64,000 nt of DNA. Source: a virus. The DNA lies in IMG/VR virus record IMGVR_UViG_3300037502_002145, positions 1-64,000 of that record; one strand, given 5' to 3'. The notes below the pieces were generated by a model that saw nothing but the letters and a program-made list of their open reading frames with translations, was not told the origin of the DNA and made no database searches. A program made the position numbers and the translations under genes. Shown one piece after another: positions 1-64,000 of this stretch. Numbering within the stretch: position 1 is the first letter of the stretch; the number at the start of each line of letters is the position of its first letter.

Positions 1-2
1 CC

Positions 3-404
3 AGTAAAACTGTGGTAGATAACTATTTTAATGATGTAAGATTCTTTGATAATCTTGAATACATGGATAACGCATATGAAGTTTTAAACAGATTAAAAGA
101 GAATTATGCAATCTATTGTGTGTCTATGGGTAATACGGTTAATCTCGCACTGAAGAATACATGGCTAAGAAAGAATCTACCATTTGTTGAGTTTATAGGT
201 TGCAATTTTAATGAAGTAGAAGATAAGCGACATATAGATATGAGTGGTGGAATTTTAATTGATGATGTAGTTAAAAACTTAGAGACTTCAAATGCAGATG
301 TTAAATTGTTATTTGGAGATGAATACCAATGGAATGATAAATGGGATGGTATCAGGTGTTATAACTGGTACGATGTTGAAAAAGAATTAAGATGGAATTA
401 TTAG
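3..404 (+). CDS. 5'(3')-deoxyribonucleotidase, C-terminal part (gene cut by window edge)
   Basis: C-terminal part of a small HAD-superfamily phosphatase of the NT5C (5',3'-deoxyribonucleotidase) type, which dephosphorylates deoxynucleoside monophosphates in the cytoplasm. The frame is open to the left edge, so the N-terminal Asp-x-Asp nucleophile motif lies outside the window; the GTG at 12 is probably internal. Visible are the region of HAD motif II (YCVSMGN), a downstream Lys-rich segment and the motif IV type GGILIDD, followed by the typical WDGIRCYNW segment. Phages often carry this enzyme for nucleotide pool control. The next gene starts about 50 bases downstream on the same strand. Fairly sure of the family; whether it belongs to the phage or a host neighbour is unknown. 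Confidence 0.72.
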   Translation, partial: SKTVVDNYFNDVRFFDNLEYMDNAYEVLNRLKENYAIYCVSMGNTVNLALKNTWLRKNLPFVEFIGCNFNEVEDKRHIDMSGGILIDDVVKNLETSNADVKLLFGDEYQWNDKWDGIRCYNWYDVEKELRWNY

Positions 405-455
405 GAATAAAAGAACTGTTTTATACATAATTATGATTAAGGAAGATAAAGGGGC

Positions 456-605
456 GTGACTCATATAGAAAATACCAAAAGCATGGAAGAAATAATAAAA
501 GAAAAACGTAAGGTTGACGGATACAAAATTAAATTTAGCTATGAAAATAAATATACAGTAGAAGAAATGTTAAAGAGAATTATTAAGTCACATATAACTA
601 CATAA
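456..605 (+). CDS. TnpW-like small recombinase-associated protein
   Basis: A 49-codon gene with a GTG start at 456 and purine-rich GGAAGATAAAGGGG just upstream. The product has a charged N-terminus and a conserved-looking core (VDGYKIKFSYENKYTVEEMLKRII) reminiscent in size and layout of TnpW, the short accessory protein found beside large serine recombinases of clostridial mobilizable transposons. It sits 115 bases ahead of such a recombinase on the same strand and is followed by a terminator-like hairpin, so it is probably its own transcript. Role of TnpW proteins is unknown. An alternative ATG lies at 483. Assignment rests on context and general similarity. Confidence 0.5.
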   Translation: MTHIENTKSMEEIIKEKRKVDGYKIKFSYENKYTVEEMLKRIIKSHITT

Positions 606-619
606 TTGAACAATAAATC

Positions 620-650
620 AGCTTGTATTAATTTACAGGCTTTTTTATTT
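620..650 (+). terminator. Rho-independent terminator
   Basis: AGCTTGT (620-626) pairs with ACAGGCT (635-641) through one G-U wobble, followed by a run of six T then more T. It closes the short TnpW-like gene. Confidence 0.65.
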
Positions 651-677
651 TACTATGCCGTAATAGTATGGTATAAT
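649..677 (+). promoter_or_regulatory. Promoter of the serine recombinase
   Basis: TATAAT at 672-677 preceded by an extended TGg (669-671) and a weak -35 TTTACT at 649-654 with a 17-base spacer. It points to the recombinase start at 720. Confidence 0.6.
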
Positions 678-719
678 ATCTAAAGAAGACACCCATTTGC
701 ACATAGGAGGATAAGTAAC

Positions 720-2327
720 GTGGCAAGAATTAAAAACACAATAAGCAAGAACACATATAAGACAGCACTGTATATTCGTTTAAGTCGTGAAGACGGAGAC
801 GACAAGATTGAATCAAATTCAATTACAAATCAAAGAGATATGTTACAAAAATATATAAGTGAAAATAAAGAGTTTGAACTATACGACATATATTCAGATG
901 AAAATTACACCGGTACTAATTTTAATCGTCCCCGATTCAAAGAATTGATATCTGACATAGAAAATGGATTAGTTAATTGTGTTATATGTAAGGATTTATC
1001 AAGATTTGGAAGGGATTATATTGATACTGGATATTATTTAGAAAGATTTTTTCAAGATTATAATGTTAGATTTATCGCTATAAACGATGCCATCGATAGC
1101 CACAAACAAGCTTATGATATGTTACTACCCGTAAAAAATGTATTTAATCAACAATATGCAGTTGATATAAGCAAAAAAGTTCAAAGTGCATTCAAAATTA
1201 AGCAATCTAAGGGGTCATTCATCGGGGCTTTCGCTGGGTATGGATATTTAAAAGATGAACAGAATCACAATAAATTAGTTATAGATGAATATGCTGCTCA
1301 AATAGTAAGACGAATATTTAAGATGTATCTCGAAGGAATAGGCAAGATTAAAATAGCTAAAATACTTAATGAAGAGGGTGTAATGTGTCCAAGTGAATAC
1401 AAGGCTAACAATGGTTTAAATTATACAAACGGTCAAAAAATTGGTAGTACAACATACTGGACATATCCTACTATTCATAGATTGTTACAAAACGAAATGT
1501 ACATTGGTAATATGGTGCAAAATAAAACTGTTAGAAGAATGAAAGGTAAAGCTCGTGCATTACCTAAGGAAGATTGGATAATAGTAGAAAACACTCACGA
1601 TGCAATTATTGATAAAGCGACTTGGGACAAGACTCAAGCTTTACTAAACAAAGATACTAGACAAATTAATTTTAATCAAAATGTTAGTGTATTTGCTGGA
1701 TTTTTAAAATGTAACACTTGTGGTAGATCCCTTGCAAAAAATAAAAGGGGTAAGAATGTTTATTATATTTGTGGATCTTACAAAAGATATGGATCAACAA
1801 TATGTACACCACATACTATCATGCACGAAAAACTTGAAGAAATTGTTTTGGACTATCTAAATTTTATAATAGAAAGAACAAACCAGTTACAAAAGTTAGT
1901 TTTAACACAACAGGAAGGTATAACTAAAACTAATGGTAATATTAAAATTGAGTTGGAAAAAATTAAAATAGCACTTAATAAAATTTACACTTTAAAAAAA
2001 GGAATATATGAAGATTACCGAGAGGGGATACTGAGTAAAGAAGAATATTTACAATATAAAATTGACTACGAAAAAAATGAAGCTATGTATAAAGACAAAA
2101 TTAAAACCTTAGAAGATACCGAAAGTAAAAAACCTAATAATATACTTAATAACGAATGGGTGAAAAGATTTTTAGCAACTAAAAAAATAGACGTATTGAC
2201 AAGAGAAATAATGGCAGATTTTGTAAAAGTTATTAATGTAGACGAAGACAAGCAATTAGAAATAGTCTTAAATTGCAGTGATGAATTCAATGAATTATTA
2301 ACATCTATAGGTAGTGCCGATAAATAA
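720..2327 (+). CDS. Large serine recombinase / site-specific integrase
   Basis: Large serine recombinase, 535 residues, GTG start chosen for AGGAGG at 705-710. It would catalyse attP x attB (or transposon circle) strand exchange via a phosphoserine link. Domain order: resolvase catalytic domain (residues about 14-160) with nucleophile Ser22 in YIRLSRED and the active-site arginine region SRFGRDYI; recombinase domain (about 165-290); zinc ribbon (about 330-365, CNTCG and two later Cys); long coiled coil (about 385-470) that in this family controls synapsis; C-terminal basic tail. Length and layout match TnpX/TndX-type and phage integrases. It converges on the Vsr-like gene, with a shared hairpin between. 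It could be the phage integrase or part of a small transposon with the TnpW-like gene; I cannot decide. Confidence 0.93.
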   Translation: MARIKNTISKNTYKTALYIRLSREDGDDKIESNSITNQRDMLQKYISENKEFELYDIYSDENYTGTNFNRPRFKELISDIENGLVNCVICKDLSRFGRDYIDTGYYLERFFQDYNVRFIAINDAIDSHKQAYDMLLPVKNVFNQQYAVDISKKVQSAFKIKQSKGSFIGAFAGYGYLKDEQNHNKLVIDEYAAQIVRRIFKMYLEGIGKIKIAKILNEEGVMCPSEYKANNGLNYTNGQKIGSTTYWTYPTIHRLLQNEMYIGNMVQNKTVRRMKGKARALPKEDWIIVENTHDAIIDKATWDKTQALLNKDTRQINFNQNVSVFAGFLKCNTCGRSLAKNKRGKNVYYICGSYKRYGSTICTPHTIMHEKLEEIVLDYLNFIIERTNQLQKLVLTQQEGITKTNGNIKIELEKIKIALNKIYTLKKGIYEDYREGILSKEEYLQYKIDYEKNEAMYKDKIKTLEDTESKKPNNILNNEWVKRFLATKKIDVLTREIMADFVKVINVDEDKQLEIVLNCSDEFNELLTSIGSADK

Positions 2328-2360
2328 CATCACCATGGGGGAATGATATAATTAGGCACA

Positions 2361-2380
2361 AGTAAAATCAAGGGTTTACT
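2361..2380 (+). repeat. Copy 1 of the AGTAAAATCA motif
   Basis: AGTAAAATCAAGGGTTTACT directly downstream of the serine recombinase; its ends AGTAAA and TTTACT are inverted repeats. The AGTAAAATCA core recurs at 3757-3766, 48354-48363, 54010-54019, and in related form at 59241-59252 and 59331-59342. Position next to an integrase makes it an att-site candidate, but other copies lie in terminator loops. Confidence 0.45.
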
Positions 2381-2385
2381 AAACT

Positions 2386-2443
2386 ATTTAATACAAATAG
2401 TGCAAAATTAAACATACTATCAATCACACTATTTGTATTAAAT
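2386..2443. terminator. Bidirectional terminator between convergent genes
   Basis: Perfect 17-base inverted repeat, ATTTAATACAAATAGTG at 2386-2402 and its complement at 2427-2443, separated by 24 bases, located between the recombinase stop and the Vsr-like gene stop. Alternatively a protein-binding or recombination site. Confidence 0.6.
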
Positions 2444-2451
2444 TATGTTTA

Positions 2452-3639
2452 TTAACTAGAACAGTAATCACACCATAAAAATTTTGAGCCAATCTTTAAA
2501 TAGGAATAAACAGTATATAATGACAATTTAGTAATTTTAACAATAGTATTTGCATTATGGTTCAGATTCCATAAGTCACAAACTTCTCTGATTCTAGTAC
2601 TACATGAGTACTCATCACATTTATCCCAATCAATAACAGATAGATCGAATAATTCTGTTAAAACACTATTATTGATACTGTCTTTGATATATTCAAACCT
2701 ACTACCGCTATAATTACAATCTATTCTTATTAATTCAACGCCATTTTCGATTGCTAAATTATTCTTAATTGCATCAACTTTAATAAGCTTATCGATAGTA
2801 TCTTGTTTTTTATCAAAAGAATTATAGCCATGACCTAATCCACCATCCATTTCAATTATGTATTCTTTTTCTTCTATTTTAAAATAAAAATCAAAATAAT
2901 ATTTATCACACCAATCAAATGTTTTACGTGAAAGTTCTCTAATAAAGTTTACATTAAGTTGTTCTAAAATGTTATACATAAATTTATTTGGATACGAAAA
3001 TCCGTCACTGCACTTCGGACAAGAAAATCCTTCATGTTTTAGTTTGTGTGGGCTTATTTTCTTTAAAGTACCACATTCAGGGCATATACCATCAAAATAC
3101 TTTCCCGATCCCATTGAGTATTTTTTAGTATCTTCTATGTTTTTAAAATAAGGTACTGCCCATTTATCAGTGGTAAAGATATCATTGTAACCAGTGATAG
3201 TAATTGGATTGTGGCAACACAGTGGGCACCCCTTTTTTGCAACCAATGAATACTCTAATTTTGTCCCCACCCATCCATCTTTAATACATTTAACAACATA
3301 TGCTTTTTTCTTTTTATGAATTGTTTGCTCTAATATTACAAGTTCATTTACCACACTTCCTACTTCGTATTTGTAAATTCCATATAATTGATTTAATAAT
3401 AACCCAAGGTTGCAATTTTTAAGTATGTAAGTTCTCACTTCAACGCCACATTCGTCTGTGTATCCATTTATGTAAATATTAATTTTAGAATTAGTGCTGT
3501 TATAGCTATTTATTTTAATTTCTCCTATAACTTTGTCATAAACAAAATTTACAGTTTTCCCAGCACTATTTTTCCAATCAATGTATTCTTTGTTCCCATA
3601 TTTTCTAACTGGCAAATCATCTAAAAACACTTTTCTCAT
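2452..3639 (-). CDS. Zinc-ribbon Vsr-like (PD-(D/E)XK) free-standing endonuclease
   Basis: About 395 residues from ATG 3639, preferred over ATG 3654 because GAGG lies 7 bases ahead. N-terminal half carries several paired cysteines (CPLCCHN, CPECGTL, CPKCSDG) forming zinc ribbons for DNA binding. The C-terminal half has the Vsr/very-short-patch-like nuclease core: FSYPNKFMYNIL, then YYFDFYF, YIIEMDGGLGHG and ELIRIDC, giving acidic metal-binding residues. This is the layout of phage free-standing homing endonucleases of the Vsr-like group, which cut near their own insertion site. A C-terminal helix-turn-helix-like segment and a CDYC end follow. It lies alone between convergent transcription and the next operon, typical of an invading selfish gene. 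Confidence 0.7.
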   Translation of the reverse strand: MRKVFLDDLPVRKYGNKEYIDWKNSAGKTVNFVYDKVIGEIKINSYNSTNSKINIYINGYTDECGVEVRTYILKNCNLGLLLNQLYGIYKYEVGSVVNELVILEQTIHKKKKAYVVKCIKDGWVGTKLEYSLVAKKGCPLCCHNPITITGYNDIFTTDKWAVPYFKNIEDTKKYSMGSGKYFDGICPECGTLKKISPHKLKHEGFSCPKCSDGFSYPNKFMYNILEQLNVNFIRELSRKTFDWCDKYYFDFYFKIEEKEYIIEMDGGLGHGYNSFDKKQDTIDKLIKVDAIKNNLAIENGVELIRIDCNYSGSRFEYIKDSINNSVLTELFDLSVIDWDKCDEYSCSTRIREVCDLWNLNHNANTIVKITKLSLYTVYSYLKIGSKFLWCDYCSS

Positions 3640-3738
3640 AATATAACCTCGCATTCTTTCATTTGAATTTTAAATAATCGAAAATAGTAACCAATAGAAG
3701 CACAAAATTTCGATTAAAGTTACGTATTTTAGCACATT

Positions 3739-3778
3739 AAAAAAGCCGAAAACCATTGATTTTACTAGGTTTTCAGCC
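3739..3778 (-). terminator. Rho-independent terminator holding an AGTAAAATCA motif copy
   Basis: On the minus strand GCTGAAAACC pairs with GGTTTTCGGC (one wobble) followed by TTTTTT. The 14-base loop contains the AGTAAAATCA core seen elsewhere in the window. It ends the winged-helix gene. Confidence 0.8.
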
Positions 3779-3780
3779 AT

Positions 3781-4320
3781 TTAGTCCTTCTTATTCTCAC
3801 TAATATTGCTCCACTTGCTACACTTAAATATATCAACTATTTCTTTTTCCATATCTGTACCACACATAAACAAATATGGATTAACAACATAATAATTTTT
3901 AGTTTTATCAGCATATTTATCAGATTGTCGTTTAACCTTTTTTAATACTAACTCTTTTTCTAGTTTTGGAATAATTTTTCTTATAGCATCATAATCCATT
4001 TCAAGTAAAACACTCATATCTTTTATGTTAATAGCAACTCCATCGTTTCTCAATATTCCGTCTTTATATGAAATATAGGGCATTAGAGCAGTTGATACAG
4101 CATATTCTCTCATTGTAAGTTCTTTCCACAGTTCTTTAATAGGATTTTTATACACTTTTACAAACAGCTCCTTTTTATTAAAATTTGTTATGTATTTGTT
4201 TGTATAATCGTTCTGAGATTCTCTTACTATTTTGTCACCTTCATATATTTCAGTAAGAATTAATCCATCGTCGTTAACTACAGTTCCAACTTTGTTTTTT
4301 GTATTATTTGAATTATTCAT
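3781..4320 (-). CDS. Winged-helix DNA-binding protein (RepL/replication-initiator-like)
   Basis: 179 residues from ATG 4320, chosen because AAAGGTG precedes it by 6 bases (GTG at 4329 overlaps that site). Residues about 60-165 look like a winged-helix domain: LWKELTMREYAVSTALMPYI, then IKDMSVLLEMDYDAIRKIIPKLEKEL (recognition-helix region), and a wing with NYYVVNPYLFMCG. This pattern (entry helix, DNA-binding helices, wing ending in YxVNPxL) resembles plasmid RepL-type initiators and related phage regulators. It is the second gene after a small DUF5659-like gene and upstream of the selfish nuclease. Function as initiator or transcriptional regulator is not resolved. Confidence 0.5.
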   Translation of the reverse strand: MNNSNNTKNKVGTVVNDDGLILTEIYEGDKIVRESQNDYTNKYITNFNKKELFVKVYKNPIKELWKELTMREYAVSTALMPYISYKDGILRNDGVAINIKDMSVLLEMDYDAIRKIIPKLEKELVLKKVKRQSDKYADKTKNYYVVNPYLFMCGTDMEKEIVDIFKCSKWSNISENKKD

Positions 4321-4342
4321 TAGAATCACCTTTATCCTTTAA

Positions 4343-4525
4343 TTAGCGTCTATCAAGATATTCTTGAATAGCTGTTAATAGTTCAGGTGTTTCTTTAAAG
4401 AAAAATACATTTTTACCGTTGCCGTTTTTATTTGGCTTTAAATCTACTAAAATAAATCCGTTTAATTGTAAATAACCACATAATCTTTGATTGTATATGG
4501 TTTTCATTTTTATTGTTTTATCCAT
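4343..4525 (-). CDS. Small DUF5659-like protein
   Basis: 60 residues from ATG 4525, which has AGGAGG 8 bases upstream; longer upstream extension lacks a ribosome site. The pattern TIYNQRLCGYLQLNGF...NVFFFKETPELLTAIQEYL matches the general form of DUF5659, short proteins of unknown function common in Bacillota phages and plasmids. It leads a two-gene unit with the winged-helix gene 22 bases downstream. Confidence 0.6.
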   Translation of the reverse strand: MDKTIKMKTIYNQRLCGYLQLNGFILVDLKPNKNGNGKNVFFFKETPELLTAIQEYLDRR

Positions 4526-4602
4526 TTGAATCCTCCTAAAATAATTAATTTTGTTACTCAAGACTTTTGCCACTGCAAAAGGATTGAGAAGCGTCGCAGA
4601 CA

Positions 4603-4634
4603 TAAAAAGAGCCGACCACAATCAGCCGACTCTT
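4603..4634 (-). terminator. Terminator after endolysin
   Basis: On the minus strand GAGTCGGCT pairs with GGTCGGCTC (G-U pairs included) around a 6-base loop, followed by TTTTTA. Marks the end of the lysis operon. Confidence 0.75.
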
Positions 4635-4655
4635 AGTGTTATATTCATATCATTG

Positions 4656-5543
4656 TTACATTTTATATGTTCCCAAAAGCACATCCCAAGACTTAGTCCC
4701 AATAACACTAGTAGGATTCTTAGCACCCATCACAACTTTCTTCATTTCAATAACTCCATTAGCAGTCTTAGAACCAAAGTCGCCATCAACCTTGCCACAG
4801 TCAAACCCTAACTCATTTAATCGCTCTTGTACTAGAGTAACTAATTCGTTCTTAGTTTTAATTTTTAATGCTTTGCATGCTGATTTAGTTTTAGATCCAA
4901 CTATTCCATCTACAACCAATTCTTTACCGTTAAAATCTTTATAGCCTAATTTATTTAGAGTAGATTGTAGACGTTTTACCCAGTCAGTTGATGGTTTAGT
5001 TAAAATAAAATCAACTTCATAATCAGGTCTACCATAACCGGCTATTCTAGGATTATTCAACGCATATGATTTTTCACATACTGCACCGCCATTAGGAATT
5101 ATATCTTTCCCACTTGAAGTGTTACCCTCAATTGTATATACAGTTGAATTTGTGACTTTTGCAACAATTCCGGTATGATTAATTCTTGCGCTGTTTTCAA
5201 AGAATATAATATCACCAACTTTAGGATTAGAAGTATGCCATCTATTCATTTTTTTAAAGTAGTTAGCAGAAGTAGGAGTATAAGCACTAAAACCGCCTAA
5301 TAATTCTTTTGCCTTATCTTTACCAAATGTCTCAGCGAAAATAACGTCTATGTACATATCACACCAAGCCTGACCTTGATAATTTACACCCGTTAGTTTT
5401 TCATATTCTCTTGCAAATCTGGTATAGTTTTCATCACCGGCATTAACCTTCATACTATCCAGTTGTTTGTTTGATTCTTTTTCTAAATAACCAACATATT
5501 TTTTAGCCGTTTTAATTACTTCTTTTGCAGTTACTTTACCCAT
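4656..5543 (-). CDS. Endolysin: CHAP amidase/endopeptidase with two peptidoglycan-binding repeats
   Basis: 295 residues from ATG 5543 (AGGA 9 bases upstream). Cell-wall hydrolase released through the holin at lysis. Residues about 1-150 form a CHAP domain: catalytic Cys61 in GQAWCDMYID, His123 in INHTGIVAKV, and polar partner in IEGNT (Glu139/Asn141); the GDIIFF strand is typical. Residues about 205-295 hold two PG_binding_1 repeats (WVKRLQSTLNKLGY...DGIVGSKT and VQERLNELGF...DGDFGSKT). No signal peptide, so export depends on a holin. It is last in the holin-lysin operon; a GGAGAGT hairpin (about 5568-5592) lies between it and the holin. Confidence 0.93.
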   Translation of the reverse strand: MGKVTAKEVIKTAKKYVGYLEKESNKQLDSMKVNAGDENYTRFAREYEKLTGVNYQGQAWCDMYIDVIFAETFGKDKAKELLGGFSAYTPTSANYFKKMNRWHTSNPKVGDIIFFENSARINHTGIVAKVTNSTVYTIEGNTSSGKDIIPNGGAVCEKSYALNNPRIAGYGRPDYEVDFILTKPSTDWVKRLQSTLNKLGYKDFNGKELVVDGIVGSKTKSACKALKIKTKNELVTLVQERLNELGFDCGKVDGDFGSKTANGVIEMKKVVMGAKNPTSVIGTKSWDVLLGTYKM

Positions 5544-5603
5544 AATATCATTCCTTTCATATAAATAGGAGAGTAGTACAACACCACTCTCCATAATCAG
5601 TAG

Positions 5604-5957
5604 CTATTCAGTTTTACCAGTTACAACTTCTTTAACTTTTTCATTTTTCTCTAACATTTCACGCATTTCATCTAATGCTTCATCTACCCAAAAACTAAAC
5701 ATTTCAAATGAAACCAACTTAGCAGCAACTTTAAATCTAGTGGTAAACAAATCATAAACATATCTTAGCTTTAATTGACCCGTACCAGAACCTAATTCTT
5801 TTTCTGCTAATGTAACCCAGTATAACAACATCTTCTTAATTTTTATTACTTGTTCCTTAGTTGGTAATCCAGCAAACTTATATACAGCAAATACAACTCC
5901 AAACAATAAAGCCAATAAACCAACTACTATGTACCAATTTTCAATTAACCATTCCAT
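5604..5957 (-). CDS. Phage holin, LLH-type
   Basis: 117 residues with one N-terminal membrane segment (about 7-27, WYIVVGLLALLFGVVFAVYKFA) and a long charged helical tail, the layout of the phage holin LLH family (Pfam PF09682). It would form membrane lesions releasing the endolysin. Start ATG with GAGGAATA upstream; 3 bases separate it from the next upstream membrane gene, 60 from the endolysin, so they are one operon. Confidence 0.8.
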   Translation of the reverse strand: MEWLIENWYIVVGLLALLFGVVFAVYKFAGLPTKEQVIKIKKMLLYWVTLAEKELGSGTGQLKLRYVYDLFTTRFKVAAKLVSFEMFSFWVDEALDEMREMLEKNEKVKEVVTGKTE

Positions 5958-5960
5958 AAA

Positions 5961-6224
5961 TTATTCCTCCATTTCATTAACTTGATCAATAGTTTCTTTA
6001 CCATACTTTTTTAATAACTTAATTTCGTTTTCTTTCTTTGCCTTTGAAAAATAGAATCCAGTAGCAACGGACATTTCACCAAAGACGGAAGGTATTAAAT
6101 AGGAGAGAGCAGAACTATCTCCGGTTTTCCACATTAAAGCCATACTATAAATAATTACAACAACAGTAAAAATAGTAACCATGTAAAATATCTTCTTGCT
6201 AAATTCCATCTTAGTTTTCTTCAT
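5961..6224 (-). CDS. Small two-helix membrane protein of the holin cassette
   Basis: 87 residues, two predicted membrane segments (about 10-30 IFYMVTIFTVVVIIYSMALM and 40-58) and a charged C-terminus. Abuts the neighbouring genes (0 and 3 bases), ribosome site AGGTGA. Such proteins often sit beside holins in clostridial phages and may act as a second holin or antiholin; exact role unknown. Confidence 0.6.
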   Translation of the reverse strand: MKKTKMEFSKKIFYMVTIFTVVVIIYSMALMWKTGDSSALSYLIPSVFGEMSVATGFYFSKAKKENEIKLLKKYGKETIDQVNEMEE

Positions 6225-6671
6225 CTAATCACCTATCCTAATTTCTAATTTACGTACCCTATACATCAGAGTCGAAACGTAACTATTTCCTTTCAACACC
6301 TCAGTATACATAGTGTACATTTCTTCAAGTGACTGTAATTCTAATTGATCTATATAACCCTTTTCAATTGCTCTTGTACATGTATTAACTATTGTGTGTC
6401 GTGTTTGTATCTTGTTAATTTCAAATAACGTATCAATCATAGTGGCAACATTATCTAGCTTAATTTTAACTTCTTTTATCTCTGTATCATGTTTGGTAAC
6501 AGTGGAGTGAAAATCGTCGGATTGATGTTTCTTATTGTATGCCTTAATCCATAATTCTCTTAACTTTTTACCTATCTCATATACTGCAAATATGATTGCC
6601 AATGTTACAAATATTGACTTAAAAACTTCTCCTATTGTTAATTGTGTAATATCTATTGTTAATAATTCCAT
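6225..6671 (-). CDS. Membrane-anchored coiled-coil protein of the lysis cassette (holin/XhlA-like)
   Basis: 148 residues: an N-terminal membrane helix (about 17-35, FKSIFVTLAIIFAVYEIG), then a long heptad-rich segment (about 50-90, KHDTEIKEVKIKLDNVATMIDTLFEINK) and a helical C-terminus. Size and topology resemble hemolysin XhlA-like or accessory holin proteins. It opens the lysis operon, preceded by a 317-base non-coding leader. The ribosome site GATGAGGG is very close to ATG, so the start is slightly uncertain. Confidence 0.55.
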   Translation of the reverse strand: MELLTIDITQLTIGEVFKSIFVTLAIIFAVYEIGKKLRELWIKAYNKKHQSDDFHSTVTKHDTEIKEVKIKLDNVATMIDTLFEINKIQTRHTIVNTCTRAIEKGYIDQLELQSLEEMYTMYTEVLKGNSYVSTLMYRVRKLEIRIGD

Positions 6672-6988
6672 CCCTCATCTACACCAATCCTTTCTTCTTT
6701 CATAAAATGTTACAATTTTACATTTACAATTAGTTGGAAGAGTGCTATAATGTAGCTAACACTACTCCAATAGTGTTTGGACATATATTCGTGAAGTCAT
6801 CTCCTAAGTTGAACCTCTAATATATGTCCCCTTTCAAAACTATTAAATATTTGGGCTTATATAAGCCATTAAAAATAATTAGGCAATAATTTATACCTAA
6901 ATGTATTTTAAATCGTTTTAAATAGCTTGTAGCGAATTCAGTTATGTTGCATATTGCGTAAAAATCCGTAGTCAATAAAACACCGATT
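6672..6988 (-). other. Non-coding gap with large hairpins upstream of lysis genes
   Basis: No convincing gene. It holds a perfect 11-base inverted repeat, GGACATATATT at 6779-6789 and AATATATGTCC at 6819-6829, whose 29-base loop contains a ribosome-site-like AGGAG and an ATG (plus-strand complement), and a second small hairpin ACACTA/TAGTGT at 6759-6776. It may be a structured leader or processing site between the tail fibre gene and the lysis genes. A possible 12-codon peptide starts inside the loop but its ribosome site is too close. Confidence 0.45.
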
Positions 6989-9301
6989 TTATAGTATTCC
7001 ATATATACGCACACCTTTAGTGCTTGGAGAATATGAGGCAATACCACTAGATGTTAAATTTTGCCCATTTTGCATAGATGTGGTTACAGTTTTTCCACTA
7101 TAGGAAAATCGAACTTGATATGAAATACTAGATCCATCTGAATTTATATTTTTCCAAACAGCTTGTGTTTGCGACGTTTTGTTTATAGGGAAAGACTGAC
7201 TTATACCATTAATATTTAACTCAACAACCAGCATTGAGTAATAGTCTGGATAATCAACAAGTTCAAAAGTTGTTGGTATATCACTGGTGTTGGTATATAA
7301 TACGTTGCGACCAATTATAGTGCTATTCGGGTTTGTTTTTGTAATACCCGCATGTACTGCTGATTTATTAACATCTATTTTTGATTGATTGACGTTACAA
7401 GGCTTACTTATAGCACCGCTTATTGATATTAGCCCACCGAAGTTTGCATCTATAAAGTTAGCAGTTGAACAAGTTACGTTAAGCATAGAGACGTATGATC
7501 TTTCGCTTCTAATTGCATAAGCAGATAACGGGTTATTTTGAGTTACATTTATATTAAGTAATGAAATAGTACTATCTGTTATTAAAATACCCTTAACATC
7601 GGCGCTTGACGGAGCGTTTAAATACAAAGAATCTATGCCATGTATTCTTACACCAGAATAACTACCACTGCTAATTTCAACAACTACAGCACACCCAGAT
7701 TCTATTAATGGTATTGAATTTATTGCTTGCTGTATTTCTTTAAATGGGTTGGTGGCCGTGCCGTTCATCATAACCCCATTATAAGAGTTATCGACATATA
7801 ATGTAATTATTGGATTTGGTGCTGCATTTTGATATATTTGCTTTGTCCTATCAGATGTTTGGATATTAAAATCAGTCTTAGTTATAAACGTTTCAAAAAA
7901 ATTGCGCTCATTATTGGAAGGGGTGTTCCATCCAATATAAAAATTACCCGTTCCATCATTCGTTATAAATTCGCTTTCCATCAATACATGACGTTGTAGC
8001 TTGATAGGATTTTCAAAAATCTTTTGTATTGTCATATCAATCGTATTAACACAAATGCATATGTCTGGGGAAAAACACAGCATATATAATACGTGGTCGT
8101 GATAAGTCAATCCGCACCCATTTGTGCCTGTTTTTTTAGGCAGTCCTATATTCACATCTTTGACAAAATTCATCTCATTATCTAACACCTTAATGGTTAA
8201 ATATTCATTTGTACCTGTTGTTAATACATACCATTCATTATTATCTATATTATAAGTCAATGATATGCAATTATAATTTTTTACTATAGTATTTGTAAGA
8301 GTAAAAGTAGCGTAGTCTATTACATAAATATCTGTACCAGTTGATGTTATGTATAAGTTACCTTCCTTATATTCAATGTCGTTACCATGTCCTATGGGGA
8401 GTACAGCTTCTCTTATAGTGTTACCGGTATACAAATCAATTTCCACTAATTTTTGATAATCACCAACTTCATTGATAGTTGTAGCATAACATATCACTAA
8501 TGTTTCTTGGTTATCAATTTTAACATAGCATCCACCCTGCATTACCATATAATCATCACTGTATTTTATATAGTTATACATAACATTAGTTTTAAATTGA
8601 CCTATTATCGGCAGTTGTGATTTGTTGATTTTACCATTATCACTCAATGTCGATACACCATTAGGATTTCCCTTTTCAGACGAATTTATCTTATTTAATT
8701 CCAACTCATTGACAGCCCCCACCAAATCAGCGTTTGATGTTGTTTCTAAAAGCGATAAATCACCAATTTTTTCATCTGCATAAGCAAATACATCGGTCGC
8801 TTTACCTTGTGGATCATAAATCGAGGACATCATATCGCCTCCAACACCATCTGTTCCTTTAGCAGCAATACATTTCCACCAGGTATTATCAGTGTTATAA
8901 GTTGGGGCATTACCAATTGTTTCTAAAATACATTGATATGTCCCACCTTGATCTGTAACTTTATTACCTACTTTATATGCTTTATCTGGATCATAACTTT
9001 CTAATTTTTTATACTCGTTATAAAATTCTTGTCTTACAACCTCTGCGTCCGATACATTTTGAGCAACTGTATTAGCATTTGTAGCTGCGTTATTCGCATT
9101 AGTGGTAGCAGTATTTGTTGCATTTATCGCATTAGTAGTGTTTGTTTCTCTATCTATTTCAGCTAATTGTCTTTCAGCTTCACTTAATTGTCTTTCTGAT
9201 TCTTTTTGATTTATTAAATTATTTGTTTGTATTACATTACCAATTAACCGAGGAGATATTATTTCTTTATCGCCCCAATAAACCTTTTTTATTTCTGACA
9301 T
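6989..9301 (-). CDS. Tail receptor-binding / tail-fibre protein with beta-helix region
   Basis: 770 residues. The N-terminus (about 25-95) is a coiled coil rich in Ala/Asn/Thr repeats (NATNTATTNANNAATNAN), typical of the trimeric shaft attaching to the baseplate. Residues about 100-145 (YDPDKAYKVGNKVTDQGGTYQCI...WW) resemble a small carbohydrate-binding module. The middle (about 245-480) looks like a beta-propeller of repeated DIYVIDYATFTL-like strands; residues about 500-640 have a pectate-lyase-type beta-helix pattern (ATNPFKEIQQAINSIP). It follows the BppU-like gene by 15 bases, consistent with a host-recognition protein. Precise ligand unknown; the C-terminal domain is not recognised. Confidence 0.75.
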   Translation of the reverse strand: MSEIKKVYWGDKEIISPRLIGNVIQTNNLINQKESERQLSEAERQLAEIDRETNTTNAINATNTATTNANNAATNANTVAQNVSDAEVVRQEFYNEYKKLESYDPDKAYKVGNKVTDQGGTYQCILETIGNAPTYNTDNTWWKCIAAKGTDGVGGDMMSSIYDPQGKATDVFAYADEKIGDLSLLETTSNADLVGAVNELELNKINSSEKGNPNGVSTLSDNGKINKSQLPIIGQFKTNVMYNYIKYSDDYMVMQGGCYVKIDNQETLVICYATTINEVGDYQKLVEIDLYTGNTIREAVLPIGHGNDIEYKEGNLYITSTGTDIYVIDYATFTLTNTIVKNYNCISLTYNIDNNEWYVLTTGTNEYLTIKVLDNEMNFVKDVNIGLPKKTGTNGCGLTYHDHVLYMLCFSPDICICVNTIDMTIQKIFENPIKLQRHVLMESEFITNDGTGNFYIGWNTPSNNERNFFETFITKTDFNIQTSDRTKQIYQNAAPNPIITLYVDNSYNGVMMNGTATNPFKEIQQAINSIPLIESGCAVVVEISSGSYSGVRIHGIDSLYLNAPSSADVKGILITDSTISLLNINVTQNNPLSAYAIRSERSYVSMLNVTCSTANFIDANFGGLISISGAISKPCNVNQSKIDVNKSAVHAGITKTNPNSTIIGRNVLYTNTSDIPTTFELVDYPDYYSMLVVELNINGISQSFPINKTSQTQAVWKNINSDGSSISYQVRFSYSGKTVTTSMQNGQNLTSSGIASYSPSTKGVRIYGIL

Positions 9302-9316
9302 AGTTTAATACCTCCT

Positions 9317-10411
9317 CTATTTAACGAATTTGTATAATCTAAAATGTACTTTTTCACCACTTGGAATAGTCCAACCAGTTAAATTAATCGATTTGTAATC
9401 AGCCGAATGAGTATAGTTATCTGTTTCTTCTAAAACTACCCCTTTATATATAATCATCAAGTCATCTCGTGTTGGGTTGAAGTTAAGATTATGAGTTATG
9501 CTTGAAGTAGTAGCGGTAGTAGTGTAAGTAAAAATTCTCATTCTCTGTGCTATATTGTTACTAGACCAAGTTTGAACCGTATTTACATCATTGTCGTTTA
9601 TATTATTCTGCGATATTACTACTTGCTGAGCTGCCTCTTTTGCAGTATTTGTATCATTGATTAATGTTGTTAATTCATCGGCTAAATCATCATTACTTTC
9701 ACTATCTGAAATAAGATGGAAGTACAACAAATCATCTTTTTCAGTTTGAGTTAAAGCATCATATTCAGCCTGAGTCATGGTTAACCAATCTGGAATTCTA
9801 GCATCTTTTTCTACTCTTGCAGTTTCGGCTTGTTCACGACTTGCTTCGGCACTTGTCACATCTTGATTTAACTGAATCATTTCGTTAGTAGCGTTAATTG
9901 CATTAGTGGTAGCCGTTTCCATATCTGTTAACTTTTGATTAATTAATGTTATCAATCCAGTAATTGTATTAATCATTATCGTAAGAGTATCGAATTTACT
10001 AGAACCTACAACGGCATTTCTGTCTATGGCAGACTTCTCAACCAACACCTTAAAAGAGGTAGACTGAATTAATTCATCTTTTGTCGTATCACCTTCTGGA
10101 TCTGGTTTATACAATCCAATCTCAGCAACGACAGTTCCAGCTACAGCAGTTAAATCTTCGGTTACTGTATATATTATTTTATTAGTAGATATTTCACAGT
10201 CATTTAATATTGGCTCTCTACGTTCATTTGTTGCTTGAAATTTAGCCACGTATCCACTTGGTATTTCAAGTATATTTCCATCTTCATCTACAAACTCGAC
10301 TTCAATTTTACGTGAGTTTTTATCATTCTGTTTAACCGTGATAGCTTTGTAACCTAATTGACCATCACCACTTAAACCAACTTTTACATTTTTTATATCT
10401 GGAAAAGCCAT
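9317..10411 (-). CDS. Baseplate upper protein, BppU N-terminal domain type
   Basis: 364 residues. The N-terminal about 140 residues (DIKNVKVGLSG..., VEFVDEDGNILEIPSGYVAKFQATN) fit the BppU N-terminal domain that docks receptor-binding proteins to the baseplate of siphophages. The middle is a coiled coil (about 150-215) and the C-terminal 80 residues form a beta-rich tip containing NLNFNPTRDDLMIIYKG, common in phage fibres. Good ribosome site (GGGAGG). Followed by the tail-fibre gene; preceded by one copy of the 14-base element at 10518-10531. Confidence 0.75.
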   Translation of the reverse strand: MAFPDIKNVKVGLSGDGQLGYKAITVKQNDKNSRKIEVEFVDEDGNILEIPSGYVAKFQATNERREPILNDCEISTNKIIYTVTEDLTAVAGTVVAEIGLYKPDPEGDTTKDELIQSTSFKVLVEKSAIDRNAVVGSSKFDTLTIMINTITGLITLINQKLTDMETATTNAINATNEMIQLNQDVTSAEASREQAETARVEKDARIPDWLTMTQAEYDALTQTEKDDLLYFHLISDSESNDDLADELTTLINDTNTAKEAAQQVVISQNNINDNDVNTVQTWSSNNIAQRMRIFTYTTTATTSSITHNLNFNPTRDDLMIIYKGVVLEETDNYTHSADYKSINLTGWTIPSGEKVHFRLYKFVK

Positions 10412-10517
10412 ATTTTACCTCCCTTTTGTTGAATTTTTGGTCAAAAATGGATATAAATAGTATCAAATAATACCAAATATAGCCTATTTTTCACGATAAA
10501 AGTATTATTTTATTTAC

Positions 10518-10531
10518 AGTGTTATATTAGT
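10518..10531 (-). promoter_or_regulatory. 14-base element, ACTAATATAACACT
   Basis: One mismatch from consensus ACTAATATAAAACT. It sits between the DUF1617 gene stop and the baseplate gene and points in the direction of transcription. Confidence 0.5.
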
Positions 10532-10536
10532 GTTCT

Positions 10537-10935
10537 TTACTCCGTATCATCCTCAATCATAAAGTCTAAATCGAAGAGTATAGCGGACTTAATTTTGTCT
10601 ATTTTTCTTAAATCAGAATATTTTATAGTTAAGAAATCAACTTCATTTACACATCTTAATAATTCACCTTGTTCTTTAGTGAACTTTTCTTTATTAGCTG
10701 GAGCAAATTTAGGCTGACCATTTTCTTCGTATCTAACTTTTAACTCATCATCTTTGATTGCATATTTTTGAACCAATTCACCTTCCATTTCTGAAAATGT
10801 CTTATATAGTGATTCTAGCTTTTTCATATTCTTTTTTAAATTCCAAGCTGTATCCATAGGTACTTCATAAGCCATTAACTGACGTAAAAGTTCCATGATG
10901 TTTAACATTTCAAGATTATTAATTTTCTTTACCAT
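10537..10935 (-). CDS. DUF1617-like phage protein
   Basis: 132 residues, largely helical and charged (LEMLNIMELLRQLMAYEVPMDTAWNLKKNMKKLE). Pattern and length fit DUF1617, a phage protein family of unknown function usually encoded near baseplate genes. Strong AGGAGG ribosome site. A terminator follows the upstream gene, so it may start from its own promoter. Confidence 0.6.
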   Translation of the reverse strand: MVKKINNLEMLNIMELLRQLMAYEVPMDTAWNLKKNMKKLESLYKTFSEMEGELVQKYAIKDDELKVRYEENGQPKFAPANKEKFTKEQGELLRCVNEVDFLTIKYSDLRKIDKIKSAILFDLDFMIEDDTE

Positions 10936-10963
10936 TCAAATTCCTCCTATTTTTGGGCATAAT

Positions 10964-10993
10964 AAAAGACACTCAACATGATAGAAGAGTGCC
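10964..10993 (-). terminator. GGCACTC-type terminator, copy 1
   Basis: GGCACTC pairs with GAGTGTC (one G-U) followed by TTTT on the minus strand. Member of a family of near-identical hairpins (also 13717, 24352, 26771). Confidence 0.75.
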
Positions 10994-11003
10994 TTAATTA
11001 TTT

Positions 11004-11315
11004 TTATTTAATTGTTTCAAGTTCAATGTTTCCATCTACTAGCTTTATTGTTATTGTATTGCCATTCTTAATTATCCCAACTAACCTATCTAAGTGGAAC
11101 ATATTTAATACATACGTCATATCTGTTTGTAAATAATTACCCATATCTTCAAACATGATAGTTCCGTCCGTATCTATTTCTGCAACGAGATTAGTAACTT
11201 CATATTCACGTTCTCCATTCACTGGAAATATTTCGGTTACTTTATAAATAGTAGGAGATTGCCAGTCATTGTTATCATCTAACAACTCGATTAATTCAAG
11301 TATACTTATATTCAT
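11004..11315 (-). CDS. Unknown small phage protein (paralogue of the 24387 gene product)
   Basis: 103 residues, not recognised. It begins with LELIELLDDNNDW and continues with YKVTEIFPVNGEREYEVTNLVAEIDTDG, closely paralleling FKVTEEFKKNGKRSYILHDLHIEIEND in the product of 24387-24734; both end in an I-V-DG-I beta pattern and both are followed by a GGCACTC-type terminator. Ribosome site GAGGT. Likely a mobile or duplicated accessory gene; function unknown. Confidence 0.6.
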   Translation of the reverse strand: MNISILELIELLDDNNDWQSPTIYKVTEIFPVNGEREYEVTNLVAEIDTDGTIMFEDMGNYLQTDMTYVLNMFHLDRLVGIIKNGNTITIKLVDGNIELETIK

Positions 11316-11320
11316 ATTCG

Positions 11321-11500
11321 CTACCTCATTTCTAATTCTACAATGTGGTATAACTCTGATGAATATGGTTCTTTGAATGTTTCTATTTTATCTCTATCTA
11401 GGGTAGAAAAGTGGTGTTCATCAACAACTTGTGTCTCATATAATGGATCAATCTGTAATATAATAACTTTAATAAAAGCGGAAGAGGAGATATTATGCAT
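11321..11500 (-). CDS. Small unknown protein, 59 residues
   Basis: ATG at 11500 overlaps the stop of the antirepressor-like gene by 8 bases (ATGCATAA), with GGAGG 9 bases upstream, so it is translationally coupled. The product starts MHNISSSAFIKVIILQIDPL and ends ELYHIVELEMR; no recognised domain. Ends 6 bases before the next gene. Confidence 0.65.
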   Translation of the reverse strand: MHNISSSAFIKVIILQIDPLYETQVVDEHHFSTLDRDKIETFKEPYSSELYHIVELEMR

Positions 11501-12395
11501 TGGTAGATACCTCCTGTGACTCTACTTTTAAATCACAAAACAAATCAGATGGTTCTTTTTTATAATACAGACATAAGGCAGAAAAACTTTTTACAACATT
11601 GTTCCATTCTTCTTCTTTAACGTGTTGTAACCATGGTTGTTTACCTCTAGCTTTTAAATCCATATGATATTTATTCTTTAGTTGTTTATATAGTTCATTC
11701 CACAATGTGCCATAATTTTTATGTACTAGTTGAGCAAGTTTTCTTACTGCAAAATTAATTCGACTTCTATCTTCCCATTCAAGAATACCATTAGCCAACG
11801 CTTCATTTGACTTTTCTAGTTTCTTAATATGACGATTTTTAAAATTCATATAGTTAGTAGTAGCGATTATAATTGCATCTGGATTGCCAGAGCCGTAAGC
11901 CATACCTACTTCGATTTGAAGTTTTTGTTCCTCATTAATATCTAATAGTTTTGTTTCTGTTGTTGTTTTTTCTTCAATGTTTAAAAGTTGAGTACGGATC
12001 TCTTTCGCAATTAATGAGTCTCTAAGCAACATTCCAATCCTTAGTATTGCTCTACGAGGTATTAATGTGTTTGTTTTATTTGCGAATTTTAATCCGTCAG
12101 CCTCAAAATAACCTTTAAAGTTAGTAGGTTGTAGGTTGCAACTTACTAAATATTCTTTAGTTTCTACTCCTGATAGCTTTTTTATACCATCAAATAATAA
12201 TTCGTCTTCATGTCTAAATACTATTGTTTTAATAGCTTCTTCACTGACTTCGTAGTATTGAGACACCTGTTTAATAGTAGATAATTCGGTGTTAGATATT
12301 AATATTAATGACTTTACTTTTTCTAGAACATCCATTCTTTCTACTAGTTGATTTCTAAGTTCCTTACTTTCTAATAATTCTGTTTCATTTCTCAT
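11493..12395 (-). CDS. Antirepressor-like phage regulatory protein
   Basis: 300 residues. A putative DNA-binding N-terminal half (ELSTIKQVSQYYEVSEEAIKTIVFRHEDEL looks like a helix-turn-helix) followed by a domain with FEADGLKFANKTNTLIPRRAILRIGMLLRDS, and a C-terminal segment (about 215-285, INFAVRKLAQLVHKNYGTLWNELYKQLKNKY) resembling KilA-C/ORF6C-type ends of phage antirepressors. Such proteins bind and inactivate repressors to trigger induction. The gene follows a non-coding segment that carries a plus-strand sRNA candidate, overlapping the leader of this mRNA. Family placement is by general resemblance. Confidence 0.6.
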   Translation of the reverse strand: MRNETELLESKELRNQLVERMDVLEKVKSLILISNTELSTIKQVSQYYEVSEEAIKTIVFRHEDELLFDGIKKLSGVETKEYLVSCNLQPTNFKGYFEADGLKFANKTNTLIPRRAILRIGMLLRDSLIAKEIRTQLLNIEEKTTTETKLLDINEEQKLQIEVGMAYGSGNPDAIIIATTNYMNFKNRHIKKLEKSNEALANGILEWEDRSRINFAVRKLAQLVHKNYGTLWNELYKQLKNKYHMDLKARGKQPWLQHVKEEEWNNVVKSFSALCLYYKKEPSDLFCDLKVESQEVSTNA

Positions 12396-12428
12396 AATAA
12401 TATCATCCTTTCATATTTGTATTGACAT

Positions 12429-12457
12429 TTGACATCTATACAAAGGTTTGATATAAT
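12429..12457 (+). promoter_or_regulatory. Strong plus-strand promoter for a small RNA
   Basis: TTGACA at 12429-12434, 17-base spacer, TATAAT at 12452-12457: a perfect sigma-A promoter. A second TTGACA lies at 12422. It points against the surrounding operon and toward a terminator 75 bases on. Confidence 0.8.
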
Positions 12458-12462
12458 TATAG

Positions 12463-12538
12463 ACAGATATAGCCTAGCTATATTAATTATGTAGAGGCAG
12501 TCATTTGTTCTTTGGTCGGAGCGATGACTGTCTTTTTA
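12463..12538 (+). ncRNA. Candidate antisense small RNA in the antirepressor leader
   Basis: About 75-base transcript predicted from the perfect promoter to a strong terminator: GGCAGTCAT (12496-12504) pairs with ATGACTGTC (12524-12532), then TTTTT. A 5' hairpin TATAGC-CTA-GCTATA lies at 12468-12482. No open frame of note. It lies opposite the gap between the RHH gene and the antirepressor-like gene, so it is complementary to any read-through mRNA and could regulate it. Confidence 0.65.
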
Positions 12539-12540
12539 GT

Positions 12541-12711
12541 TTATTCTGAATAATCATTTAAATTAATTAGCTCATCAGAATATGCCTTCATTAATATTTC
12601 TAAAACCTCATTCATATCAAGTTTATTTTTGACACACGCAACTTTAAAATTCAAAATAATATCTTCATCTATAGTGGTCATAAACCTCTTCCTTGATTTG
12701 CTATCTGACAT
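12541..12711 (-). CDS. Ribbon-helix-helix (Arc-like) DNA-binding protein
   Basis: 56 residues from ATG 12711 (GGTGAG upstream). The sequence KRFMTTIDEDIILNFKVACVKNKLDMNEVLEILMKAY has the RHH plan: a beta strand (FMTTIDED) then two helices with the conserved N-terminal cap of the second. Likely a small repressor. It lies just upstream of the antirepressor-like gene and of the opposing sRNA. Confidence 0.7.
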   Translation of the reverse strand: MSDSKSRKRFMTTIDEDIILNFKVACVKNKLDMNEVLEILMKAYSDELINLNDYSE

Positions 12712-12798
12712 ATAATTCTCACCTTTCATATATCATACATGTAATATATCATGTTTATGTTTAACTGTCAATACAAAATATGAAAATTTTTCTAATTA

Positions 12799-13005
12799 TT
12801 ATCCTATTTTAATTTCAATAGTATCTATCTGACTTATTTCTTTCTTTGTTATTATAGATAAAAATACATAATAAATTAAAAATAATAATACTCCGATATA
12901 ATATCGGCTTGATATAAGTAAATACAATCCAAGTGGCAATAATGAAATAGAAATTAAGGCTAATACAACCAAGCTTATAAGTTTTATTTTTATTAAATTT
13001 TTCAT
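12799..13005 (-). CDS. Small membrane protein, two segments
   Basis: 68 residues: Lys-rich N-terminus, then two hydrophobic segments (about 10-31 SLVVLALISISLLPLGLYLL and 35-52). Ribosome site AAAGGAG with 8-base spacing. Unknown function; cargo gene between RHH and toxin-like genes. Similar in size and topology to the 13525-13704 product. Confidence 0.55.
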   Translation of the reverse strand: MKNLIKIKLISLVVLALISISLLPLGLYLLISSRYYIGVLLFLIYYVFLSIITKKEISQIDTIEIKIG

Positions 13006-13135
13006 TTAAATCTCCTTTTTTAAAGTAGTATTTTTTATACAAAATGAACAAAACTGATGTTCTAACTTCCATAATATACCAATATAAGATAATATATTAA
13101 TATTACTTGTAGGTGCAGGTGAAAGGAAGTTTACA

Positions 13136-13228
13136 ATGGAAGAAATTTGCCTCATTATCAACACAGTAGTACTTACAATAGGCTTGATTCGTAGCCTATA
13201 TAAAGATTTTAAAGAAACATATAGATAA
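13136..13228 (+). CDS. Small hydrophobic peptide, type I toxin-like
   Basis: 30-residue peptide MEEICLIINTVVLTIGLIRS-LYKDFKETYR: a short hydrophobic helix followed by a basic/charged tail, the plan of Fst/TxpA-type type I toxins. ATG has GAAAGGAAG 6 bases ahead. It is encoded opposite to the surrounding operon, followed by about 270 bases of untranslated RNA and a terminator at 13483-13512, an architecture common for type I toxin mRNAs. No antisense antitoxin promoter could be confirmed by eye. Confidence 0.45.
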   Translation: MEEICLIINTVVLTIGLIRSLYKDFKETYR

Positions 13229-13524
13229 ACATTTTCATGAATAATATATCTCAAAGTCAATATAAATGTGAACGAAGTCTAGCCCACTTCAAGATACAAA
13301 TTAAAATCCTGTACTTATCACATGGAAGTAGTGACGATGAATATATTAATCATGAAAATATTGCTTTTTATCTATATGTATGCTACAATTACTTTAGGCA
13401 AAATCCATTAAAAACTATTTTATCCTTTTAGCACAACGGGCGACGTGCTACTTACGAGAGGAAGTAGTATATGAACTAGAATAAGCATCTGAATAATCGG
13501 GTGCTTATTTTAGTGTAATGCTAA
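13229..13524 (+). other. Probable 3' untranslated region of the toxin-like transcript
   Basis: No supported gene: a 64-codon plus-strand frame (13237-13431) lacks a ribosome site. The stretch holds the hairpin CTACTT/AAGTAG (13448-13467) and ends in the terminator at 13483-13512. An antisense antitoxin RNA would be expected here but is not evident. Confidence 0.4.
13483..13512 (+). terminator. Terminator of toxin-like transcript
   Basis: AAGCATC (13483-13489) pairs with GGTGCTT (13500-13506, one G-U) followed by ATTTTA. Oriented for plus-strand transcription. Confidence 0.6.
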
Positions 13525-13704
13525 TTACTTTTTTCTTTTTTCAAGCTTATATGATGTATAGAATAACAATGATATTAATAAACATAAGCTAAATTTAAAG
13601 TACTCTTGCTTAGACAAATAATTAAGAGACAAAAGTAAATCAGTTATAATTAAAATTGCATAATAAATCTTACTTGTTAATATTTTATTTTTTATTATAT
13701 TCAT
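13525..13704 (-). CDS. Small membrane protein
   Basis: 59 residues from ATG 13704 (GGAGG 6 bases ahead). Basic N-terminus, two hydrophobic segments (about 12-28 and 33-50) and a Lys-rich end LEKRKK. Not recognised. Preceded by a terminator closing the Big2 gene, so separately expressed cargo. Confidence 0.5.
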   Translation of the reverse strand: MNIIKNKILTSKIYYAILIITDLLLSLNYLSKQEYFKFSLCLLISLLFYTSYKLEKRKK

Positions 13705-13716
13705 TTTTCCTCCATT

Positions 13717-13744
13717 AAAAAAGACACCCATATTTCAGAGTGCC
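13717..13744 (-). terminator. GGCACTC-type terminator, copy 2
   Basis: GGCACTC pairs with GGGTGTC on the minus strand and is followed by TTTTTT. Closes the Big2-domain gene. Confidence 0.75.
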
Positions 13745-13755
13745 TTTTACTTTTA

Positions 13756-14718
13756 TTATTCAGTTACATAAACTTTACAACTTAAAACAATAATTTCTTT
13801 TCCAGTATTAATTGTACAATATACTGTAGCTTCACCAACACCAGTAGCAGTAACTTTTCCGTTTGCTGAGTTTACTTTAGCTATTTTACGATCAGATGTA
13901 GACCATTTATATTTTGATCCTTTAATTTTGTTCTCGATATTAAGGTCAAATAAATTTTCAACTTCTAAATCTAAAACAGTTTCAGTTAACAGTGGAAAAT
14001 TATCATCAATACCAACAATTACATCTGAAGATAATTCGTAAGTTTCTTTATCTGGCGTTGTTACTTTACATGTTATTTTGGCTTTACCTTCTTTGATTGC
14101 TGTAACGTTTCCTTTTTTATCAACCTTTGCAACCTTAGTGTTTGATGAAGACCATTCGTAGGTTGAACCACTTACTTTATCTACTAAATTTATGTCATAA
14201 GTTGATTCTTCATTTAATAGAATAGTATTAGCTGTTAGAGTAGTGGAAAAGGATTGGATGGATTGAGTTTCAAATAAGGACATATCTTCATTTGTTGGGT
14301 CGTTATCTATTATCACTTGTTCATCAATAAAATCTTTAGAATTTATATTTATTTTTACCTTCAGGCTAGTGCCATCATCTAAGTAAAAAATAAGATTAAC
14401 ATCTTGAGTTCCTTTTGTAATTGTGTATTCTGGGTTTTCCCATGCATAATCTGAATTCACGATACCATAATAACTTTTATTTGTATTTTCATCATACACT
14501 TTTTTCTTTAATGAGTACACAATATTAAAGTCCTTTAGTTTCTGACCGGAATAAATCGTATCAACTGCTCCAGTTGTCTTATTTTGAATACGCATTAAGA
14601 GTTTGTATGAGTTATCCGATAAACCGTCAATAGTAAAAGTATCGTATGCATACACATTATTAACATTAACAAACAATATGCAAAGCATTATAGACAATAA
14701 TAAAATTAATTTCTTCAT
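13756..14718 (-). CDS. Secreted protein with two bacterial Ig-like (Big2) domains
   Basis: 320 residues from ATG 14718 (AGGAGG 8 bases ahead). N-terminal signal peptide MKKLILLLSIMLCILFVNVN with a probable signal peptidase site near VYA-YD. Residues about 30-150 are an unknown beta-rich domain; two Big2 repeats follow (about 160-240, TYEWSSSNTKVAKVDKKGNV, and 245-320, KYKWSTSDRKIAKVNSANGK). Such domains are adhesins or surface proteins. It lies in a phage tail region but is exported by the host, so it is a likely lysogenic-conversion (moron) gene. No anchor motif is seen; it may be released or bound to other surface structures. Confidence 0.8.
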   Translation of the reverse strand: MKKLILLLSIMLCILFVNVNNVYAYDTFTIDGLSDNSYKLLMRIQNKTTGAVDTIYSGQKLKDFNIVYSLKKKVYDENTNKSYYGIVNSDYAWENPEYTITKGTQDVNLIFYLDDGTSLKVKININSKDFIDEQVIIDNDPTNEDMSLFETQSIQSFSTTLTANTILLNEESTYDINLVDKVSGSTYEWSSSNTKVAKVDKKGNVTAIKEGKAKITCKVTTPDKETYELSSDVIVGIDDNFPLLTETVLDLEVENLFDLNIENKIKGSKYKWSTSDRKIAKVNSANGKVTATGVGEATVYCTINTGKEIIVLSCKVYVTE

Positions 14719-14802
14719 ATTAAACACCTCCTACAACTAATATACCATAATTTCCAAAATTATTCAATAGAATAACTATTAGTATATTCAATTGTTATAA
14801 AT

Positions 14803-17800
14803 TTATACTGAAATTAATTCTTTTAAATTGTTTATTTCTAACTTCATTTCATCAATTAAGATTTTTTGACTACCTATAATATTGTCTTGGTTTTGTACGA
14901 TTTTATATAAGTTTTGAATTTTACTTAAGTTCAAAGTAATTAAATTTATATAGTTTAACCTATGTGTTTTATCAGAAACATATTGTCCATCATCTGTATA
15001 TTTTCTAACATCAGTAATGTCAAATAAATTATAATTATTAGGATCTAAACCATATTGACTAAATAAGTTTTCAACTTGTTGACTAACAAGACCAAAACAA
15101 ACACCTTTGGGGTAAGAATCTAATTTGTATTCAAACTGTTTTGGTTTTAATTGCATATATATTTCGTCAGAAATATCACTCAAAGAGTTTATATTTTTTT
15201 TTAGTCGTAAATCAGATGCGGTTTTTGTTTGGAAATTCGCTTGTACCCAGTTCACGCCTGCGGCATTATCAAAACCTTGTAAATTTATATTGCCATATCC
15301 GGTGTCTGACGCTATAATCGATGTTGAATCTAATGTTAAATTACTGCGAAGTGCCGACAATAAACTGTTAGAACCAACAGTGATTCCGCTTAATGTGTCG
15401 ACAGTTAAATAATCGCAAAATACAAAACTTGTTTCAAACCCATTGATCCACATTCTGCTCAATTGAACTCCACTGTTGTTTTTAATATACAACCCATTTG
15501 AATCTATCGTTACATTATTATCACCACCACCAAATTTGGCTGTTGATGCATATAAATCACCAGTGTTAGACACTGTAAAAGCATTGTTGATGTTCATTGT
15601 ACCACCTGTAATATTACCTATAAAATTACCGTTAATACAAGTCATTGTTCCGTCAGCTGTTAATTTAAAATTTGTGCTATTAACTATTAATCCATTAGAA
15701 TTTATAGTAACTAGACCATTGGCATCAACAGTAAAACGATTATTCCCAATGTTTATTGAACCACCAGACAACAACCCAGAGAATGTACCAGTAGCAGCAC
15801 TTAATGATCCACTAAACGTTCCACTGGCTGCCGATAAATGACCACTAAAAACCAATCTATTGTTTGCAGTATCAATATAAAATTTATTAACTCCATTCAC
15901 TTTAACATTAATTATTTCAGTGGGAACACTTGGATTAAACCCAGCAGAATACACAACTCCTCCAACAGTAGCACTGGCATTGAATCCGTTATCATTAATA
16001 GTATAATTTCCACTGGCATTTTCTACAAATAAATTTTCAGATATAACAACCTTACCGATTAAATAATCAGTATTGATACCCATAATTTCTTCACCAGTAG
16101 GAGTTACAAGTAATCCAAATGCAGAATTTGCAGTTCTGAATCCGTCATTAGAAAACATCATTACATTAGAATTAAGCCATAATTGTTTATCACTATATTT
16201 ATTTTGATCTTGTAGCCACCTTCTACCTCTTAACCCATATTCGTCTATTTCAATTTCTTCGTTGGCATTAGATACCATCCTATTTAAAGTTGCGTTAAAT
16301 ATACCATTTCTAAATTGTACTAAATCAGATATATTGTCAGCAGCTTTATTATACATGTATTTACCAATCGAAAAACTGCTAGATGTTCTATTTGCTTGAC
16401 CAATTACTTCTGCTAGTTGTGTAAGCTTATCGTCCATTCTAGTCTTGTCACTAAAAACTAATTTAATATCTGAAAGATTATTAAAATCAAATTCTATAGA
16501 CATTAACCTAACAGTAATCCAATAATCATCACGCAAGAATAAAGTAATTAAATTACCAACTTGACAATCATCTTGCCAGTCATCGTAAGCATTATCAATC
16601 ATAGAATATAGATTATTTAGAGTAGTCTCAATAGTAAATTGCGGTCTTGACACTTTTGATAAGAAAGCCTCTGCATTGGCTTTTAATTCTAACTTTGATT
16701 CAATAATTTCTTCTTCCGTCATTGTGTCAGTAGCAATGAACGTGTCATCAATATAATCATCGCCCTGCATAATAAAAGAGTCTAGTTCTACTAATTGTTC
16801 CTGTGTAAAATAAGAGTTAATGTCTAAATTAAAACTTATATCGTCTAATTGTGCAGTTGTGTTATTAATCTGTATTTTTTTATTTGCTATTTCGCTTTGC
16901 TTAGCGTTTTTTTGAGCTTGATATGTATCCATGTCAGTTATAGTTTGTTGATATAATGTATAAACTGAATCAGATGGAGTAGGAGTTCTACCGTTTAAGC
17001 CATCAACATATGACCCATTTAACAACTTTGCGTTATTGTAGTTAGTTTGAATTGTAACTAATTCAGACTCTAAAACTGTTAATTCCCCTTGATATTGTTT
17101 TAATGTGTTTAATATAGTAGAATACTGAGTAGCATAACTGTCATATGCCAGTTGATATGAATCCAGCGCATCCACTAAACCTTGTGTCATCCAACCCTCT
17201 TTAGTAATCGGATCAAATGGCACTTTATAAAAACTTACATCAATGATTTCAGTAGAACCATCTGGATTAATTGCCCTAATATCAAACTGTGTACCGTCGC
17301 TGTTGACAGCGCCTTTGACTCTAATTTTAGTTATTATATTATCTCCGTTTGAAGACTTAGAGAATTGTTTTAATATGTTTTTATTTGATATTGTAATATT
17401 GGTCAATTTACCAAAGTTTTCAATAGTAAAAGCGTTTATTTCTTTCGTGTATGTATCAAATTGAAAAACACATCCAAAAGATTCTGCAACATCCGTGTTT
17501 AATAATGTATAAATCCTACTAGAGTCAATTGAAAAATTTCTATATTTGCCTAACAATTCTGGATCAATATGATTAACTTTCCAGTTACAGTATTTCATTA
17601 TAATATGTAATAAGCTTTTATCTTGATTTGCAACATCATATAATGAATATACTCCTACTATATTATCAACAATTTTGTTTATTAATTCGTTTTCAATAGT
17701 AAAACAAGTTACATTTTTATACATTACACTAGAATCTTCGTCGTGAGTTTCTAATGGTTCTTGAATTTGAAACCATCCAATATATTGTAGTTCAATTAAT

Positions 17801-18009
17801 CTTTTATCTAAAATTAAGTCATAATATTCATTTCTTTCCCCATCTTCATATTCATATATATTAAATGATAATTCAGATAGGCTATTAGCATTTACAATAA
17901 ATTTTAAATCTTTGACTCCATTTAGTACACCGATATAATTTCCTTGAGGATTAGCTAAAAATAATTGGCTATCTTTTAAATTTCCATAAGTATCTTTACT
18001 AAGTATCAT
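14803..18009 (-). CDS. Tail-tip protein (Tal-like) with C-terminal S74 chaperone
   Basis: About 1,068 residues from ATG 18009, which overlaps the Dit stop (TAATATG). The N-terminal about 380 residues resemble the siphophage tail-associated (Tal/gp27-like) hub (LIELQYIGWFQIQEPLETHD, VYSLYDVANQDKSLLHIIMKYCNW). A coiled coil (about 285-385) and repetitive beta segments (about 690-860, FSGSLSAATGTFSGLL) lead to the C-terminal peptidase S74 intramolecular chaperone, with the diagnostic SDLRLKKNI (Ser nucleophile and Lys) near residue 955. The chaperone trimerises the fibre and cleaves itself off. A final coiled coil follows. No peptidase domain in the hub was recognised. Confidence 0.82.
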   Translation of the reverse strand: MILSKDTYGNLKDSQLFLANPQGNYIGVLNGVKDLKFIVNANSLSELSFNIYEYEDGERNEYYDLILDKRLIELQYIGWFQIQEPLETHDEDSSVMYKNVTCFTIENELINKIVDNIVGVYSLYDVANQDKSLLHIIMKYCNWKVNHIDPELLGKYRNFSIDSSRIYTLLNTDVAESFGCVFQFDTYTKEINAFTIENFGKLTNITISNKNILKQFSKSSNGDNIITKIRVKGAVNSDGTQFDIRAINPDGSTEIIDVSFYKVPFDPITKEGWMTQGLVDALDSYQLAYDSYATQYSTILNTLKQYQGELTVLESELVTIQTNYNNAKLLNGSYVDGLNGRTPTPSDSVYTLYQQTITDMDTYQAQKNAKQSEIANKKIQINNTTAQLDDISFNLDINSYFTQEQLVELDSFIMQGDDYIDDTFIATDTMTEEEIIESKLELKANAEAFLSKVSRPQFTIETTLNNLYSMIDNAYDDWQDDCQVGNLITLFLRDDYWITVRLMSIEFDFNNLSDIKLVFSDKTRMDDKLTQLAEVIGQANRTSSSFSIGKYMYNKAADNISDLVQFRNGIFNATLNRMVSNANEEIEIDEYGLRGRRWLQDQNKYSDKQLWLNSNVMMFSNDGFRTANSAFGLLVTPTGEEIMGINTDYLIGKVVISENLFVENASGNYTINDNGFNASATVGGVVYSAGFNPSVPTEIINVKVNGVNKFYIDTANNRLVFSGHLSAASGTFSGSLSAATGTFSGLLSGGSINIGNNRFTVDANGLVTINSNGLIVNSTNFKLTADGTMTCINGNFIGNITGGTMNINNAFTVSNTGDLYASTAKFGGGDNNVTIDSNGLYIKNNSGVQLSRMWINGFETSFVFCDYLTVDTLSGITVGSNSLLSALRSNLTLDSTSIIASDTGYGNINLQGFDNAAGVNWVQANFQTKTASDLRLKKNINSLSDISDEIYMQLKPKQFEYKLDSYPKGVCFGLVSQQVENLFSQYGLDPNNYNLFDITDVRKYTDDGQYVSDKTHRLNYINLITLNLSKIQNLYKIVQNQDNIIGSQKILIDEMKLEINNLKELISV

Positions 18010-18010
18010 A

Positions 18011-18790
18011 TTAACCACCTACCCTTATTGGCAAACGATAACTTATTTTTATACTAAAATTTCCGGTAAGTGTTATGTTGTTTATTCCATTTTTTAAGTA
18101 AATAAACTTTTTATTCCAATCATCTAACAAAACACGACCGCTACTGGATTTAATTATATTCTTTAAATTATCGATTATTATAGATTCACTTGTAACACAA
18201 TTATTTAACGTCAGAGTATTATTTGTAGTATTGTTTGTAATACTTAAATTACCATTAATCAACGGTGTAATTTCAAACAATGGTTTTAATTCATATTCAT
18301 CATAATCGTTTGAATTATTTAAATTAAAAGTTAAAGTTCCACTTGATGTAGTATAAGTCTTTTGTTTAAGGCTACTCCACGCATGACCAGAATCACATAT
18401 TACGTCAAAAGTCATACCGCCACTATATTTGCCTATACTTATTTTTCTTGGGTTTATAAAAATACAATTATAAAATATGTCATACATGTCATCTTGATCT
18501 ATTTGTAACCAAAATCTCTTTTTTTTACAAAGCCATTTTTTTAAATCCCTTTCCTTATATGAATCTATAAAAGACCCATCTTTGTTACATATGGTTAATT
18601 TATACTGCAATGGAGCAGTTTTTTCTAATCCATGAAAATTCCACGTATCTATAAATGGAGTAGTAGATGTTATAATCTGAGATTCTTCATCATTGCTTTC
18701 TGTATTAACTGTACCAATATCGCATAATATAACTCCAAATTCTTCAGATGTTCTATTTGCGTATATAAAATTACTATCATATATAGTCAT
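18011..18790 (-). CDS. Distal tail protein (Dit)
   Basis: 259 residues; N-terminus FIYANRTSEEFGVILCDIG and the central FDVICDSGHAWS motif are typical of the distal tail protein that forms a hexameric ring at the tail tip and carries the baseplate. Its place between tape measure and Tal is the canonical siphophage order. GGGAGG ribosome site; a terminator-like hairpin separates it from the tape measure gene. Confidence 0.85.
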   Translation of the reverse strand: MTIYDSNFIYANRTSEEFGVILCDIGTVNTESNDEESQIITSTTPFIDTWNFHGLEKTAPLQYKLTICNKDGSFIDSYKERDLKKWLCKKKRFWLQIDQDDMYDIFYNCIFINPRKISIGKYSGGMTFDVICDSGHAWSSLKQKTYTTSSGTLTFNLNNSNDYDEYELKPLFEITPLINGNLSITNNTTNNTLTLNNCVTSESIIIDNLKNIIKSSSGRVLLDDWNKKFIYLKNGINNITLTGNFSIKISYRLPIRVGG

Positions 18791-18818
18791 TCTTTTTTTC
18801 TCCTCCCTTCTTTAATAG

Positions 18819-18850
18819 AAAAGCTCCTACTCCGATGAAAGAGTAGAAGC
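18819..18850 (-). terminator. Hairpin terminator between tape measure and Dit
   Basis: On the minus strand GCTTCTACTC pairs with GAGTAGGAGC (one G-U) followed by TTTT. Probably partial, giving graded expression of downstream genes. Confidence 0.6.
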
Positions 18851-18856
18851 CTGTAT

Positions 18857-21800
18857 TTATTTTACTTGTCTATAAGCATTATTAATTTTATTTATTACAT
18901 CATCACTCGCAGATCTAATTTGATTAGCTGCATTAACACCAGTCACTGTACCTGTAATGTTAATCATATTATCAAAATTAAATACAGGGGTATTATTACT
19001 AGTAGCTAATTTAGTAAAGTCTGGATAATTAGGTTTAAATTGTTGAACAATGTTTTTCATTAGTGGTATAAACTGTTGAAATGTTTTACTGTCAGTCTGA
19101 TTTAATATTATTTCACGATTTTTAACAAATACGGCTTTATCTTCACCTGATAATCTAATACCATCTTCGAGAATCATACCGCCAGTAGTAAAACTAGCCT
19201 TTTTTAAAGCTTCTAAAATACGGTTTATATTAACCCTACCATCAGTAGTATCTTGAACATCTTCAACTCCATCAATATCAGTTAATCCTAAGGCTTGTGC
19301 AATCTCAACCATTTGTTTCTTGGTGATAGTATTGTAACCTTTACTACCAAGATATTGATTTAATTGGCTTAAACCACTTGTATCAGCATTATTAGAACCA
19401 GATTGACCTAGAATAGATGACACTTTAGATATTCCACTAACAGAAGAGCCAGTAGAAGAGTAAACGTTTGCAAGATCACTTGACATAGATAATCCGTACT
19501 GTGATAATGTAGCATTGATTGAATCAAAAGCCTTGGAAAATTCAGTAGCAGTAAGATTAGCGGCTTCAATGATAAAATTCTTTTCTGTCTCATATAGCAA
19601 GTTAATCTTAGACATTTTATCATCGTGAACCTGTTGAACTTTAGTCTTTTCACCGTCATAATATGACTCCATATCTGATATTTGTTTATTCATCATCTCT
19701 TCGTATGCATTATAAGACTCATCTAAAGCATCTTCCGCCAAATCTACTTCTCTGTCTTTTTGAAGTTTAGCTAACGCTTTCTTTTCGTCGTCAAGTTGTT
19801 TTTCTAACTCTGTTTTTTCTTTAATAGCAGAACGGTCGCCATCTCTAACAGCACGATTAAGCAGTTCTAGTCTGGACTCCATTGCAGAAATAGAAGAATT
19901 GTATTCAGCTACTTCTTCGTTGTAATTGTCTGTCTCCTGCTCATCTCTTAAAGCTTTTTTACGTGCGTCAACTATGTCCTTATATTTTTTTATTTGGTCG
20001 TTAAGTGCATCGATAGTAGCTTTTCTAGCAGTCTCAATAGCGTCAAGTTCTGTCTTGAGAGTATCTTCAATCATATCTTTTTGGTCATCGTATCGTTTCT
20101 TCATGTTAGATATGATGGAATCTTGATATGATTTCATAGCACTAGAAGAATCATATAGTTGGGATGTTAAATCCTCTAATCGTTCTGTATAATCTTTTGG
20201 CTCAATTTTACCTTTAGCAAATTTTTTATTTAACTTAGCTATCTCGTCGTTTAACTGTTTAGTTTTCTCAGACGCTTGTTCATATCCGGTTTGCAATAAG
20301 ATTATTTGTTCAACACTGCCGTCATCAAAATACTTAGTAAGTTTGTCTGTTTCTGATAACGTCTTATTAATATTGTTTATAGCCTTATCGAATTCTTCAA
20401 AACTAGCATTTAGTTTAATGTCGGCTAATTTTTCAGTGTTTTCGGCTATTTTAATAGTAGTATCATTAGCACTGTCTAAGGCGTCTTGCCATTGTTTATA
20501 AATGGATAATGCACTAGTTATCTGATTATATAACTGTTCTTGTGCGCCTTTTGATAAACCTTCAAAGTCTTGAATGGAAAATGAACCACCGTTTTTTATC
20601 CTGTCAACATATTTTTTATCTAAGCCTTTGATAGCGTCATCAAACTCAGTTTTATATGTCTTTGCTTGTTCCTTATAACCTTTTTCTAAACTCTTTTGTA
20701 GCGATATTAAAGTTTTTAAATCTTCAATTTGCTTACTATATGGATTTGAATCATCGAGTGTTGACGAAAAGTCCGATACTGCTTTATTGAGTTTATCTAC
20801 TGATTCTTTTGACCAGTCTATTTGGTTAGAAAAGGTGGATTCTTTTGTTTCTTTAGAAGATTTACTAGCATTTGTTTTTTGAGTTCCTCTAACAGAACCA
20901 ATTGAACCACCAGATGTTCCACCACCAGTAATATCAGACAGTCTGCCTTTTAATGATTCTAAGTTGGTAAGCGCAGATTGATACGATTGTATTTCAGCCC
21001 ATAACTCTGGGTTCATAGTAGAAAGAGATTGCTTACCAATACCAAGTTCTTGTTGCTTACGCATTTCATCGCCAGCTCTAAAGTTAGCTAAATCCTGTAA
21101 TGTTTTAATTTCTATACCATAAGCTTCAAGTCTTTTAGCTGTTTCAGATGCAACAAAATCAGTCATCAAAGCTTCTGCATTTTGGAATTGAGTACTTAAA
21201 TCTGTAACAGATCCATATAATAAATCAACGGCTTCTTTTTCAATTGCCCAACCATCAGCAGTACGATATATAGCAGATTCTAATTCAGGATATTTCTTTC
21301 TTAATTCTTCAATTTCATCGTAGCTGTATGAATAAGAATCATTAAGATTATCTTGCATTTCTTCGATGTCTGCTAATTTAGATGGAAGTTCATTAATAGT
21401 TTCTTCTAAATCGCTTAAAGCAGTGTTAACTTCAATAATACCATTTGTTTTTACATCGTTTGACTCTACAGATATAGCATTGATATGAGATGCAACTTCT
21501 TCAGCAGAAAAGCCAGTTTCTTCTAATAATTTTTTATATTCAGCAGTAGAAGATAATACCTCAGGAGTTAATTCCCCAGCTCTAGCAAGTTTTTCTAGCT
21601 CTTTTTTTGCATTACTAAATTGTTCAGAATTGTAAATCTCATCAAACTCCTTGATTTGGTACGACTCTGGGTTTAAAGTCTTATCTATTAGAGTTGCAAA
21701 ATCTCTCCAACTTTGACTAGTCTCATCATCAATTTTATATCTATCGGCGTAGTCCACATATTTTACACCTATATCAACTAACTCTTTACGAATTTCTTCA

Positions 21801-24229
21801 TAATATGATTTTTCTTCTTCTGAAAGTTCAACACCTTGTTTGCGTTTTTCGTTGTATTGCTCAATCAGGTCAATCATGTTCTTAGCATAATCTTCTTCAC
21901 TAGTTGTTATAAATTCTTTTACGGTAACGGCTTCACCACGAGACGCAACTTGTGTTGTACCTCCAGTCCAATATGTACGTTCTGTATTATTGTTAGTAAA
22001 GTCTTTACTGAACTCTGTAGCTACTGAATCAGCAATTTCACGTTGTTTAATTAATGCTTGTTCTTCAAGGAGTCTTTTTTGAGTTTCTAATAGGTCGTTA
22101 GTTTCTTTTAATTTTTCAAGCTCACCTTGTTCAACCAGTGTTAAATTGTCTTTATCGTTTAATTCATCAATTTTATCACCAACAGTAGATAATTCAGTTT
22201 CAATGCTTGACAATTCAGTTTGTAACTCGCTATACTCAGACTCTAAATTTTTTGTTATTTCTTTTTGCTCTGTAAGTGATACGTTTAATGCATCATAAGC
22301 CATTACTGTTCCAGCAATAATTGCTCCAATTCCTAATAACGGGGCAATGGATGAAATCAAACCTTTAGCTGCTGTAGCCCCCAATGATAAAGCACCATTA
22401 AGACCAGTTTGAGCCACTATTTGAGACATAGTTGATGCCGTTACGCCAGTATTCGCTAATAATAAATTACCCATACTCTTAACGATAACAGGTAGTAATA
22501 ATTTGTTAGCTGTAAAAGCACCTGCTAAAGTACCTAATACCGGAATTAAACCGCCTATAGATGTTGTTATATTTACTATTATGTTTGATACATCTAAAAA
22601 CCCTTTTACCCACTCACTATTTATCGTAGTAGATGCTAACTCTTGAAATGAAGCTTTCAATCTATCGGCAGAGTATTCAATACCCTCCATATATTTTTGC
22701 TGTTCAGCCATAGCACTACCAACTGAATTGATAGAATCCTCAAGTGCTTTCTGTGCTTGACCAGACTGAAAAGATTGAATAAGCGCAGCTATACTATTAC
22801 CTCTTTGCTTACCCGCTATGGTTTCAAGTAAAGCAGCTTGATCGGTTTGAGCCAACTGATCCCATACACCAGCAATATCTTTTATTATTTCATAAGTAGA
22901 CTTAAACTTGGTCGGATCTAACTCATCCATAATATTAACCACGCCATCAGTTAAGTTATATATTTGAGTTTGTATTTTACTTACAGATTCAATATTTTCA
23001 TATTCTTCGCCAATAGCTTGTAATTCACCCTTCATACCACGAAGACGCATAGATAATACTTTCAATGCATTACCCATTTCACTAGCATTTTGAGTAATCT
23101 CGGTTCCACCAGTAATCAATGCGAGTGATTCATTTATATCATTACCAGCTAAAGCCAAAGCTGAGGCAGCATTAGATAAACCTTCCCCTAAGGACGCTGC
23201 ATCGGTTGCATATTTATTTCCTAAATTATTAAGTGAGTCAGCAATTTTTATTGCATCTGTTGATTCTATGTTGTATGCTTTCATTGCAGTAACCAAATCA
23301 CCAACAGCTTTACTTGTGTCAGTAATTTCAGCAACATTGGCATAAACAGTACTTACTTCAGCTAATTGACTAGCTTGTTCTATTTCATATCCAAGTTTTG
23401 CCCATGTAGCTGTCATTTCTACTATATCACTTATATTTGAACCAAGAGCTTTAGCATTGTTTGTAGCCGTTTGAAGGAATCTTTTATAAACTTCATCGGT
23501 TTCATCTGTAACCTTACGAAGAGAAATAAAAGCCTTATCCAAATCTTTTACAGCATCAATCATACTACGCACGGCGTTAACTCCACCCATTATCAGAGTT
23601 CCTGCTCCTAAGAATGTAATAAAATTTTTCAAATCAGCAGTAAAGTTACCAAGTGCACTTTTCCCAGTTTGACCAAGAGCCGTCGCTTCAGATTTTAAAT
23701 TAGAGAATTCTTTTCTTGCATTACGTAAACCAGTTACGTCTACATTCTTTAACCTACCTTGAATATCGATTAGTTGATTCTTGAAGTCAGACGACAATTT
23801 AGTATTTTCTTTTAAGTATGTCGTTATCTGATTATTTAATGTGGTTTTTCCAAAATTCAATCCTATTGCAGCTTGATTTTCTTTCTCTAAATCCCTATAA
23901 TACTGTGCCATTTTCTTTAACTCAGTATTAGTAGCAGTAATAGAAGCTACGGATTCTTTTCTCCTGTTAGACCACATTTTTGATTCTTGTTGTTCTAATT
24001 GTTTAGATTGTTTTTTATAGTTATCTTGTTCCTTTAAAGCACTTTTCCAGAGGTTAACATAATCCTTTTTTACATTGTTAATAGATTGTTTTGCAGTTTT
24101 GTCGTCTATATCAACGTCAAACTTTAACTTAACATCATTCTTAACTTTTTCAATATCTGATTTTAATTTCTTATTGGCGTTAGAGAGGTTATAAGCCGCC
24201 TCAAGTATCAATTTATATTGATCATTCAT
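18857..24229 (-). CDS. Tail tape measure protein (TP901 core type)
   Basis: 1,790 residues. The segment about 215-500 carries the TP901-type tape measure core (LDKAFISLRKVTDETDEVY, ANVAEITDTSKAVGDLVTAMKAY, LSMRLRGMKGELQAIGEEYE). Membrane-like helices follow at about 560-660 (GGLIPVLGTLAGAF, LLGIGAIIAGTVMAY). The remainder is mostly coiled coil (about 660-730, 1,250-1,520), as expected of a length ruler; the C-terminus has TTGGMILEDGIRLSGEDKAVFVKNRE-like glycine-rich turns seen in other tape measures. At about 0.15 nm per residue the length predicts a long tail near 270 nm. Preceded by three tandem terminators. Confidence 0.93.
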   Translation of the reverse strand: MNDQYKLILEAAYNLSNANKKLKSDIEKVKNDVKLKFDVDIDDKTAKQSINNVKKDYVNLWKSALKEQDNYKKQSKQLEQQESKMWSNRRKESVASITATNTELKKMAQYYRDLEKENQAAIGLNFGKTTLNNQITTYLKENTKLSSDFKNQLIDIQGRLKNVDVTGLRNARKEFSNLKSEATALGQTGKSALGNFTADLKNFITFLGAGTLIMGGVNAVRSMIDAVKDLDKAFISLRKVTDETDEVYKRFLQTATNNAKALGSNISDIVEMTATWAKLGYEIEQASQLAEVSTVYANVAEITDTSKAVGDLVTAMKAYNIESTDAIKIADSLNNLGNKYATDAASLGEGLSNAASALALAGNDINESLALITGGTEITQNASEMGNALKVLSMRLRGMKGELQAIGEEYENIESVSKIQTQIYNLTDGVVNIMDELDPTKFKSTYEIIKDIAGVWDQLAQTDQAALLETIAGKQRGNSIAALIQSFQSGQAQKALEDSINSVGSAMAEQQKYMEGIEYSADRLKASFQELASTTINSEWVKGFLDVSNIIVNITTSIGGLIPVLGTLAGAFTANKLLLPVIVKSMGNLLLANTGVTASTMSQIVAQTGLNGALSLGATAAKGLISSIAPLLGIGAIIAGTVMAYDALNVSLTEQKEITKNLESEYSELQTELSSIETELSTVGDKIDELNDKDNLTLVEQGELEKLKETNDLLETQKRLLEEQALIKQREIADSVATEFSKDFTNNNTERTYWTGGTTQVASRGEAVTVKEFITTSEEDYAKNMIDLIEQYNEKRKQGVELSEEEKSYYEEIRKELVDIGVKYVDYADRYKIDDETSQSWRDFATLIDKTLNPESYQIKEFDEIYNSEQFSNAKKELEKLARAGELTPEVLSSTAEYKKLLEETGFSAEEVASHINAISVESNDVKTNGIIEVNTALSDLEETINELPSKLADIEEMQDNLNDSYSYSYDEIEELRKKYPELESAIYRTADGWAIEKEAVDLLYGSVTDLSTQFQNAEALMTDFVASETAKRLEAYGIEIKTLQDLANFRAGDEMRKQQELGIGKQSLSTMNPELWAEIQSYQSALTNLESLKGRLSDITGGGTSGGSIGSVRGTQKTNASKSSKETKESTFSNQIDWSKESVDKLNKAVSDFSSTLDDSNPYSKQIEDLKTLISLQKSLEKGYKEQAKTYKTEFDDAIKGLDKKYVDRIKNGGSFSIQDFEGLSKGAQEQLYNQITSALSIYKQWQDALDSANDTTIKIAENTEKLADIKLNASFEEFDKAINNINKTLSETDKLTKYFDDGSVEQIILLQTGYEQASEKTKQLNDEIAKLNKKFAKGKIEPKDYTERLEDLTSQLYDSSSAMKSYQDSIISNMKKRYDDQKDMIEDTLKTELDAIETARKATIDALNDQIKKYKDIVDARKKALRDEQETDNYNEEVAEYNSSISAMESRLELLNRAVRDGDRSAIKEKTELEKQLDDEKKALAKLQKDREVDLAEDALDESYNAYEEMMNKQISDMESYYDGEKTKVQQVHDDKMSKINLLYETEKNFIIEAANLTATEFSKAFDSINATLSQYGLSMSSDLANVYSSTGSSVSGISKVSSILGQSGSNNADTSGLSQLNQYLGSKGYNTITKKQMVEIAQALGLTDIDGVEDVQDTTDGRVNINRILEALKKASFTTGGMILEDGIRLSGEDKAVFVKNREIILNQTDSKTFQQFIPLMKNIVQQFKPNYPDFTKLATSNNTPVFNFDNMINITGTVTGVNAANQIRSASDDVINKINNAYRQVK

Positions 24230-24265
24230 CTATTATTTACACTCCTTTCAGTAAATTTGGGCATT

Positions 24266-24291
24266 AAAAAACGCCCACTAAAAGCGAGCGT
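24266..24291 (-). terminator. Tandem terminator 3
   Basis: Minus strand ACGCTCGCT pairs with AGTGGGCGT (two G-U), followed by TTTTT. Last of three terminators in series before the tape measure gene. Confidence 0.65.
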
Positions 24292-24304
24292 GTATTTTCT
24301 ACAA

Positions 24305-24330
24305 TAAAAAAGAGCCAATAAAACGACTCA
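24305..24330 (-). terminator. Tandem terminator 2
   Basis: GAGTC pairs with GGCTC (one G-U) followed by TTTTTT on the minus strand. Confidence 0.55.
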
Positions 24331-24351
24331 TTTATTTATACTTATACAAAG

Positions 24352-24376
24352 CAAAAGACACCCATAGAAGAGTGCC
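24352..24376 (-). terminator. GGCACTC-type terminator, copy 3 (tandem terminator 1)
   Basis: GGCACTC pairs with GGGTGTC, then TTTT on the minus strand. It closes the small gene at 24387 and insulates the lysogeny cassette from the tape measure gene. Confidence 0.7.
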
Positions 24377-24386
24377 TCGCTTGTTT

Positions 24387-24734
24387 TTAAACTAACATTT
24401 CTTTGATTCTTACAGTACCATCATTAAAATTTATCTCCCCGACGGTTAGCCCATCTATTATAAATTTATGAATAGAAACGATACTACTTTTTAAAAACAT
24501 CATTAAATTGTATCTGTTACTCGAAATTACTTCATCTTTATCACAGCAACAGACTTCGTCGTTCTCAATTTCAATGTGTAAATCGTGCAGTATGTAAGAA
24601 CGTTTACCATTTTTCTTGAATTCTTCAGTTACTTTAAAGCAATTAACCCCTTGTTCCCAAATTAGCATATCAACTTCCTCTGCTAACTCTTCGATTGTTA
24701 ACTCCTTCTCATTTTGTACCTCATTAATACTCAT
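24387..24734 (-). CDS. Unknown small protein driven by its own strong promoter
   Basis: 115 residues from ATG 24734 (AGGAGG upstream). N-terminus is acidic and helical (EKELTIEELAEEVDMLIWEQG), followed by FKVTEEFKKNGKRSY, which parallels the 11004-11315 product. CCC cluster near residue 65 is unusual. A perfect sigma-A promoter (24793-24821) points at it, so it is probably expressed in the lysogen along with the HTH gene opposite. Function unknown. Confidence 0.6.
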   Translation of the reverse strand: MSINEVQNEKELTIEELAEEVDMLIWEQGVNCFKVTEEFKKNGKRSYILHDLHIEIENDEVCCCDKDEVISSNRYNLMMFLKSSIVSIHKFIIDGLTVGEINFNDGTVRIKEMLV

Positions 24735-24792
24735 CCTCTTTTGCCCTCCTAGATGTAAAAATATTACAGATTGTGGAAATAGTAACAATGTA

Positions 24793-24821
24793 ATTATAAA
24801 ACCATTTCCTAATACTGTCAA
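24793..24821 (-). promoter_or_regulatory. Perfect sigma-A promoter, leftward
   Basis: On the minus strand TTGACA (24816-24821), 17-base spacer, TATAAT (24793-24798). Drives the 24387 gene. Confidence 0.8.
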
Positions 24822-24921
24822 TATAGTTTTTAAACAAATTTATTATATGCGATATAATTGTGTACACAATAAACTTTGAATATCCAACTAATTACCTACT
24901 TATTGTATAGATTCATAATTA

Positions 24922-24950
24922 TTGACAATACTGGTAAATAATGTTAAGAT
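24922..24950 (+). promoter_or_regulatory. Sigma-A promoter, rightward
   Basis: TTGACA (24922-24927), 17-base spacer, TAAGAT (24945-24950), pointing at the HTH gene starting at 24975. Divergent with the leftward promoter about 100 bases away. Confidence 0.75.
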
Positions 24951-24974
24951 TTTGAATGTGAGGAGGATATAAAT

Positions 24975-25184
24975 ATGTACGTAAACTTGCTCAATGTAAT
25001 CCACAAAAAAGGAATCAGTATGAGTAGTTTATCAAAGGAGGTAGGCTGTACTTGCGCTAATTTAAACAGATTAGCAAATAATAAAACCAAAAGTGTACAT
25101 TTCGATTTACTTCAACGACTATGTGATGTATTAGAATGTGAGATACAAGATATATTGATATTGGAAAATAGTGAGAGAGAGTAA
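24975..25184 (+). CDS. XRE-family regulator (Cro/YozG-like)
   Basis: 69-residue HTH protein, AGGAGG 7 bases before ATG. The helix-turn-helix (about 15-40, SMSSLSKEVGCTCANLNRLANNK) and DLLQRLCDVLECEIQDIL tail are typical of small Cro/C1-type regulators. It is transcribed toward and converges with the second HTH gene, the reverse of the classic divergent cI/cro pair. Likely a lysogeny switch component. Confidence 0.8.
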   Translation: MYVNLLNVIHKKGISMSSLSKEVGCTCANLNRLANNKTKSVHFDLLQRLCDVLECEIQDILILENSERE

Positions 25185-25210
25185 CGAGGTCGGCATTACT
25201 CTCAACTTCA

Positions 25211-25435
25211 CTATATCCTAACTTTGCGCCAATCGAGGTGGAATACTTCCCATGCGTCCATTTTCAAAGCACGACACAAATAAAGAATTGTGGTCTGCTT
25301 AGGGATAGTATTTCCATTTTCGATATTGTCAATAGTTACGTGTGACACCCCTGACAGTTTGGCTAGTTGTCTTTGGGTTAATCCCCTTGATTCTCGTATA
25401 CTCCTCAGGTTGTTCAATACTTTTAAAACGATCAC
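25211..25435 (-). CDS. XRE-family repressor-like regulator
   Basis: About 74 residues with HTH at 14-40 (RGLTQRQLAKLSGVSHVTIDNIENG) and the standard IPKQTTILYLCRALKMDAWEVF tail. The start is awkward: GTG 25435 lies inside the AAAGGAG ribosome site, so initiation may be at a nearby non-ATG codon. A -10-like TATACT lies upstream near 25454. The gene shares an intergenic region full of inverted repeats with the integrase end, probably its operators. Confidence 0.75.
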   Translation of the reverse strand: MIVLKVLNNLRSIRESRGLTQRQLAKLSGVSHVTIDNIENGNTIPKQTTILYLCRALKMDAWEVFHLDWRKVRI

Positions 25436-25661
25436 TCCTTTGTGGGTTTTTAAAAGTATACATGAAATATTTGTAATAGAATAACATATAACCTGTTAAG
25501 TTTGTTTAACAAGGTTAAAGTTTTTCTAAAATATTTCAAGGTATACTATCCGGGGCACACTTGTATTATATCATGGGTAAACGGTCGTTCATAGTGATTT
25601 TGTCATTGTTTGTAGTATTTTGGCATATTTACCAATGACTTTGGCATTATGTGGAAGAAGA
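25436..25661. promoter_or_regulatory. Operator/attachment-type region between regulator and integrase
   Basis: Non-coding. Contains a long interrupted inverted repeat: AGTATAC-at-GAAATATT (25455-25471) and AATATTTC-aag-GTATACT (25530-25547), each including a -10-like TATACT on one strand; between them a quasi-palindrome AACCTGTTAA/TTTAACAAGGTT (about 25490-25516). Near the integrase stop are two TTGGCAT direct repeats (about 25619 and 25639). Expected contents are repressor operators and the attP core of the tyrosine integrase. Confidence 0.5.
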
Positions 25662-26681
25662 TTAGTCCACAAATAATTCGTCAGATTCTTCACTGTCATC
25701 ATCCTTTATTACATAAATCTGAGTTGTTTCGCTCGAGGCATGACCTAATAGTCTTTGAGCGGCTTCAATATTCTTACCATCTTCAACAACAATTGATGTA
25801 GCACGAGCTTCTCTTAGTATATGAGGATGAAATCTTCTACCGAGCAATGGAGTAAAGATATCACTAGCCCACAAATTAAATGTAGTCCTAGATACTTGTT
25901 TTACTTCTCCTTTGTATTTAGTAACAAACATATACTCACAATCATCATCACCACGTACCTCTAACCATTTTTTAAATGCATCCATAGCATAGTCAGAGAA
26001 TTTTAACTGACGAATTTTTCCGGTTTTCCCTTGACCTTTACACCTCAATTTAGGTGTTAAATAATATTTAACTTCTTTTTCTTCTTCATTCCCATCTTCA
26101 TTTTTAACTTTTATGGTTTTAACAATTGGCTTTGCATTAATTATATCTTTTCGTATCTGCATTGTTTCTGAACGTCTACATCCAGTTTCAAAAGTAAACT
26201 TTAGATATGCAATTTTCATGTACTTATCCTTTATATCACTTTCTTCGAGTTTGTCTAACATCATTTGAAGTTCAGCTTTAGTAGGTGGGATTTTTTCATT
26301 AACAAAAGCCTTTTCAGGTTTCTTTATACCCTTATTAATAAACTGTCTAAATGTCGGGTAATCGTCTTCATAATAAAGTAGTATGTAGTTGTTCAAAGAG
26401 CTAACAGCCGCTCTTTTATTTGCTATATCAGAAGAAGAATGACCTAAATTGATAAGCCAGTTTTGATATCTTTTAAATTCTATGCTTTTAACTTCAACAT
26501 GTTTTTTATTATTTAAATTTTCTCTTACCCAATTAAACCAGATTGCTAAATTAGACTTGTAAGCCTTTAAGCTGTCATCTGATAATTCCACTGAGTTATT
26601 TATAAATTCATCTCGTAAATTTCTATTAAATTCATTACATTGTAACCATTGCTGTTCTGTTATTGGTTTTAACCTCTCCAT
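25662..26681 (-). CDS. Tyrosine recombinase / phage integrase
   Basis: 339 residues. N-terminal SAM-like core-binding domain (about 30-125) followed by the catalytic domain. Active-site residues seen: Arg I in TGCRRSE (about 170), Lys region in the beta hairpin (GQGKTGKIRQLKF), HxxR in HPHILREARAT (about 281-285), second His in LLGHASSETT (about 312) and the nucleophile Tyr in TQIYV (about 322). GGGG-type ribosome site. Located inside the tail module beside HTH regulators, an unusual place for a phage integrase, and in addition to the serine recombinase at the left. Confidence 0.92.
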   Translation of the reverse strand: MERLKPITEQQWLQCNEFNRNLRDEFINNSVELSDDSLKAYKSNLAIWFNWVRENLNNKKHVEVKSIEFKRYQNWLINLGHSSSDIANKRAAVSSLNNYILLYYEDDYPTFRQFINKGIKKPEKAFVNEKIPPTKAELQMMLDKLEESDIKDKYMKIAYLKFTFETGCRRSETMQIRKDIINAKPIVKTIKVKNEDGNEEEKEVKYYLTPKLRCKGQGKTGKIRQLKFSDYAMDAFKKWLEVRGDDDCEYMFVTKYKGEVKQVSRTTFNLWASDIFTPLLGRRFHPHILREARATSIVVEDGKNIEAAQRLLGHASSETTQIYVIKDDDSEESDELFVD

Positions 26682-26708
26682 AAATTATTCCCCTTTCTTT
26701 TTGTAATA

Positions 26709-26745
26709 TAAAAAGAGCAGCAAGATAGTGAGTCTTACCACTCTT
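26709..26745 (-). terminator. Hairpin terminator upstream of integrase
   Basis: Minus strand AAGAGTGGTA pairs with TGCTGCTCTT using G-U pairs, followed by TTTTA. Insulates the integrase from upstream tail transcription. Confidence 0.55.
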
Positions 26746-26770
26746 GATTAATAGTTTATTTTTACGCATT

Positions 26771-26794
26771 AAAAAAGACACTCCGAAGAGTGCC
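26771..26794 (-). terminator. GGCACTC-type terminator, copy 4
   Basis: Minus strand GGCACTC-TTCG-GAGTGTC followed by TTTTTT: a stable UUCG tetraloop terminator directly after the 26805 gene. Confidence 0.85.
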
Positions 26795-26804
26795 TTAATA
26801 GTCT

Positions 26805-27098
26805 TTAATAGCTGCAAATTACTAGAGATATTTTGTAATCCCCAATATCAATAACAACTTCGTTACTAATATCACATGGCTGTATGAAGATATTGATAAT
26901 ATTAGACTTATGAATTACTATCTCAAAATCAGTGTTATCCTCTAGTCGTATCTTGTTACCAGTATCGTATACTTCTAAATTACTAGACGATAGCTTTATA
27001 GGACAGACACAATCAATAGAAATAATCACTTCTTTTTGCTCACAGTAAACATCTTCAAATAATTTAACCAATTCTTCACATGTTATCACCTTACCCAT
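26805..27098 (-). CDS. Unknown small protein (same class as 11004 and 24387)
   Basis: 97 residues, beta-rich, starts MGKVITCEELVKLFED and ends VVIDIGDYKISLVICSY. No recognised family, but size, N-terminal helix followed by strands, and a GGCACTC-type terminator directly downstream match the two other accessory genes. Marks the upstream border of the lysogeny cassette. Confidence 0.5.
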   Translation of the reverse strand: MGKVITCEELVKLFEDVYCEQKEVIISIDCVCPIKLSSSNLEVYDTGNKIRLEDNTDFEIVIHKSNIINIFIQPCDISNEVVIDIGDYKISLVICSY

Positions 27099-27242
27099 AC
27101 ATTACCCTCTGCCTTTCTCGTTTGCAAGTAAAAAAGTTACTATCTATACTATTATTCGTAGTAGGATAGTTATATTGTGGGGTAAGTAGGTAAATTAGGT
27201 AATTATTACTACATATGTAGAAAAGATAAAACGGTGATTCTA

Positions 27243-27680
27243 TTATGTATATACGGTAAATCCTTTACTTTTTAAATAAGCAATACAATCAAGTAATAAT
27301 TGACCACTACCAATAGTTTCCTCAATAGCATCATCCCATACTTTAGTATTTGTTCCAACATTCATGCCACCGTGTAAACCATTGTTAGCCCATGTAACAA
27401 CATCGTATCCAGTTGCATCTTTGTAATTGTCTAATGACTCATAATCTATTCCTACTTCTGCAACAAACGAATTACCTACCTTTTTTACATTTGTCTTAAA
27501 AGCCGAGTGTAACATGTCATATGATCTTTGATATTGTACAGGAGTCCATTCTTCATAGTACTGATTCAAGAAGAAATTTACAGCTTCATATACTTCATTA
27601 GCCATTAATTCGCAAAGTTGTTTGGCATGTTGCTCCATGATTTTCTGTAAGTCTGATGGTTTGATATTTATAACTGCCAT
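27243..27680 (-). CDS. Phage tail component (HK97 gp10-like candidate)
   Basis: 145 residues; starts IKPSDLQKIMEQHAKQLCELMANEV and contains YEEWTPVQYQRSYDMLHSAF and a GLHGGMNVGTNTKVWDDAIEE segment, resembling head-tail/tail completion proteins that pair with a minor tail or gp10-like role. Two bases separate it from the upstream chaperone-like gene. It is the last structural gene before the lysogeny cassette. Exact role inferred from position. Confidence 0.5.
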   Translation of the reverse strand: MAVINIKPSDLQKIMEQHAKQLCELMANEVYEAVNFFLNQYYEEWTPVQYQRSYDMLHSAFKTNVKKVGNSFVAEVGIDYESLDNYKDATGYDVVTWANNGLHGGMNVGTNTKVWDDAIEETIGSGQLLLDCIAYLKSKGFTVYT

Positions 27681-27682
27681 AA

Positions 27683-28279
27683 CTACGCCTTTTTATCAGC
27701 TAATACGTTCTTAGCTTTTTCATTATTCTCATATTGCCTAAGTTTTTTACCTAGTTCTTGTATAGCATTATCTCTAACATCGTTACCGATACCAAATTTC
27801 TGATAGGCTTTAAATATCTCTTGTGGATTAAGTTTCTTTAAAATCTTCTCTAATTTCTTAACGTCTAATTCTTGAGCCTTAGAGTTGAGCGTAGTAAGTA
27901 ATGTATTTAAACTTGCAAACATATCATCCATAGCAGAAGAGTGTATTAATTGTTCTTTCTTGAGGTATATTTCGTCGTCGATAGCATTAACAAGTTTATA
28001 GTATTGATCCTCATTAAACCCATCTGATACTATAATTATATCAACAAAGTCCTTGTAATCTTTGTAGTTTGAATAAAGTGTTTCTAAGTCTGGTGACTCT
28101 AAATCTGTATAATATGTAATGAAATATTTTACTAAGCCTAGGTCATATAATAGTGGAGTATAAGACTTATCTTCTAATGAAACAGTGTCATCAACTACAG
28201 ATTGGACAAATGCAATTGATTCTACTAGTGTTAAACTTTCTTTTACGTTAATGTCTTTATCTTGAAATTTAATTATCAT
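27683..28279 (-). CDS. Tail assembly chaperone candidate
   Basis: 198 residues, acidic N-terminal domain and a Lys-rich helical C-terminus (VKKLEKILKKLNPQEIFKAYQKFG). Lies between the major tail protein region and the tape measure gene, where gpG/gpGT-type chaperones are found. I see no clear slippery frameshift site. Function inferred from location and general character. Confidence 0.5.
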   Translation of the reverse strand: MIIKFQDKDINVKESLTLVESIAFVQSVVDDTVSLEDKSYTPLLYDLGLVKYFITYYTDLESPDLETLYSNYKDYKDFVDIIIVSDGFNEDQYYKLVNAIDDEIYLKKEQLIHSSAMDDMFASLNTLLTTLNSKAQELDVKKLEKILKKLNPQEIFKAYQKFGIGNDVRDNAIQELGKKLRQYENNEKAKNVLADKKA

Positions 28280-28303
28280 TTAATATCCTCCATTTATTTT
28301 AAT

Positions 28304-28663
28304 TTAAACAGTTTCAAATATAACAGTGTAAACAGGACAGCTACCAGTGTCGGTATAAGTATTAAACTCAGTAATTTTAAAATAGTCACCATAGCGAAAC
28401 ATTCTTTCTACAACTTCCATGTTATCTATACGAGTATTTTCTGATCTTTTAACTATCATTTTAGTTAATTCCTTATGTTTAAATGCTTTATATAGTCCGT
28501 GCATATACGTAGATAGTCGCAACTCAATTATAGTATTACCATCTCTATCCTCACGAATATCTTCTCCAATGATAGAATCGATTAATATTTTTTCATCAGA
28601 AATAAGCGTTACGGTATAATCAAGCACATGTTTTTGAACTTCTTGTTTATTATAAACTTCCAT
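28304..28663 (-). CDS. Unknown tail-region protein
   Basis: 119 residues from ATG 28663 (GGAGG 7 bases ahead). Mixed alpha/beta, contains ISDEKILIDSIIGEDIREDRDGNT and ends PVYTVIFETV. Not recognised; tightly spaced with neighbours on both sides, so a structural or assembly factor. Confidence 0.5.
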   Translation of the reverse strand: MEVYNKQEVQKHVLDYTVTLISDEKILIDSIIGEDIREDRDGNTIIELRLSTYMHGLYKAFKHKELTKMIVKRSENTRIDNMEVVERMFRYGDYFKITEFNTYTDTGSCPVYTVIFETV

Positions 28664-28699
28664 TTTAAATCCTCCATTTTTCACATAAAAATAAGACAA

Positions 28700-29182
28700 C
28701 TATTTGCTGTCTTTCTTGGTTGTTTTATTCTTTTTATTTTGCCTACGAATCTTTTGTAATTCATCGTACTCTATCCATCCAGTAGTGGAAGAGTGAGTCA
28801 CCCATTCAAAGTCTATTTCAGGATAGTAGTATTTCATGAGTTTAGCCTTGATTTTTGAGTCTGCCGTAGCCCTACCTTTAGTGTCTATCACCTTAAACGA
28901 TCCATCTGAGTACCATACATCAAAATCACTGACATAGCAAATCTCACGGATAGTTTTATCTTTGTATTTAAATGATGGTGTAAGTTTATATTTTTGTTGT
29001 AATTTATATGTAGAAATAGTACCGTCCTTCAAACCTTTAATGACAACTTCTTCGTAATATTTACGCTCAAGTTCACTATCAAAGATGATGGTTTCTCCAG
29101 TAAAATAGTCTTGAGATGTTCTTTTTTTGACTCCGGATTCTGTCATATCTACACCAAATTTACTTCTTTTTCTTTTAGCCAT
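28700..29182 (-). CDS. DUF1064-like PD-(D/E)XK nuclease
   Basis: 160 residues. FDSELERKYYEEV, the strand YVSDFDVWYSDGSFKVIDTKG (Asp and Asp-x-Lys of a PD-(D/E)XK core) and LMKYYYPEIDFEWV fit DUF1064 phage proteins, thought to be recombination- or resolvase-type nucleases. Basic C-terminus (RRQNKKNKTTKK). It is unusual to find it in the middle of tail genes rather than a replication module. Confidence 0.7.
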   Translation of the reverse strand: MAKRKRSKFGVDMTESGVKKRTSQDYFTGETIIFDSELERKYYEEVVIKGLKDGTISTYKLQQKYKLTPSFKYKDKTIREICYVSDFDVWYSDGSFKVIDTKGRATADSKIKAKLMKYYYPEIDFEWVTHSSTTGWIEYDELQKIRRQNKKNKTTKKDSK

Positions 29183-29194
29183 TTGTATCCTTTC

Positions 29195-29371
29195 TTAACT
29201 ATTACTTTTTCCAAATGATCCACTACATTTCCAAATACTTGGGTTAGGAGAGTAGATACGTTTAACCTTTTCTTTGCATAGTGGACATTCCATTTCTTCT
29301 TTGACTTCTGACATTTTTAGGTTTAATATCATTTCACCGTGTTTCTCACAGTAATAAAAATAATTTGCCAT
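29195..29371 (-). CDS. FmdB-like zinc-ribbon protein
   Basis: 58 residues from ATG 29371 (GGAGG 5 bases ahead). MANYFYYCEKHGEMI followed by CPLCKEKVKRIYSPNPSIWKCSG is the FmdB-type small zinc ribbon. Role in phages unknown, perhaps regulatory. Confidence 0.6.
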   Translation of the reverse strand: MANYFYYCEKHGEMILNLKMSEVKEEMECPLCKEKVKRIYSPNPSIWKCSGSFGKSNS

Positions 29372-29461
29372 TTTACCTCCATATAACTCTAAAATAATCA
29401 CACAGTATGTGATAAATCGTTACTTAAATTTCATGTTTTGTGGATAAATGTTGTATTTTAT

Positions 29462-29662
29462 TTATAATTCATGTTTACACCATTTATCGTATAAATCCTT
29501 TGTATCTTCTTTTGAAAATGCAACAACAATTGAATCTCTACTAGAGAAAAAATCATAAACTACCGCTTCATTATCCATATACTTAGCTATTTGTTTGGGA
29601 TTCACAATAAATACCATTTTATCAGGATTGTATAATTTTCCTGTTGTTTTAGATTTAATCAA
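29462..29662 (-). CDS. Small DUF5659-like protein
   Basis: 66 residues with TTG start (GGAGG 8 bases ahead). The core VFIVNPKQIAKYMDNEAVVYDFF...SIVVAFSKEDTKDLYDKW resembles the 4343-4525 product in layout. Function unknown. Confidence 0.5.
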   Translation of the reverse strand: MIKSKTTGKLYNPDKMVFIVNPKQIAKYMDNEAVVYDFFSSRDSIVVAFSKEDTKDLYDKWCKHEL

Positions 29663-29692
29663 ATTTCATTCCTCCGTTATTTTAATAATCGT

Positions 29693-29744
29693 AAAAAATA
29701 GGGGCAATACCTCAAACTATTACTAAATAGTGAAGTATGCCCCT
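29693..29744 (-). terminator. Long terminator hairpin
   Basis: AGGGGCATAC pairs with GTATTGCCCCT (one bulge) with an inner CTATT/AATAG stem, followed by T then TTTTTT on the minus strand. Ends the zinc-finger gene at 29755. Confidence 0.75.
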
Positions 29745-29754
29745 AATGTTTAAT

Positions 29755-30015
29755 TTACTCAATCTCTTCACTATTTTTTGCAACACTTTTCTTTCTATTA
29801 GAACTCTTTACTTCTGAAATATTGATAGAATTTTCTTCTATTTCAGCTTTAGGATTATCTCGTTCATCAATAATTCTTATGTATTCTTTAAAACACTCGG
29901 GAGAACAACACAAACTTCTCCAATTAATTCCCTTCCCTTTATCACAATCATCACATGCAAAATACTCTTTCATGCATGACGGATTTTTACAAGTGTGATT
30001 TGGTTCATATGCCAT
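29755..30015 (-). CDS. Small zinc-finger protein
   Basis: 86 residues; cysteine pairs NHTCKNPSCMKEYFACDDCDKG and SLCCSPECFKEY suggest one or two zinc-binding sites; the C-terminus is charged and likely disordered. Not recognised. Lies between the major tail protein and a long terminator. Confidence 0.5.
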   Translation of the reverse strand: MAYEPNHTCKNPSCMKEYFACDDCDKGKGINWRSLCCSPECFKEYIRIIDERDNPKAEIEENSINISEVKSSNRKKSVAKNSEEIE

Positions 30016-30041
30016 GTTATTACCTCATTTCAAAAAAGGGA

Positions 30042-30063
30042 TAAACTTTTACATCTATCCCTT
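30042..30063 (-). terminator. Terminator after major tail protein
   Basis: AAGGGATA pairs with TATCCCTT, running into TTTTTT on the minus strand, just downstream of the major tail protein stop. Confidence 0.7.
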
Positions 30064-30072
30064 AAATTAGTA

Positions 30073-30867
30073 TTATTCAACTATAAACCAAGTCCAATAT
30101 GTTTTATCTTTTGAACATGGATCAGTTAAACTTTCAGCCGCAAAGTTATGTACCGCTGGTTCTCCTCCAACTGAAATTGATACATTCATGTCAGGTTTTG
30201 CGTTGTGATAAACCTTTTTGGTGTGATATACGATCGAGTTGTCACATACGTCACGGCATAATAGGTCGATAATTAATTTAACATTTTTAGAATATTTTTC
30301 AGAGTTATTGATAAGTGCCTTACCAACAGTAGTCTCATATTCATAAGCAATTATAATTGCGTCACCAGTTTCAAAGTCACCAACTGGAAAAGTAGCAGTA
30401 GATCCAGATAAAGTAAATTTACCTGCACCAGCAGTTGCATCAACTTCATATTTTGTTCCTTGTGTCATATCTTTATTTGCCTTATAAGCATATTTAACAG
30501 AAGATACGATAGGAGTATCCGGTAAAGTTGCAACACCGTCAACCACTGTTACTGTTTCTACAGTAGGAACTACTAACTTATTAGTATCACTAGCTACACT
30601 TACATCTGCACCAATTTGAGCAGCTAAAGCAGAAGCTATAACATAACCATTATTGAACGTAATTCTAGAAGTTTTGTTTTGATCCATAGCGGATATTCTA
30701 CGTCCACCTGCACCTGTACCGAATACAGTTTCGCCACCATTTTCAAGTGTTGCATCTTTAATTTCATCAAACATGAAATCTAATTCACCTGTAGTTCTGT
30801 CTAATCCTGTAACAGACATAACTTTATCAATAACCAATTTGTCAAAATCAATAGCTGTAAGAGCCAT
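30073..30867 (-). CDS. Major tail (tube) protein
   Basis: 264 residues, beta-rich with strong ribosome site AGGAGG, followed directly by a terminator, as expected of an abundant structural protein. The internal TVVDGVATLPDTPIVSSVKYAY region looks like an inserted Ig-like domain. Placement after neck genes and before the tape measure supports the tube assignment. Confidence 0.7.
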   Translation of the reverse strand: MALTAIDFDKLVIDKVMSVTGLDRTTGELDFMFDEIKDATLENGGETVFGTGAGGRRISAMDQNKTSRITFNNGYVIASALAAQIGADVSVASDTNKLVVPTVETVTVVDGVATLPDTPIVSSVKYAYKANKDMTQGTKYEVDATAGAGKFTLSGSTATFPVGDFETGDAIIIAYEYETTVGKALINNSEKYSKNVKLIIDLLCRDVCDNSIVYHTKKVYHNAKPDMNVSISVGGEPAVHNFAAESLTDPCSKDKTYWTWFIVE

Positions 30868-30898
30868 ATTTTATACCTCCTTAAAGTTTTGTGTAAAA

Positions 30899-30927
30899 TA
30901 AAAAACCTTAATTATTTATCAAGGTTT
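30899..30927 (-). terminator. Terminator hairpin overlapping a stop codon
   Basis: AAACCTT and AAGGTTT arms around the stop of the 30912 gene, followed by TTT on the minus strand. Would lower read-through into the major tail gene, implying a separate promoter there. Confidence 0.55.
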
Positions 30928-31643
30928 CCTAGCCAATTTAATTCTTCCTGATTTAATTTTTTAGCATCAACACATCCGTTGTAAATACCACTGTATAGAT
31001 TTTCGGAATGCTTGATTTTTTGAATTCTCTGAACTGAATCATAAAAAGTATAGATAGGTAAATCCCAAACTGTTTCATGATTATATTTAAACCCTGAGCT
31101 ATTAACCATAGCCGATATTAATGGATTTAAGACTGATTCAAATTTTTTATTTCTTTGTCTCTTTTGTTTACGTCTTTCTGTTTCTATTAAATATTTCTTA
31201 GTGTGAGCATTACCTGCTTTATCAACTCTCTTTGGTATATAGTGCAGAGTACGAATATAATCAGTGATTAACCTATGTATATTAGTGTCTATCACAATAT
31301 CTTGGTCTTCACTGTAATAGAAAATATCGTCGTTTTGTTTATTTAAATATGGTTTAAATGATTTTATGTTTAGATCTCCTAGTAAAATCTTAGATTCACT
31401 TATCGGAATGTCTTTACATATCATGAAAAACAAATCTAAATCTTTTACATTTTCATAATCTATTCCAGCATCATCTAATTGAACTTTGTAATCAAAAGGT
31501 CGAGCAACTAATGCATTAACAAACATCCAATAACTCTGTTCACCATAATCACATATTTGTTCTAACTTAGGGTGTTCAATTGTGATTCTTGAATTTAGTT
31601 CATAAGGTTGACCTCTAAATAATCTGAGTTGGTCAAATCCCAT
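30912..31643 (-). CDS. Unknown structural-region protein
   Basis: 243 residues. Starts MGFDQLRLFRGQPYELN; central DIVIDTNIHRLITDYIRTLH; basic stretch ERRKQKRQRNKK. Its start lies inside the end of the previous gene (11-base overlap), so it is coupled. Resembles conserved neck/tail-region proteins of Clostridia phages, but I cannot name a family. Confidence 0.5.
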   Translation of the reverse strand: MGFDQLRLFRGQPYELNSRITIEHPKLEQICDYGEQSYWMFVNALVARPFDYKVQLDDAGIDYENVKDLDLFFMICKDIPISESKILLGDLNIKSFKPYLNKQNDDIFYYSEDQDIVIDTNIHRLITDYIRTLHYIPKRVDKAGNAHTKKYLIETERRKQKRQRNKKFESVLNPLISAMVNSSGFKYNHETVWDLPIYTFYDSVQRIQKIKHSENLYSGIYNGCVDAKKLNQEELNWLGNLDK

Positions 31644-32115
31644 ATCTCTTCACCCCATTTTTCATACTATTAGATACTGTATTAGTGAACTGCAATTCTC
31701 TTGCATAATAATCTTTTTCCCAAATACTTTCTTTATCAATAGTTAATTCCAACTGAAATCCCAATAAATTACTCCAATTAAACATGTCAACTAATACACC
31801 GCCTAAAACATCATGTCTAGACCCCCAAATAGTATTAATCTCATCTTTGTGGCATAGTACTACCATGTTGATTATTACAGTTTTATAAATATCGTTATAC
31901 TTGTTTTCTTTCGAATTATAATCAAAGCATATGTAATTCTTTACTGTAGTTGTTGTATCTGGTATTTTTATACGGGGGAACAAATTTTCTTTAGTTAATT
32001 TTTCAGGATTATCTGTTGAGATATTAGGATTGTTAATTAGAGTTAATACATCTTGGTTTTGGACTAATTGATTCATAATTTTATTTTTGTATTTAATTAC
32101 ATCAGAAATTACCAT
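31633..32115 (-). CDS. Tail completion / terminator protein candidate
   Basis: 160 residues, mixed alpha/beta: N-terminal helix (VIKYKNKIMNQLVQNQDVL), central TVIINMVVLCHKDEI strand and DKESIWEKDYYARELQF end. Size, fold prediction and position between neck proteins and the major tail protein suggest the tail terminator. A run of seven or eight G lies in the ribosome site region. Confidence 0.5.
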   Translation of the reverse strand: MVISDVIKYKNKIMNQLVQNQDVLTLINNPNISTDNPEKLTKENLFPRIKIPDTTTTVKNYICFDYNSKENKYNDIYKTVIINMVVLCHKDEINTIWGSRHDVLGGVLVDMFNWSNLLGFQLELTIDKESIWEKDYYARELQFTNTVSNSMKNGVKRYGI

Positions 32116-32129
32116 CTATCCACCCCCCC

Positions 32130-33146
32130 TTAATAACCAATACTAATTGATAATTCTAATTCGCCAACATATCCACCAATACCATCACTAACAGAAATAT
32201 TTATTACCTTACCTAATAAATCATAATTCTCCAATACTTGTATCGTACAAGTCTTATCAACATAACTAACTATTATATCTGAGTCGTAACCAACAGGTTT
32301 AGTAATTACCCATATTGGCACGATAGTATCATTAATAGAACCATCAGCGTTATAGAAAGTAGGAGTGATAGTACGTTTACTTCCACCAACGGATAAAGCA
32401 CCACTAGCTTTTAATGTGGAATATGTATCGATAGGAGTCGGAGGATTAACATTAGGCTCAAAATAATCACATATACCTAAATCAGGTCTATCATCGGTTT
32501 TAGCTTGATCCTCAACACAGTAAATTTCAATTAAACCTTTTTCTCCGTAATTTAAAGCAGTAGTATCGACAAACGTAATCCTATAAGGTCTTGGTTCAGT
32601 AGGGTGTTTATCAAGATAAAAGCGGTCATCATTTCTCAATAAAAGTGTGTTTTCATCACATGGTAAAACAACCTTTTTTCTACCATCTGGAAGCGTCATT
32701 ATATCACTTTCTTTATCTCCAGTTCCTTGTATTCTGTTTGTTGATATACACGGATAGGAGAGGATAGTACCATCTGATGATTGGAATTTGATGGTAAAGT
32801 TACAAAGTTGGATTTTACCTTCCTTAATTATGTCTCCAATATTATAAATTTCAATGCAAAGCCAGTACTTATTTTCTTTTGTGTCGTAAATAATATCTCC
32901 AATATCTAAAGTCGAATCTTTTAAGACTTGAAATGAAGCAGTAACTATTTTTGAAACAGTTTTCTCATCGTAAATTCTACATTTAACTTGGGCATTATCT
33001 TTCCAGTGTATAATATTTAAATTAGCAGATGCATCATCTTCAAACAAAGCTTCGGTTATTCGCTTACTATCGTTTATTATGTTTTCACGATAAGTATTTC
33101 CTCCGGTTAATTCCATTCGTTTTTTAAACTTTTCATATGCCGTCAA
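32130..33146 (-). CDS. Head-tail connector protein with C-terminal Ig-like domain
   Basis: 338 residues, TTG start with GGGGGTG 5 bases ahead. N-terminal two-thirds (YEKFKKRMELTGGN, IHWKDNAQVKCRIYDEKTVS, LDIGDIIYDTKENKYWLCIEI) is a beta-rich head-closure-like domain; the C-terminal about 95 residues (STLKASGALSVGGSKRTITPTF...VSDGIGGYVGELELSISIGY) are an Ig-like fold often added to virion proteins for surface adherence. Role from position. Confidence 0.55.
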   Translation of the reverse strand: MTAYEKFKKRMELTGGNTYRENIINDSKRITEALFEDDASANLNIIHWKDNAQVKCRIYDEKTVSKIVTASFQVLKDSTLDIGDIIYDTKENKYWLCIEIYNIGDIIKEGKIQLCNFTIKFQSSDGTILSYPCISTNRIQGTGDKESDIMTLPDGRKKVVLPCDENTLLLRNDDRFYLDKHPTEPRPYRITFVDTTALNYGEKGLIEIYCVEDQAKTDDRPDLGICDYFEPNVNPPTPIDTYSTLKASGALSVGGSKRTITPTFYNADGSINDTIVPIWVITKPVGYDSDIIVSYVDKTCTIQVLENYDLLGKVINISVSDGIGGYVGELELSISIGY

Positions 33147-33161
33147 TGATACACCCCCTTT

Positions 33162-33572
33162 TTATTTTTTCCATGCATATCTAACTAATAAAGTTTCATT
33201 TTCGCTTAAAAATGTCTTATGCATCAACATTAACTTGTCTAGAAAGTTTGCTGGAGAAAAAGCATGAAAATCTTTAGATGATAAATTAGCTTTTAAAATA
33301 GTAGGAACTCTTATATAATTTGAATCTAGAAATGAAAGTACCATAAAATTTGATAATATTTCAATTTCATCGTCATTGAGATCTACATTAAATTGGCTTA
33401 AGTCGTCATCTCTATTTGTAAGATCTTTTTTGCAAGAATAAAACGATACAATAGCTGGTCTTAAATAATCGTGCAACATCTCGTAAACATCTTCAATTGT
33501 CATTACTGGTATATCAAAATCCTTAAATTTGGGTAATATATTTGAATATAGTGATTCATAAGGAGTTGCCAT
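33162..33572 (-). CDS. Head-tail connector (neck) protein
   Basis: 136 residues from ATG 33572 (AGGAGG 5 bases ahead). Helical, with YEMLHDYLRPAIVSFYSC and NDDEIEILSNFMVLSFLDSNYIR, ending LLVRYAWKK, typical of adaptor/connector proteins in clostridial siphophages. Position after the capsid genes supports this. Confidence 0.6.
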   Translation of the reverse strand: MATPYESLYSNILPKFKDFDIPVMTIEDVYEMLHDYLRPAIVSFYSCKKDLTNRDDDLSQFNVDLNDDEIEILSNFMVLSFLDSNYIRVPTILKANLSSKDFHAFSPANFLDKLMLMHKTFLSENETLLVRYAWKK

Positions 33573-33581
33573 AAGCACCTC

Positions 33582-34163
33582 CTATAAATCTAAAAGATCA
33601 AACAAGTCGATTTGTAATAATTTTTCTAAATGCTTTACAACTTTAACATCTGATATTTCACCGTTAGCAACCATATCTTTGATTTTTGATACAATACTTA
33701 ACTTTATTCCTCTTGGTGGTAAAGCATCAAACTTATCTTTAATCGCATCAATGTTATCCAATGTATAAATATCACCACTCATTAAATCGGCATAATTTTT
33801 ATATGTAGATTCTAATCCAAATGCTTTGACAACTCTATCATCCATAGGTTTTAACCATAAATCTTTAAAGTAAGACTTATAATTTCTATTCATATCTTTT
33901 AAAGTAGCGTAATTCATTGGTTCTTCGTGACCAACTTCATTCCATTCATAAAAGTCATTGTTTTTAGCATCTTTATATGAAACGTTTGGAATTAATGATA
34001 CTACTAAGATTTCATCATCATCTTTTAATGGTTTTTTAGTTTCTACTATTTTTTCCTCTGCCACAACAATTTTTTCAGTTTTAACTACCGCAGAATCGTC
34101 TACGGTAGTCTTAACTGTACTAGCTTTTGTTGTGGTCTTTTTTGTTGAACTTGTATTCGCCAT
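33582..34163 (-). CDS. Unknown capsid-region protein with Lys/Thr-rich N-terminus
   Basis: 193 residues. The first about 45 are low-complexity (STKKTTTKASTVKTTVDD), then a compact domain (ILVVSLIPNVSYKDAKNNDFYEW) and a helical C-terminus. Lies between capsid and connector genes; may be a minor head or head-tail protein. Confidence 0.5.
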   Translation of the reverse strand: MANTSSTKKTTTKASTVKTTVDDSAVVKTEKIVVAEEKIVETKKPLKDDDEILVVSLIPNVSYKDAKNNDFYEWNEVGHEEPMNYATLKDMNRNYKSYFKDLWLKPMDDRVVKAFGLESTYKNYADLMSGDIYTLDNIDAIKDKFDALPPRGIKLSIVSKIKDMVANGEISDVKVVKHLEKLLQIDLFDLLDL

Positions 34164-34199
34164 TAATTAAACCACCTTTTTATTTTATTTTTTTATTTT

Positions 34200-35240
34200 T
34201 TAAGCAAATGTAAATACGCCAAAGTAAGGAGGAAGTAATAATCCCATACCTAACTTAGTTTGGATTTGAATATCAACAGATTGATCGTTATTCTTTTTAC
34301 CTGTTGTATCCATTTCTGATCTTGTGTCGCCGATGTATTCTAATTTAATAGGTTTAACATCTCCACCCATGATAAATATCTTAGAATCATCTAATGCTAA
34401 TTCAAAAGTACCAGATTTAAGTGTTTGAGGAATAACCATTAAGGAATTACCTTCCCAATCACCAATTGAACCTGTACTAGCTTTAGCTTCTTTTTGAGAA
34501 TTAGCAAACATTTTATCAGGAACAATGTTAGCAACTTTTCTTAATGCACCCTTAGTACCAGCTAAAGTGATAGAACCATATCCCCCAGCAGCTTGAACTA
34601 AATCAACTAAAGAACCAAGAGCTTCTTCGCTGTTACCTTGTTTAGCAAATTCTGTAGGAACGGCATTTGCTACATTTTGGAATTGAGCATATAATCTATC
34701 TTGAATGTATTTGTTTACAGACTTATAAATCTTATCCATAATTTTTTCAAGACCAGTAATACCAAGTAAGAATCTTTCTAAATCTTCATAAACATGAACA
34801 TAAATCCATTCACTAGGAAGAGTTACTTCTTGACCTACATCAATAGCTTGACGATTAGTATCCCAGTGATTACCAGCAAAACTAGCAACTGATAATAAAC
34901 CACCTTCAGAATAGAAAGCTGTTTTGTCTCCTAAAGCTCTGTTTTTTACTTCAACAAAAGCGTCAATAAATGGAGAGTTTAATACGTTTTCTCCAATTGT
35001 TATATTAGTGATTTCTTCCATTATTTCAAATACAACTAAATTGTTTCTTCTGAAAGCTTGATATAAAGTTTTACCTTGTAAGATTTCTTTGTTGATTTTA
35101 TCTCTTAAGTAGTTTTCTAAATCTGTTCTAGATAATTTTTCATTATCAATATGTAAAGAAAAGTCGCCCCTTGCTAAGTCTAGGGTTAAATCATAAACAT
35201 TTGTTTGTTCCTTAGTGAAGTTTAATTTACTTCCGTACAT
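34200..35240 (-). CDS. Major capsid protein (HK97-fold type)
   Basis: 346 residues with a strong ribosome site, in the canonical place after protease/scaffold and a probable decoration protein. Segments such as EWIYVHVYEDLERFLLGI (spine-like helix) and the C-terminal KLGMGLLLPPYFGVFTFA (a typical P-domain/A-domain end) fit an HK97-type capsid. N-terminal about 40 residues may be a delta-like or N-arm region. Confidence 0.75.
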   Translation of the reverse strand: MYGSKLNFTKEQTNVYDLTLDLARGDFSLHIDNEKLSRTDLENYLRDKINKEILQGKTLYQAFRRNNLVVFEIMEEITNITIGENVLNSPFIDAFVEVKNRALGDKTAFYSEGGLLSVASFAGNHWDTNRQAIDVGQEVTLPSEWIYVHVYEDLERFLLGITGLEKIMDKIYKSVNKYIQDRLYAQFQNVANAVPTEFAKQGNSEEALGSLVDLVQAAGGYGSITLAGTKGALRKVANIVPDKMFANSQKEAKASTGSIGDWEGNSLMVIPQTLKSGTFELALDDSKIFIMGGDVKPIKLEYIGDTRSEMDTTGKKNNDQSVDIQIQTKLGMGLLLPPYFGVFTFA

Positions 35241-35265
35241 AATTCAGTACCTCCTTTTATTTTAA

Positions 35266-35808
35266 TTAAGCTAATGTGGTTACTTTTGCTTCAAATAACT
35301 CAGTAGAGTAACCATATGTGTTTGCAGTTGTAACAAGAGTAGCTCCTTGAACTCTTTTTCTCATAACTTGAGCTTCAAAAACAGGTGTAGTAGCCGCAGT
35401 TGCAGAAGCCACTAATTTACCAGTAGAATCAATTGTTAAATATGCGTTAACTAATAATGCGGCTTGAGTTGCAGTTGTCACACAAGCTTTGTTAATAGCA
35501 AATTCATCAGTTAAAGCTATAACTCTAACTCTAAATTTTGTACCTGCTGGGATAATATATTGATCTTTTCTTTGTTTTGAACGTAGACTTTCATCTTCAG
35601 TCCAAGCTGGATTATCAACAACAACTATTTCTGAACCAGCATTAGTACCTACTTCAAAATTGTAAGTTACGGATTCTCCTGTTGCTAAACCATTTAAATA
35701 ACCAAATGTACCATTTTCAATATCAGATGTTGATACAGCATCAAAAACTCTTTCAGCACCCTTAGTGCTTTTCATATTTGTAGATTCAAATACACCATAA
35801 ATAGCCAT
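35266..35808 (-). CDS. Probable capsid decoration or minor head protein
   Basis: 180 residues, beta-rich, small-residue rich; strong ribosome site AAGGAGG. Starts MAIYGVFESTNMKSTKGAERVFDA. Immediately upstream of the capsid gene, where head-decoration proteins are found. Family not recognised. Confidence 0.55.
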   Translation of the reverse strand: MAIYGVFESTNMKSTKGAERVFDAVSTSDIENGTFGYLNGLATGESVTYNFEVGTNAGSEIVVVDNPAWTEDESLRSKQRKDQYIIPAGTKFRVRVIALTDEFAINKACVTTATQAALLVNAYLTIDSTGKLVASATAATTPVFEAQVMRKRVQGATLVTTANTYGYSTELFEAKVTTLA

Positions 35809-35825
35809 AATTTAATTTCCTCCTT

Positions 35826-36587
35826 TTATTTACGCACTTTAATTGCGCCATATTTTGTTTGTATAATTCCATCATCATTAAGTGAATTATCAACTAGGTC
35901 GGCAACTAAAGAATCATCGTTTTTAGTTTTCTTTGTAAAATTTGCGTTTAAATTTTTTTGGGTAAACAGAATTGCACATTTTGATTCAATAACTTCTAAA
36001 GGTAGATTTTCTTTGTCTTCCTTAAGTGCAACATAGTCTGTAACATCAGATAAATGTTCATCAAATTTTGCAAAACATTCATCTTTCTTTTGTTCAGTTT
36101 CTTTCTTTACTCTTTCTTCAGCCTCTTTAACGAAATCATCGTATTTTGGTTTGATTTCATCGTAATCTGTTTTAATAGTGGAATAATTTGTTTCTGCTGT
36201 TTCCTTTTCGCTAGAAATTGTTTCAATTTTTCCATCAGCAACAATACAAAAATCCTCTAATTCTTTTGCAAAAGAAAAAGCACCGTCAATTGATTGAGTG
36301 CCTTCTACGAAATTTGCATATTCAATTTTCTTTTTTACTCTTGTTGCAAAGTCAATTTCTGGTTTATCACCATTCATTGCGAATGTGAAACCGTAATAAT
36401 TATAATTATCTGCCCTATCAATACAAATTACTTCGTTGTCCTGAATATCCACGATGGAATATCTAATACGCATATCCCCCCAACGATCTCTATACTGTTC
36501 ATGCGCAGATAAAATACCGTCTAATTCACTGTACTGTTGCATAACAGTTAATGAAAAATCAGTATTTGCATTATCTGGTTTTGCCAT
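35826..36587 (-). CDS. Nested scaffold protein from internal start
   Basis: In-frame ATG at 36587 inside the protease gene carries AAGGAGG 8 bases ahead, as good as any start in the window. The 253-residue product (MAKPDNANTDFSLTVMQQYS...) would be the free scaffold, as with lambda Nu3 within gene C. It includes a globular part and the coiled coil. Confidence 0.7.
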   Translation of the reverse strand: MAKPDNANTDFSLTVMQQYSELDGILSAHEQYRDRWGDMRIRYSIVDIQDNEVICIDRADNYNYYGFTFAMNGDKPEIDFATRVKKKIEYANFVEGTQSIDGAFSFAKELEDFCIVADGKIETISSEKETAETNYSTIKTDYDEIKPKYDDFVKEAEERVKKETEQKKDECFAKFDEHLSDVTDYVALKEDKENLPLEVIESKCAILFTQKNLNANFTKKTKNDDSLVADLVDNSLNDDGIIQTKYGAIKVRK

Positions 36588-37298
36588 TTGTGTACCTCCT
36601 TCATTATTTTGGGTTGCCTTTAAAAAATCTGTGTAAGTCTTTAATTTATTTGACAATTCACTCTGAACACCTTTAACAAAATCATTCATTGTAAATTGGA
36701 CTTCAATGGTTGAGTTATGCATTCCGGGTTCTTGATCAATACCTAAAATACATGCAGCTCTGAATGAAAATTTAGTAAAATGAAATATATTATTTTCATC
36801 TTCATATCCTTCAACGGATGGTGGATGTAACTCCATGCTATGAGATTTAACCATATCTCGGTTCATAATTTCTGAACTCTTGTCAAACATATTCCACATA
36901 ACACCATCTACTACTAAAAATGTCCTAGTAACTCCATCATCACAGAGTCTATCTTCATAATGAGCATTATTATCCTCTGAACTAAGTATTACACCGTATG
37001 CAGTACCAGCATATTTTCTTTCTTTCTCCCCGTCTTTTCGCACTATAATATATCTGTGGTCAGAAAAATCATCATCTTTAATAGAATTTTTTTCTATAAA
37101 TCCAACTATTGGTATATATTCTAGTGATCCAATAGCGTCATCTACAACACTTTGCTCAAACATACTTGAATTAAAGTTTTCGCCTAAGTGCATCATCCAT
37201 ATTCTTACTTTTGTGAATCTACCATCAGTAGTATCCATTTCATCGAGTTTTTGAAACATTACTGGGACTGAATATTTTCCATACTGAATTAATTCCAT
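35826..37298 (-). CDS. Prohead protease with C-terminal scaffold domain
   Basis: 490 residues from ATG 37298 (AAGGTGG upstream); longer upstream start options lack a ribosome site. N-terminal about 200 residues are the maturation protease: FNSSMFEQSVVDDAIGSLEYIPIVGFIE, GTAYGVILSS, and MVKSHSMELHP holding likely catalytic His/Ser. The C-terminal half is a long coiled coil (about 370-440, EKETAETNYSTIKTDYDEIK) serving as scaffold. An internal, strongly served ATG at 36587 produces the scaffold alone. Follows the portal gene by 19 bases. Confidence 0.8.
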   Translation of the reverse strand: MELIQYGKYSVPVMFQKLDEMDTTDGRFTKVRIWMMHLGENFNSSMFEQSVVDDAIGSLEYIPIVGFIEKNSIKDDDFSDHRYIIVRKDGEKERKYAGTAYGVILSSEDNNAHYEDRLCDDGVTRTFLVVDGVMWNMFDKSSEIMNRDMVKSHSMELHPPSVEGYEDENNIFHFTKFSFRAACILGIDQEPGMHNSTIEVQFTMNDFVKGVQSELSNKLKTYTDFLKATQNNEGGTQMAKPDNANTDFSLTVMQQYSELDGILSAHEQYRDRWGDMRIRYSIVDIQDNEVICIDRADNYNYYGFTFAMNGDKPEIDFATRVKKKIEYANFVEGTQSIDGAFSFAKELEDFCIVADGKIETISSEKETAETNYSTIKTDYDEIKPKYDDFVKEAEERVKKETEQKKDECFAKFDEHLSDVTDYVALKEDKENLPLEVIESKCAILFTQKNLNANFTKKTKNDDSLVADLVDNSLNDDGIIQTKYGAIKVRK

Positions 37299-37317
37299 TT
37301 TAATATCACCACCTTTC

Positions 37318-38817
37318 TCATCGTTTATCGTTAGCCTCAGTATCACGGGTAATTTCACCAGAATCAGATAATTCATCTTGCTCAGGTCTACCAGCCTCAC
37401 TTGAACCACTTTGAGTATAAGAAGAAGATAGTGGTATCATGTTTTCTTGGAAATTAAAAACCTTTTGTTGCAATATAAAAGCACCTTCAATTTTAGAAGG
37501 TGTTATATCTAAAGCTGCTAACCATCTAGGAATTAATGGAGCACCAAAGCTACAACTTTTTTGATATCTATCTATAACTTTATCTCTGTTATATATTGTG
37601 ATATCCAATAAGAACATTGCGAATTTATAGTTCTGTTTATTGTATTTGCCTATTTTGATACATCTGTTAATCCACCTCTCAAACTGGCGATAAACTGCAT
37701 AAATAAGTCCAGAATCATTTTCAATAGAATTAGTTAATGCAGTACCACTAGAAGATCCATTAAACATTTCTTTTGAAACACCACCAGAGTTATATATGTC
37801 ATCTGTTGAATCGGCTACATTGTTTCTTGTGTTACTACTATCTTTGAAAGATATCGCCTCACCTTTTGATCCTAAAGTATGAATTATACCTATATCATCT
37901 GACATACTTTCTCTGTTTAATTCCGCAAAAACTCCTAAAGTGTCTGGTGTTAATAAAGGCTTGTCAATTGTAGAATCATCAATTGGAACTTCAACCATTA
38001 TAGCCTTATAATTATCAGTTCTAGCAGATTGCAATTTTAATTTTTTATAGGTATCTAAATCAAAAATATCCCTAACCGTTGATATAAGCAAAGGATAAGG
38101 ATAAGTTAAGTGACTATTCAATTTAATACATATTTGTTTATCTGATGGGGGTATATACCAATTAGGAATATCTCCGTTTTTATAATCTAAGTATGCTCTT
38201 TGTAAAAACTCAGGATATGCACCGATATTTATTGGATTAATAGATGACAAGTTTACTTTGTAATTAAACAACCCATCTTGTGTTTTACATAATTTACACA
38301 TTCTATTATCAAGAGGTTGTATAAAGTAATCTTGATTACTATCAAAGACAACTCCATAAAAAACATCTTGGTATGGTAATACTTTCATTATCTTTGAAAA
38401 CTCATGTTTAATATTCATTTTCTCTAGATATGAAGCTAGTGCAAAATAGTGTTTTTTTAGAGTTTCTACGTTATAATTTTCTCTAACATCATACAAGTCA
38501 ATTCCCCAATCAAATACAGCCATGTTACTAAAATATGTATTTAAACGATTGTAATGAGGTGAAATACGCATTAAAAAATCACTAGTAGAAACTAATACAT
38601 CAGACATTGAATTTGGATATTCTAATGCGTTGTTAATTTCTTCAAGTGAATAATTTCCACACCTAAATGTTTCTATGATGTTATTTACACATAAATCATG
38701 AATCATAAGCCTTTTAAACCCTGTCCAGTCAACTGGTTTATTTTCATCTATAGACTTATTAAAATTATCTTCATCGTTCTGATATGCTTTTTTAGTGTAT
38801 ATTGTTTTATTTGGCAA
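37318..38817 (-). CDS. Portal protein
   Basis: 499 residues, TTG start with GGAGGTG 10 bases ahead. Helix-rich with FLMRISPHYNRLNTYFSNMAVFDW, DLDTYKKLKLQSARTDNYKAIMVE and FNGSSSGTALTNSIENDSGLIYAVYRQFERWINRCIK, which follow the phage portal plan (clip, stem, wing). It follows the terminase large subunit. Forms the dodecameric DNA channel at the capsid vertex. Confidence 0.85.
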   Translation of the reverse strand: MPNKTIYTKKAYQNDEDNFNKSIDENKPVDWTGFKRLMIHDLCVNNIIETFRCGNYSLEEINNALEYPNSMSDVLVSTSDFLMRISPHYNRLNTYFSNMAVFDWGIDLYDVRENYNVETLKKHYFALASYLEKMNIKHEFSKIMKVLPYQDVFYGVVFDSNQDYFIQPLDNRMCKLCKTQDGLFNYKVNLSSINPINIGAYPEFLQRAYLDYKNGDIPNWYIPPSDKQICIKLNSHLTYPYPLLISTVRDIFDLDTYKKLKLQSARTDNYKAIMVEVPIDDSTIDKPLLTPDTLGVFAELNRESMSDDIGIIHTLGSKGEAISFKDSSNTRNNVADSTDDIYNSGGVSKEMFNGSSSGTALTNSIENDSGLIYAVYRQFERWINRCIKIGKYNKQNYKFAMFLLDITIYNRDKVIDRYQKSCSFGAPLIPRWLAALDITPSKIEGAFILQQKVFNFQENMIPLSSSYTQSGSSEAGRPEQDELSDSGEITRDTEANDKR

Positions 38818-38836
38818 TTTAGTATTTCACCTCCTT

Positions 38837-40537
38837 CTAATACATTTTTGGTTTATGATTTAACTTTGATAGTGATTTTGCATAATCTTGGGCATTGAAA
38901 TTATTTTTTTGTATAAAAGAAGTGTATTCTGTAATATACCATATTAAATATGCTAATGCCGAAAAACGATCCTTGTCTAATTTTTTAACAACTTTTTCCA
39001 CAGACAAAGCACCGTTATTCATATTCTTAAGTTTAAGATTAGCAATTTCTTCAAATAATAAATCTGTTTGAACATAAGGTAATATGTTTAATTCCACATT
39101 CTCTCTATCTTTTGAAGTAAAATCACCTTCTTGTTTTTTTGCTAATAATCTCAATTGTCCACTGTCAACTGAATTTATAAAATTTGTAATTACTTTGCTT
39201 TGATATGATTGGGCTTTCATGTCAAATAAACATTGTTCTGCTCCAATAGTTTCGGGCTGATTATCCGTATTCATTGTGTCCCAACAACCCAAATATTCAC
39301 CAGTTATAGGGTCATATGAATCTTTTAATAATTCATCTATAAGACCACTACCCAATCCATTACCATCGGCAATAACAGCTTTCGCATTAAAAGAATTTTT
39401 AGTCTTTTTTACAATACACGCCTGAGCTGTAAAATTCAATGAATTAGATATAGTTATTATATTTGGTATTTCTACAGACAATATTCTATTTGTATCTTTA
39501 TTTCTTATAACCCTTCCAACAGCAATGGAAGATTGGTTATTTGAACTTTTTTGAGATCTTGCAACATCGACACCAAGATAAAATTCTTCATCATTTTTAT
39601 TTTTGTTTATCATTGGAGTAGTAAGAGTCCGACATCTCATTAATTTATTAATATCAACTAACGCTCCGTCTGAACTTCCCACCCATTCTTGCTCGTAGTT
39701 TTGAGCAAAAGCAATAGGTGCGCTATTACGTTTCTTTTTAAGAATCTGACTTTTATTACTACCTCTACCAAACCAACATGGTAACATCCAATTAGAACCT
39801 AAGACTATTTGTCCTTTTAAATCACACATGTCGTCGTACATTTTTATACTTCTATAATATTCGTCTGATCCTCTAAACCCAGAAGTAGTAAAGAAGTGAA
39901 TCTGCTGATTTAATTCCTCTGGATCTACTAATCCTAATTTTCCCACAGTATATCTAGGCACTTCTGTAACAGGTTCTAATGCGTCTTCAAACAGGACATT
40001 GTTTAATAAGGCAGCTTCTTCAATTTTTAGTCTTCTTCTTCTTTGACCTTTTGTGCTTTGTGCATTTGCAATTGCATCCACAGTAGAACCATTTTTAAAT
40101 GTAATTAAAGCATCACCTTTTATAAATTTAGGCTCACACGCTAATTCATTTTCAATAAGCGGGTATTTTTTTCTAATTTCATTAAACTTAGATTTTAATA
40201 AGTCGGCTGCATTTTCTTTTGTTTGAGCAGAAATTGCCAATTCCATTTCAGGAAACAAAATTGCCACAATAACACAAGATAAAACTTCATTAAATGTCTT
40301 TGCGTAACCCCTACTAAAAACCCCGTACATATTCATAAATCGTACGTCGGTTCTTAAAAATACCCTTTGATCAAGATGAAGGTTAAAGTTACTCTTATCA
40401 GTTTTTAACAAATCGATAAATAAATCTGGATACCACCTTGCCCAACTAATAAAGTCATAGTAGTTATATAAGTTTTTACCAAACACCGTATCATCCTGAA
40501 GCTCTTGTATCCGTTTTTTTATAGACTCATCCGTCAT
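38837..40537 (-). CDS. Terminase large subunit
   Basis: 566 residues. ATPase part (about 1-300): Walker A-like segment GVFSRGYAKTFNEVLS (deviant P-loop), Walker B-like RRRRLKIEEAALL and coupling motif FFTTSGFRGS. RNase H-like nuclease part (about 320-530): catalytic Asp in YLGVDVARSQ, VIADGNGLGSG and DRFSALAYLIW. It packages DNA into proheads. Overlaps the upstream gene by 4 bases. The Walker A and B motifs are less canonical than usual. Confidence 0.9.
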   Translation of the reverse strand: MTDESIKKRIQELQDDTVFGKNLYNYYDFISWARWYPDLFIDLLKTDKSNFNLHLDQRVFLRTDVRFMNMYGVFSRGYAKTFNEVLSCVIVAILFPEMELAISAQTKENAADLLKSKFNEIRKKYPLIENELACEPKFIKGDALITFKNGSTVDAIANAQSTKGQRRRRLKIEEAALLNNVLFEDALEPVTEVPRYTVGKLGLVDPEELNQQIHFFTTSGFRGSDEYYRSIKMYDDMCDLKGQIVLGSNWMLPCWFGRGSNKSQILKKKRNSAPIAFAQNYEQEWVGSSDGALVDINKLMRCRTLTTPMINKNKNDEEFYLGVDVARSQKSSNNQSSIAVGRVIRNKDTNRILSVEIPNIITISNSLNFTAQACIVKKTKNSFNAKAVIADGNGLGSGLIDELLKDSYDPITGEYLGCWDTMNTDNQPETIGAEQCLFDMKAQSYQSKVITNFINSVDSGQLRLLAKKQEGDFTSKDRENVELNILPYVQTDLLFEEIANLKLKNMNNGALSVEKVVKKLDKDRFSALAYLIWYITEYTSFIQKNNFNAQDYAKSLSKLNHKPKMY

Positions 40538-41637
40538 GTATCTTCCTCCTCATCGGAATCCGCATCGGCATTATAATCCTTAGGAAGAGTGATGAATTTT
40601 TCAATATTCTGTCTGTTATTCAAAGTAGTATCATTAGTAAATATACCATGTGGATCACCATATTGTTTTAAATATTCAGATACTTTGTCATCGTAAAACT
40701 TATAGACTTCTTCATATTCTACAGTCGGTAGTCCTTTTAATTTTCTTGCATAATTAATATAACAATAAATAATAAAATCTGCGGAATCATGAGGTTGATT
40801 TTTATACTTTGGTAAAACACTAATTACATCCGTAGCTTGTTCAATTGCTAACCCTAATTCGCTAAAACTATTAACACCTTTTTGCAGGTCTGCTTGTGTG
40901 AGCTGTTTAGGTGTCAGTTTTGCTTTATCTGCTGCGTCTTGTGCTGCCTTGCTCCACTTTTCAGCTTCTCCAACATTACCGGCGGCAGTTGCCAATTCTT
41001 CTTTAACTTTAAATCGTACATATGTAGCAAGAGCTTCTTGATGTAGGTTGGTTTGCATTGTGTAATTTACTTTTAATGTATCATACTTTTTCTTCATCAA
41101 TCGATATTCATTTTTTGTAAATCCTTCACCAAACAAATCCAGCAAATCGTCCGTAACAACAAAATCATCGACTTGCTTAACATAAACTTCTTCTTTATCT
41201 TTTTGTTTCTTTTCAGCAGTCGTGACAGCAGATGAAATGGAAGTTCCATTATCCAATAAAGCTATTGATTCTAAAAATGACATCTTCGAATATTGTGGAA
41301 GAGAGGCTATATTCTTCATATAATTGCCTACCAAGTCTTTACGACCTTTTCCAGTAGAAATAGCTGTATTAGTTTCTTCTATAGCACTATCAATTGCAAT
41401 GGGTACAAAAGGTTTATCCATTAACATTAACATATGTTTAAATCCTTCTATATTTAAGCTACCATCAGGATTTAATGATCCCTGTTTCACACAAGCCTTA
41501 CACACATTGACAGTCTTACCATCACTTGAAGTTGCTGGATTAGAAGCTATGTAGTAATTAGTGAGGTTTTTAACTTTTCTACAATTGGTACATTTCTTTT
41601 CGCCAACGGGTGGCTTTTGTCTTGCTTTTTGTGGCAA
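40534..41637 (-). CDS. Zinc-finger protein, terminase small subunit candidate
   Basis: About 367 residues. TTG 41637 is preferred (GGAGG 8 bases ahead); GTG 41646 overlaps the ribosome site. N-terminal zinc finger KCTNCRKVKNLTNYY...CKACVKQ binds DNA; the middle is charged and helical, with Ala-rich KWSKAAQDAADKAKL, and the tail is acidic (DADSDEEED). Overlap with terL and position make it the small terminase subunit or a fused regulator; longer than usual small subunits. Confidence 0.6.
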   Translation of the reverse strand: MPQKARQKPPVGEKKCTNCRKVKNLTNYYIASNPATSSDGKTVNVCKACVKQGSLNPDGSLNIEGFKHMLMLMDKPFVPIAIDSAIEETNTAISTGKGRKDLVGNYMKNIASLPQYSKMSFLESIALLDNGTSISSAVTTAEKKQKDKEEVYVKQVDDFVVTDDLLDLFGEGFTKNEYRLMKKKYDTLKVNYTMQTNLHQEALATYVRFKVKEELATAAGNVGEAEKWSKAAQDAADKAKLTPKQLTQADLQKGVNSFSELGLAIEQATDVISVLPKYKNQPHDSADFIIYCYINYARKLKGLPTVEYEEVYKFYDDKVSEYLKQYGDPHGIFTNDTTLNNRQNIEKFITLPKDYNADADSDEEEDT

Positions 41638-41671
41638 TATAGACACCTCCTTATTTATATTTTTTACATAG

Positions 41672-41702
41672 AAAAAGCAACCGATATTTCACAGTTGCTT
41701 TT
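41672..41702 (-). terminator. Terminator after AntA gene
   Basis: AAAAGCAACTG pairs with CGGTTGCTTTT (one G-U), running into T on the minus strand, with A-run on the other side, so it may work both ways. Confidence 0.7.
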
Positions 41703-41717
41703 CGTTTTATGTATTAT

Positions 41718-42608
41718 TTAAGCACTCATACCAAATGGAAGAGTACTATCGTTTGTTTTGCTTTTCAGTTCTTCTACATATTTTCGTTTATTCTCTATTA
41801 TATCTTTTATATCTGAATCATCAACTAATTGTTTTGCATTTGGAAACATCGCTTCAAAATATTTAGACAACATAACGTGTCTTTGATATCTGTTATATCC
41901 CATATTTAAATAAGCTATATTTTGTTCTTGCAAACTCCTTATGTATTCATTATAAGTTTTATTGAGACTATCTCTTGTTATCTTGTCTTTGCAGTCTAAA
42001 TAGTGCCTTATTTCACTTGCAATCATACCAGTGCAAATCATGTTTATAGAATTTGATTCATATATCCTATCCCATTTATCAATATTTCTGTTTTGAGTTT
42101 TAACAAGATAATCGTCTAATGCTTTACACATTCTATTGAATCCTTCTTTTTCAGGATTTCTAGTTTCTTCCCATTTAATATTGTTAATAATAGCTTCTTC
42201 CATATAAATGAAATATTTTCTTGCTATTTTACTATTTTCTTTTAGTTTGTGTGATGTACGCCCACCTTTTATACCAGATACCATGGCTATTTCTTTAGCT
42301 GTAGAAATTTTTATATTATAATCTATAGTAGGTCTTCCACCAACTGGTGAGGTTTTCCCCTTTGAAGGGGAATCGATAATATAGTCAATAAACTCTTCTA
42401 AATACATATCTTCAATTTGTTGTTTTATCCATGTTGAAAAATCTCTACCAACACCCAATTGTTCATGTAGTTTCCTAGCATCAACCCAAGTATCATTATC
42501 TTCTAGTAAAATTGGTAATCTTTTTTGGTACTCCAATATTAATTGTGTCTTTTCTGCATTAAATCCTAATTGTTCTTGTAGCTGTTTTCTTGTAAATTTT
42601 TTAATCAT
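41718..42608 (-). CDS. AntA/AntB-type antirepressor
   Basis: 296 residues. Residues about 38-110 match the AntA/AntB antirepressor domain: VDARKLHEQLGVGRDFSTWIKQQIEDMYL, EEFIDY, YNIKISTAKEIAMVSGI and GRTSHKLKENSKIARKYFIYMEEA. The C-terminal half is helical and not recognised. It opposes repressors during induction. Its translation start is preceded by AAAGGAG that can be buried in a hairpin (see 42616-42690), making it a prime candidate for RNA-level control. Confidence 0.85.
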   Translation of the reverse strand: MIKKFTRKQLQEQLGFNAEKTQLILEYQKRLPILLEDNDTWVDARKLHEQLGVGRDFSTWIKQQIEDMYLEEFIDYIIDSPSKGKTSPVGGRPTIDYNIKISTAKEIAMVSGIKGGRTSHKLKENSKIARKYFIYMEEAIINNIKWEETRNPEKEGFNRMCKALDDYLVKTQNRNIDKWDRIYESNSINMICTGMIASEIRHYLDCKDKITRDSLNKTYNEYIRSLQEQNIAYLNMGYNRYQRHVMLSKYFEAMFPNAKQLVDDSDIKDIIENKRKYVEELKSKTNDSTLPFGMSA

Positions 42609-42924
42609 TTAACATCTCCTTTACTTTATTTTTGGTTAATAGTAAAGGAGAATAGTCTTATTAGTGTCATCACGACATGTGCTATTCTCCAACATAGGAT
42701 TCAACATTTCGTTTTATCCATAGTCAAAGATGGCGAGTAATTATCTCGCAAATCTAAGTATGAGCCGTTGGTACATAATCCAACAATTAGTCACTCATTT
42801 GCATTTACTCTCACCAATGCTGTATTCTCTGTACGTGTACTTTTGCACACAAAAAGAGCCATACGCTTTGACACGTACCGCCCCTGATTTGAATAGAATT
42901 ATCCTTTTATAGTATTATATTAAT
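42609..42924 (-). ncRNA. Structured mRNA leader of AntA gene (putative RNA switch)
   Basis: A 316-base non-coding leader. Two mutually exclusive stems share four bases: GGAGAATAG (42682-42690 complement) with CTATTCTCC (42647-42655), and CTCCTTTAC (42642-42650) with GTAAAGGAG (42616-42624), the latter holding the Shine-Dalgarno of the antirepressor. Further upstream are hairpins GTTGG/CCAAC nested within TGAG/CTCA and GCGAGA-TAATTA-CTCGC-like arms (about 42730-42800), which may form the sensor. No matching known riboswitch class is recognised. Confidence 0.55.
42911..42924 (-). promoter_or_regulatory. 14-base element, ATTAATATAATACT
   Basis: One mismatch from consensus ATTAATATAAAACT. It lies at the start of the structured AntA leader and points toward it, fitting a promoter role. 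Confidence 0.5.
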
Positions 42925-42928
42925 GTCG

Positions 42929-43375
42929 TTATACATTACCTAATGAGAAAATATCAATCTCACTATCACTTTCCATTTGATGTACAATTAGCTCATCATC
43001 GCATTCTACGTCAATATAACAATGATGTTCACCAAAATATTTATAACAACTATCTTCATCCATTGCTTTTTCAATTGACAAGATAATATGTGGAACATCA
43101 AATTGCTCCATATAAATTGTAATTGCATATTCTTTAGCATAGTCAACTTTATCTAAGTCTACTTTTTCAACATCAAAACAAACTTCATCAACGTTACGTA
43201 AAGATAAGAATGTCTCCAATATATTTTCAGCTAAATATTCGCCACCAAAAATAACAACAGAAGAGTATTCTCCGTCACGCATTTTATTTATGTATCTCAA
43301 TGTATCGAGTGCATCCTCTAAAAGGCAACTGTCACAACAAAAATCGATTACTTCGTATTCTGCTAGTAAATCCAT
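42929..43375 (-). CDS. Unknown acidic protein
   Basis: 148 residues from ATG 43375 (GTGGTGA upstream). Very acidic and cysteine-containing (VIDFCCDSCLLEDALDTL, EHHCYIDVECDDELIV). No family recognised. Follows the metallophosphoesterase gene, with a 14-base perfect palindrome in between. Confidence 0.5.
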   Translation of the reverse strand: MDLLAEYEVIDFCCDSCLLEDALDTLRYINKMRDGEYSSVVIFGGEYLAENILETFLSLRNVDEVCFDVEKVDLDKVDYAKEYAITIYMEQFDVPHIILSIEKAMDEDSCYKYFGEHHCYIDVECDDELIVHQMESDSEIDIFSLGNV

Positions 43376-43389
43376 ATTCACCACTTTCT

Positions 43390-43403
43390 TGCATAATTAT
43401 GCA
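43390..43403. repeat. Perfect 14-base palindrome TGCATAATTATGCA
   Basis: Perfectly self-complementary, upstream of the acidic unknown gene. A protein-binding site is likely; it may also be a weak RNA hairpin. Confidence 0.4.
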
Positions 43404-43409
43404 TGTTTA

Positions 43410-44633
43410 TTAATTTAAAACTATTTTATAAGTTTCTGTATGACCGTTATAATAGTCGAATCCAAATATCTTACAAGCCGCTTTAGAGCCTCTCATAATT
43501 GAATCACTATAAGGATCGCTACCTATAAAGGAAGGGCACACTAATACTTCTGAATCACCAACAATAGATTCTCCAACAACTGTTTCAGAACCACCATGAA
43601 AATGAGCTAAGAAGATGAAGTCATAGAACTTTCTATGTAATTGACTTAAGTTCTTTAATGAATTTTTAATATCTCTTATTTGATGACCGTGTAATGCAGC
43701 ACACTCAAAATCTAGTATCGGAATATTAATATATTGCTTACCAATATTTAAATTTATTGTCACTCTATCATTACTAGCAAGAACATCTTTAATGTAGTTT
43801 GATATAACATATTCAACATCTTCAGAAACAATTTCACTTGCTTTTGTACCTAATGGTCTTGTTTGGCTATGATTGGATGTAGGTACATGATAATAATCGA
43901 TGTAACAATAAGCAGATAACTCATTTAGAAATTGAGATATTACCCTTGAAATAAACACTGTAGCCTCTACAACACTTGACTCATTTAGTTTTAAATCAGA
44001 AACTCGTAATAAACCTTGAATTGTATCACCCATTTCCACGATTTTTAACTTCGATATTCCCTTGTCTTGTACGAACTTTATTGTATCTCCTAGTAACCTA
44101 TCAAACCTATCTTTGCATATATCAAGTGAATATTGATTATTTTCACTAACAAAATTTGCTCCGGCGTGAATATCAGCAATAGTTAGAACATACTCTTTTA
44201 TTTCTTCTAATTCACATGATACAGGATATAACTCTGGAAGTGGAAGAGTAGTGATAGCATCTTTAACATTTTCATAAAACAACTCAAATCTGCTTTGTTG
44301 TCTTATATTTCTTGTATATTCAACCTTTGTAGCATTCAGTTTTTGACGTTCTTTTTCTAATTCTAATTTCTTTAATTCAATTTCTTTTATGTAAGAATCT
44401 TCTGATACATTAGACTCTTTATCACGGTTTACTATGTCAAGTGTCTGTTTACTTCCGTAAAACTCTCTACGAGCTACATCAGAACTTAATCTTTGACCAT
44501 ATGCAACTTCTGATAAATCTGTATAATCTTCATCTGATAATGTTTTATCAACTAATTTTCCATATATAATTCTTTTATGGTGTTCTAGTTCAGTTTCATT
44601 TTCTCTTCTTAATAACTCTGGATTAATAATCAC
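43410..44633 (-). CDS. Calcineurin-like metallophosphoesterase
   Basis: 407 residues. Metal-binding motifs in order: IADIHAGANF (Asp-x-His), VEMGDTIQGLL (Gly-Asp), TSNHSQTRP (Asn-His), AALHGHQIRD and LAHFHGGSETV (His-x-His). N-terminal about 140 residues are a charged coiled coil (ELKKLELEKERQKLNATKVEYT). Such phage enzymes are nucleases or phosphatases related to SbcD/Mre11; substrate unknown. GTG start with AGAAGGG upstream. Sits next to a YonK-like gene. Confidence 0.8.
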   Translation of the reverse strand: MIINPELLRRENETELEHHKRIIYGKLVDKTLSDEDYTDLSEVAYGQRLSSDVARREFYGSKQTLDIVNRDKESNVSEDSYIKEIELKKLELEKERQKLNATKVEYTRNIRQQSRFELFYENVKDAITTLPLPELYPVSCELEEIKEYVLTIADIHAGANFVSENNQYSLDICKDRFDRLLGDTIKFVQDKGISKLKIVEMGDTIQGLLRVSDLKLNESSVVEATVFISRVISQFLNELSAYCYIDYYHVPTSNHSQTRPLGTKASEIVSEDVEYVISNYIKDVLASNDRVTINLNIGKQYINIPILDFECAALHGHQIRDIKNSLKNLSQLHRKFYDFIFLAHFHGGSETVVGESIVGDSEVLVCPSFIGSDPYSDSIMRGSKAACKIFGFDYYNGHTETYKIVLN

Positions 44634-44647
44634 CAGTCCCTTCTTTA

Positions 44648-44833
44648 TTAAATTTCAATTTCTTCTCTTACCTGAACAGCGAGAGATATATTTGCCCCGT
44701 TAAAGTCCTTTAATAGCTCAAGTAAATTCTTTGTTTCACCCTCAACTTCAATTGTTCCGTTATCTGTATCAATAAGACCAACTGCTGATAATTTAGTAAC
44801 AGTGGTTCTTGTATATTTGAATTCTTTAGACAT
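44648..44833 (-). CDS. YonK-like small protein
   Basis: 61 residues, strong GGAGG. The pattern TVTKLSAVGLIDTDNGTIEVEGETKNLLELLKDFNGANISLAVQVREEIEI recalls YonK of phage SPbeta, where an ILSEFNGKNVSI-type end is conserved. Function unknown; it is notable as another SPbeta yon-type gene near a YonO-type polymerase. Confidence 0.45.
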   Translation of the reverse strand: MSKEFKYTRTTVTKLSAVGLIDTDNGTIEVEGETKNLLELLKDFNGANISLAVQVREEIEI

Positions 44834-44926
44834 TTAAAATTCCTCCATAAATTTGTTGACTTTAGCTAGATTATGTGGTAATGTTATGTTGGATAAATAG
44901 ACTTTGAATTTGATAAAAATAAAAAA

Positions 44927-45220
44927 TTAACGATGAAATCCCATTTTGATTTTACTTTTCTTTTTATCCTCAAAATCATCATCCTCAATATAATCATATT
45001 CATCATCACCATTGTACACAAAACCCATAGCCTGAGTTGATATTTCCTCTTGTTGTGCTTGTAAATCCAATAACTCTTTATTTACTTTTAATACTGGTTT
45101 ACTTACTAATCCTTTTACATATTCCAATGAAGTAACAATAACTTCACATAATTGTTCTACCAACGGAATAAAAAGTAGTATGGTAAGCATACCTAATATA
45201 AATGATTTTAAATTTTTCAA
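44927..45220 (-). CDS. Membrane protein with acidic tail
   Basis: 97 residues; TTG start with GGAGG 10 bases ahead. One membrane segment (about 5-25, SFILGMLTILLFIPLVEQL) and a very acidic cytoplasmic tail (NGDDEYDYIEDDDFEDKKKSK). Unknown function. Confidence 0.5.
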   Translation of the reverse strand: MKNLKSFILGMLTILLFIPLVEQLCEVIVTSLEYVKGLVSKPVLKVNKELLDLQAQQEEISTQAMGFVYNGDDEYDYIEDDDFEDKKKSKIKMGFHR

Positions 45221-45248
45221 TAGGAGAGTACCTCCGTTTTCTTAATAT

Positions 45249-46232
45249 TTACTCGTTTGAGCATAATAAAAGAGAGTCTTGTCGGCTCTCAATATCGATT
45301 TCAATTATTTTTTGTTGTTCTGGATTATACCTAAAATCTCCGTATTCATCAATCTCTAATTGCTGTCTAAATTTAATAGCATCTATAAAATTATCAAAAC
45401 TACCCCTAAACTTTTTTAAAATATATACGTCATACCTATTATCATTAATTTTATATATTCCCACTGGATTATCTGGTGTACAATAGGATTGTCGTTTGTT
45501 TCTGGCATTTTCAACATCAGTTGCTATTCTTAAATTAGACTTTCTACAATCATACCTAACTAAATTTTTATGATCAACATTAACATTTTCTCTGTCTTCA
45601 ATATTCATCACTACACGATGCATTCTAATGATTTTGGTTGTATATTTATCATCCTTTAAAGAATGTGCTGTTACATATTTACCATCATACCACCATGAAT
45701 AATTTTTGATTTTATAATAATCTTCTTTATCGAAGAAAAAGTGTGTTCCATTATCGCAGTAACCAACACCATATTCATAAGTATTTAGATCGTAAGTGTT
45801 ATAATTTTTAGAAGCTTCTCCCCTTGTTTCTATGTAAATACATCCGCAAGATTTAGTTTCACCGCTTCTTAATGTTTCACCACAAACAGTATGATTGTTT
45901 CCACAATCACAAATACAGTCGTACATTAATTTTTGTCTTTTTCCTGATTTTTGTTTTGATTCTTTTATAACCGTTAATCTACCAAAGCGCTTTCCTATCA
46001 TGTCAACTTTTTTAAAAGTTTTTTTAAGTTTTGCGTTGTTTTCTTTTCTTATACAGCCACAACTTTCTGTTTTATTTGTTTTTCTTAAAAGAGATTGAGC
46101 TGCTACACTTACTTTATTTCCACAATCACATTTACACATCCAGTATGTTCTTACATTAGATTTTGGATTATCGAAATCTCGATATAACACTTCAAGCCTT
46201 CCAAACTTTTTCCCAGTTAAGTCTTTAAACAT
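45249..46232 (-). CDS. HNH homing endonuclease with zinc-ribbon repeats and AP2-like domain
   Basis: 327 residues. Two N-terminal modules, each with KFGRLEVL/RFGRLTVI followed by CKCDCGN...CGC-type zinc ribbons (about 1-60 and 75-130), are DNA-recognition units. The HNH nuclease core is about 205-235 (IIRMHRVVMN, VNVDHKNLVRYDCRKSNLRIA). A C-terminal AP2-like DNA-binding segment (about 262-305, GIYKINDNRYDVYILKKFRGSF) follows. Free-standing homing endonuclease, selfish DNA in the phage. Ribosome site AGGTGA. Confidence 0.85.
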   Translation of the reverse strand: MFKDLTGKKFGRLEVLYRDFDNPKSNVRTYWMCKCDCGNKVSVAAQSLLRKTNKTESCGCIRKENNAKLKKTFKKVDMIGKRFGRLTVIKESKQKSGKRQKLMYDCICDCGNNHTVCGETLRSGETKSCGCIYIETRGEASKNYNTYDLNTYEYGVGYCDNGTHFFFDKEDYYKIKNYSWWYDGKYVTAHSLKDDKYTTKIIRMHRVVMNIEDRENVNVDHKNLVRYDCRKSNLRIATDVENARNKRQSYCTPDNPVGIYKINDNRYDVYILKKFRGSFDNFIDAIKFRQQLEIDEYGDFRYNPEQQKIIEIDIESRQDSLLLCSNE

Positions 46233-46257
46233 ATTATCACCTATAATTTAACCTTTC

Positions 46258-46431
46258 TTATTTTTGTGCATAAAAAATCTCCAAAGCACGAAACAACTCA
46301 GGAGTTTTTGCATACTTATATGTATTTACTTCATTCAACACTTTTACAAAGTTATATCTAATACCCACACTTTCAAGATATTTCATTTCGGGTGTGTATT
46401 GCGTTGAGTATTCTTTGTCAAATTTTTTAAT
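46258..46431 (-). CDS. Small protein with probable ATT start
   Basis: 57 residues, (M)KKFDKEYSTQYTPEMKYLES... ending ALEIFYAQK. In frame there is no ATG, GTG or TTG upstream of residue 15, but ATT at 46431 has GAGGTG 5 bases ahead, as good as for normal starts here. Not recognised. It lies between the PhoH-like gene (10 bases upstream) and the HNH gene. Confidence 0.55.
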   Translation of the reverse strand: MKKFDKEYSTQYTPEMKYLESVGIRYNFVKVLNEVNTYKYAKTPELFRALEIFYAQK

Positions 46432-46441
46432 ATTATCACCT

Positions 46442-47671
46442 CTAATCCAATAAGTCAGCTAATGCAGCCGTTTCGCTACGTTCAGTTTTTATTAATTTAA
46501 CATATCCAAATTTTTCATGTCCTTTTAGTTTATTAACGGTTTCAAGCAAGCCATTATTACTTTCGAAGATATAAGTATCGGTTTGTTTAAAGTCGCCGTT
46601 TAACCAAAGAGCAGATCCTTCTCCAATACGACCAATAAGCAGCTGTACATGTTCTTTAGTCATGTTTTCAGCTTCACTACATATGATTATTGTATTCTTA
46701 TAATCTCTACCTCGTATAAAGCCTAGATGTTCAATTTCTATTTTTCCTTGCATCATAAACATGTCAAGACCATCTTTGCCACCTAAATGATCAGCCATAA
46801 TCATAGCAAAAGGTAATAATTTATCGTGCATACTTCCGGGCAAAAAGCCAATTGATTTAGTATTTTTTACTTCTATGGTATTTCTTACCCACAGTATTTT
46901 GTCATATTTACCTTGCTTTATTAATTCTAATGCATTAGATATCATTAAATAATCTTTACCTGTTCCATATTTACCGGTAAGAACTTTAATTGTCTCATTT
47001 TTATTTTGTAACATATCAAACGCTATTACTTGCTGTTCATTTCTTGGTTTAATACGACCACTAAAATCACTATTTATTTGTTTGTAAGATAGAGTGGTGT
47101 ATTTTTCTCCATCCCACCTACGCCTATCAGTTACTTCGTTTTTACTATTTTTAATAATTAAATACTCATTTAGAAGGCTGTTATATAAATTTTTATCTAT
47201 ATTGTTGTAGAAATAATTCATTTCATCATCAGACAAAATTACTTCTTTGTATCCAGCATATTCCTCTGTATTTTTTATATCTAAATCGTTAATTCCCTTA
47301 ACTTTTAAGCCGAAAATTTCTTTTGCGATGCACTTACAATTAATATCATCACTTACAAAAATTATTTGCTCTTTATCTTTATTCCACAAATATGCAGTTG
47401 CTATTATTATATTATCTGGGGATACATCGAGATTGAATGATTTTATAACATCGAAAATATCATTCGTAACTATTGAAACATTGTATTTGTCATTTTCATC
47501 TAGTAGATGTGATAACTTTCTTGCCTTGAATTTAACGTCTTCACTTTTTGTACCCGATGACTTAATTGACTCAATTTCTTGAAGCGTTTTGCTTGATATT
47601 ACAAATTCTTCATTAAATGCCTTATCTAATAGATTTAACAAGGCGTTTGTATCATAAAATAATTTAAAGAT
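46442..47671 (-). CDS. phoH: PIN-PhoH fusion protein (PhoH2-like) with non-canonical start
   Basis: About 409 residues. A PIN nuclease domain starts with KLFYDTNALLNLLDKAF (catalytic Asp), so initiation must be at ATC 47671 (GAGGG 8 bases ahead) or ATT 47677; the in-frame TTG 47641 would cut off this Asp. The C-terminal ATPase has Walker A GKYGTGKDYL (about 228) and the PhoH signature IGFLPGSMHDKLLPF. The Walker B DEAQN is degraded to SEAEN, losing the Asp. PhoH2 proteins are RNA helicase-nucleases; in phages the role is unknown. Confidence 0.8.
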   Translation of the reverse strand: MFKLFYDTNALLNLLDKAFNEEFVISSKTLQEIESIKSSGTKSEDVKFKARKLSHLLDENDKYNVSIVTNDIFDVIKSFNLDVSPDNIIIATAYLWNKDKEQIIFVSDDINCKCIAKEIFGLKVKGINDLDIKNTEEYAGYKEVILSDDEMNYFYNNIDKNLYNSLLNEYLIIKNSKNEVTDRRRWDGEKYTTLSYKQINSDFSGRIKPRNEQQVIAFDMLQNKNETIKVLTGKYGTGKDYLMISNALELIKQGKYDKILWVRNTIEVKNTKSIGFLPGSMHDKLLPFAMIMADHLGGKDGLDMFMMQGKIEIEHLGFIRGRDYKNTIIICSEAENMTKEHVQLLIGRIGEGSALWLNGDFKQTDTYIFESNNGLLETVNKLKGHEKFGYVKLIKTERSETAALADLLD

Positions 47672-47703
47672 AGTAATAACCCTCTTTCCATAATGTATTT
47701 TTG

Positions 47704-47865
47704 TTATTTAACTATGATTGATTTTCTGTACTTCTCTAAAAACTGTAATACACTTTGTTTCTCTACCACCAGTTTACGATGATATGTTCCGTGGCCACAT
47801 ATAACATATTTAGCCATACCATTTGATCTTAAAACTTCTGCTTCTTTGTCTGTAATAGGTTTTAT
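47704..47865 (-). CDS. Small protein with probable ATA start
   Basis: 53 residues: KPITDKEAEVLRSNGMAKYVICGHGTYHRKLVVE... ending KYRKSIIVK, a compact, protein-like sequence with a pattern seen in small phage proteins. In frame the only ATG is at codon 17; ATA 47865 has AAGGA 7 bases ahead, so initiation at ATA is likely. Third gene in a row with an isoleucine-type start codon. Function unknown. Confidence 0.45.
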   Translation of the reverse strand: MKPITDKEAEVLRSNGMAKYVICGHGTYHRKLVVEKQSVLQFLEKYRKSIIVK

Positions 47866-47911
47866 AAATTATTCCTTCTTTCTTTTTAAATTTTCTCACG
47901 ATAGGAGAGAG

Positions 47912-47995
47912 CGGAAGATGAGGGAATTGAACCCCCAGTACTGTTACGTATCACTAGATTTCAAGTCTAGCTCCTTACCATTAGGATAACCTTCC
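47912..47995 (-). tRNA. tRNA-Ser (anticodon UGA)
   Basis: Type II tRNA: acceptor GGAAGGT/ATCTTCC (one G-U), D arm TCCT/AGGA with loop AATGGTA, anticodon stem CTAGA/TCTAG with loop CTTGAAA (anticodon TGA, U33 and A37), long variable arm TAC/GTA, T arm GGGGG/CCCTC with TTCAATT loop, discriminator G as in bacterial tRNA-Ser. CCA is not encoded. Follows a terminator on the same strand. Confidence 0.92.
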
Positions 47996-48000
47996 ATAAT

Positions 48001-48026
48001 AAAAAGACTCCCATTTCTGAGAGTCC
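48001..48026 (-). terminator. Terminator upstream of tRNA
   Basis: Minus strand GACTC pairs with GAGTC around a 10-base loop followed by TTTTTA. Five bases later the tRNA begins, so the tRNA may be processed from read-through or have its own promoter. Confidence 0.6.
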
Positions 48027-48029
48027 TTA

Positions 48030-48290
48030 TTGTTGGGATTTCACTCCCTAATTGCACTATGTTGAGATTTCAGTCTCGATTCTTTGTTTAAAAACCGGTA
48101 AATGCATTACATAAACCGTGGTCTTATTCTACACATGGTAGAAAAGATAATATCTTAACTGTAAGTCCGGAGAGCATTACAGTGTGATCCGCTTTTATTG
48201 CAGTGAGCATGTTGTATTTAGCACCACACCCACTGCGAGAGGAGAGTATATGAAAATCTTATGTAGACTTGAAGTTGAATGAAAGAGATG
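48030..48290 (-). ncRNA. Candidate structured RNA(s) or decayed tRNA cluster
   Basis: About 260 bases with no open frame but several strong hairpins on the minus strand: GCAGTG/CACTGC (arms near 48193-48233), ACTGTAA/TTACAGT (about 48158-48185), AAGATATTATCTT (self-complementary) and GAGA-CTGAAA-TCTC with a neighbouring GGG/CCC arm (48040-48085). The last pair looks like a tRNA anticodon plus T arm but with a six-base loop lacking U33 and no matching acceptor, so a degraded tRNA or a novel RNA. Confidence 0.35.
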
Positions 48291-48296
48291 TTTTAT

Positions 48297-48310
48297 AGTT
48301 TTATATTAAT
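48297..48310 (-). promoter_or_regulatory. 14-base element, ATTAATATAAAACT
   Basis: Exact consensus, pointing toward the structured RNA region and tRNA. No coding gene follows for about 430 bases, so it would drive RNA genes. Confidence 0.55.
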
Positions 48311-48348
48311 ATTCTATATCATAAGTTAAGAAAAAATATAATGCGTGT

Positions 48349-48380
48349 AAACCCAGTAAAATCAAGGGTTATAGCGATTT
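48349..48380 (+). repeat. Copy 3 of the AGTAAAATCA motif
   Basis: AAACCCAGTAAAATCAAGGG followed by TTATAGCGATT; AACCC and GGGTT arms flank the core. The AGGGTT(A/G)TAGCGATT part also recurs at 53946-53960 upstream of the helicase gene. Confidence 0.5.
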
Positions 48381-48407
48381 TAACTTTTTAAAACAACTGA
48401 CCACAAA

Positions 48408-49364
48408 TTATTGATTTTCACGTATTTTACGCATAGTTTCTGTTTTTTTCTTTCTGCGATATGTCTTATAACATTCATCACATCTTGTTTTTGTCATGTT
48501 TCTTGCATCTACTTCAACTTTTACACCACAATCAGTGCATTGTATCTCTTTGGTTTCAATAGGAATATAATATTGTTTATGCTCACTGCAATATAATATA
48601 TCATGTTTCGTTTGTTTAAATGGTTGATTACAGTGCTTACATAGTTTTATATTAATTACATTGCTGTAAAAATCATAGTACCAGCCTATATTATCAAAGT
48701 TTTTAATAGTTATACAGACGTTACAATCATTGCCTGTCTTGCTTTCTTTTAAATTATTCAAATCATCCATGAAATTTAGTTTAATTAAACCATTGAACAA
48801 TACAGTAATTATCCCTGACTGCCCAAGTGAGTATATTATATCATCATTAATTTTAATTTTATCATTAATTTTTGATGCTTTTTTTAGATCATTATATTTT
48901 TTATTTCCGCCTTTAAAATATAACCCTTTTGATTCTTCACCGTTTTTTTGTTTACTTATATGTTTATTTAATTTCATTAGACACAATAAAGTAAAAACTA
49001 CTTTTTTGCAATCGTAACTAAATTTTACAATTTCACCATCTTCGTTACATATCTGCAAAGTATCAATATAAGCAAGTTCATAATCATAAACAGTAATTTC
49101 ATCAACCTTTATTAATGCGCTACCTTTTTTGCAGGCTTGATTTATTGCTCTGTTTATAATCTTATAGTGCTTAACTTTATTATATTCAGGTATGTATTTA
49201 CTACAAAAGTTATACATGACCTCTCTCAAGTCTTTTGGTTTATAATTTAAATATCTACGTAAGTATGTAGCAACCAATCTTAATTCTGTTACAATGTGTT
49301 TAGTTTGAAACCCATTTTCGTATATCGTCTTTGCATACTCTAATTCGTTATATTTGTAGTTCAT
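48408..49364 (-). CDS. Zinc-ribbon protein encoded next to the RNA polymerase
   Basis: 318 residues; start ATG 49364, one base after the polymerase stop. The C-terminal part has two zinc sites: LCKHCNQPFKQTKHDILYCSEHKQ (about 235-258) and IQCTDCGVKVEVDARNMTKTRCDECYKTYRRKKK (about 267-300) with a basic tail. The middle (IIYSLGQSGIITVLFNG) is alpha/beta. No family recognised. Tight linkage to a single-chain polymerase suggests a specificity or DNA-binding partner, an inference from position. Confidence 0.55.
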   Translation of the reverse strand: MNYKYNELEYAKTIYENGFQTKHIVTELRLVATYLRRYLNYKPKDLREVMYNFCSKYIPEYNKVKHYKIINRAINQACKKGSALIKVDEITVYDYELAYIDTLQICNEDGEIVKFSYDCKKVVFTLLCLMKLNKHISKQKNGEESKGLYFKGGNKKYNDLKKASKINDKIKINDDIIYSLGQSGIITVLFNGLIKLNFMDDLNNLKESKTGNDCNVCITIKNFDNIGWYYDFYSNVINIKLCKHCNQPFKQTKHDILYCSEHKQYYIPIETKEIQCTDCGVKVEVDARNMTKTRCDECYKTYRRKKKTETMRKIRENQ

Positions 49365-49365
49365 T

Positions 49366-52281
49366 TTATATAGTTACCTCCTTCAATGTATAATTGTAAC
49401 CTAGATAGCTTAAATCTACTGTATCTCCAGTATTAGATTGAAATGGAAATAATACAGATGATTTATTTGTATTCTGCTTAATATTGTTGTATATTATTTT
49501 CCCATATGTAGACCACAACAAATCCTTATTACTAGAAGGCTTTTCTTTATAAAAGTAATCTACTAAACAGTTTACGATAATAATTTGATTACTACACACA
49601 TTCTTTAACCTATCGTAAAGGTTATCTGAATCAATTTTATATTCTTCGACTACATTTGATATGTCTTCAGCTTCATTTTCGTCGTCGCTTATTGATTGTT
49701 TGTCAAACTTTTTACTAACCATAAAGCTTTTTAATTCTTCTACGACTTTATCGTAATACTTCGCATATTCAAATGATTCATTTTTATACAATCTGTACAC
49801 TTCTTCATCTGTTTTAATTTTTGTGTGTTGAGATATATCAAAGTTAATCCCCTCAATATATTCGCATAATAAGTTCATAGAACTTTCACTATGTATTACA
49901 GGAGAGTGAGCATAAAAGTTATTTATAAATTCTTTTTGTATCTTAGTCTTTCTATTGAGATTTTTTAAGTCGCTAAATGGCATTTGAAATTTTTGTCTAC
50001 ATGTTATATCGTACTCTTCATAATATTTTTTATATTGTCTATTTGTGTCTTTATAAACATATCTAAAAAAATAAGGATATTTGTCTAGTAAAATGTTGTT
50101 ATACAATTGTTTTTTTCTTAATTTTCTACATTTGGTTAATTTTTTTGGATTCTTTGGTAATTTAATATAATTAACCCAAACCTTAGGGATACCCTTTACT
50201 GCCTTGCCTATTTTAGCCTTATCTATCTGAGCTGATTGAGCTTTACAGCATTGTTGAAGTCTGGACTTTAATAACTTATATTCAGTACTTTCAATACCAT
50301 ATTTTTTAATGATGTTTGGCAATAGAGCATATCCGTTACTTGATTTATTTGTTATAGACCCTATAATTGAACCAAATGAAAAAGTGTCTGATTCATATAA
50401 ATCTGCATCTGTAAATTTAATTTTCTTTGGTTTTGGAGCATCATATACGACTGGCAACTCATCTTTATAAACGTTATTCAATATACTTTTGTGAGATACT
50501 GTTGCTAAAATATCCATATCAAAATCACAGCCCGCGAAATTAACACATTCGTGACCAAAATAATTTAAAATAATTCCCAGTTCACAGTATTTATACCACT
50601 TGTTCACCTCATCGTCGTCTCTCAGGTTTAATATCACATGTTCAGACATATAGGTGAGAGGTGATCTCATTGCGTCTACTTGTTTTATATTTCTTTTGTT
50701 CCAATAATTAGAATAATATTCACCTTTTTTGAGTAAACCAGTTACTTCTAAGCCACAAACGTGTTGCATAAAGCCAAATGGATCAGATACAATAACTTGA
50801 AAATTTCCATCTACATAAATATCACCCTTACATGCGTTTTCAATTTTATGTCTAATCAAATCACGTATTTTTGAGCGTACATATTTATCACTTTTGATAT
50901 CATGATTAACAATTAAACTTTTAACTAAATAATTATCACTACTTGATAAAAAGTTGTTGATTTTATCGTTATCGTTGTTTACACCTAATAAAAATAGTAG
51001 CATGTAATAAACATTATCATAAGACACACCATTTATCCAGTCGACAAATTGACTTGCTAAATTCTCTACATCTTCTTTTGATAAATTTAATGTTTGTATA
51101 AACTGATAATTTAATTTCATCATATGCTTAGCTGCTTTTGGTGTATGAAGAGCGACCCCCCAATACAACTTATTCTTATGGCAATTATTAATGTATTCTT
51201 CCAGTGAATTGTAGCTATCCCATAATTTAAATTGTGATTCTGTAATTATAACTTCATAATCTCTTAAATCAGCTTTTATATAGTTACCATCATCACCTTT
51301 GTATATAGTGTCTACAATATAACTGCCATTATTAACTTCTTCGCAAAAATCATGAATAGGAAAAACACACAACATTCCTTTCATAAAACTTTGTCGTATA
51401 CAAAACTGAGAAGGGACATAGTCCAAACCTAAATCTTTAGCCCATATAGAAGCCTGTTTTGGAGATATTAAACCCATCCCATCAGTTCTATTCATTTTCA
51501 TATCTTTAATCTCTTTTTGTATTATGGTGTCATCAACATTCCAACCATTTTCAATTACGTAATTTGCTGTAAAGGTGTCAGTATTCTCAAAATCTTTAAC
51601 AACAATAAACTTAGGTTCACTAACAATCTTTGTCGCAGATCCGTACAAGCCAAAGTATGCATTAAATTTGCTTGGTGAAAATGATTTTTCTTTATTTCTG
51701 CCATTATCAAGTCTTTCTTTTACTAAATCAATTATTTCCGTATTGCAGAATATAACAGTAGATACTCTAGCTTGACTAGCAGAACAACTTAATCGTTTAT
51801 ATTCCTTGCCATTAATTATGAATCCGTTTTTATAGAGGTGGTCATATTGTTTTAGATTATCCATCACTACAACAACATAATCTTCAATAAACATTGTACG
51901 ATTAATTTTATCTTGAATTCTTTGAGCTTCATTGTTATAAACAGTTACGTCAAGGTACTTATTTTTCAATCTTTCAATTATCTTAGAATTGTTATTTACT
52001 TTTTTTATTTTGTTATTTATGATTTCTGTATATTTATTGTTTCTTTGTTGATATGTATTAGAATATTTATAATGATCACGAATTTTTATCAATAACTCTA
52101 TTTTTTTTCTGTCTACGCACTTATTTCTTATATCTCTTATAGTGCGTAGTATCTGATTATCAGAAAGTCCTATTATTTCTTTAAGATCTTTTGATTCATT
52201 AAATGTATTATTAATATTGTAGTCAAATTCTTTTAATCTACCTGAATGAAATTTACGCACATATAATGGTCTATTTGTCAT
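49366..52281 (-). CDS. YonO-type single-chain RNA polymerase (two-barrel class)
   Basis: 971 residues from ATG 52281 (GGAGG 8 bases ahead; a TTG 15 bases earlier is not needed). The signature is FAGCDFDMDILATVS, with Asp586, Asp588 and Asp590 as the catalytic metal triad of the DxDxD motif that is DFDGD in YonO and beta-prime subunits; here the Gly is Met. Flanking segments also fit: SDPFGFMQHVCGLEVTGLLKKGEYYSN before, RSPLTYMSEHV, FGSIIGSITNKSSNGYALLP and QIDKAKIGKAV after, all typical of YonO/QDE-1-like enzymes. YonO transcribes late SPbeta genes from DNA. The motif divergence makes activity worth testing. Confidence 0.82.
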   Translation of the reverse strand: MTNRPLYVRKFHSGRLKEFDYNINNTFNESKDLKEIIGLSDNQILRTIRDIRNKCVDRKKIELLIKIRDHYKYSNTYQQRNNKYTEIINNKIKKVNNNSKIIERLKNKYLDVTVYNNEAQRIQDKINRTMFIEDYVVVVMDNLKQYDHLYKNGFIINGKEYKRLSCSASQARVSTVIFCNTEIIDLVKERLDNGRNKEKSFSPSKFNAYFGLYGSATKIVSEPKFIVVKDFENTDTFTANYVIENGWNVDDTIIQKEIKDMKMNRTDGMGLISPKQASIWAKDLGLDYVPSQFCIRQSFMKGMLCVFPIHDFCEEVNNGSYIVDTIYKGDDGNYIKADLRDYEVIITESQFKLWDSYNSLEEYINNCHKNKLYWGVALHTPKAAKHMMKLNYQFIQTLNLSKEDVENLASQFVDWINGVSYDNVYYMLLFLLGVNNDNDKINNFLSSSDNYLVKSLIVNHDIKSDKYVRSKIRDLIRHKIENACKGDIYVDGNFQVIVSDPFGFMQHVCGLEVTGLLKKGEYYSNYWNKRNIKQVDAMRSPLTYMSEHVILNLRDDDEVNKWYKYCELGIILNYFGHECVNFAGCDFDMDILATVSHKSILNNVYKDELPVVYDAPKPKKIKFTDADLYESDTFSFGSIIGSITNKSSNGYALLPNIIKKYGIESTEYKLLKSRLQQCCKAQSAQIDKAKIGKAVKGIPKVWVNYIKLPKNPKKLTKCRKLRKKQLYNNILLDKYPYFFRYVYKDTNRQYKKYYEEYDITCRQKFQMPFSDLKNLNRKTKIQKEFINNFYAHSPVIHSESSMNLLCEYIEGINFDISQHTKIKTDEEVYRLYKNESFEYAKYYDKVVEELKSFMVSKKFDKQSISDDENEAEDISNVVEEYKIDSDNLYDRLKNVCSNQIIIVNCLVDYFYKEKPSSNKDLLWSTYGKIIYNNIKQNTNKSSVLFPFQSNTGDTVDLSYLGYNYTLKEVTI

Positions 52282-52286
52282 TAGAT

Positions 52287-52331
52287 TTACCTCCAATTCT
52301 CCTTAAATATTATTTGTTTATTTAATGCCAT
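52287..52331 (-). CDS. 14-residue leader peptide before the RNA polymerase
   Basis: ATG 52331 has GGAGG 7 bases ahead; the peptide MALNKQIIFKENWR stops 5 bases before the polymerase ATG, its end overlapping the next ribosome site. Suggests translational coupling or attenuation of polymerase synthesis. Too short for family assignment. Confidence 0.4.
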   Translation of the reverse strand: MALNKQIIFKENWR

Positions 52332-52367
52332 TATCAAACCTCCAATTTCTTTGTTAGATATATTTAA

Positions 52368-52381
52368 AGTTTTATATTAGT
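52368..52381 (-). promoter_or_regulatory. 14-base element, ACTAATATAAAACT, upstream of the polymerase gene
   Basis: Exact consensus, overlapping the stop of the 52372 gene; the polymerase leader peptide starts 37 bases downstream. Suggests the polymerase could drive its own gene. Confidence 0.55.
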
Positions 52382-52638
52382 TTCGTTTTAGCTTGTTCTT
52401 CTAAAACCTTAAAAATATAATTTACTTTTCCATATGAACTTGTGATAGTAGCAATTCTTTTAATTAAATATGATTTATAATCTTCATAAATGGTCAATAA
52501 AAGAGATAAATCATAATTTTGTGTTAAAATTTTTATTTTCTTACCAACGTATCCATTCAGTGCCGTATTATTATTTAATAATTCCTCTATAATACCCTTA
52601 TGTAGTTGAATTCTTAATTCTTTATTTACGTTATCCAT
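52372..52638 (-). CDS. Unknown small helical protein
   Basis: 88 residues, GGAGAG ribosome site. Helical, e.g. LRIQLHKGIIEELLNNNTALNGY and IYEDYKSYLIKRIATI. No family recognised. Lies between helicase-like and polymerase genes, preceded and ended by copies of the 14-base element. Confidence 0.5.
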   Translation of the reverse strand: MDNVNKELRIQLHKGIIEELLNNNTALNGYVGKKIKILTQNYDLSLLLTIYEDYKSYLIKRIATITSSYGKVNYIFKVLEEQAKTKLI

Positions 52639-52651
52639 TAACTCTCTCCTT

Positions 52652-53866
52652 TTAATGTTTTATATTAGTGCCGTTAGATACTTCATCAATCCATTGTATA
52701 AGTAGTTTTCTCATTCTACTACTTGGTATGTATAACCAAATTTCTTTATTTTCTCTTATTGCAGATCTCCATATAAACTGTAGCATTTCACTTACGGCAT
52801 AAGCATCTTCCTCAACAGTAATACCATTCTGTGTAAAGAAATTCTTAATGCAAGGATTAAAATATTTGTTAATCAAGTAAGCAACAGCAATTCTATCTCT
52901 ATATTCATTTGTTGCTCTAACATTGGAAGATACAAAGCCTTTGGCATAACCTTTACCTGCTACCAATGGTTTAAATTTTTTGAACGTAGTCCATAAGTTT
53001 TCACTTGATTTTGTTTTTGTATAATTCTTAAAATAATTACCGGTTGCATTCTTTAGTTGTTTCATTAATTGATTATTCTGATTCCTTAAATACCAAGTTT
53101 TTGAGAGGGATGATTCCATATCTCCTATACGATTAAGCTTTGCATTATCGCAAATATGTATTAATTTATTATAATCAGGTACTTTGTAATCAACAACCTC
53201 AGTAGTAAACTCATAGTTGTTTATATTGTCGCCCTTAATGTACAAATATGTATACTCAACCCCGTAGTAGTCATAGTAATACTTTTGAGTTTGAGCATTG
53301 AACATGTAGGTTAATATATAAATATTTCTAAATGCTCTAAAAGTAGTAATAGGGAACAACCACAACATAGCAACATCACTATATATGGCTAAACAATGTA
53401 AATCACATAACCTTTTTTCATCTTGAAATTTACCATCGTAATCTTTAGCATGCCAATTTAATAATCCATTCTCATCAACATGAACATATTTGTCTAGCAT
53501 AGTGTTTAAATCATCTTTAGATATCTCGTATGGTTCTATGACATCAGCCACCTCATCCATAATTAACGTATAATTATTAGCATAAGCAAGATCAATTATT
53601 TCTTCATCAAACATACTAAACAGTGAATGAGTAGATACAATATTGTATCCTTTCTCAAACAGATGTTTAATACCATTTAATTTACTTCCATATGTCTCTG
53701 GTTGTTTAAAATTTTTATTAACACAACTAGTCATTATTCTTTTTACTTCTGTCAGATATGGGGTTATGTATAAAAACTTTACATCATCATCTGAATTGTT
53801 AATAAAGTTTATACTACTGCTGGTCTTACCAGCTCCCATAACTGCATCAATTACATTTACATTCAT
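52652..53866 (-). CDS. Superfamily 2 helicase-like P-loop ATPase
   Basis: 404 residues. Walker A MGAGKTSSSINFI at residues about 9-22, motif II YTLIMDEVADVIEPY (DEVAD, near 105), and a final helical part with AYLINKYFNPCIKNFF. Too short for a full two-domain helicase but of the type found as phage helicase genes next to polymerases. Leads the operon with the 14-base elements and the polymerase. Ribosome site AAAGGAG. Confidence 0.7.
   Translation of the reverse strand: MNVNVIDAVMGAGKTSSSINFINNSDDDVKFLYITPYLTEVKRIMTSCVNKNFKQPETYGSKLNGIKHLFEKGYNIVSTHSLFSMFDEEIIDLAYANNYTLIMDEVADVIEPYEISKDDLNTMLDKYVHVDENGLLNWHAKDYDGKFQDEKRLCDLHCLAIYSDVAMLWLFPITTFRAFRNIYILTYMFNAQTQKYYYDYYGVEYTYLYIKGDNINNYEFTTEVVDYKVPDYNKLIHICDNAKLNRIGDMESSLSKTWYLRNQNNQLMKQLKNATGNYFKNYTKTKSSENLWTTFKKFKPLVAGKGYAKGFVSSNVRATNEYRDRIAVAYLINKYFNPCIKNFFTQNGITVEEDAYAVSEMLQFIWRSAIRENKEIWLYIPSSRMRKLLIQWIDEVSNGTNIKH
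52656..52669 (-). promoter_or_regulatory. 14-base element, ACTAATATAAAACA
   Basis: Lies across the end of the helicase-like gene and directly before the AAAAGGAG ribosome site of the 52372 gene, one base from consensus. Confidence 0.5.
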
Positions 53867-54004
53867 TCAATTCTCCTTTCATTTTTCTAGAACCTTTTTT
53901 CTCTGATTTGGTTCTAACTCATTTTTAAAGAATGTAGTGTTTAATAGGGTTGTAGCGATTCGGATTTTATGGTTAAAAACATTAAAAGTTCTAAAATTTT
54001 TTAC

Positions 54005-54031
54005 AAACCTAGTAAAATCAATGGTTGTAGC
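54005..54031 (+). repeat. Copy 4 of the AGTAAAATCA motif
   Basis: AAACCTAGTAAAATCAATGG then TTGTAGC. Nearly identical to the loop and arms of the terminator at 3739-3778. Confidence 0.5.
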
Positions 54032-54231
54032 CTATACCCTTTAAGAGAGAAGGATATAAAAGTACTAAAATATAAAAATAATAATTATCTCTCTGAGAAA
54101 TGGCGTCTTTTTGCCATTTGGAAGAGACAGACATCGTTTGGCTTTTTCAAACGGTGGTTGCTATGTTTACACTAGTTATCCGTCTAAGATTAATTTTATC
54201 AATTTAACACCTCCTATGTTGAATAATTTTC

Positions 54232-54245
54232 AGTTTTATATTAAT
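54232..54245 (-). promoter_or_regulatory. 14-base element, ATTAATATAAAACT
   Basis: Exact consensus, located just downstream of the -10 of the leftward promoter; it pairs with the copy at 54285-54298 to flank the promoter. Confidence 0.55.
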
Positions 54246-54253
54246 CTCATTAA

Positions 54254-54283
54254 ACTATATCATACCAATGATTAGGTTGTCAA
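54254..54283 (-). promoter_or_regulatory. Leftward sigma-A promoter bracketed by 14-base elements
   Basis: On the minus strand TTGACA (54278-54283), 18-base spacer, TATAGT (54254-54259). Elements at 54285-54298 (adjacent to the -35) and 54232-54245 flank it, so regulation or dual promoters are possible. Confidence 0.65.
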
Positions 54284-54284
54284 C

Positions 54285-54298
54285 AGTTTTATATTAAT
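54285..54298 (-). promoter_or_regulatory. 14-base element, ATTAATATAAAACT
   Basis: Exact consensus, ending one base before the TTGACA -35. The copy at 60263-60276 has the same spacing to a -35, evidence for a conserved operator or promoter function. Confidence 0.6.
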
Positions 54299-54390
54299 TT
54301 CCTTAAATATTTTTAGTTCATTTTCTTTCTGTAGAGAAAGATATAAGCCATTGTAATTCTATAGGTATATTAGTTATCCTTTTCATAGTT

Positions 54391-54430
54391 AAAATAGCTC
54401 TACCAAACTCACAGAAAGCCTAGGGATATT
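54391..54430 (+). repeat. 40-base repeat, copy A
   Basis: Begins AAAAT, contains CTCTAC near position 8 and ends TAGGGATATT. Two related copies of equal length lie at 58634-58673 and 58823-58862. Together they bracket the partition/FtsK region. Confidence 0.6.
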
Positions 54431-54494
54431 CCTACATCATTATCTTAGGTGGTATTTCTATATAAATTGATAATAAGTACAAGCAGTTGATATT

Positions 54495-54599
54495 TTTCAT
54501 GTAAAATCATTAAATTACAGTCACATTTCATGTAAGTTTCTCATATAGTGTATTAACAAATCAAAATTATCAACAAATGTAGCATGATATTTCATGTAA
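54495..54599 (+). repeat. Putative parC centromere: three TTTCATGTAA iterons
   Basis: TTTCATGTAA at 54495-54504, 54526-54535 and 54590-54599, directly upstream of the ParM-like gene. Offsets of 31 and 64 bases are close to three and six helical turns, so all face the same side. Likely binding sites for the ParR-like protein and autoregulatory operator. Confidence 0.55.
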
Positions 54600-54624
54600 T
54601 TACATTAATTTTCAAGGAGGCTAT

Positions 54625-55545
54625 ATGAGTAAGATTAAAGGATTGGATCATGGTTATCTCTATACTAAGGACAATGAGAAGCGTATATTTAGGTCAGCAT
54701 TTACTAAGTCAGGTTTAGCTATGGGAGCAACATCATTTATCACTATTAATGGAGTTGACCATTCTGTTGGTACTGGTAATAGAACAATTTCATTTGATAA
54801 AACTGATTCTGATATGAATGAGGTGGGAACATTAACAATGTTAGCTATGGACGGAGACAATGATTATTATCTTGTAGTTGGATTGCCTATAAGCCAATAT
54901 CAATCTCAAAAGGATAAGTTTAAGAAAATGATTATGGGATACAACGATAGAGAAGTAATATACCGTGGTAAGAAGATGGATATTAAGATTAACGATGTAT
55001 ATGTATTACCACAGGGAGTAGGAGCATTACTTAGTCTTGATGAGTTAAAGGGTAATATCGTTATATTTGACTTTGGTGGTTTAACTATTGATATTGCCAG
55101 TATAGAAATTGTATATGGCAATCCAGTGTTGAAGAAATATGATACATGGACTGAGGGAATACAGAAGATTTATTCTAGAGTGGTTAATGCAGTTAATGAG
55201 AAATATAATCTAACACTTGATGTATCAGAGGCAGAGAATATATTAGTTAATGGTTTAACTTTATATGGGGAGAAAGTGTCAACTGATTTTCTTGAGCCAG
55301 TATTAAGACAATATCTTGACCCTATACTAACCAATTTCAAAGTTAACTTTACCGATATTAATTCACAAGTTTATCTATGTGGTGGTAGTGCTATTATATT
55401 TGAGAGTTTGTTTAAAACACATTTTCCACATGCAAGGTTAATGTACAATAGTCAATTTGCTAATGCAATCGGATATCATAAGTGTGGCTTACAAAAGTAC
55501 GGACATTTATGTGACATTAAACCACAGCCGATATGTAGGAGGTAA
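54625..55545 (+). CDS. parM: ParM-like actin ATPase (plasmid segregation)
   Basis: 306 residues, AAGGAGG 6 bases before ATG. Actin-fold motifs: phosphate 1 GLDHGYLYTK (6-15), phosphate 2 IVIFDFGGLTIDIASI (about 147-162), adenosine motif LCGGSAIIF (about 250). It polymerises to push sister plasmids apart, bound by a ParR adaptor on parC. Followed after 5 bases by a small ParR-like gene. Divergent, so close to ParM/Alp7A-type proteins rather than MreB. Its presence argues for extrachromosomal replication. Confidence 0.88.
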   Translation: MSKIKGLDHGYLYTKDNEKRIFRSAFTKSGLAMGATSFITINGVDHSVGTGNRTISFDKTDSDMNEVGTLTMLAMDGDNDYYLVVGLPISQYQSQKDKFKKMIMGYNDREVIYRGKKMDIKINDVYVLPQGVGALLSLDELKGNIVIFDFGGLTIDIASIEIVYGNPVLKKYDTWTEGIQKIYSRVVNAVNEKYNLTLDVSEAENILVNGLTLYGEKVSTDFLEPVLRQYLDPILTNFKVNFTDINSQVYLCGGSAIIFESLFKTHFPHARLMYNSQFANAIGYHKCGLQKYGHLCDIKPQPICRR

Positions 55546-55550
55546 TTGTT

Positions 55551-55844
55551 ATGGGTAAGAAGAAAATTAAGTCTGAAGATGATAGGCTAAAAATTGAAGT
55601 GACATTTAAGAAAACAGAATTTGAAAGAGATTTGTACTCACGTATAGATATGAGCAGTATAATGATTGGTAAAGCAGTGTGGATGAAAATAGCAGCATTA
55701 GAGAAATTGGAAAGAGATGAGAATCAATCATTTTATAGGCAATCAGATGAATATAAAAATAATCAATATATTCAACAAGAACATAAAGATGATATTCCAT
55801 TAGCAGAAGAAGGATTAAATAACTTGTTGAGTATGTTTAGCTAA
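55551..55844 (+). CDS. parR: ParR-like DNA-binding adaptor
   Basis: 97 residues directly after parM, ribosome site AGGAGG. The N-terminal LKIEVTFKKTEFERDLYSRIDMSSIMIGKAVWMKIAALEKLE fits a ribbon-helix-helix of ParR type; the acidic C-terminus would contact ParM. Binds parC, probably the TTTCATGTAA iterons. Confidence 0.7.
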   Translation: MGKKKIKSEDDRLKIEVTFKKTEFERDLYSRIDMSSIMIGKAVWMKIAALEKLERDENQSFYRQSDEYKNNQYIQQEHKDDIPLAEEGLNNLLSMFS

Positions 55845-55856
55845 AGGAGGTCTTCA

Positions 55857-57119
55857 ATGGCAGCAAAGAAAAGTTTTAAGAAGAATATCGTTACTAACAG
55901 TATGTATTCATTACTAAGTGGAGTTGGATTACAGGCTTTAATGCCTATGTTTGTTGAGAATGGAGGTGGTACTGAAAATCTATTGTTATATCTGTTAAAG
56001 GCATTTGGTATATTGGGTATATTCTATTATGCATGGACTTGGAGTAAATTTGATAAGCTATTTGAGAATTTAGGGCTAGGTATAGATGGTGCTTACCCTA
56101 TAATGAAAAGTAAGCGTAAGACAGATTATAGCGAGATATATAAGTTTACATTACCTAGAGGATTGAGTTTGGCTGACTTTGATAAGCATAAAGATGCGAT
56201 TGAACAATTCCTCGGCAGAAAGATAGATATTAAGTATACTTACAAGGAGATTTATATTGAGGTGTACAACGAGAATCAGAAGACGTTGTATGAATATGTA
56301 CCTACTAAAATTAAAGGTGAAGTTCCTATTATGGTGGGATATGACCGTAAGGGTGAATTACATGGTTGTGATTTATCAGATGGTGAACCACATATGGGTA
56401 TCTATGGAGAAACTGGTAGTGGAAAAAGTACCGTGCTTAGAGCTATAATAACCAATTTAATTCTTATGTCGAATGTTATACTTCATCTAGTGGATCTTAA
56501 AAATGGTGCAGAACTTAATATTTTCCGTAAGTCTAGTAAGGTTAAAAGTTTTTGTAGGAGTATTAATGAAACAGAAAAGTTACTCGAAGATTTAGTTTCT
56601 GAGGTTGATAGACGATATGATTTGTTTTATGAAAATGATGTTAAGGACATAAAAGAGTATAATAAAAAATTCAAAAATAAGAAAATGAATTATCAGGTGT
56701 TAGTTATAGATGAGTTTGCAGACTTAAAGCCAAAGTCCGATAGTATGAAGAGCTTAAAAGAACTAGGACGTAAAAGTAGAGCATCAGGAGTCCACATCAT
56801 AATTGCGACTCAAAGACCTTCATCTACAGTGTTAGATGGAGATATTAAAGCCAACGTAACCTCTATACTTGGCTTAAAAACCATGAATGGAACAAATAGC
56901 TCAGTAGCCATGGATGAAACTGGATTAGAAAAATTAAGAGGTAAAGGTCATGGTATATTTAAGCGTGGGGGAAAAGTTGAGATTCAAGCTCCATTCTTAG
57001 ATCCGGATAGAGCTAGAGATCTAATTAAGCATACGTTTATTGATAAGAAAGTTGAAAAAGAAGTCAAGAATGGTAATGTATCAGAGGATAGTATATTAGA
57101 GGCGGTGAGTAATTTATGA
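55857..57119 (+). CDS. FtsK/SpoIIIE-like DNA translocase
   Basis: 420 residues, AGGAGG 8 bases before ATG. N-terminal two hydrophobic segments (about 13-33 and 40-60) anchor it in the membrane. Walker A MGIYGETGSGKSTVLRAI (about 180-195), Walker B LVIDEFADL (about 283-291) and the FtsK motif SGVHIIIATQRPSSTVLDGDIKAN. Lacks the C-terminal gamma domain, so it resembles coupling/translocation proteins of integrative and plasmid elements. The stop overlaps the next gene (ATGA). May move DNA between cells or to the origin. Confidence 0.85.
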   Translation: MAAKKSFKKNIVTNSMYSLLSGVGLQALMPMFVENGGGTENLLLYLLKAFGILGIFYYAWTWSKFDKLFENLGLGIDGAYPIMKSKRKTDYSEIYKFTLPRGLSLADFDKHKDAIEQFLGRKIDIKYTYKEIYIEVYNENQKTLYEYVPTKIKGEVPIMVGYDRKGELHGCDLSDGEPHMGIYGETGSGKSTVLRAIITNLILMSNVILHLVDLKNGAELNIFRKSSKVKSFCRSINETEKLLEDLVSEVDRRYDLFYENDVKDIKEYNKKFKNKKMNYQVLVIDEFADLKPKSDSMKSLKELGRKSRASGVHIIIATQRPSSTVLDGDIKANVTSILGLKTMNGTNSSVAMDETGLEKLRGKGHGIFKRGGKVEIQAPFLDPDRARDLIKHTFIDKKVEKEVKNGNVSEDSILEAVSNL

Positions 57120-57676
57120 CAACTAGAGATAGTGCGATTGTTAATTTTCTAAGTGATTGTAAAGTGGCTAGAACATCTACAATTGCTGAGATATTCTTTC
57201 CAAGTCCACATGCGTGTTATAAACGACTACAGGTGTTGTATAAAAATAAAAAGGTTAAGAGGACGAGAGATTTTGTATCATGTGAGTATGTATATCATTA
57301 TAAAAAGAATCTACCCCAACAATTAACACATAGTTTGCTGGTTACTGACTTTTATCGTGAGCTGCATAGGAAGTGTGAGGTGTTAAGCTTTAAGATTGAG
57401 CCTGTAATGGATAATATACGACCAGATGCAGTATTTGGCTATAAGTTTCATGGTAAGCCTTATATGGGGCTATTAGAGGTTGAAATAAGCAATAAAGGAT
57501 TTAATAGTGGTAAGTATGAAAAATTTTATTCTAGTGGCGATTATAAGAAGTTTTTACCGGTTATGCCTACTATATTTGTTGTTGGGAATAAGGAGAAGAT
57601 TAAATTACCAAAGGACAGTAAAGTTAACTATAACGTAATAGACTTGGAATTTAATGAGTTTAGACTATATGTATAA
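57116..57676 (+). CDS. Replication-relaxation family protein
   Basis: 186 residues, overlapping the FtsK-like stop. N-terminal winged-helix (IVNFLSDCKVARTSTIAEIFFPSPHACYKRLQVLYKNKKVKR) and C-terminal nuclease-like domain (NIRPDAVFGYKFHGKPYMGLLEVEIS) fit the replication-relaxation family (Pfam PF13814) associated with plasmid nicking or relaxation. Acts with FtsK-like proteins in several clostridial elements. Terminator follows. Confidence 0.75.
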   Translation: MTTRDSAIVNFLSDCKVARTSTIAEIFFPSPHACYKRLQVLYKNKKVKRTRDFVSCEYVYHYKKNLPQQLTHSLLVTDFYRELHRKCEVLSFKIEPVMDNIRPDAVFGYKFHGKPYMGLLEVEISNKGFNSGKYEKFYSSGDYKKFLPVMPTIFVVGNKEKIKLPKDSKVNYNVIDLEFNEFRLYV

Positions 57677-57683
57677 AAGACTT

Positions 57684-57723
57684 AAAGGGTGGATGTAAAA
57701 TAATCCCCCCTTTATTTTTTTTG
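57684..57723 (+). terminator. Terminator after par/FtsK operon
   Basis: AAAGGG-T-GGAT pairs with ATCC-C-CCCTTT (one mismatch), followed by a T-rich tract. It ends the operon before the NERD gene. Confidence 0.75.
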
Positions 57724-57768
57724 TTTATTTGTTTTAATATTGGACATACTGTGGGTGAGGTGAAGTCT

Positions 57769-58302
57769 ATGGAAGAGTTAATAATTTTAGTATTGATATT
57801 ATATTGTATGTATGCATTTGGTAATCAGTTTACTAAGATAGAATATCAAAAATTTAAGAATAATAAGCCAGTAGGAGATATTGGTGAGAAAATAGTTAAG
57901 AGTAGACTAGATAGATTATCTGATGAATTTGTTGTTTCTCATGATGTTTATTTTGGTAATGCCCAGATAGATCATCTAGTTGTTAGCCATGAGAAGAATA
58001 TTATATTTGTGATTGAGACTAAGATGTGGGGAGGTATTATTACTGGGGAATGTAATGATGCTAAGTGGGAACAGAATAAGGGTGGTCAGATTAAGTATTT
58101 AGATAATCCTATGATGCAGAATAAATATCATTGTAGGGTGGTAAGAAAGTATTATCCGGACTATAAAGTTTACAATGTTGTTGTCTTTGTGAGAAATACA
58201 AACGTACCAAATTACCCTAGCGTTATGAATGAGAATAATTTAGTTGATTATATTTATAGGGTATCTAAAAAGGTATCTAATAGGGTTATAATTGGGGTAT
58301 AA
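57769..58302 (+). CDS. NERD-domain nuclease-like protein
   Basis: 177 residues from ATG 57769 (GAGGTGA upstream; the preceding GTG/TTG options are weaker). N-terminal membrane segment (about 3-18, ELIILVLILYCMYAFGN). NERD core: GEKIVKSRLDRLSDEFVVSHDVYF...AQIDHLVVSHEKNIIFVIETKMWGG with the Asp and Glu-x-Lys of a PD-(D/E)XK fold. NERD proteins are DNA-processing factors or defence nucleases. Probably part of plasmid maintenance; target unknown. Confidence 0.75.
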   Translation: MEELIILVLILYCMYAFGNQFTKIEYQKFKNNKPVGDIGEKIVKSRLDRLSDEFVVSHDVYFGNAQIDHLVVSHEKNIIFVIETKMWGGIITGECNDAKWEQNKGGQIKYLDNPMMQNKYHCRVVRKYYPDYKVYNVVVFVRNTNVPNYPSVMNENNLVDYIYRVSKKVSNRVIIGV

Positions 58303-58633
58303 ACAGATTGGTTGTCTATATCCCTACATATCTAGCTTTTATCATATTTAGGACAAACTTTATTAATCCTTTATCATCATTTTTACTGCTGCTACTACTT
58401 CCCCCTCTCTCAACCCTTTAGTCTGTGGTTTGCCTTTTCCCGTTTGCACACTCTGTTGTTTCCCAGTAGCGTACATTTATGTATTCATTCATTATAGTTA
58501 TAGTATTGACATAATGACGATGAATTATACTTGTTTGTAGAATGTAATATATGGAAATTTTAAAAGTAGTTTTATATGGGCTGTTTTAAGCGTTTATTTT
58601 TGTTTAGGTATAGTAGATATCCTAAAATGATTT

Positions 58634-58673
58634 AAAATGTGTCTACGGACGTGTAGGAAAGCGTAGGGATATT
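58634..58673 (+). repeat. 40-base repeat, copy B
   Basis: Begins AAAAT, contains GTCTACGGAC and ends GTAGGGATATT. CTACG and CGTAG arms form a hairpin. Confidence 0.6.
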
Positions 58674-58781
58674 GTTATACATAAAGATTTAGTGTGGAGA
58701 TTAGATATTAGATAAATGAGATTTATATGCTGGTTGATTGTGGTAATTAAAATATATTAAATATTTGAAAGGATTTAAGCT

Positions 58782-58795
58782 AGTTTTATATTGTA
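58782..58795 (-). promoter_or_regulatory. 14-base element, TACAATATAAAACT (weak)
   Basis: Two mismatches in the left part; points left, away from known genes. The weakest of eleven copies. Confidence 0.3.
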
Positions 58796-58822
58796 GGTAA
58801 GGTTTATATCACCCAAGTGGTA

Positions 58823-58862
58823 AAAATGGCTCTACGGGCTTATACGGAAGTCTAGGGATATT
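58823..58862 (+). repeat. 40-base repeat, copy C
   Basis: Begins AAAAT, contains GGCTCTACGGGCTTAT and ends TAGGGATATT. Same length and ends as A and B; 189 bases after B. Confidence 0.6.
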
Positions 58863-59238
58863 ATAAATTAATTATATATGTGGTGATTACAATTAAGCAG
58901 ACCTTTTGGTAATATGATCTGCTTATTGTGTTGATGATAATTTGTGGGGAGTATATCAAAAATATCACTGGGATAGTTTAAAGGATTATTTGGGTTAAGT
59001 CAATGGTAATAATTTGAAAACTTCGGTGATGGTATAGTTTGAAGTTGGAGTTTTGTTAGTCGTGATAAGGGTTTGAGGGGATTTTATGGTGTGATATATT
59101 GGGTTAAGTTTGAGTGATAAAAGTTGTAAATTTGGGTGATTTGGGTATGATTCGGAGAAAAGCCAGTGTTTATAAGGGTTTGAGAGATTTGTGGTGATTT
59201 TGGTGAAGTCGGGTAATTGAGTAGGAAAAGTGTGGAGA

Positions 59239-59260
59239 TGGTTGATTTTACTAGGGTTGT
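59239..59260 (-). repeat. Copy 5 of the AGTAAAATCA motif
   Basis: Minus-strand ACAACCCTAGTAAAATCAAC. Lies in the G-rich block. Confidence 0.4.
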
Positions 59261-59329
59261 CGGATTTTAGGGTTGTATAATTATACATAATGGGAGTGAG
59301 TTTGGTGGGTGAGTTAAAATGGCTGGAAT

Positions 59330-59350
59330 GGTTGATTTTAGTGGGTTTTA
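59330..59350 (-). repeat. Copy 6 of the AGTAAAATCA motif (variant)
   Basis: Minus-strand AAACCCACTAAAATCAACCA, one mismatch in the core. Confidence 0.35.
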
Positions 59351-59374
59351 CCGAAGTGGGTATCGAATAAAAAT

Positions 59375-59403
59375 GGGGGAAATTTGGGGGAAATTGGGAT
59401 GGG
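59375..59403 (+). other. Candidate G-quadruplex
   Basis: Four G-runs: GGGGG (59375), GGGGG (59386), GGG (59396) and GGG (59401) with loops of 6, 5 and 2 bases, in an otherwise AT-rich genome. Confidence 0.5.
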
Positions 59404-59481
59404 AGTTGGATTTTTGAGGTAAGAGGTGAGTGGAATAGATAGGGGCTATTTGGCTATAGAAAAAGTGTCTAAAAATGTAAA

Positions 59482-59496
59482 TATACCCGGGGTATA
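59482..59496. repeat. Palindrome TATACCC-G-GGGTATA
   Basis: Near-perfect 15-base palindrome at the boundary of the G-rich block; a likely protein-binding site. Confidence 0.4.
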
Positions 59497-59555
59497 TAGA
59501 TAAATAATGTCATACATTAGTATAGTAATATATGATATTTACTAGTGTTTTAAAG

Positions 59556-59590
59556 GTTAATATGGTTTTATGTAATTTTACCATATTAAC
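59556..59590. repeat. 11-base inverted repeat
   Basis: GTTAATATGGT (59556-59566) and ACCATATTAAC (59580-59590) with a 13-base spacer; AT-rich, near the DnaA boxes. Confidence 0.5.
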
Positions 59591-59749
59591 TATTATGTGA
59601 TATTAGTTGAATTGTGACAGTAAGTGGGATCAAGCTTAAAATGTATAGTATACTTTGCATTATTATCATTAATCTGGTATGGTTGATATTAATAATTGAC
59701 AGTGCCAGAGTTCGTTTTAGTCACTTTACTTTTTCAAGTTACTAAAAAG

Positions 59750-59845
59750 TTATCCACAATCTATCCACATTTCTATCCACAATATTCATCTCAATCACAA
59801 AAGTTATCCACATTATCCACATAGTTATCCACCGGTTTATCCACA
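59750..59845 (+). other. Replication origin candidate: seven DnaA boxes
   Basis: TTATCCACA at 59750, 59804, 59813 and 59837; CTATCCACA at 59761 and 59773; TTATCCACC at 59825. All same orientation, spacing mostly 9-13 bases apart from one 31-base gap. Flanked by AT-rich DNA on the right, a ready unwinding element. Strong evidence for DnaA-dependent initiation of the phage-plasmid. Confidence 0.85.
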
Positions 59846-60262
59846 ATACATTATGAATAACTATTCACTATAAAGCATAATATTACATCTATGTATATCC
59901 TACTAATTTACTCAGATATAAACTTTACTGACTACTTACCACAATTCAGTCACTATAATATTCATATCAATTTACTATGCATACTATATATTAATAATCT
60001 ATTTAGACAACTATCGAATTAGTTTATCGCTCTAACCATAATCCTAACTGGAAATAAAATATATCAATATTAATCCAATACTATTATACCACACCAAGTC
60101 AACCGGTTACACCAAACTTGATCCAAAATCCATTCTATCACCTACAATATATAGTACCCAATCCCAAGTAATCCCACTCATAACCACTATATATAGCATA
60201 GCAAACTGCACAAATAATAACTATATATACCCAATATATTTGGTAATAATTACACCAATAAA

Positions 60263-60276
60263 ACTAATATAAAACT
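60263..60276 (+). promoter_or_regulatory. 14-base element, ACTAATATAAAACT
   Basis: Exact consensus, one base from a TAGACA -35; mirrors the spacing at 54278-54298. Confidence 0.6.
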
Positions 60277-60277
60277 A

Positions 60278-60306
60278 TAGACAAATAAGTTGAACTATGA
60301 TATAAT
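60278..60306 (+). promoter_or_regulatory. Promoter for the early small-gene operon
   Basis: TAGACA (60278-60283), 17-base spacer, TATAAT (60301-60306). Leads into an about 290-base leader then the gene at 60598. Confidence 0.75.
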
Positions 60307-60597
60307 AAAGATAGTTAAAGAAGAGATACACAAGTAACCAACAAACCCAATAAGTCGCAAGTCGCACACACTGTACAATGATAATTGAATATAGGTTTTA
60401 AATTAACAACAGTAATATAACACAATGTAATTATATCATACTAGCAACTTATAACTGAAATAATCTTGATACCTGAATCAGAGTAGGATATACACGAAAA
60501 GATGGAGGATAAAACAACAGCAAAAATAAATTGTTATGACTTGTTAGTATTAATAAATACATTGTAACAAACAAAAAATATAATGGAGGTATTCACT

Positions 60598-60984
60598 ATG
60601 AAAAGTAAAAATGAGAAATACAACTACATTATTACAAACTATGATAAATATAACCTTGAATTAACTAATGAGTATGACATGTTAATGCTGTTAAACAAAC
60701 TAGAAGCATACGGAGAAACATTAGATAGTTTACACGATCTTGACGGTAACATGGACGGTTTTTGTGATTTAGTAGTAACAAATAACAGTTTATACACTGA
60801 TTCAGAAGTTGCAAACGCCGTTATGGAATGTAATGCATTTTATGAAAGTAAAGAACAGTATTTAAAATATACAGAAGAAGAAGGAGAAGACTTAGAGTTT
60901 TTATCTGAATTATGGGATAATCAATTAGAAGATGGAACAATAGTAAAAACAACAGATGGTTATGTTGAATTAGCAATCGTATAG
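60598..60984 (+). CDS. Unknown acidic early protein
   Basis: 128 residues from ATG 60598 (GGAGG 8 bases ahead). Acidic: SLHDLDGNMDGFCDLV, YTEEEGEDLEFLSELWDNQLEDG. First gene of the rightward operon. Family not recognised; acidic small proteins of this kind are common early phage gene products, sometimes DNA mimics. Confidence 0.6.
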   Translation: MKSKNEKYNYIITNYDKYNLELTNEYDMLMLLNKLEAYGETLDSLHDLDGNMDGFCDLVVTNNSLYTDSEVANAVMECNAFYESKEQYLKYTEEEGEDLEFLSELWDNQLEDGTIVKTTDGYVELAIV

Positions 60985-61002
60985 AAAAGGGGTAAACAGA
61001 AT

Positions 61003-61143
61003 ATGAAACGTGAAACATTGGAACAAATAGCAGTCGATATTTTATCTCTATCAATGGAACACAATGGAGAAGAAGATCAAATAATAGAAGAAGTTAAAAA
61101 CTTATCTGATGAAGAATTACAAAGATTTGTAAACGAATTATAA
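61003..61143 (+). CDS. Small acidic protein, 46 residues
   Basis: MKRETLEQIAVDILSLSMEH... ending LSDEELQRFVNEL, helical and acidic. AAAAGGGG ribosome site. Not recognised. Confidence 0.6.
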   Translation: MKRETLEQIAVDILSLSMEHNGEEDQIIEEVKNLSDEELQRFVNEL

Positions 61144-61184
61144 ATTGAACTAACATTTTATTCATATTTTAGGAGGTACAGGCA

Positions 61185-61364
61185 ATGAAAAAATATACCT
61201 ATAGTCAACTACCTGCAAGCGGTAAAAAATTAGCACTAGACAATTATCGTTGCATAGTTGAACGTAAAGCAAGTAATAAAGAAGCCCAAGAGTATTATAA
61301 TATGGGTGACGGTTACAATCCTATATTATTTAATAGTGAAGGGAATGAGGTAGACAACGATTAA
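61185..61364 (+). CDS. Small protein, 59 residues
   Basis: MKKYTYSQLPASGKKLALDN... with ribosome site AGGAGG. Contains a YRCIVERKASNKEAQEYYN helix. Not recognised. Confidence 0.6.
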   Translation: MKKYTYSQLPASGKKLALDNYRCIVERKASNKEAQEYYNMGDGYNPILFNSEGNEVDND

Positions 61365-61411
61365 CAGTAAATAGAATTAAGAATTTATCAATATTATAGG
61401 AGGATCTATCC

Positions 61412-61525
61412 ATGAAAGAAAATCAAATAATCGTAGGTTATAAAGAAGGCAAGAAAGTTAAAATTAAAGGTAGTAAGTTAAAATGGAACGTATTAGAACC
61501 TATTACCCTAACAGTTGTAAAATAG
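61412..61525 (+). CDS. Small basic protein, 37 residues
   Basis: MKENQIIVGYKEGKKVKIKG... with AGGAGG upstream; Lys-rich, beta-type. Not recognised. Confidence 0.5.
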   Translation: MKENQIIVGYKEGKKVKIKGSKLKWNVLEPITLTVVK

Positions 61526-61586
61526 TTAGTCATAGCATAACGGACGGCGTTTTAAATTGGTTCAATTCCAATAATGCTATTATGAA

Positions 61587-61600
61587 ATAAATATAAAACA
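61587..61600 (+). promoter_or_regulatory. 14-base element, ATAAATATAAAACA
   Basis: Variant of the consensus directly ahead of the AAAAGGAG ribosome site; a 26-base stretch around it is repeated exactly near 62291. Confidence 0.4.
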
Positions 61601-61620
61601 TAAAAGGAGATTAAGACAAT

Positions 61621-62289
61621 ATGAAAAACACTAAAATTTTAGAAATGATTAACAATGGAGAAATTGAAGAACTAAAAGCACTATTACAAGATGAAATTTA
61701 CAATGATACGCTAAACAGTAAAGCAGGATCAAAACAACGTTATGCGGCTATGAAACGTTATCAATCAAGTATTGGTAAATATGATAATGAATTATTTAAA
61801 CGTGTAGGCACTAACATTGATATTAAAGGAGAAAATTACAATTGTTTTATTGACGGTGTATGCCTTGCATTAACAACTGAAAACATTGGTGAACTAGAAA
61901 AACATGATAACAATAAACACGGTGAATATTTTAAAGTCGAAAGAATGATACCTGATTTATACATACCTCACGGTAAAGTTAATTATAAAGAAATTCTAGC
62001 AGAAGCAAAACAATTAGGATATAAATTCTCTAAGGTAGCTAAAAATAATAAAATCACTGTTAAAATAAGCAATGAACACTTAAACGTTGCTCTATTAGAA
62101 AAAGCATATAGCATAATAGATGATGGAGAAGAAGCAGAAATATTTATACCTAATGATAATGGAAAAAGTCCAGTAATATTTAAAACTTCAATTGGTATTT
62201 GTTTAGTGTTACCGATTAATATTAACAGCGATAATAATTTAGACTTAGTTATATTTGAAACAGAAATAAAAAATAAAAAAGTAGCTTAA
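61621..62289 (+). CDS. Unknown early protein, 222 residues
   Basis: MKNTKILEMINNGEIEELKA... with KQRYAAMKRYQSS basic segment. The central LYIPHGKVNYKEILAEAKQLGYKF and ISNEHLNVALLEKAYSIID look like an alpha/beta domain. Not recognised. Ribosome site AAAGGAG. Confidence 0.6.
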   Translation: MKNTKILEMINNGEIEELKALLQDEIYNDTLNSKAGSKQRYAAMKRYQSSIGKYDNELFKRVGTNIDIKGENYNCFIDGVCLALTTENIGELEKHDNNKHGEYFKVERMIPDLYIPHGKVNYKEILAEAKQLGYKFSKVAKNNKITVKISNEHLNVALLEKAYSIIDDGEEAEIFIPNDNGKSPVIFKTSIGICLVLPININSDNNLDLVIFETEIKNKKVA

Positions 62290-62293
62290 TGAA

Positions 62294-62307
62294 ATAAATA
62301 TAAAACA
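62294..62307 (+). promoter_or_regulatory. 14-base element, ATAAATATAAAACA
   Basis: Same variant as at 61587, followed by AAAAGGAGG. Confidence 0.4.
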
Positions 62308-62327
62308 TAAAAGGAGGTAATAATATT

Positions 62328-62468
62328 ATGGATCTTGAAAAATTTTTAATAGAGTATGGGTTTTCAAATGAACAAATAAAAACACTTATAAAAAAACGTA
62401 CACTTAAAACAATGCACGGGGCTTATAAGTTAGATAAAAACAACAAGTTAACACTTAAAAGATATTAA
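62328..62468 (+). CDS. Small protein, 46 residues
   Basis: MDLEKFLIEYGFSNEQIKTL... ends LTLKRY. AGGAGG upstream. Helical, basic. Not recognised. Confidence 0.55.
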   Translation: MDLEKFLIEYGFSNEQIKTLIKKRTLKTMHGAYKLDKNNKLTLKRY

Positions 62469-62519
62469 ATAGACTATAAAATCCTTGTTTTGTTGACAAG
62501 GTAGAAAAGAGGTAAACAG

Positions 62520-62711
62520 ATGCAAAACATTAGAAGAAAGTTAGTTGATAAACTTTGTCAGAACTGGAAATTTGATATAAATAATTTTGATAACATCATC
62601 ATTACAGTAAATAATAAAGGCTATTCAAGAAAAATATATAATCGTTTCTATCCTGAACATGCATATATTAATTTTAAAGGTGAAAAGTATTATTTTGAGA
62701 AGGAGAGGTAA
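62520..62711 (+). CDS. Small protein, 63 residues
   Basis: MQNIRRKLVDKLCQNWKFDI... with GAGG ribosome site. Helix then beta strands. Not recognised. Confidence 0.6.
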   Translation: MQNIRRKLVDKLCQNWKFDINNFDNIIITVNNKGYSRKIYNRFYPEHAYINFKGEKYYFEKER

Positions 62712-62718
62712 ACAAATT

Positions 62719-62961
62719 ATGAAAACGGTTGATAATGATAAAATGACAATTACCTATGAAGATGAAAAGCTATCATGTAAGAAATTTATTTATTTAACTT
62801 ATGCAGATAGTAGCGACATAACATTTATCATGGAAGATATAATTGATATAAAATCAGGGCAATACGTTAGCATGGAAGTAAAAGGCTTTTTCTTTGGTGA
62901 ACCAACAATGGAAGGACTAAACGAATATTATAATAAGTTAAAAGCAGAATTCACATTATAA
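62719..62961 (+). CDS. Small protein, 80 residues
   Basis: From ATG 62719 (GGAGAGG upstream). MKTVDNDKMTITYEDEKLSC... beta-rich, then VKGFFFGEPTMEGLNEYYNKLK. Not recognised. Starts 7 bases after the previous stop. Confidence 0.6.
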   Translation: MKTVDNDKMTITYEDEKLSCKKFIYLTYADSSDITFIMEDIIDIKSGQYVSMEVKGFFFGEPTMEGLNEYYNKLKAEFTL

Positions 62962-62982
62962 AATGAAAGGAAATAATAATAT

Positions 62983-63180
62983 ATGATTATTCAAGCAAGT
63001 AAAACAGAGGAAAATATTTATTTCAACTATGGAGAAGTTAACGAAACAGATCTAGAAAAATTAAAAGATATAGCAGAAGACATATTTCCTATACTGTGCA
63101 ATTCATGGAATTGCGATGATATTACATTCAGATTTGTAAATAACAAAAAAATAATCGATACATTTAGATTATGGAGTTAA
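62983..63180 (+). CDS. Small acidic protein, 65 residues
   Basis: MIIQASKTEENIYFNYGEVN... ending FVNNKKIIDTFRLWS. AAAGGA ribosome site. Not recognised. Confidence 0.55.
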   Translation: MIIQASKTEENIYFNYGEVNETDLEKLKDIAEDIFPILCNSWNCDDITFRFVNNKKIIDTFRLWS

Positions 63181-63231
63181 ACAGAAACAGTAAACAAAAC
63201 AATTATTTGATTTAAATAGAAGGAGTTTAAC

Positions 63232-63405
63232 ATGATAACAAAAAGTGATATAGAAATGAAAACTTATGCAATATGGAAAGATCAGAAAGTAATAGGTTAT
63301 ATTGAACTAACAGAAGAACAAGCAAACAAATTAAACAGTAATCCTTTAACTGGTTTATATTTTGGTTTTGACAGAGTAACGAATCCAGAAAAGTATGTAC
63401 ATTAA
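63232..63405 (+). CDS. Small protein, 57 residues
   Basis: MITKSDIEMKTYAIWKDQKV... with KVIGYIELTEEQANKLNS, a pattern seen in short phage proteins. AAGGAG ribosome site. Not recognised. Confidence 0.6.
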   Translation: MITKSDIEMKTYAIWKDQKVIGYIELTEEQANKLNSNPLTGLYFGFDRVTNPEKYVH

Positions 63406-63444
63406 TAGAAAGGCTATTTGATCTTATAAGGAGGTTATAAAACA

Positions 63445-63681
63445 ATGTTTGAAATTGACAAAGATTATTTTGCAGACAATCCGCGAAATTATGATGATTG
63501 GATTAAGTATCCGATTACAGTATTCAAAAGAACAAAAAATTATTTATGGATTTACCACAAACACACGTTAAAAGATGAAGAGACTATAAGCGAGGATAAG
63601 TGCAAAAAGGTTAAAATTTATATGACAAATGGAGGATATGAGGGAATAAAAGTTAATGATGCATATTTTTATGCAGCATGA
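63445..63681 (+). CDS. Small protein, 78 residues
   Basis: MFEIDKDYFADNPRNYDDWI... beta-rich with KVKIYMTNGGYEGIKVNDAYF. AAGGAGG ribosome site. Not recognised. Confidence 0.6.
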   Translation: MFEIDKDYFADNPRNYDDWIKYPITVFKRTKNYLWIYHKHTLKDEETISEDKCKKVKIYMTNGGYEGIKVNDAYFYAA

Positions 63682-63718
63682 AAGGGTTATTTTATCACTA
63701 GGAAGGAGATATTGAACA

Positions 63719-64000
63719 ATGATTAAAGAAGAGTTAAAACAGAAAATAGAAGAACATAAACAGGAAAATATAAGATTATATAACATTTTCCAATATAGAT
63801 TACATGATGAAGAAATGCAAACTCTAATTAATCAATGGAGAGAAGGTAGCGCAAAATTAAAAGCATTAGATAATGAATTGAATCAACTGGAAATGAAAGA
63901 ACGTGACGAAAAACTAGCAAGCAAAGGTAATAAACAGGAAACAAAAACTTTTATAAATGGTTACGGAGAATCAACAAACAAATATATAACAAGTTCAACA
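63719..64000 (+). CDS. Coiled-coil protein, truncated by window edge
   Basis: From ATG 63719 (AAGGAGG upstream), open to the end of the window. MIKEELKQKIEEHKQENIRL and a second heptad segment (SAKLKALDNELNQLEMKERDEKL) form a long coiled coil; function unknown. Confidence 0.6.
   Translation, partial: MIKEELKQKIEEHKQENIRLYNIFQYRLHDEEMQTLINQWREGSAKLKALDNELNQLEMKERDEKLASKGNKQETKTFINGYGESTNKYITSST

What the first reader, a model, noticed from the sequence alone, without database searches (positions are those of the whole stretch)
49366..52281. Phage-encoded single-chain RNA polymerase with a DFDMD catalytic triad
A 971-residue protein carries the DxDxD metal triad of two-double-psi-beta-barrel RNA polymerases (Asp586, 588, 590) with flanking segments matching YonO/QDE-1-like enzymes. 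The usual Gly of DFDGD is Met. It lies in a leftward operon with a helicase-like ATPase and a zinc-ribbon protein, near a YonK-like gene. Such polymerases are known in SPbeta and some gut phages, but this variant and its gene partners appear undescribed.
Basis: partly seen in the sequence, partly recalled or inferred. Interest (0 to 1): 0.86.

Follow-up and report, generated by a model that had tools for sequence, protein, structure and literature searches.

The report
Phage RNA polymerase with partner protein
A temperate bacterial virus carries its own one-piece RNA polymerase of the known YonO kind; what is new is that this branch comes with a separate zinc-ribbon partner protein (fused to the enzyme in the SPbeta branch), and that a unique DNA signal sits right after the pair where the late genes begin, a candidate for the start signal that the literature says is still unknown.

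Summary
The finding holds. The 971-aa protein (49366-52281, -) is a two-barrel polymerase: Pfam PF05183 E 4.7e-17, SPbeta YonO (24% identity; profile E 3.5e-63, triad aligned), and an AlphaFold model (pLDDT 89) whose only significant PDB matches are plant RDR2 and fungal QDE-1. [quoted passage not shown] DFDMD is not unique: a supported clade of 16 relatives has Met, Tyr or Phe for the Gly. The helicase-like gene is a YonV homologue, not a fixed partner. The zinc-ribbon gene is one: 33 of 56 non-redundant relatives have it beside the polymerase; 21 others (YonO branch) instead carry a zinc ribbon at the polymerase C-terminus, and the two ribbons match (E 1.7e-7). Just after the companion lies a single-copy element, TTTTCTTAACTTATGATA (48315-48334, -), the best site in the whole genome and in the same place in seven related phages; the YonO branch has a different element in the same position. 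I read it as the late promoter of this polymerase. Inferred, not shown: the published SPbeta start site, mapped here, lies ~790 bp downstream of the SPbeta counterpart.

The parts
49366..52281 (-). single-chain two-barrel RNA polymerase (YonO-like, 971 aa; catalytic Asp586/588/590, DFDMD)
48408..49364 (-). companion protein (318 aa): mostly helical N-terminal ~200 aa of unknown fold, zinc ribbon(s), basic C-terminal helix; adjacent to the polymerase in 33 of 56 non-redundant relatives
48315..48334 (-). candidate late promoter element TTTTCTTAACTTATGATATA, single copy in the 115.9-kb genome
48349..48370 (-). hairpin element AACCCTTGATTTTACTGGGTTT just upstream of the candidate promoter; other copies only at 3751 (+) and 54005 (-); terminator or operator
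54254..54283 (-). host sigma-A-like promoter TTGACA-18-TATAGT with TG (11 of 12), about 390 bp upstream of the polymerase operon; consensus match only
52652..53866 (-). YonV-like P-loop ATPase (PHROG_2467), first gene of the polymerase operon; not a fixed partner
52372..52638 (-). 88-aa ORF between ATPase and polymerase, no relatives found in the loci
48003..48028 (-). intrinsic terminator-like hairpin closing a structured non-coding stretch (about 48340-48003) before tRNA-Ser
47911..47995 (-). tRNA-Ser (TGA), first gene after the candidate late start
44648..44833 (-). YonK-like protein, 61 aa
43410..44633 (-). YonJ-like exonuclease/metallophosphoesterase (PHROG_284), 34% to SPbeta YonJ
37318..40537 (-). 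portal (PHROG_2739) and terminase-like genes of the late operon

Best explanation
The gene encodes a phage DNA-dependent RNA polymerase of the YonO kind. Host RNA polymerase makes the operon ATPase - small ORF - polymerase - companion (inferred from a strong sigma-A-like site at 54283-54254). Polymerase and zinc-ribbon companion then act together: they recognise the single element TTTTCTTAACTTATGATA right after the companion gene and transcribe the long leftward late operon (tRNA, PhoH, YonK, YonJ, terminase, portal, tape measure, fibres, to about 2.4 kb). The zinc ribbon plus basic tail is a nucleic-acid-binding module that YonO carries in cis and this branch supplies in trans. Shown here: family membership, predicted fold, conserved companion, cis/trans exclusivity, the conserved single-copy element. 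Inferred: RNA synthesis on DNA, physical partnership, promoter function, late timing (by analogy with YonO, PMC5467207).
For: Fold and family: (21 of 21 PDB matches at E<=1e-3 are RDR2/QDE-1, best 3.9e-19). YonO, same family, is a DNA-dependent RNAP needed for late genes (PMC5467207). The gene order RNAP - (companion) - HU - YonK - YonJ - terminase - portal, or most of it, is shared with SPbeta, BUCT082, plaBV1, Thomasclavelia and Psychrobacillus phages. Companion adjacent in 33/56 non-redundant relatives, zinc ribbon in cis in 21/56, never both, 2 with neither; the cis form has one origin on the tree, SH-aLRT 99; companion profile matches the YonO-branch C-terminus, E 1.7e-7. Element: LLR 115 against shuffles 59 +- 2.7, max 64; leave-one-out matrix puts the site first in the 115.9-kb genome (26.7 bits, next 12.5) and first in all 8 phages; best match over whole records in most relatives. 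No sigma-70 pair overlaps it. SPbeta-backbone phages with this polymerase type lack the YonO-branch element and keep a diverged T-run + TTATGGTA at the same place, so the element follows the polymerase.
Against: No experiment on this enzyme. The published YonO start site (2225998) maps, by anchors in PMC10516654 and assuming that strain SP1 and 168 numbering agree, to L005:12124, about 790 bp downstream of the YonO-branch element and after yonN, so the elements next to the polymerase genes may not be the main late promoters. TATGAT resembles a -10 box. The companion has no PDB fold match, and its being a DNA-binding initiation factor is inference. The relatives share ancestry, so shuffles overstate the independence of the motif. 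L008/L069 phages have a companion-like gene without a zinc ribbon.
Confidence: 0.65

Rival explanations
1. The polymerase is a late RNAP as above, but the conserved element is not its promoter: it is a host (sigma-A or other sigma) promoter, an operator, or part of a terminator/processing site, and the polymerase starts further downstream, as published for SPbeta.
For: Published SPbeta start site maps about 790 bp downstream of the corresponding element; TATGAT is -10-like; a hairpin element lies directly upstream; jumbo-phage late promoters can be very short (TATG) and hard to predict.
Against: No -35 at 16-18 bp and no sigma-70 match; element differs with polymerase clade at the same position; sequence around the published start is 97.5% identical in BUCT082 although its polymerase belongs to the other branch, which is odd for a polymerase-specific promoter; a 5' stem starts right at AGGG in 18 of 19 YonO-branch phages.
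Confidence: 0.35
2. The enzyme is an RNA-dependent RNA polymerase (as Pfam and several GenBank records name it) that copies phage or host RNA, for example for RNA-level regulation.
For: Pfam name RdRP and closest solved folds RDR2/QDE-1; records annotate relatives as RNA-dependent RNA polymerase.
Against: YonO, the characterised phage member, strongly prefers DNA templates (PMC5467207); location at the head of the late operon.
Confidence: 0.08
3. The companion is not a polymerase factor but an unrelated late-gene regulator or nucleic-acid-binding protein that is merely kept next to the polymerase.
For: No fold match, weak and varied zinc-ribbon hits only.
Against: Adjacent or overlapping in all members of its clade that could be checked, exclusive with the cis zinc ribbon, and similar to it in sequence; exchanged together with the polymerase in BUCT082.
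Confidence: 0.2

Closest known systems
YonO of Bacillus phage SPbeta (Forrest et al. 2017, PMC5467207)
   Same: Single-chain two-barrel polymerase with DxDxD, homologous over about 675 columns; same place before the yonK-yonJ-terminase genes
   Different: 24% identity; YonO has DNDGD, a C-terminal zinc ribbon in cis and no companion; different conserved element after the gene
UAW07825.1 of Bacillus phage BUCT082 and WP_029974518.1 of B. velezensis plasmid plaBV1
   Same: Same clade (46% identity), companion gene next door, non-Gly motif DFDYD
   Different: Annotated only as hypothetical proteins; sit in an SPbeta-like backbone; upstream gene is CoiA-like, not YonV-like
Eukaryotic RNA-dependent RNA polymerases QDE-1 and RDR2 (PF05183)
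   Same: Same predicted fold over most of the chain and same Pfam family
   Different: DxDGD motif, RNA silencing role, no phage operon
Jumbo-phage multisubunit nvRNAPs (phiKZ, AR9; PMC7598289, PMC9209446)
   Same: Phage two-barrel RNAP for late genes; AR9 uses a dedicated non-sigma promoter-specificity subunit, the analogue proposed for the companion
   Different: Split beta/beta' subunits; no sequence relation between companion and AR9 gp226 was tested

Membership tests
YonO-like single-chain two-barrel RNA polymerase | Significant profile match to YonO/RdRP family over both barrels | tested here: met
   PF05183 E 4.7e-17 residues 103-717; profile-profile E 3.5e-63 with YonO branch
YonO-like single-chain two-barrel RNA polymerase | Catalytic Asp triad DxDxD | tested here: met
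   D586/588/590 invariant in 40 sequences
YonO-like single-chain two-barrel RNA polymerase | Gly in DxDGD (usual, but not defining: a whole clade of the family lacks it) | tested here: not met
   Met here; Y/F/M in its whole clade, Gly in YonO branch and RDR2
YonO-like single-chain two-barrel RNA polymerase | Two-barrel fold as in QDE-1/RDR2 | tested here: met
   AF2 pLDDT 89.2, pTM 0.83; Foldseek E 3.9e-19 to 7w82, TM 0.46 to 7y7t_B; convergence of the three Asp not measured
YonO-like single-chain two-barrel RNA polymerase | DNA-templated RNA synthesis | not testable with these tools
   Shown for YonO only
SPbeta-type (cis zinc ribbon) branch of YonO-like polymerases | C-terminal zinc ribbon in the polymerase | tested here: not met
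   No CxxC in the last 70 residues; ribbon in the adjacent gene instead; so it is in the family but not in this branch
Spbetavirus-like late module | RNAP - HU - YonK - YonJ - terminase - portal order | tested here: inconclusive
   RNAP, YonK-like, YonJ-like, terminase and portal found in that order; no HU gene identified between companion and YonK
Sigma-A (host) promoter at the late element | -35/-10 hexamers with 16-18 spacing | tested here: not met
   No site listed at 48315-48334

The most novel reading that the evidence does not exclude
YonO-type polymerases need a dedicated, non-sigma initiation factor: the zinc-ribbon companion in this branch, reduced to a C-terminal zinc ribbon in the SPbeta branch. 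Factor and polymerase read a branch-specific, single-copy promoter next to their own genes, and polymerase, factor and promoter travel between phages as one cassette.
Probability: 0.35. Interest if true: 0.82.

Novelty: new variant of a known kind. Interest (0 to 1): 0.62.

Why it matters
YonO-like enzymes are thought to resemble the single-chain ancestor of cellular RNA polymerases, and the 2017 paper left open which promoter they read and whether they need other factors (PMC5467207); I found no later answer in the papers searched. This window and its relatives give concrete, testable candidates for both: a 20-bp element and a partner protein. The cis/trans zinc ribbon and the apparent swap of the polymerase cassette in BUCT082 would show how such polymerases gain and change specificity, and a small orthogonal polymerase-factor-promoter set would be useful as a tool.

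Tried and rejected
phmmer of the single sequence against PDB found nothing; only the family profile did. Single-sequence search of viral contigs found one relative; the 8-sequence alignment found 80. Companion: no Pfam family, no PDB fold, only weak zinc-ribbon hits; a weak PriX resemblance in both Pfam and Foldseek was not pursued because E-values are poor. I first took the YonV-like ATPase for a partner; it occurs in 32 loci but often in the opposite orientation. Rfam: only the tRNA at the structured RNA; the closest relative L013 lacks that stretch, so no covariation test was made. The same motif search in the distant companion-bearing group (L055-L070) found only the hairpin, not a promoter-like element.

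Full report
Check of the observation. The ORF 49366-52281 (minus) is open over 971 codons, starts at an ATG with a GGAGG ribosome site, and carries C-DFDMD at Asp586/588/590. Pfam RdRP (PF05183) matches at E 4.7e-17 over residues 103-717; PHROG_8308 at 6.5e-153. tblastn finds 35 phage records, from Bacillus phage BUCT082 (46%) down to SPbeta YonO (24%, E 2e-20), and four plasmid records. The window is part of a 115,871-base virus record.

Fold. An alignment of 40 relatives (A3) keeps all three Asp invariant. The AlphaFold2 model has mean pLDDT 89.2 and pTM 0.83. All 21 PDB matches at E<=0.001 are plant RDR2 or fungal QDE-1 (best 3.9e-19); the family profile also hits these by sequence, with the DxDxD block aligned. 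Profile-profile comparison of the window's clade with the YonO branch gives probability 100, E 3.5e-63 over 675 columns, DFDMD against DNDGD. I could not measure the distance between the three Asp.

The DFDMD variant. Of 80 viral loci, the window's near relatives have DFDYD, DVDYD, DYDFD, DWDMD or DFDMD; the others have DxDGD. On the tree 16 non-Gly sequences form one supported group (SH-aLRT 99) that holds the window; one more (L052) lies just outside. So the Met is one state of a clade trait, not an oddity, and the triad is intact.

The partner. In the window a 318-aa protein with zinc-ribbon cysteines begins one base after the polymerase stop. The same companion is adjacent (overlapping or within 12 bases) in 33 of 56 non-redundant relatives; 21 of the others, all one branch with SPbeta YonO, have a C-terminal CxxC zinc ribbon in the polymerase itself and no companion; two have neither; none has both (Fisher P 1.9e-13, which ignores relatedness; tree: one origin of the cis form). 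The companion profile matches the YonO-branch C-terminus with E 1.7e-7 exactly over zinc ribbon and basic tail, and its HMM finds three YonO-branch polymerases on its own. I conclude that the module is supplied in trans here and in cis in SPbeta. The companion model is confident (pLDDT 91.6; mostly helical N-terminus, then the ribbon) but has no PDB match, so what its N-terminal 200 residues do is unknown.

The late element. After the companion gene, otherwise unalignable intergenic DNA of eight related phages shares TTTTCTTAACTTATGATA 20-75 bases past the stop codon. Motif search over 15 loci gives a log-likelihood ratio of 115 against 59 +- 2.7 (max 64) in shuffles. A matrix built without the phage being tested ranks this site first in all eight; in the window's whole 115.9-kb genome it scores 26.7 bits against 12.5 for the next. 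Whole-record scans agree: the site is the best match (in L020 a tie) in every relative, other matches being at control level. No sigma-70 hexamer pair falls on it, whereas an 11-of-12 site with extended -10 lies at 54283-54254 upstream of the polymerase operon. In the YonO branch the polymerase-to-HU gap holds a different element, ATAATCGTCTTTAAGGGAA (log-likelihood ratio 186 against 70 +- 2.9; first in 16 of 19 loci by leave-one-out), and the RNA that would start at AGGG folds its 5' end into a stem in 18 of 19 loci against 8.0 expected.

A natural exchange. BUCT082 and relatives have SPbeta-like non-coding DNA and late genes (95% identity downstream of HU) but a polymerase-companion pair of the window's clade. 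Their gap lacks the YonO-branch element and has a T-run plus TTATGGTA at the place of the window's element. The element follows the polymerase, not the backbone.

Against. The YonO start site was published as 2225998 in B. subtilis 168. Three mutations listed with coordinates in PMC10516654 fix chromosome = 2,286,453 - record coordinate for NC_001884, which puts the published start at L005:12124, the first base of a long stem, about 790 bases past the SPbeta element and past yonN. Either the late operon has its start there and the elements have another role, or that end is a second start or a processed end. The 121 bases around it are 97.5% identical in BUCT082 with its very different polymerase, which argues mildly against a polymerase-specific promoter there. 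SP1 and 168 numbering are assumed equal.

Setting. The phage looks temperate: serine integrase 720-2327, and ParM-like, FtsK-like and replication-relaxation-like genes rightward from 54.6 kb; structural genes run leftward from 48 kb to 2.4 kb. This fits one late operon starting at the element, as in SPbeta.

Novelty. The family, its activity in SPbeta and its presence in several phages are known (PMC5467207, PMC7824862). The companion, the cis/trans zinc ribbon and the candidate promoters are not described in the papers I could search; many subscription papers were not searchable.

Noticed in passing
L064:9620-10669, L065:6219-7261 (same in L074), L066:6963-9403, L007:2093-3033, L113 near 6600-7490: Polymerase genes of at least five phages/prophages are interrupted exactly at or next to the DxDxD codons by intervening sequences, four with HNH-type ORFs; sub-threshold group I intron matches in L065 (E 2.5e-5) and L113 (E 0.0013), none in L007 and L064. 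The catalytic motif seems an intron hot spot.
   Followed up: partly
window 47990-48340 (-): Non-coding stretch after the candidate promoter folds better than shuffles (z -3.9) and ends in a terminator-like hairpin before tRNA-Ser; absent from the closest relative L013, no Rfam family.
   Followed up: partly
window 3751 (+), 48349 (-), 54005 (-): Three near-identical hairpins AACC-TTGATTTTACT-GGTT, only these in the genome: near the end of the late operon, before the late element and before the polymerase operon; similar CCCTTG...GGG hairpins in SPbeta after yonO and near yonX. Terminator or repressor (SPBRE/MrpR-like) site, undecided.
   Followed up: partly
L003 (BUCT082) 1716-7243 versus L005 (SPbeta): The polymerase-companion-HU cassette appears exchanged between SPbeta-like phages while flanking non-coding DNA stays 95% identical.
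   Followed up: partly
L008 3798-4427, L069 10282-10902: Thomasclavelia-type phages have a short companion-like gene without zinc ribbon next to a polymerase that also lacks one: possible independent loss.
   Followed up: no
window 25662-26681 (-), 45249-46232 (-), 2452-3654 (-): A tyrosine recombinase gene inside the tail region of the late operon, and HNH/homing-endonuclease-like genes within or at the end of the late operon.
   Followed up: no
window 41718-42608 (-): AntA/AntB antirepressor-domain gene inside the late operon beside the terminase genes.
   Followed up: no
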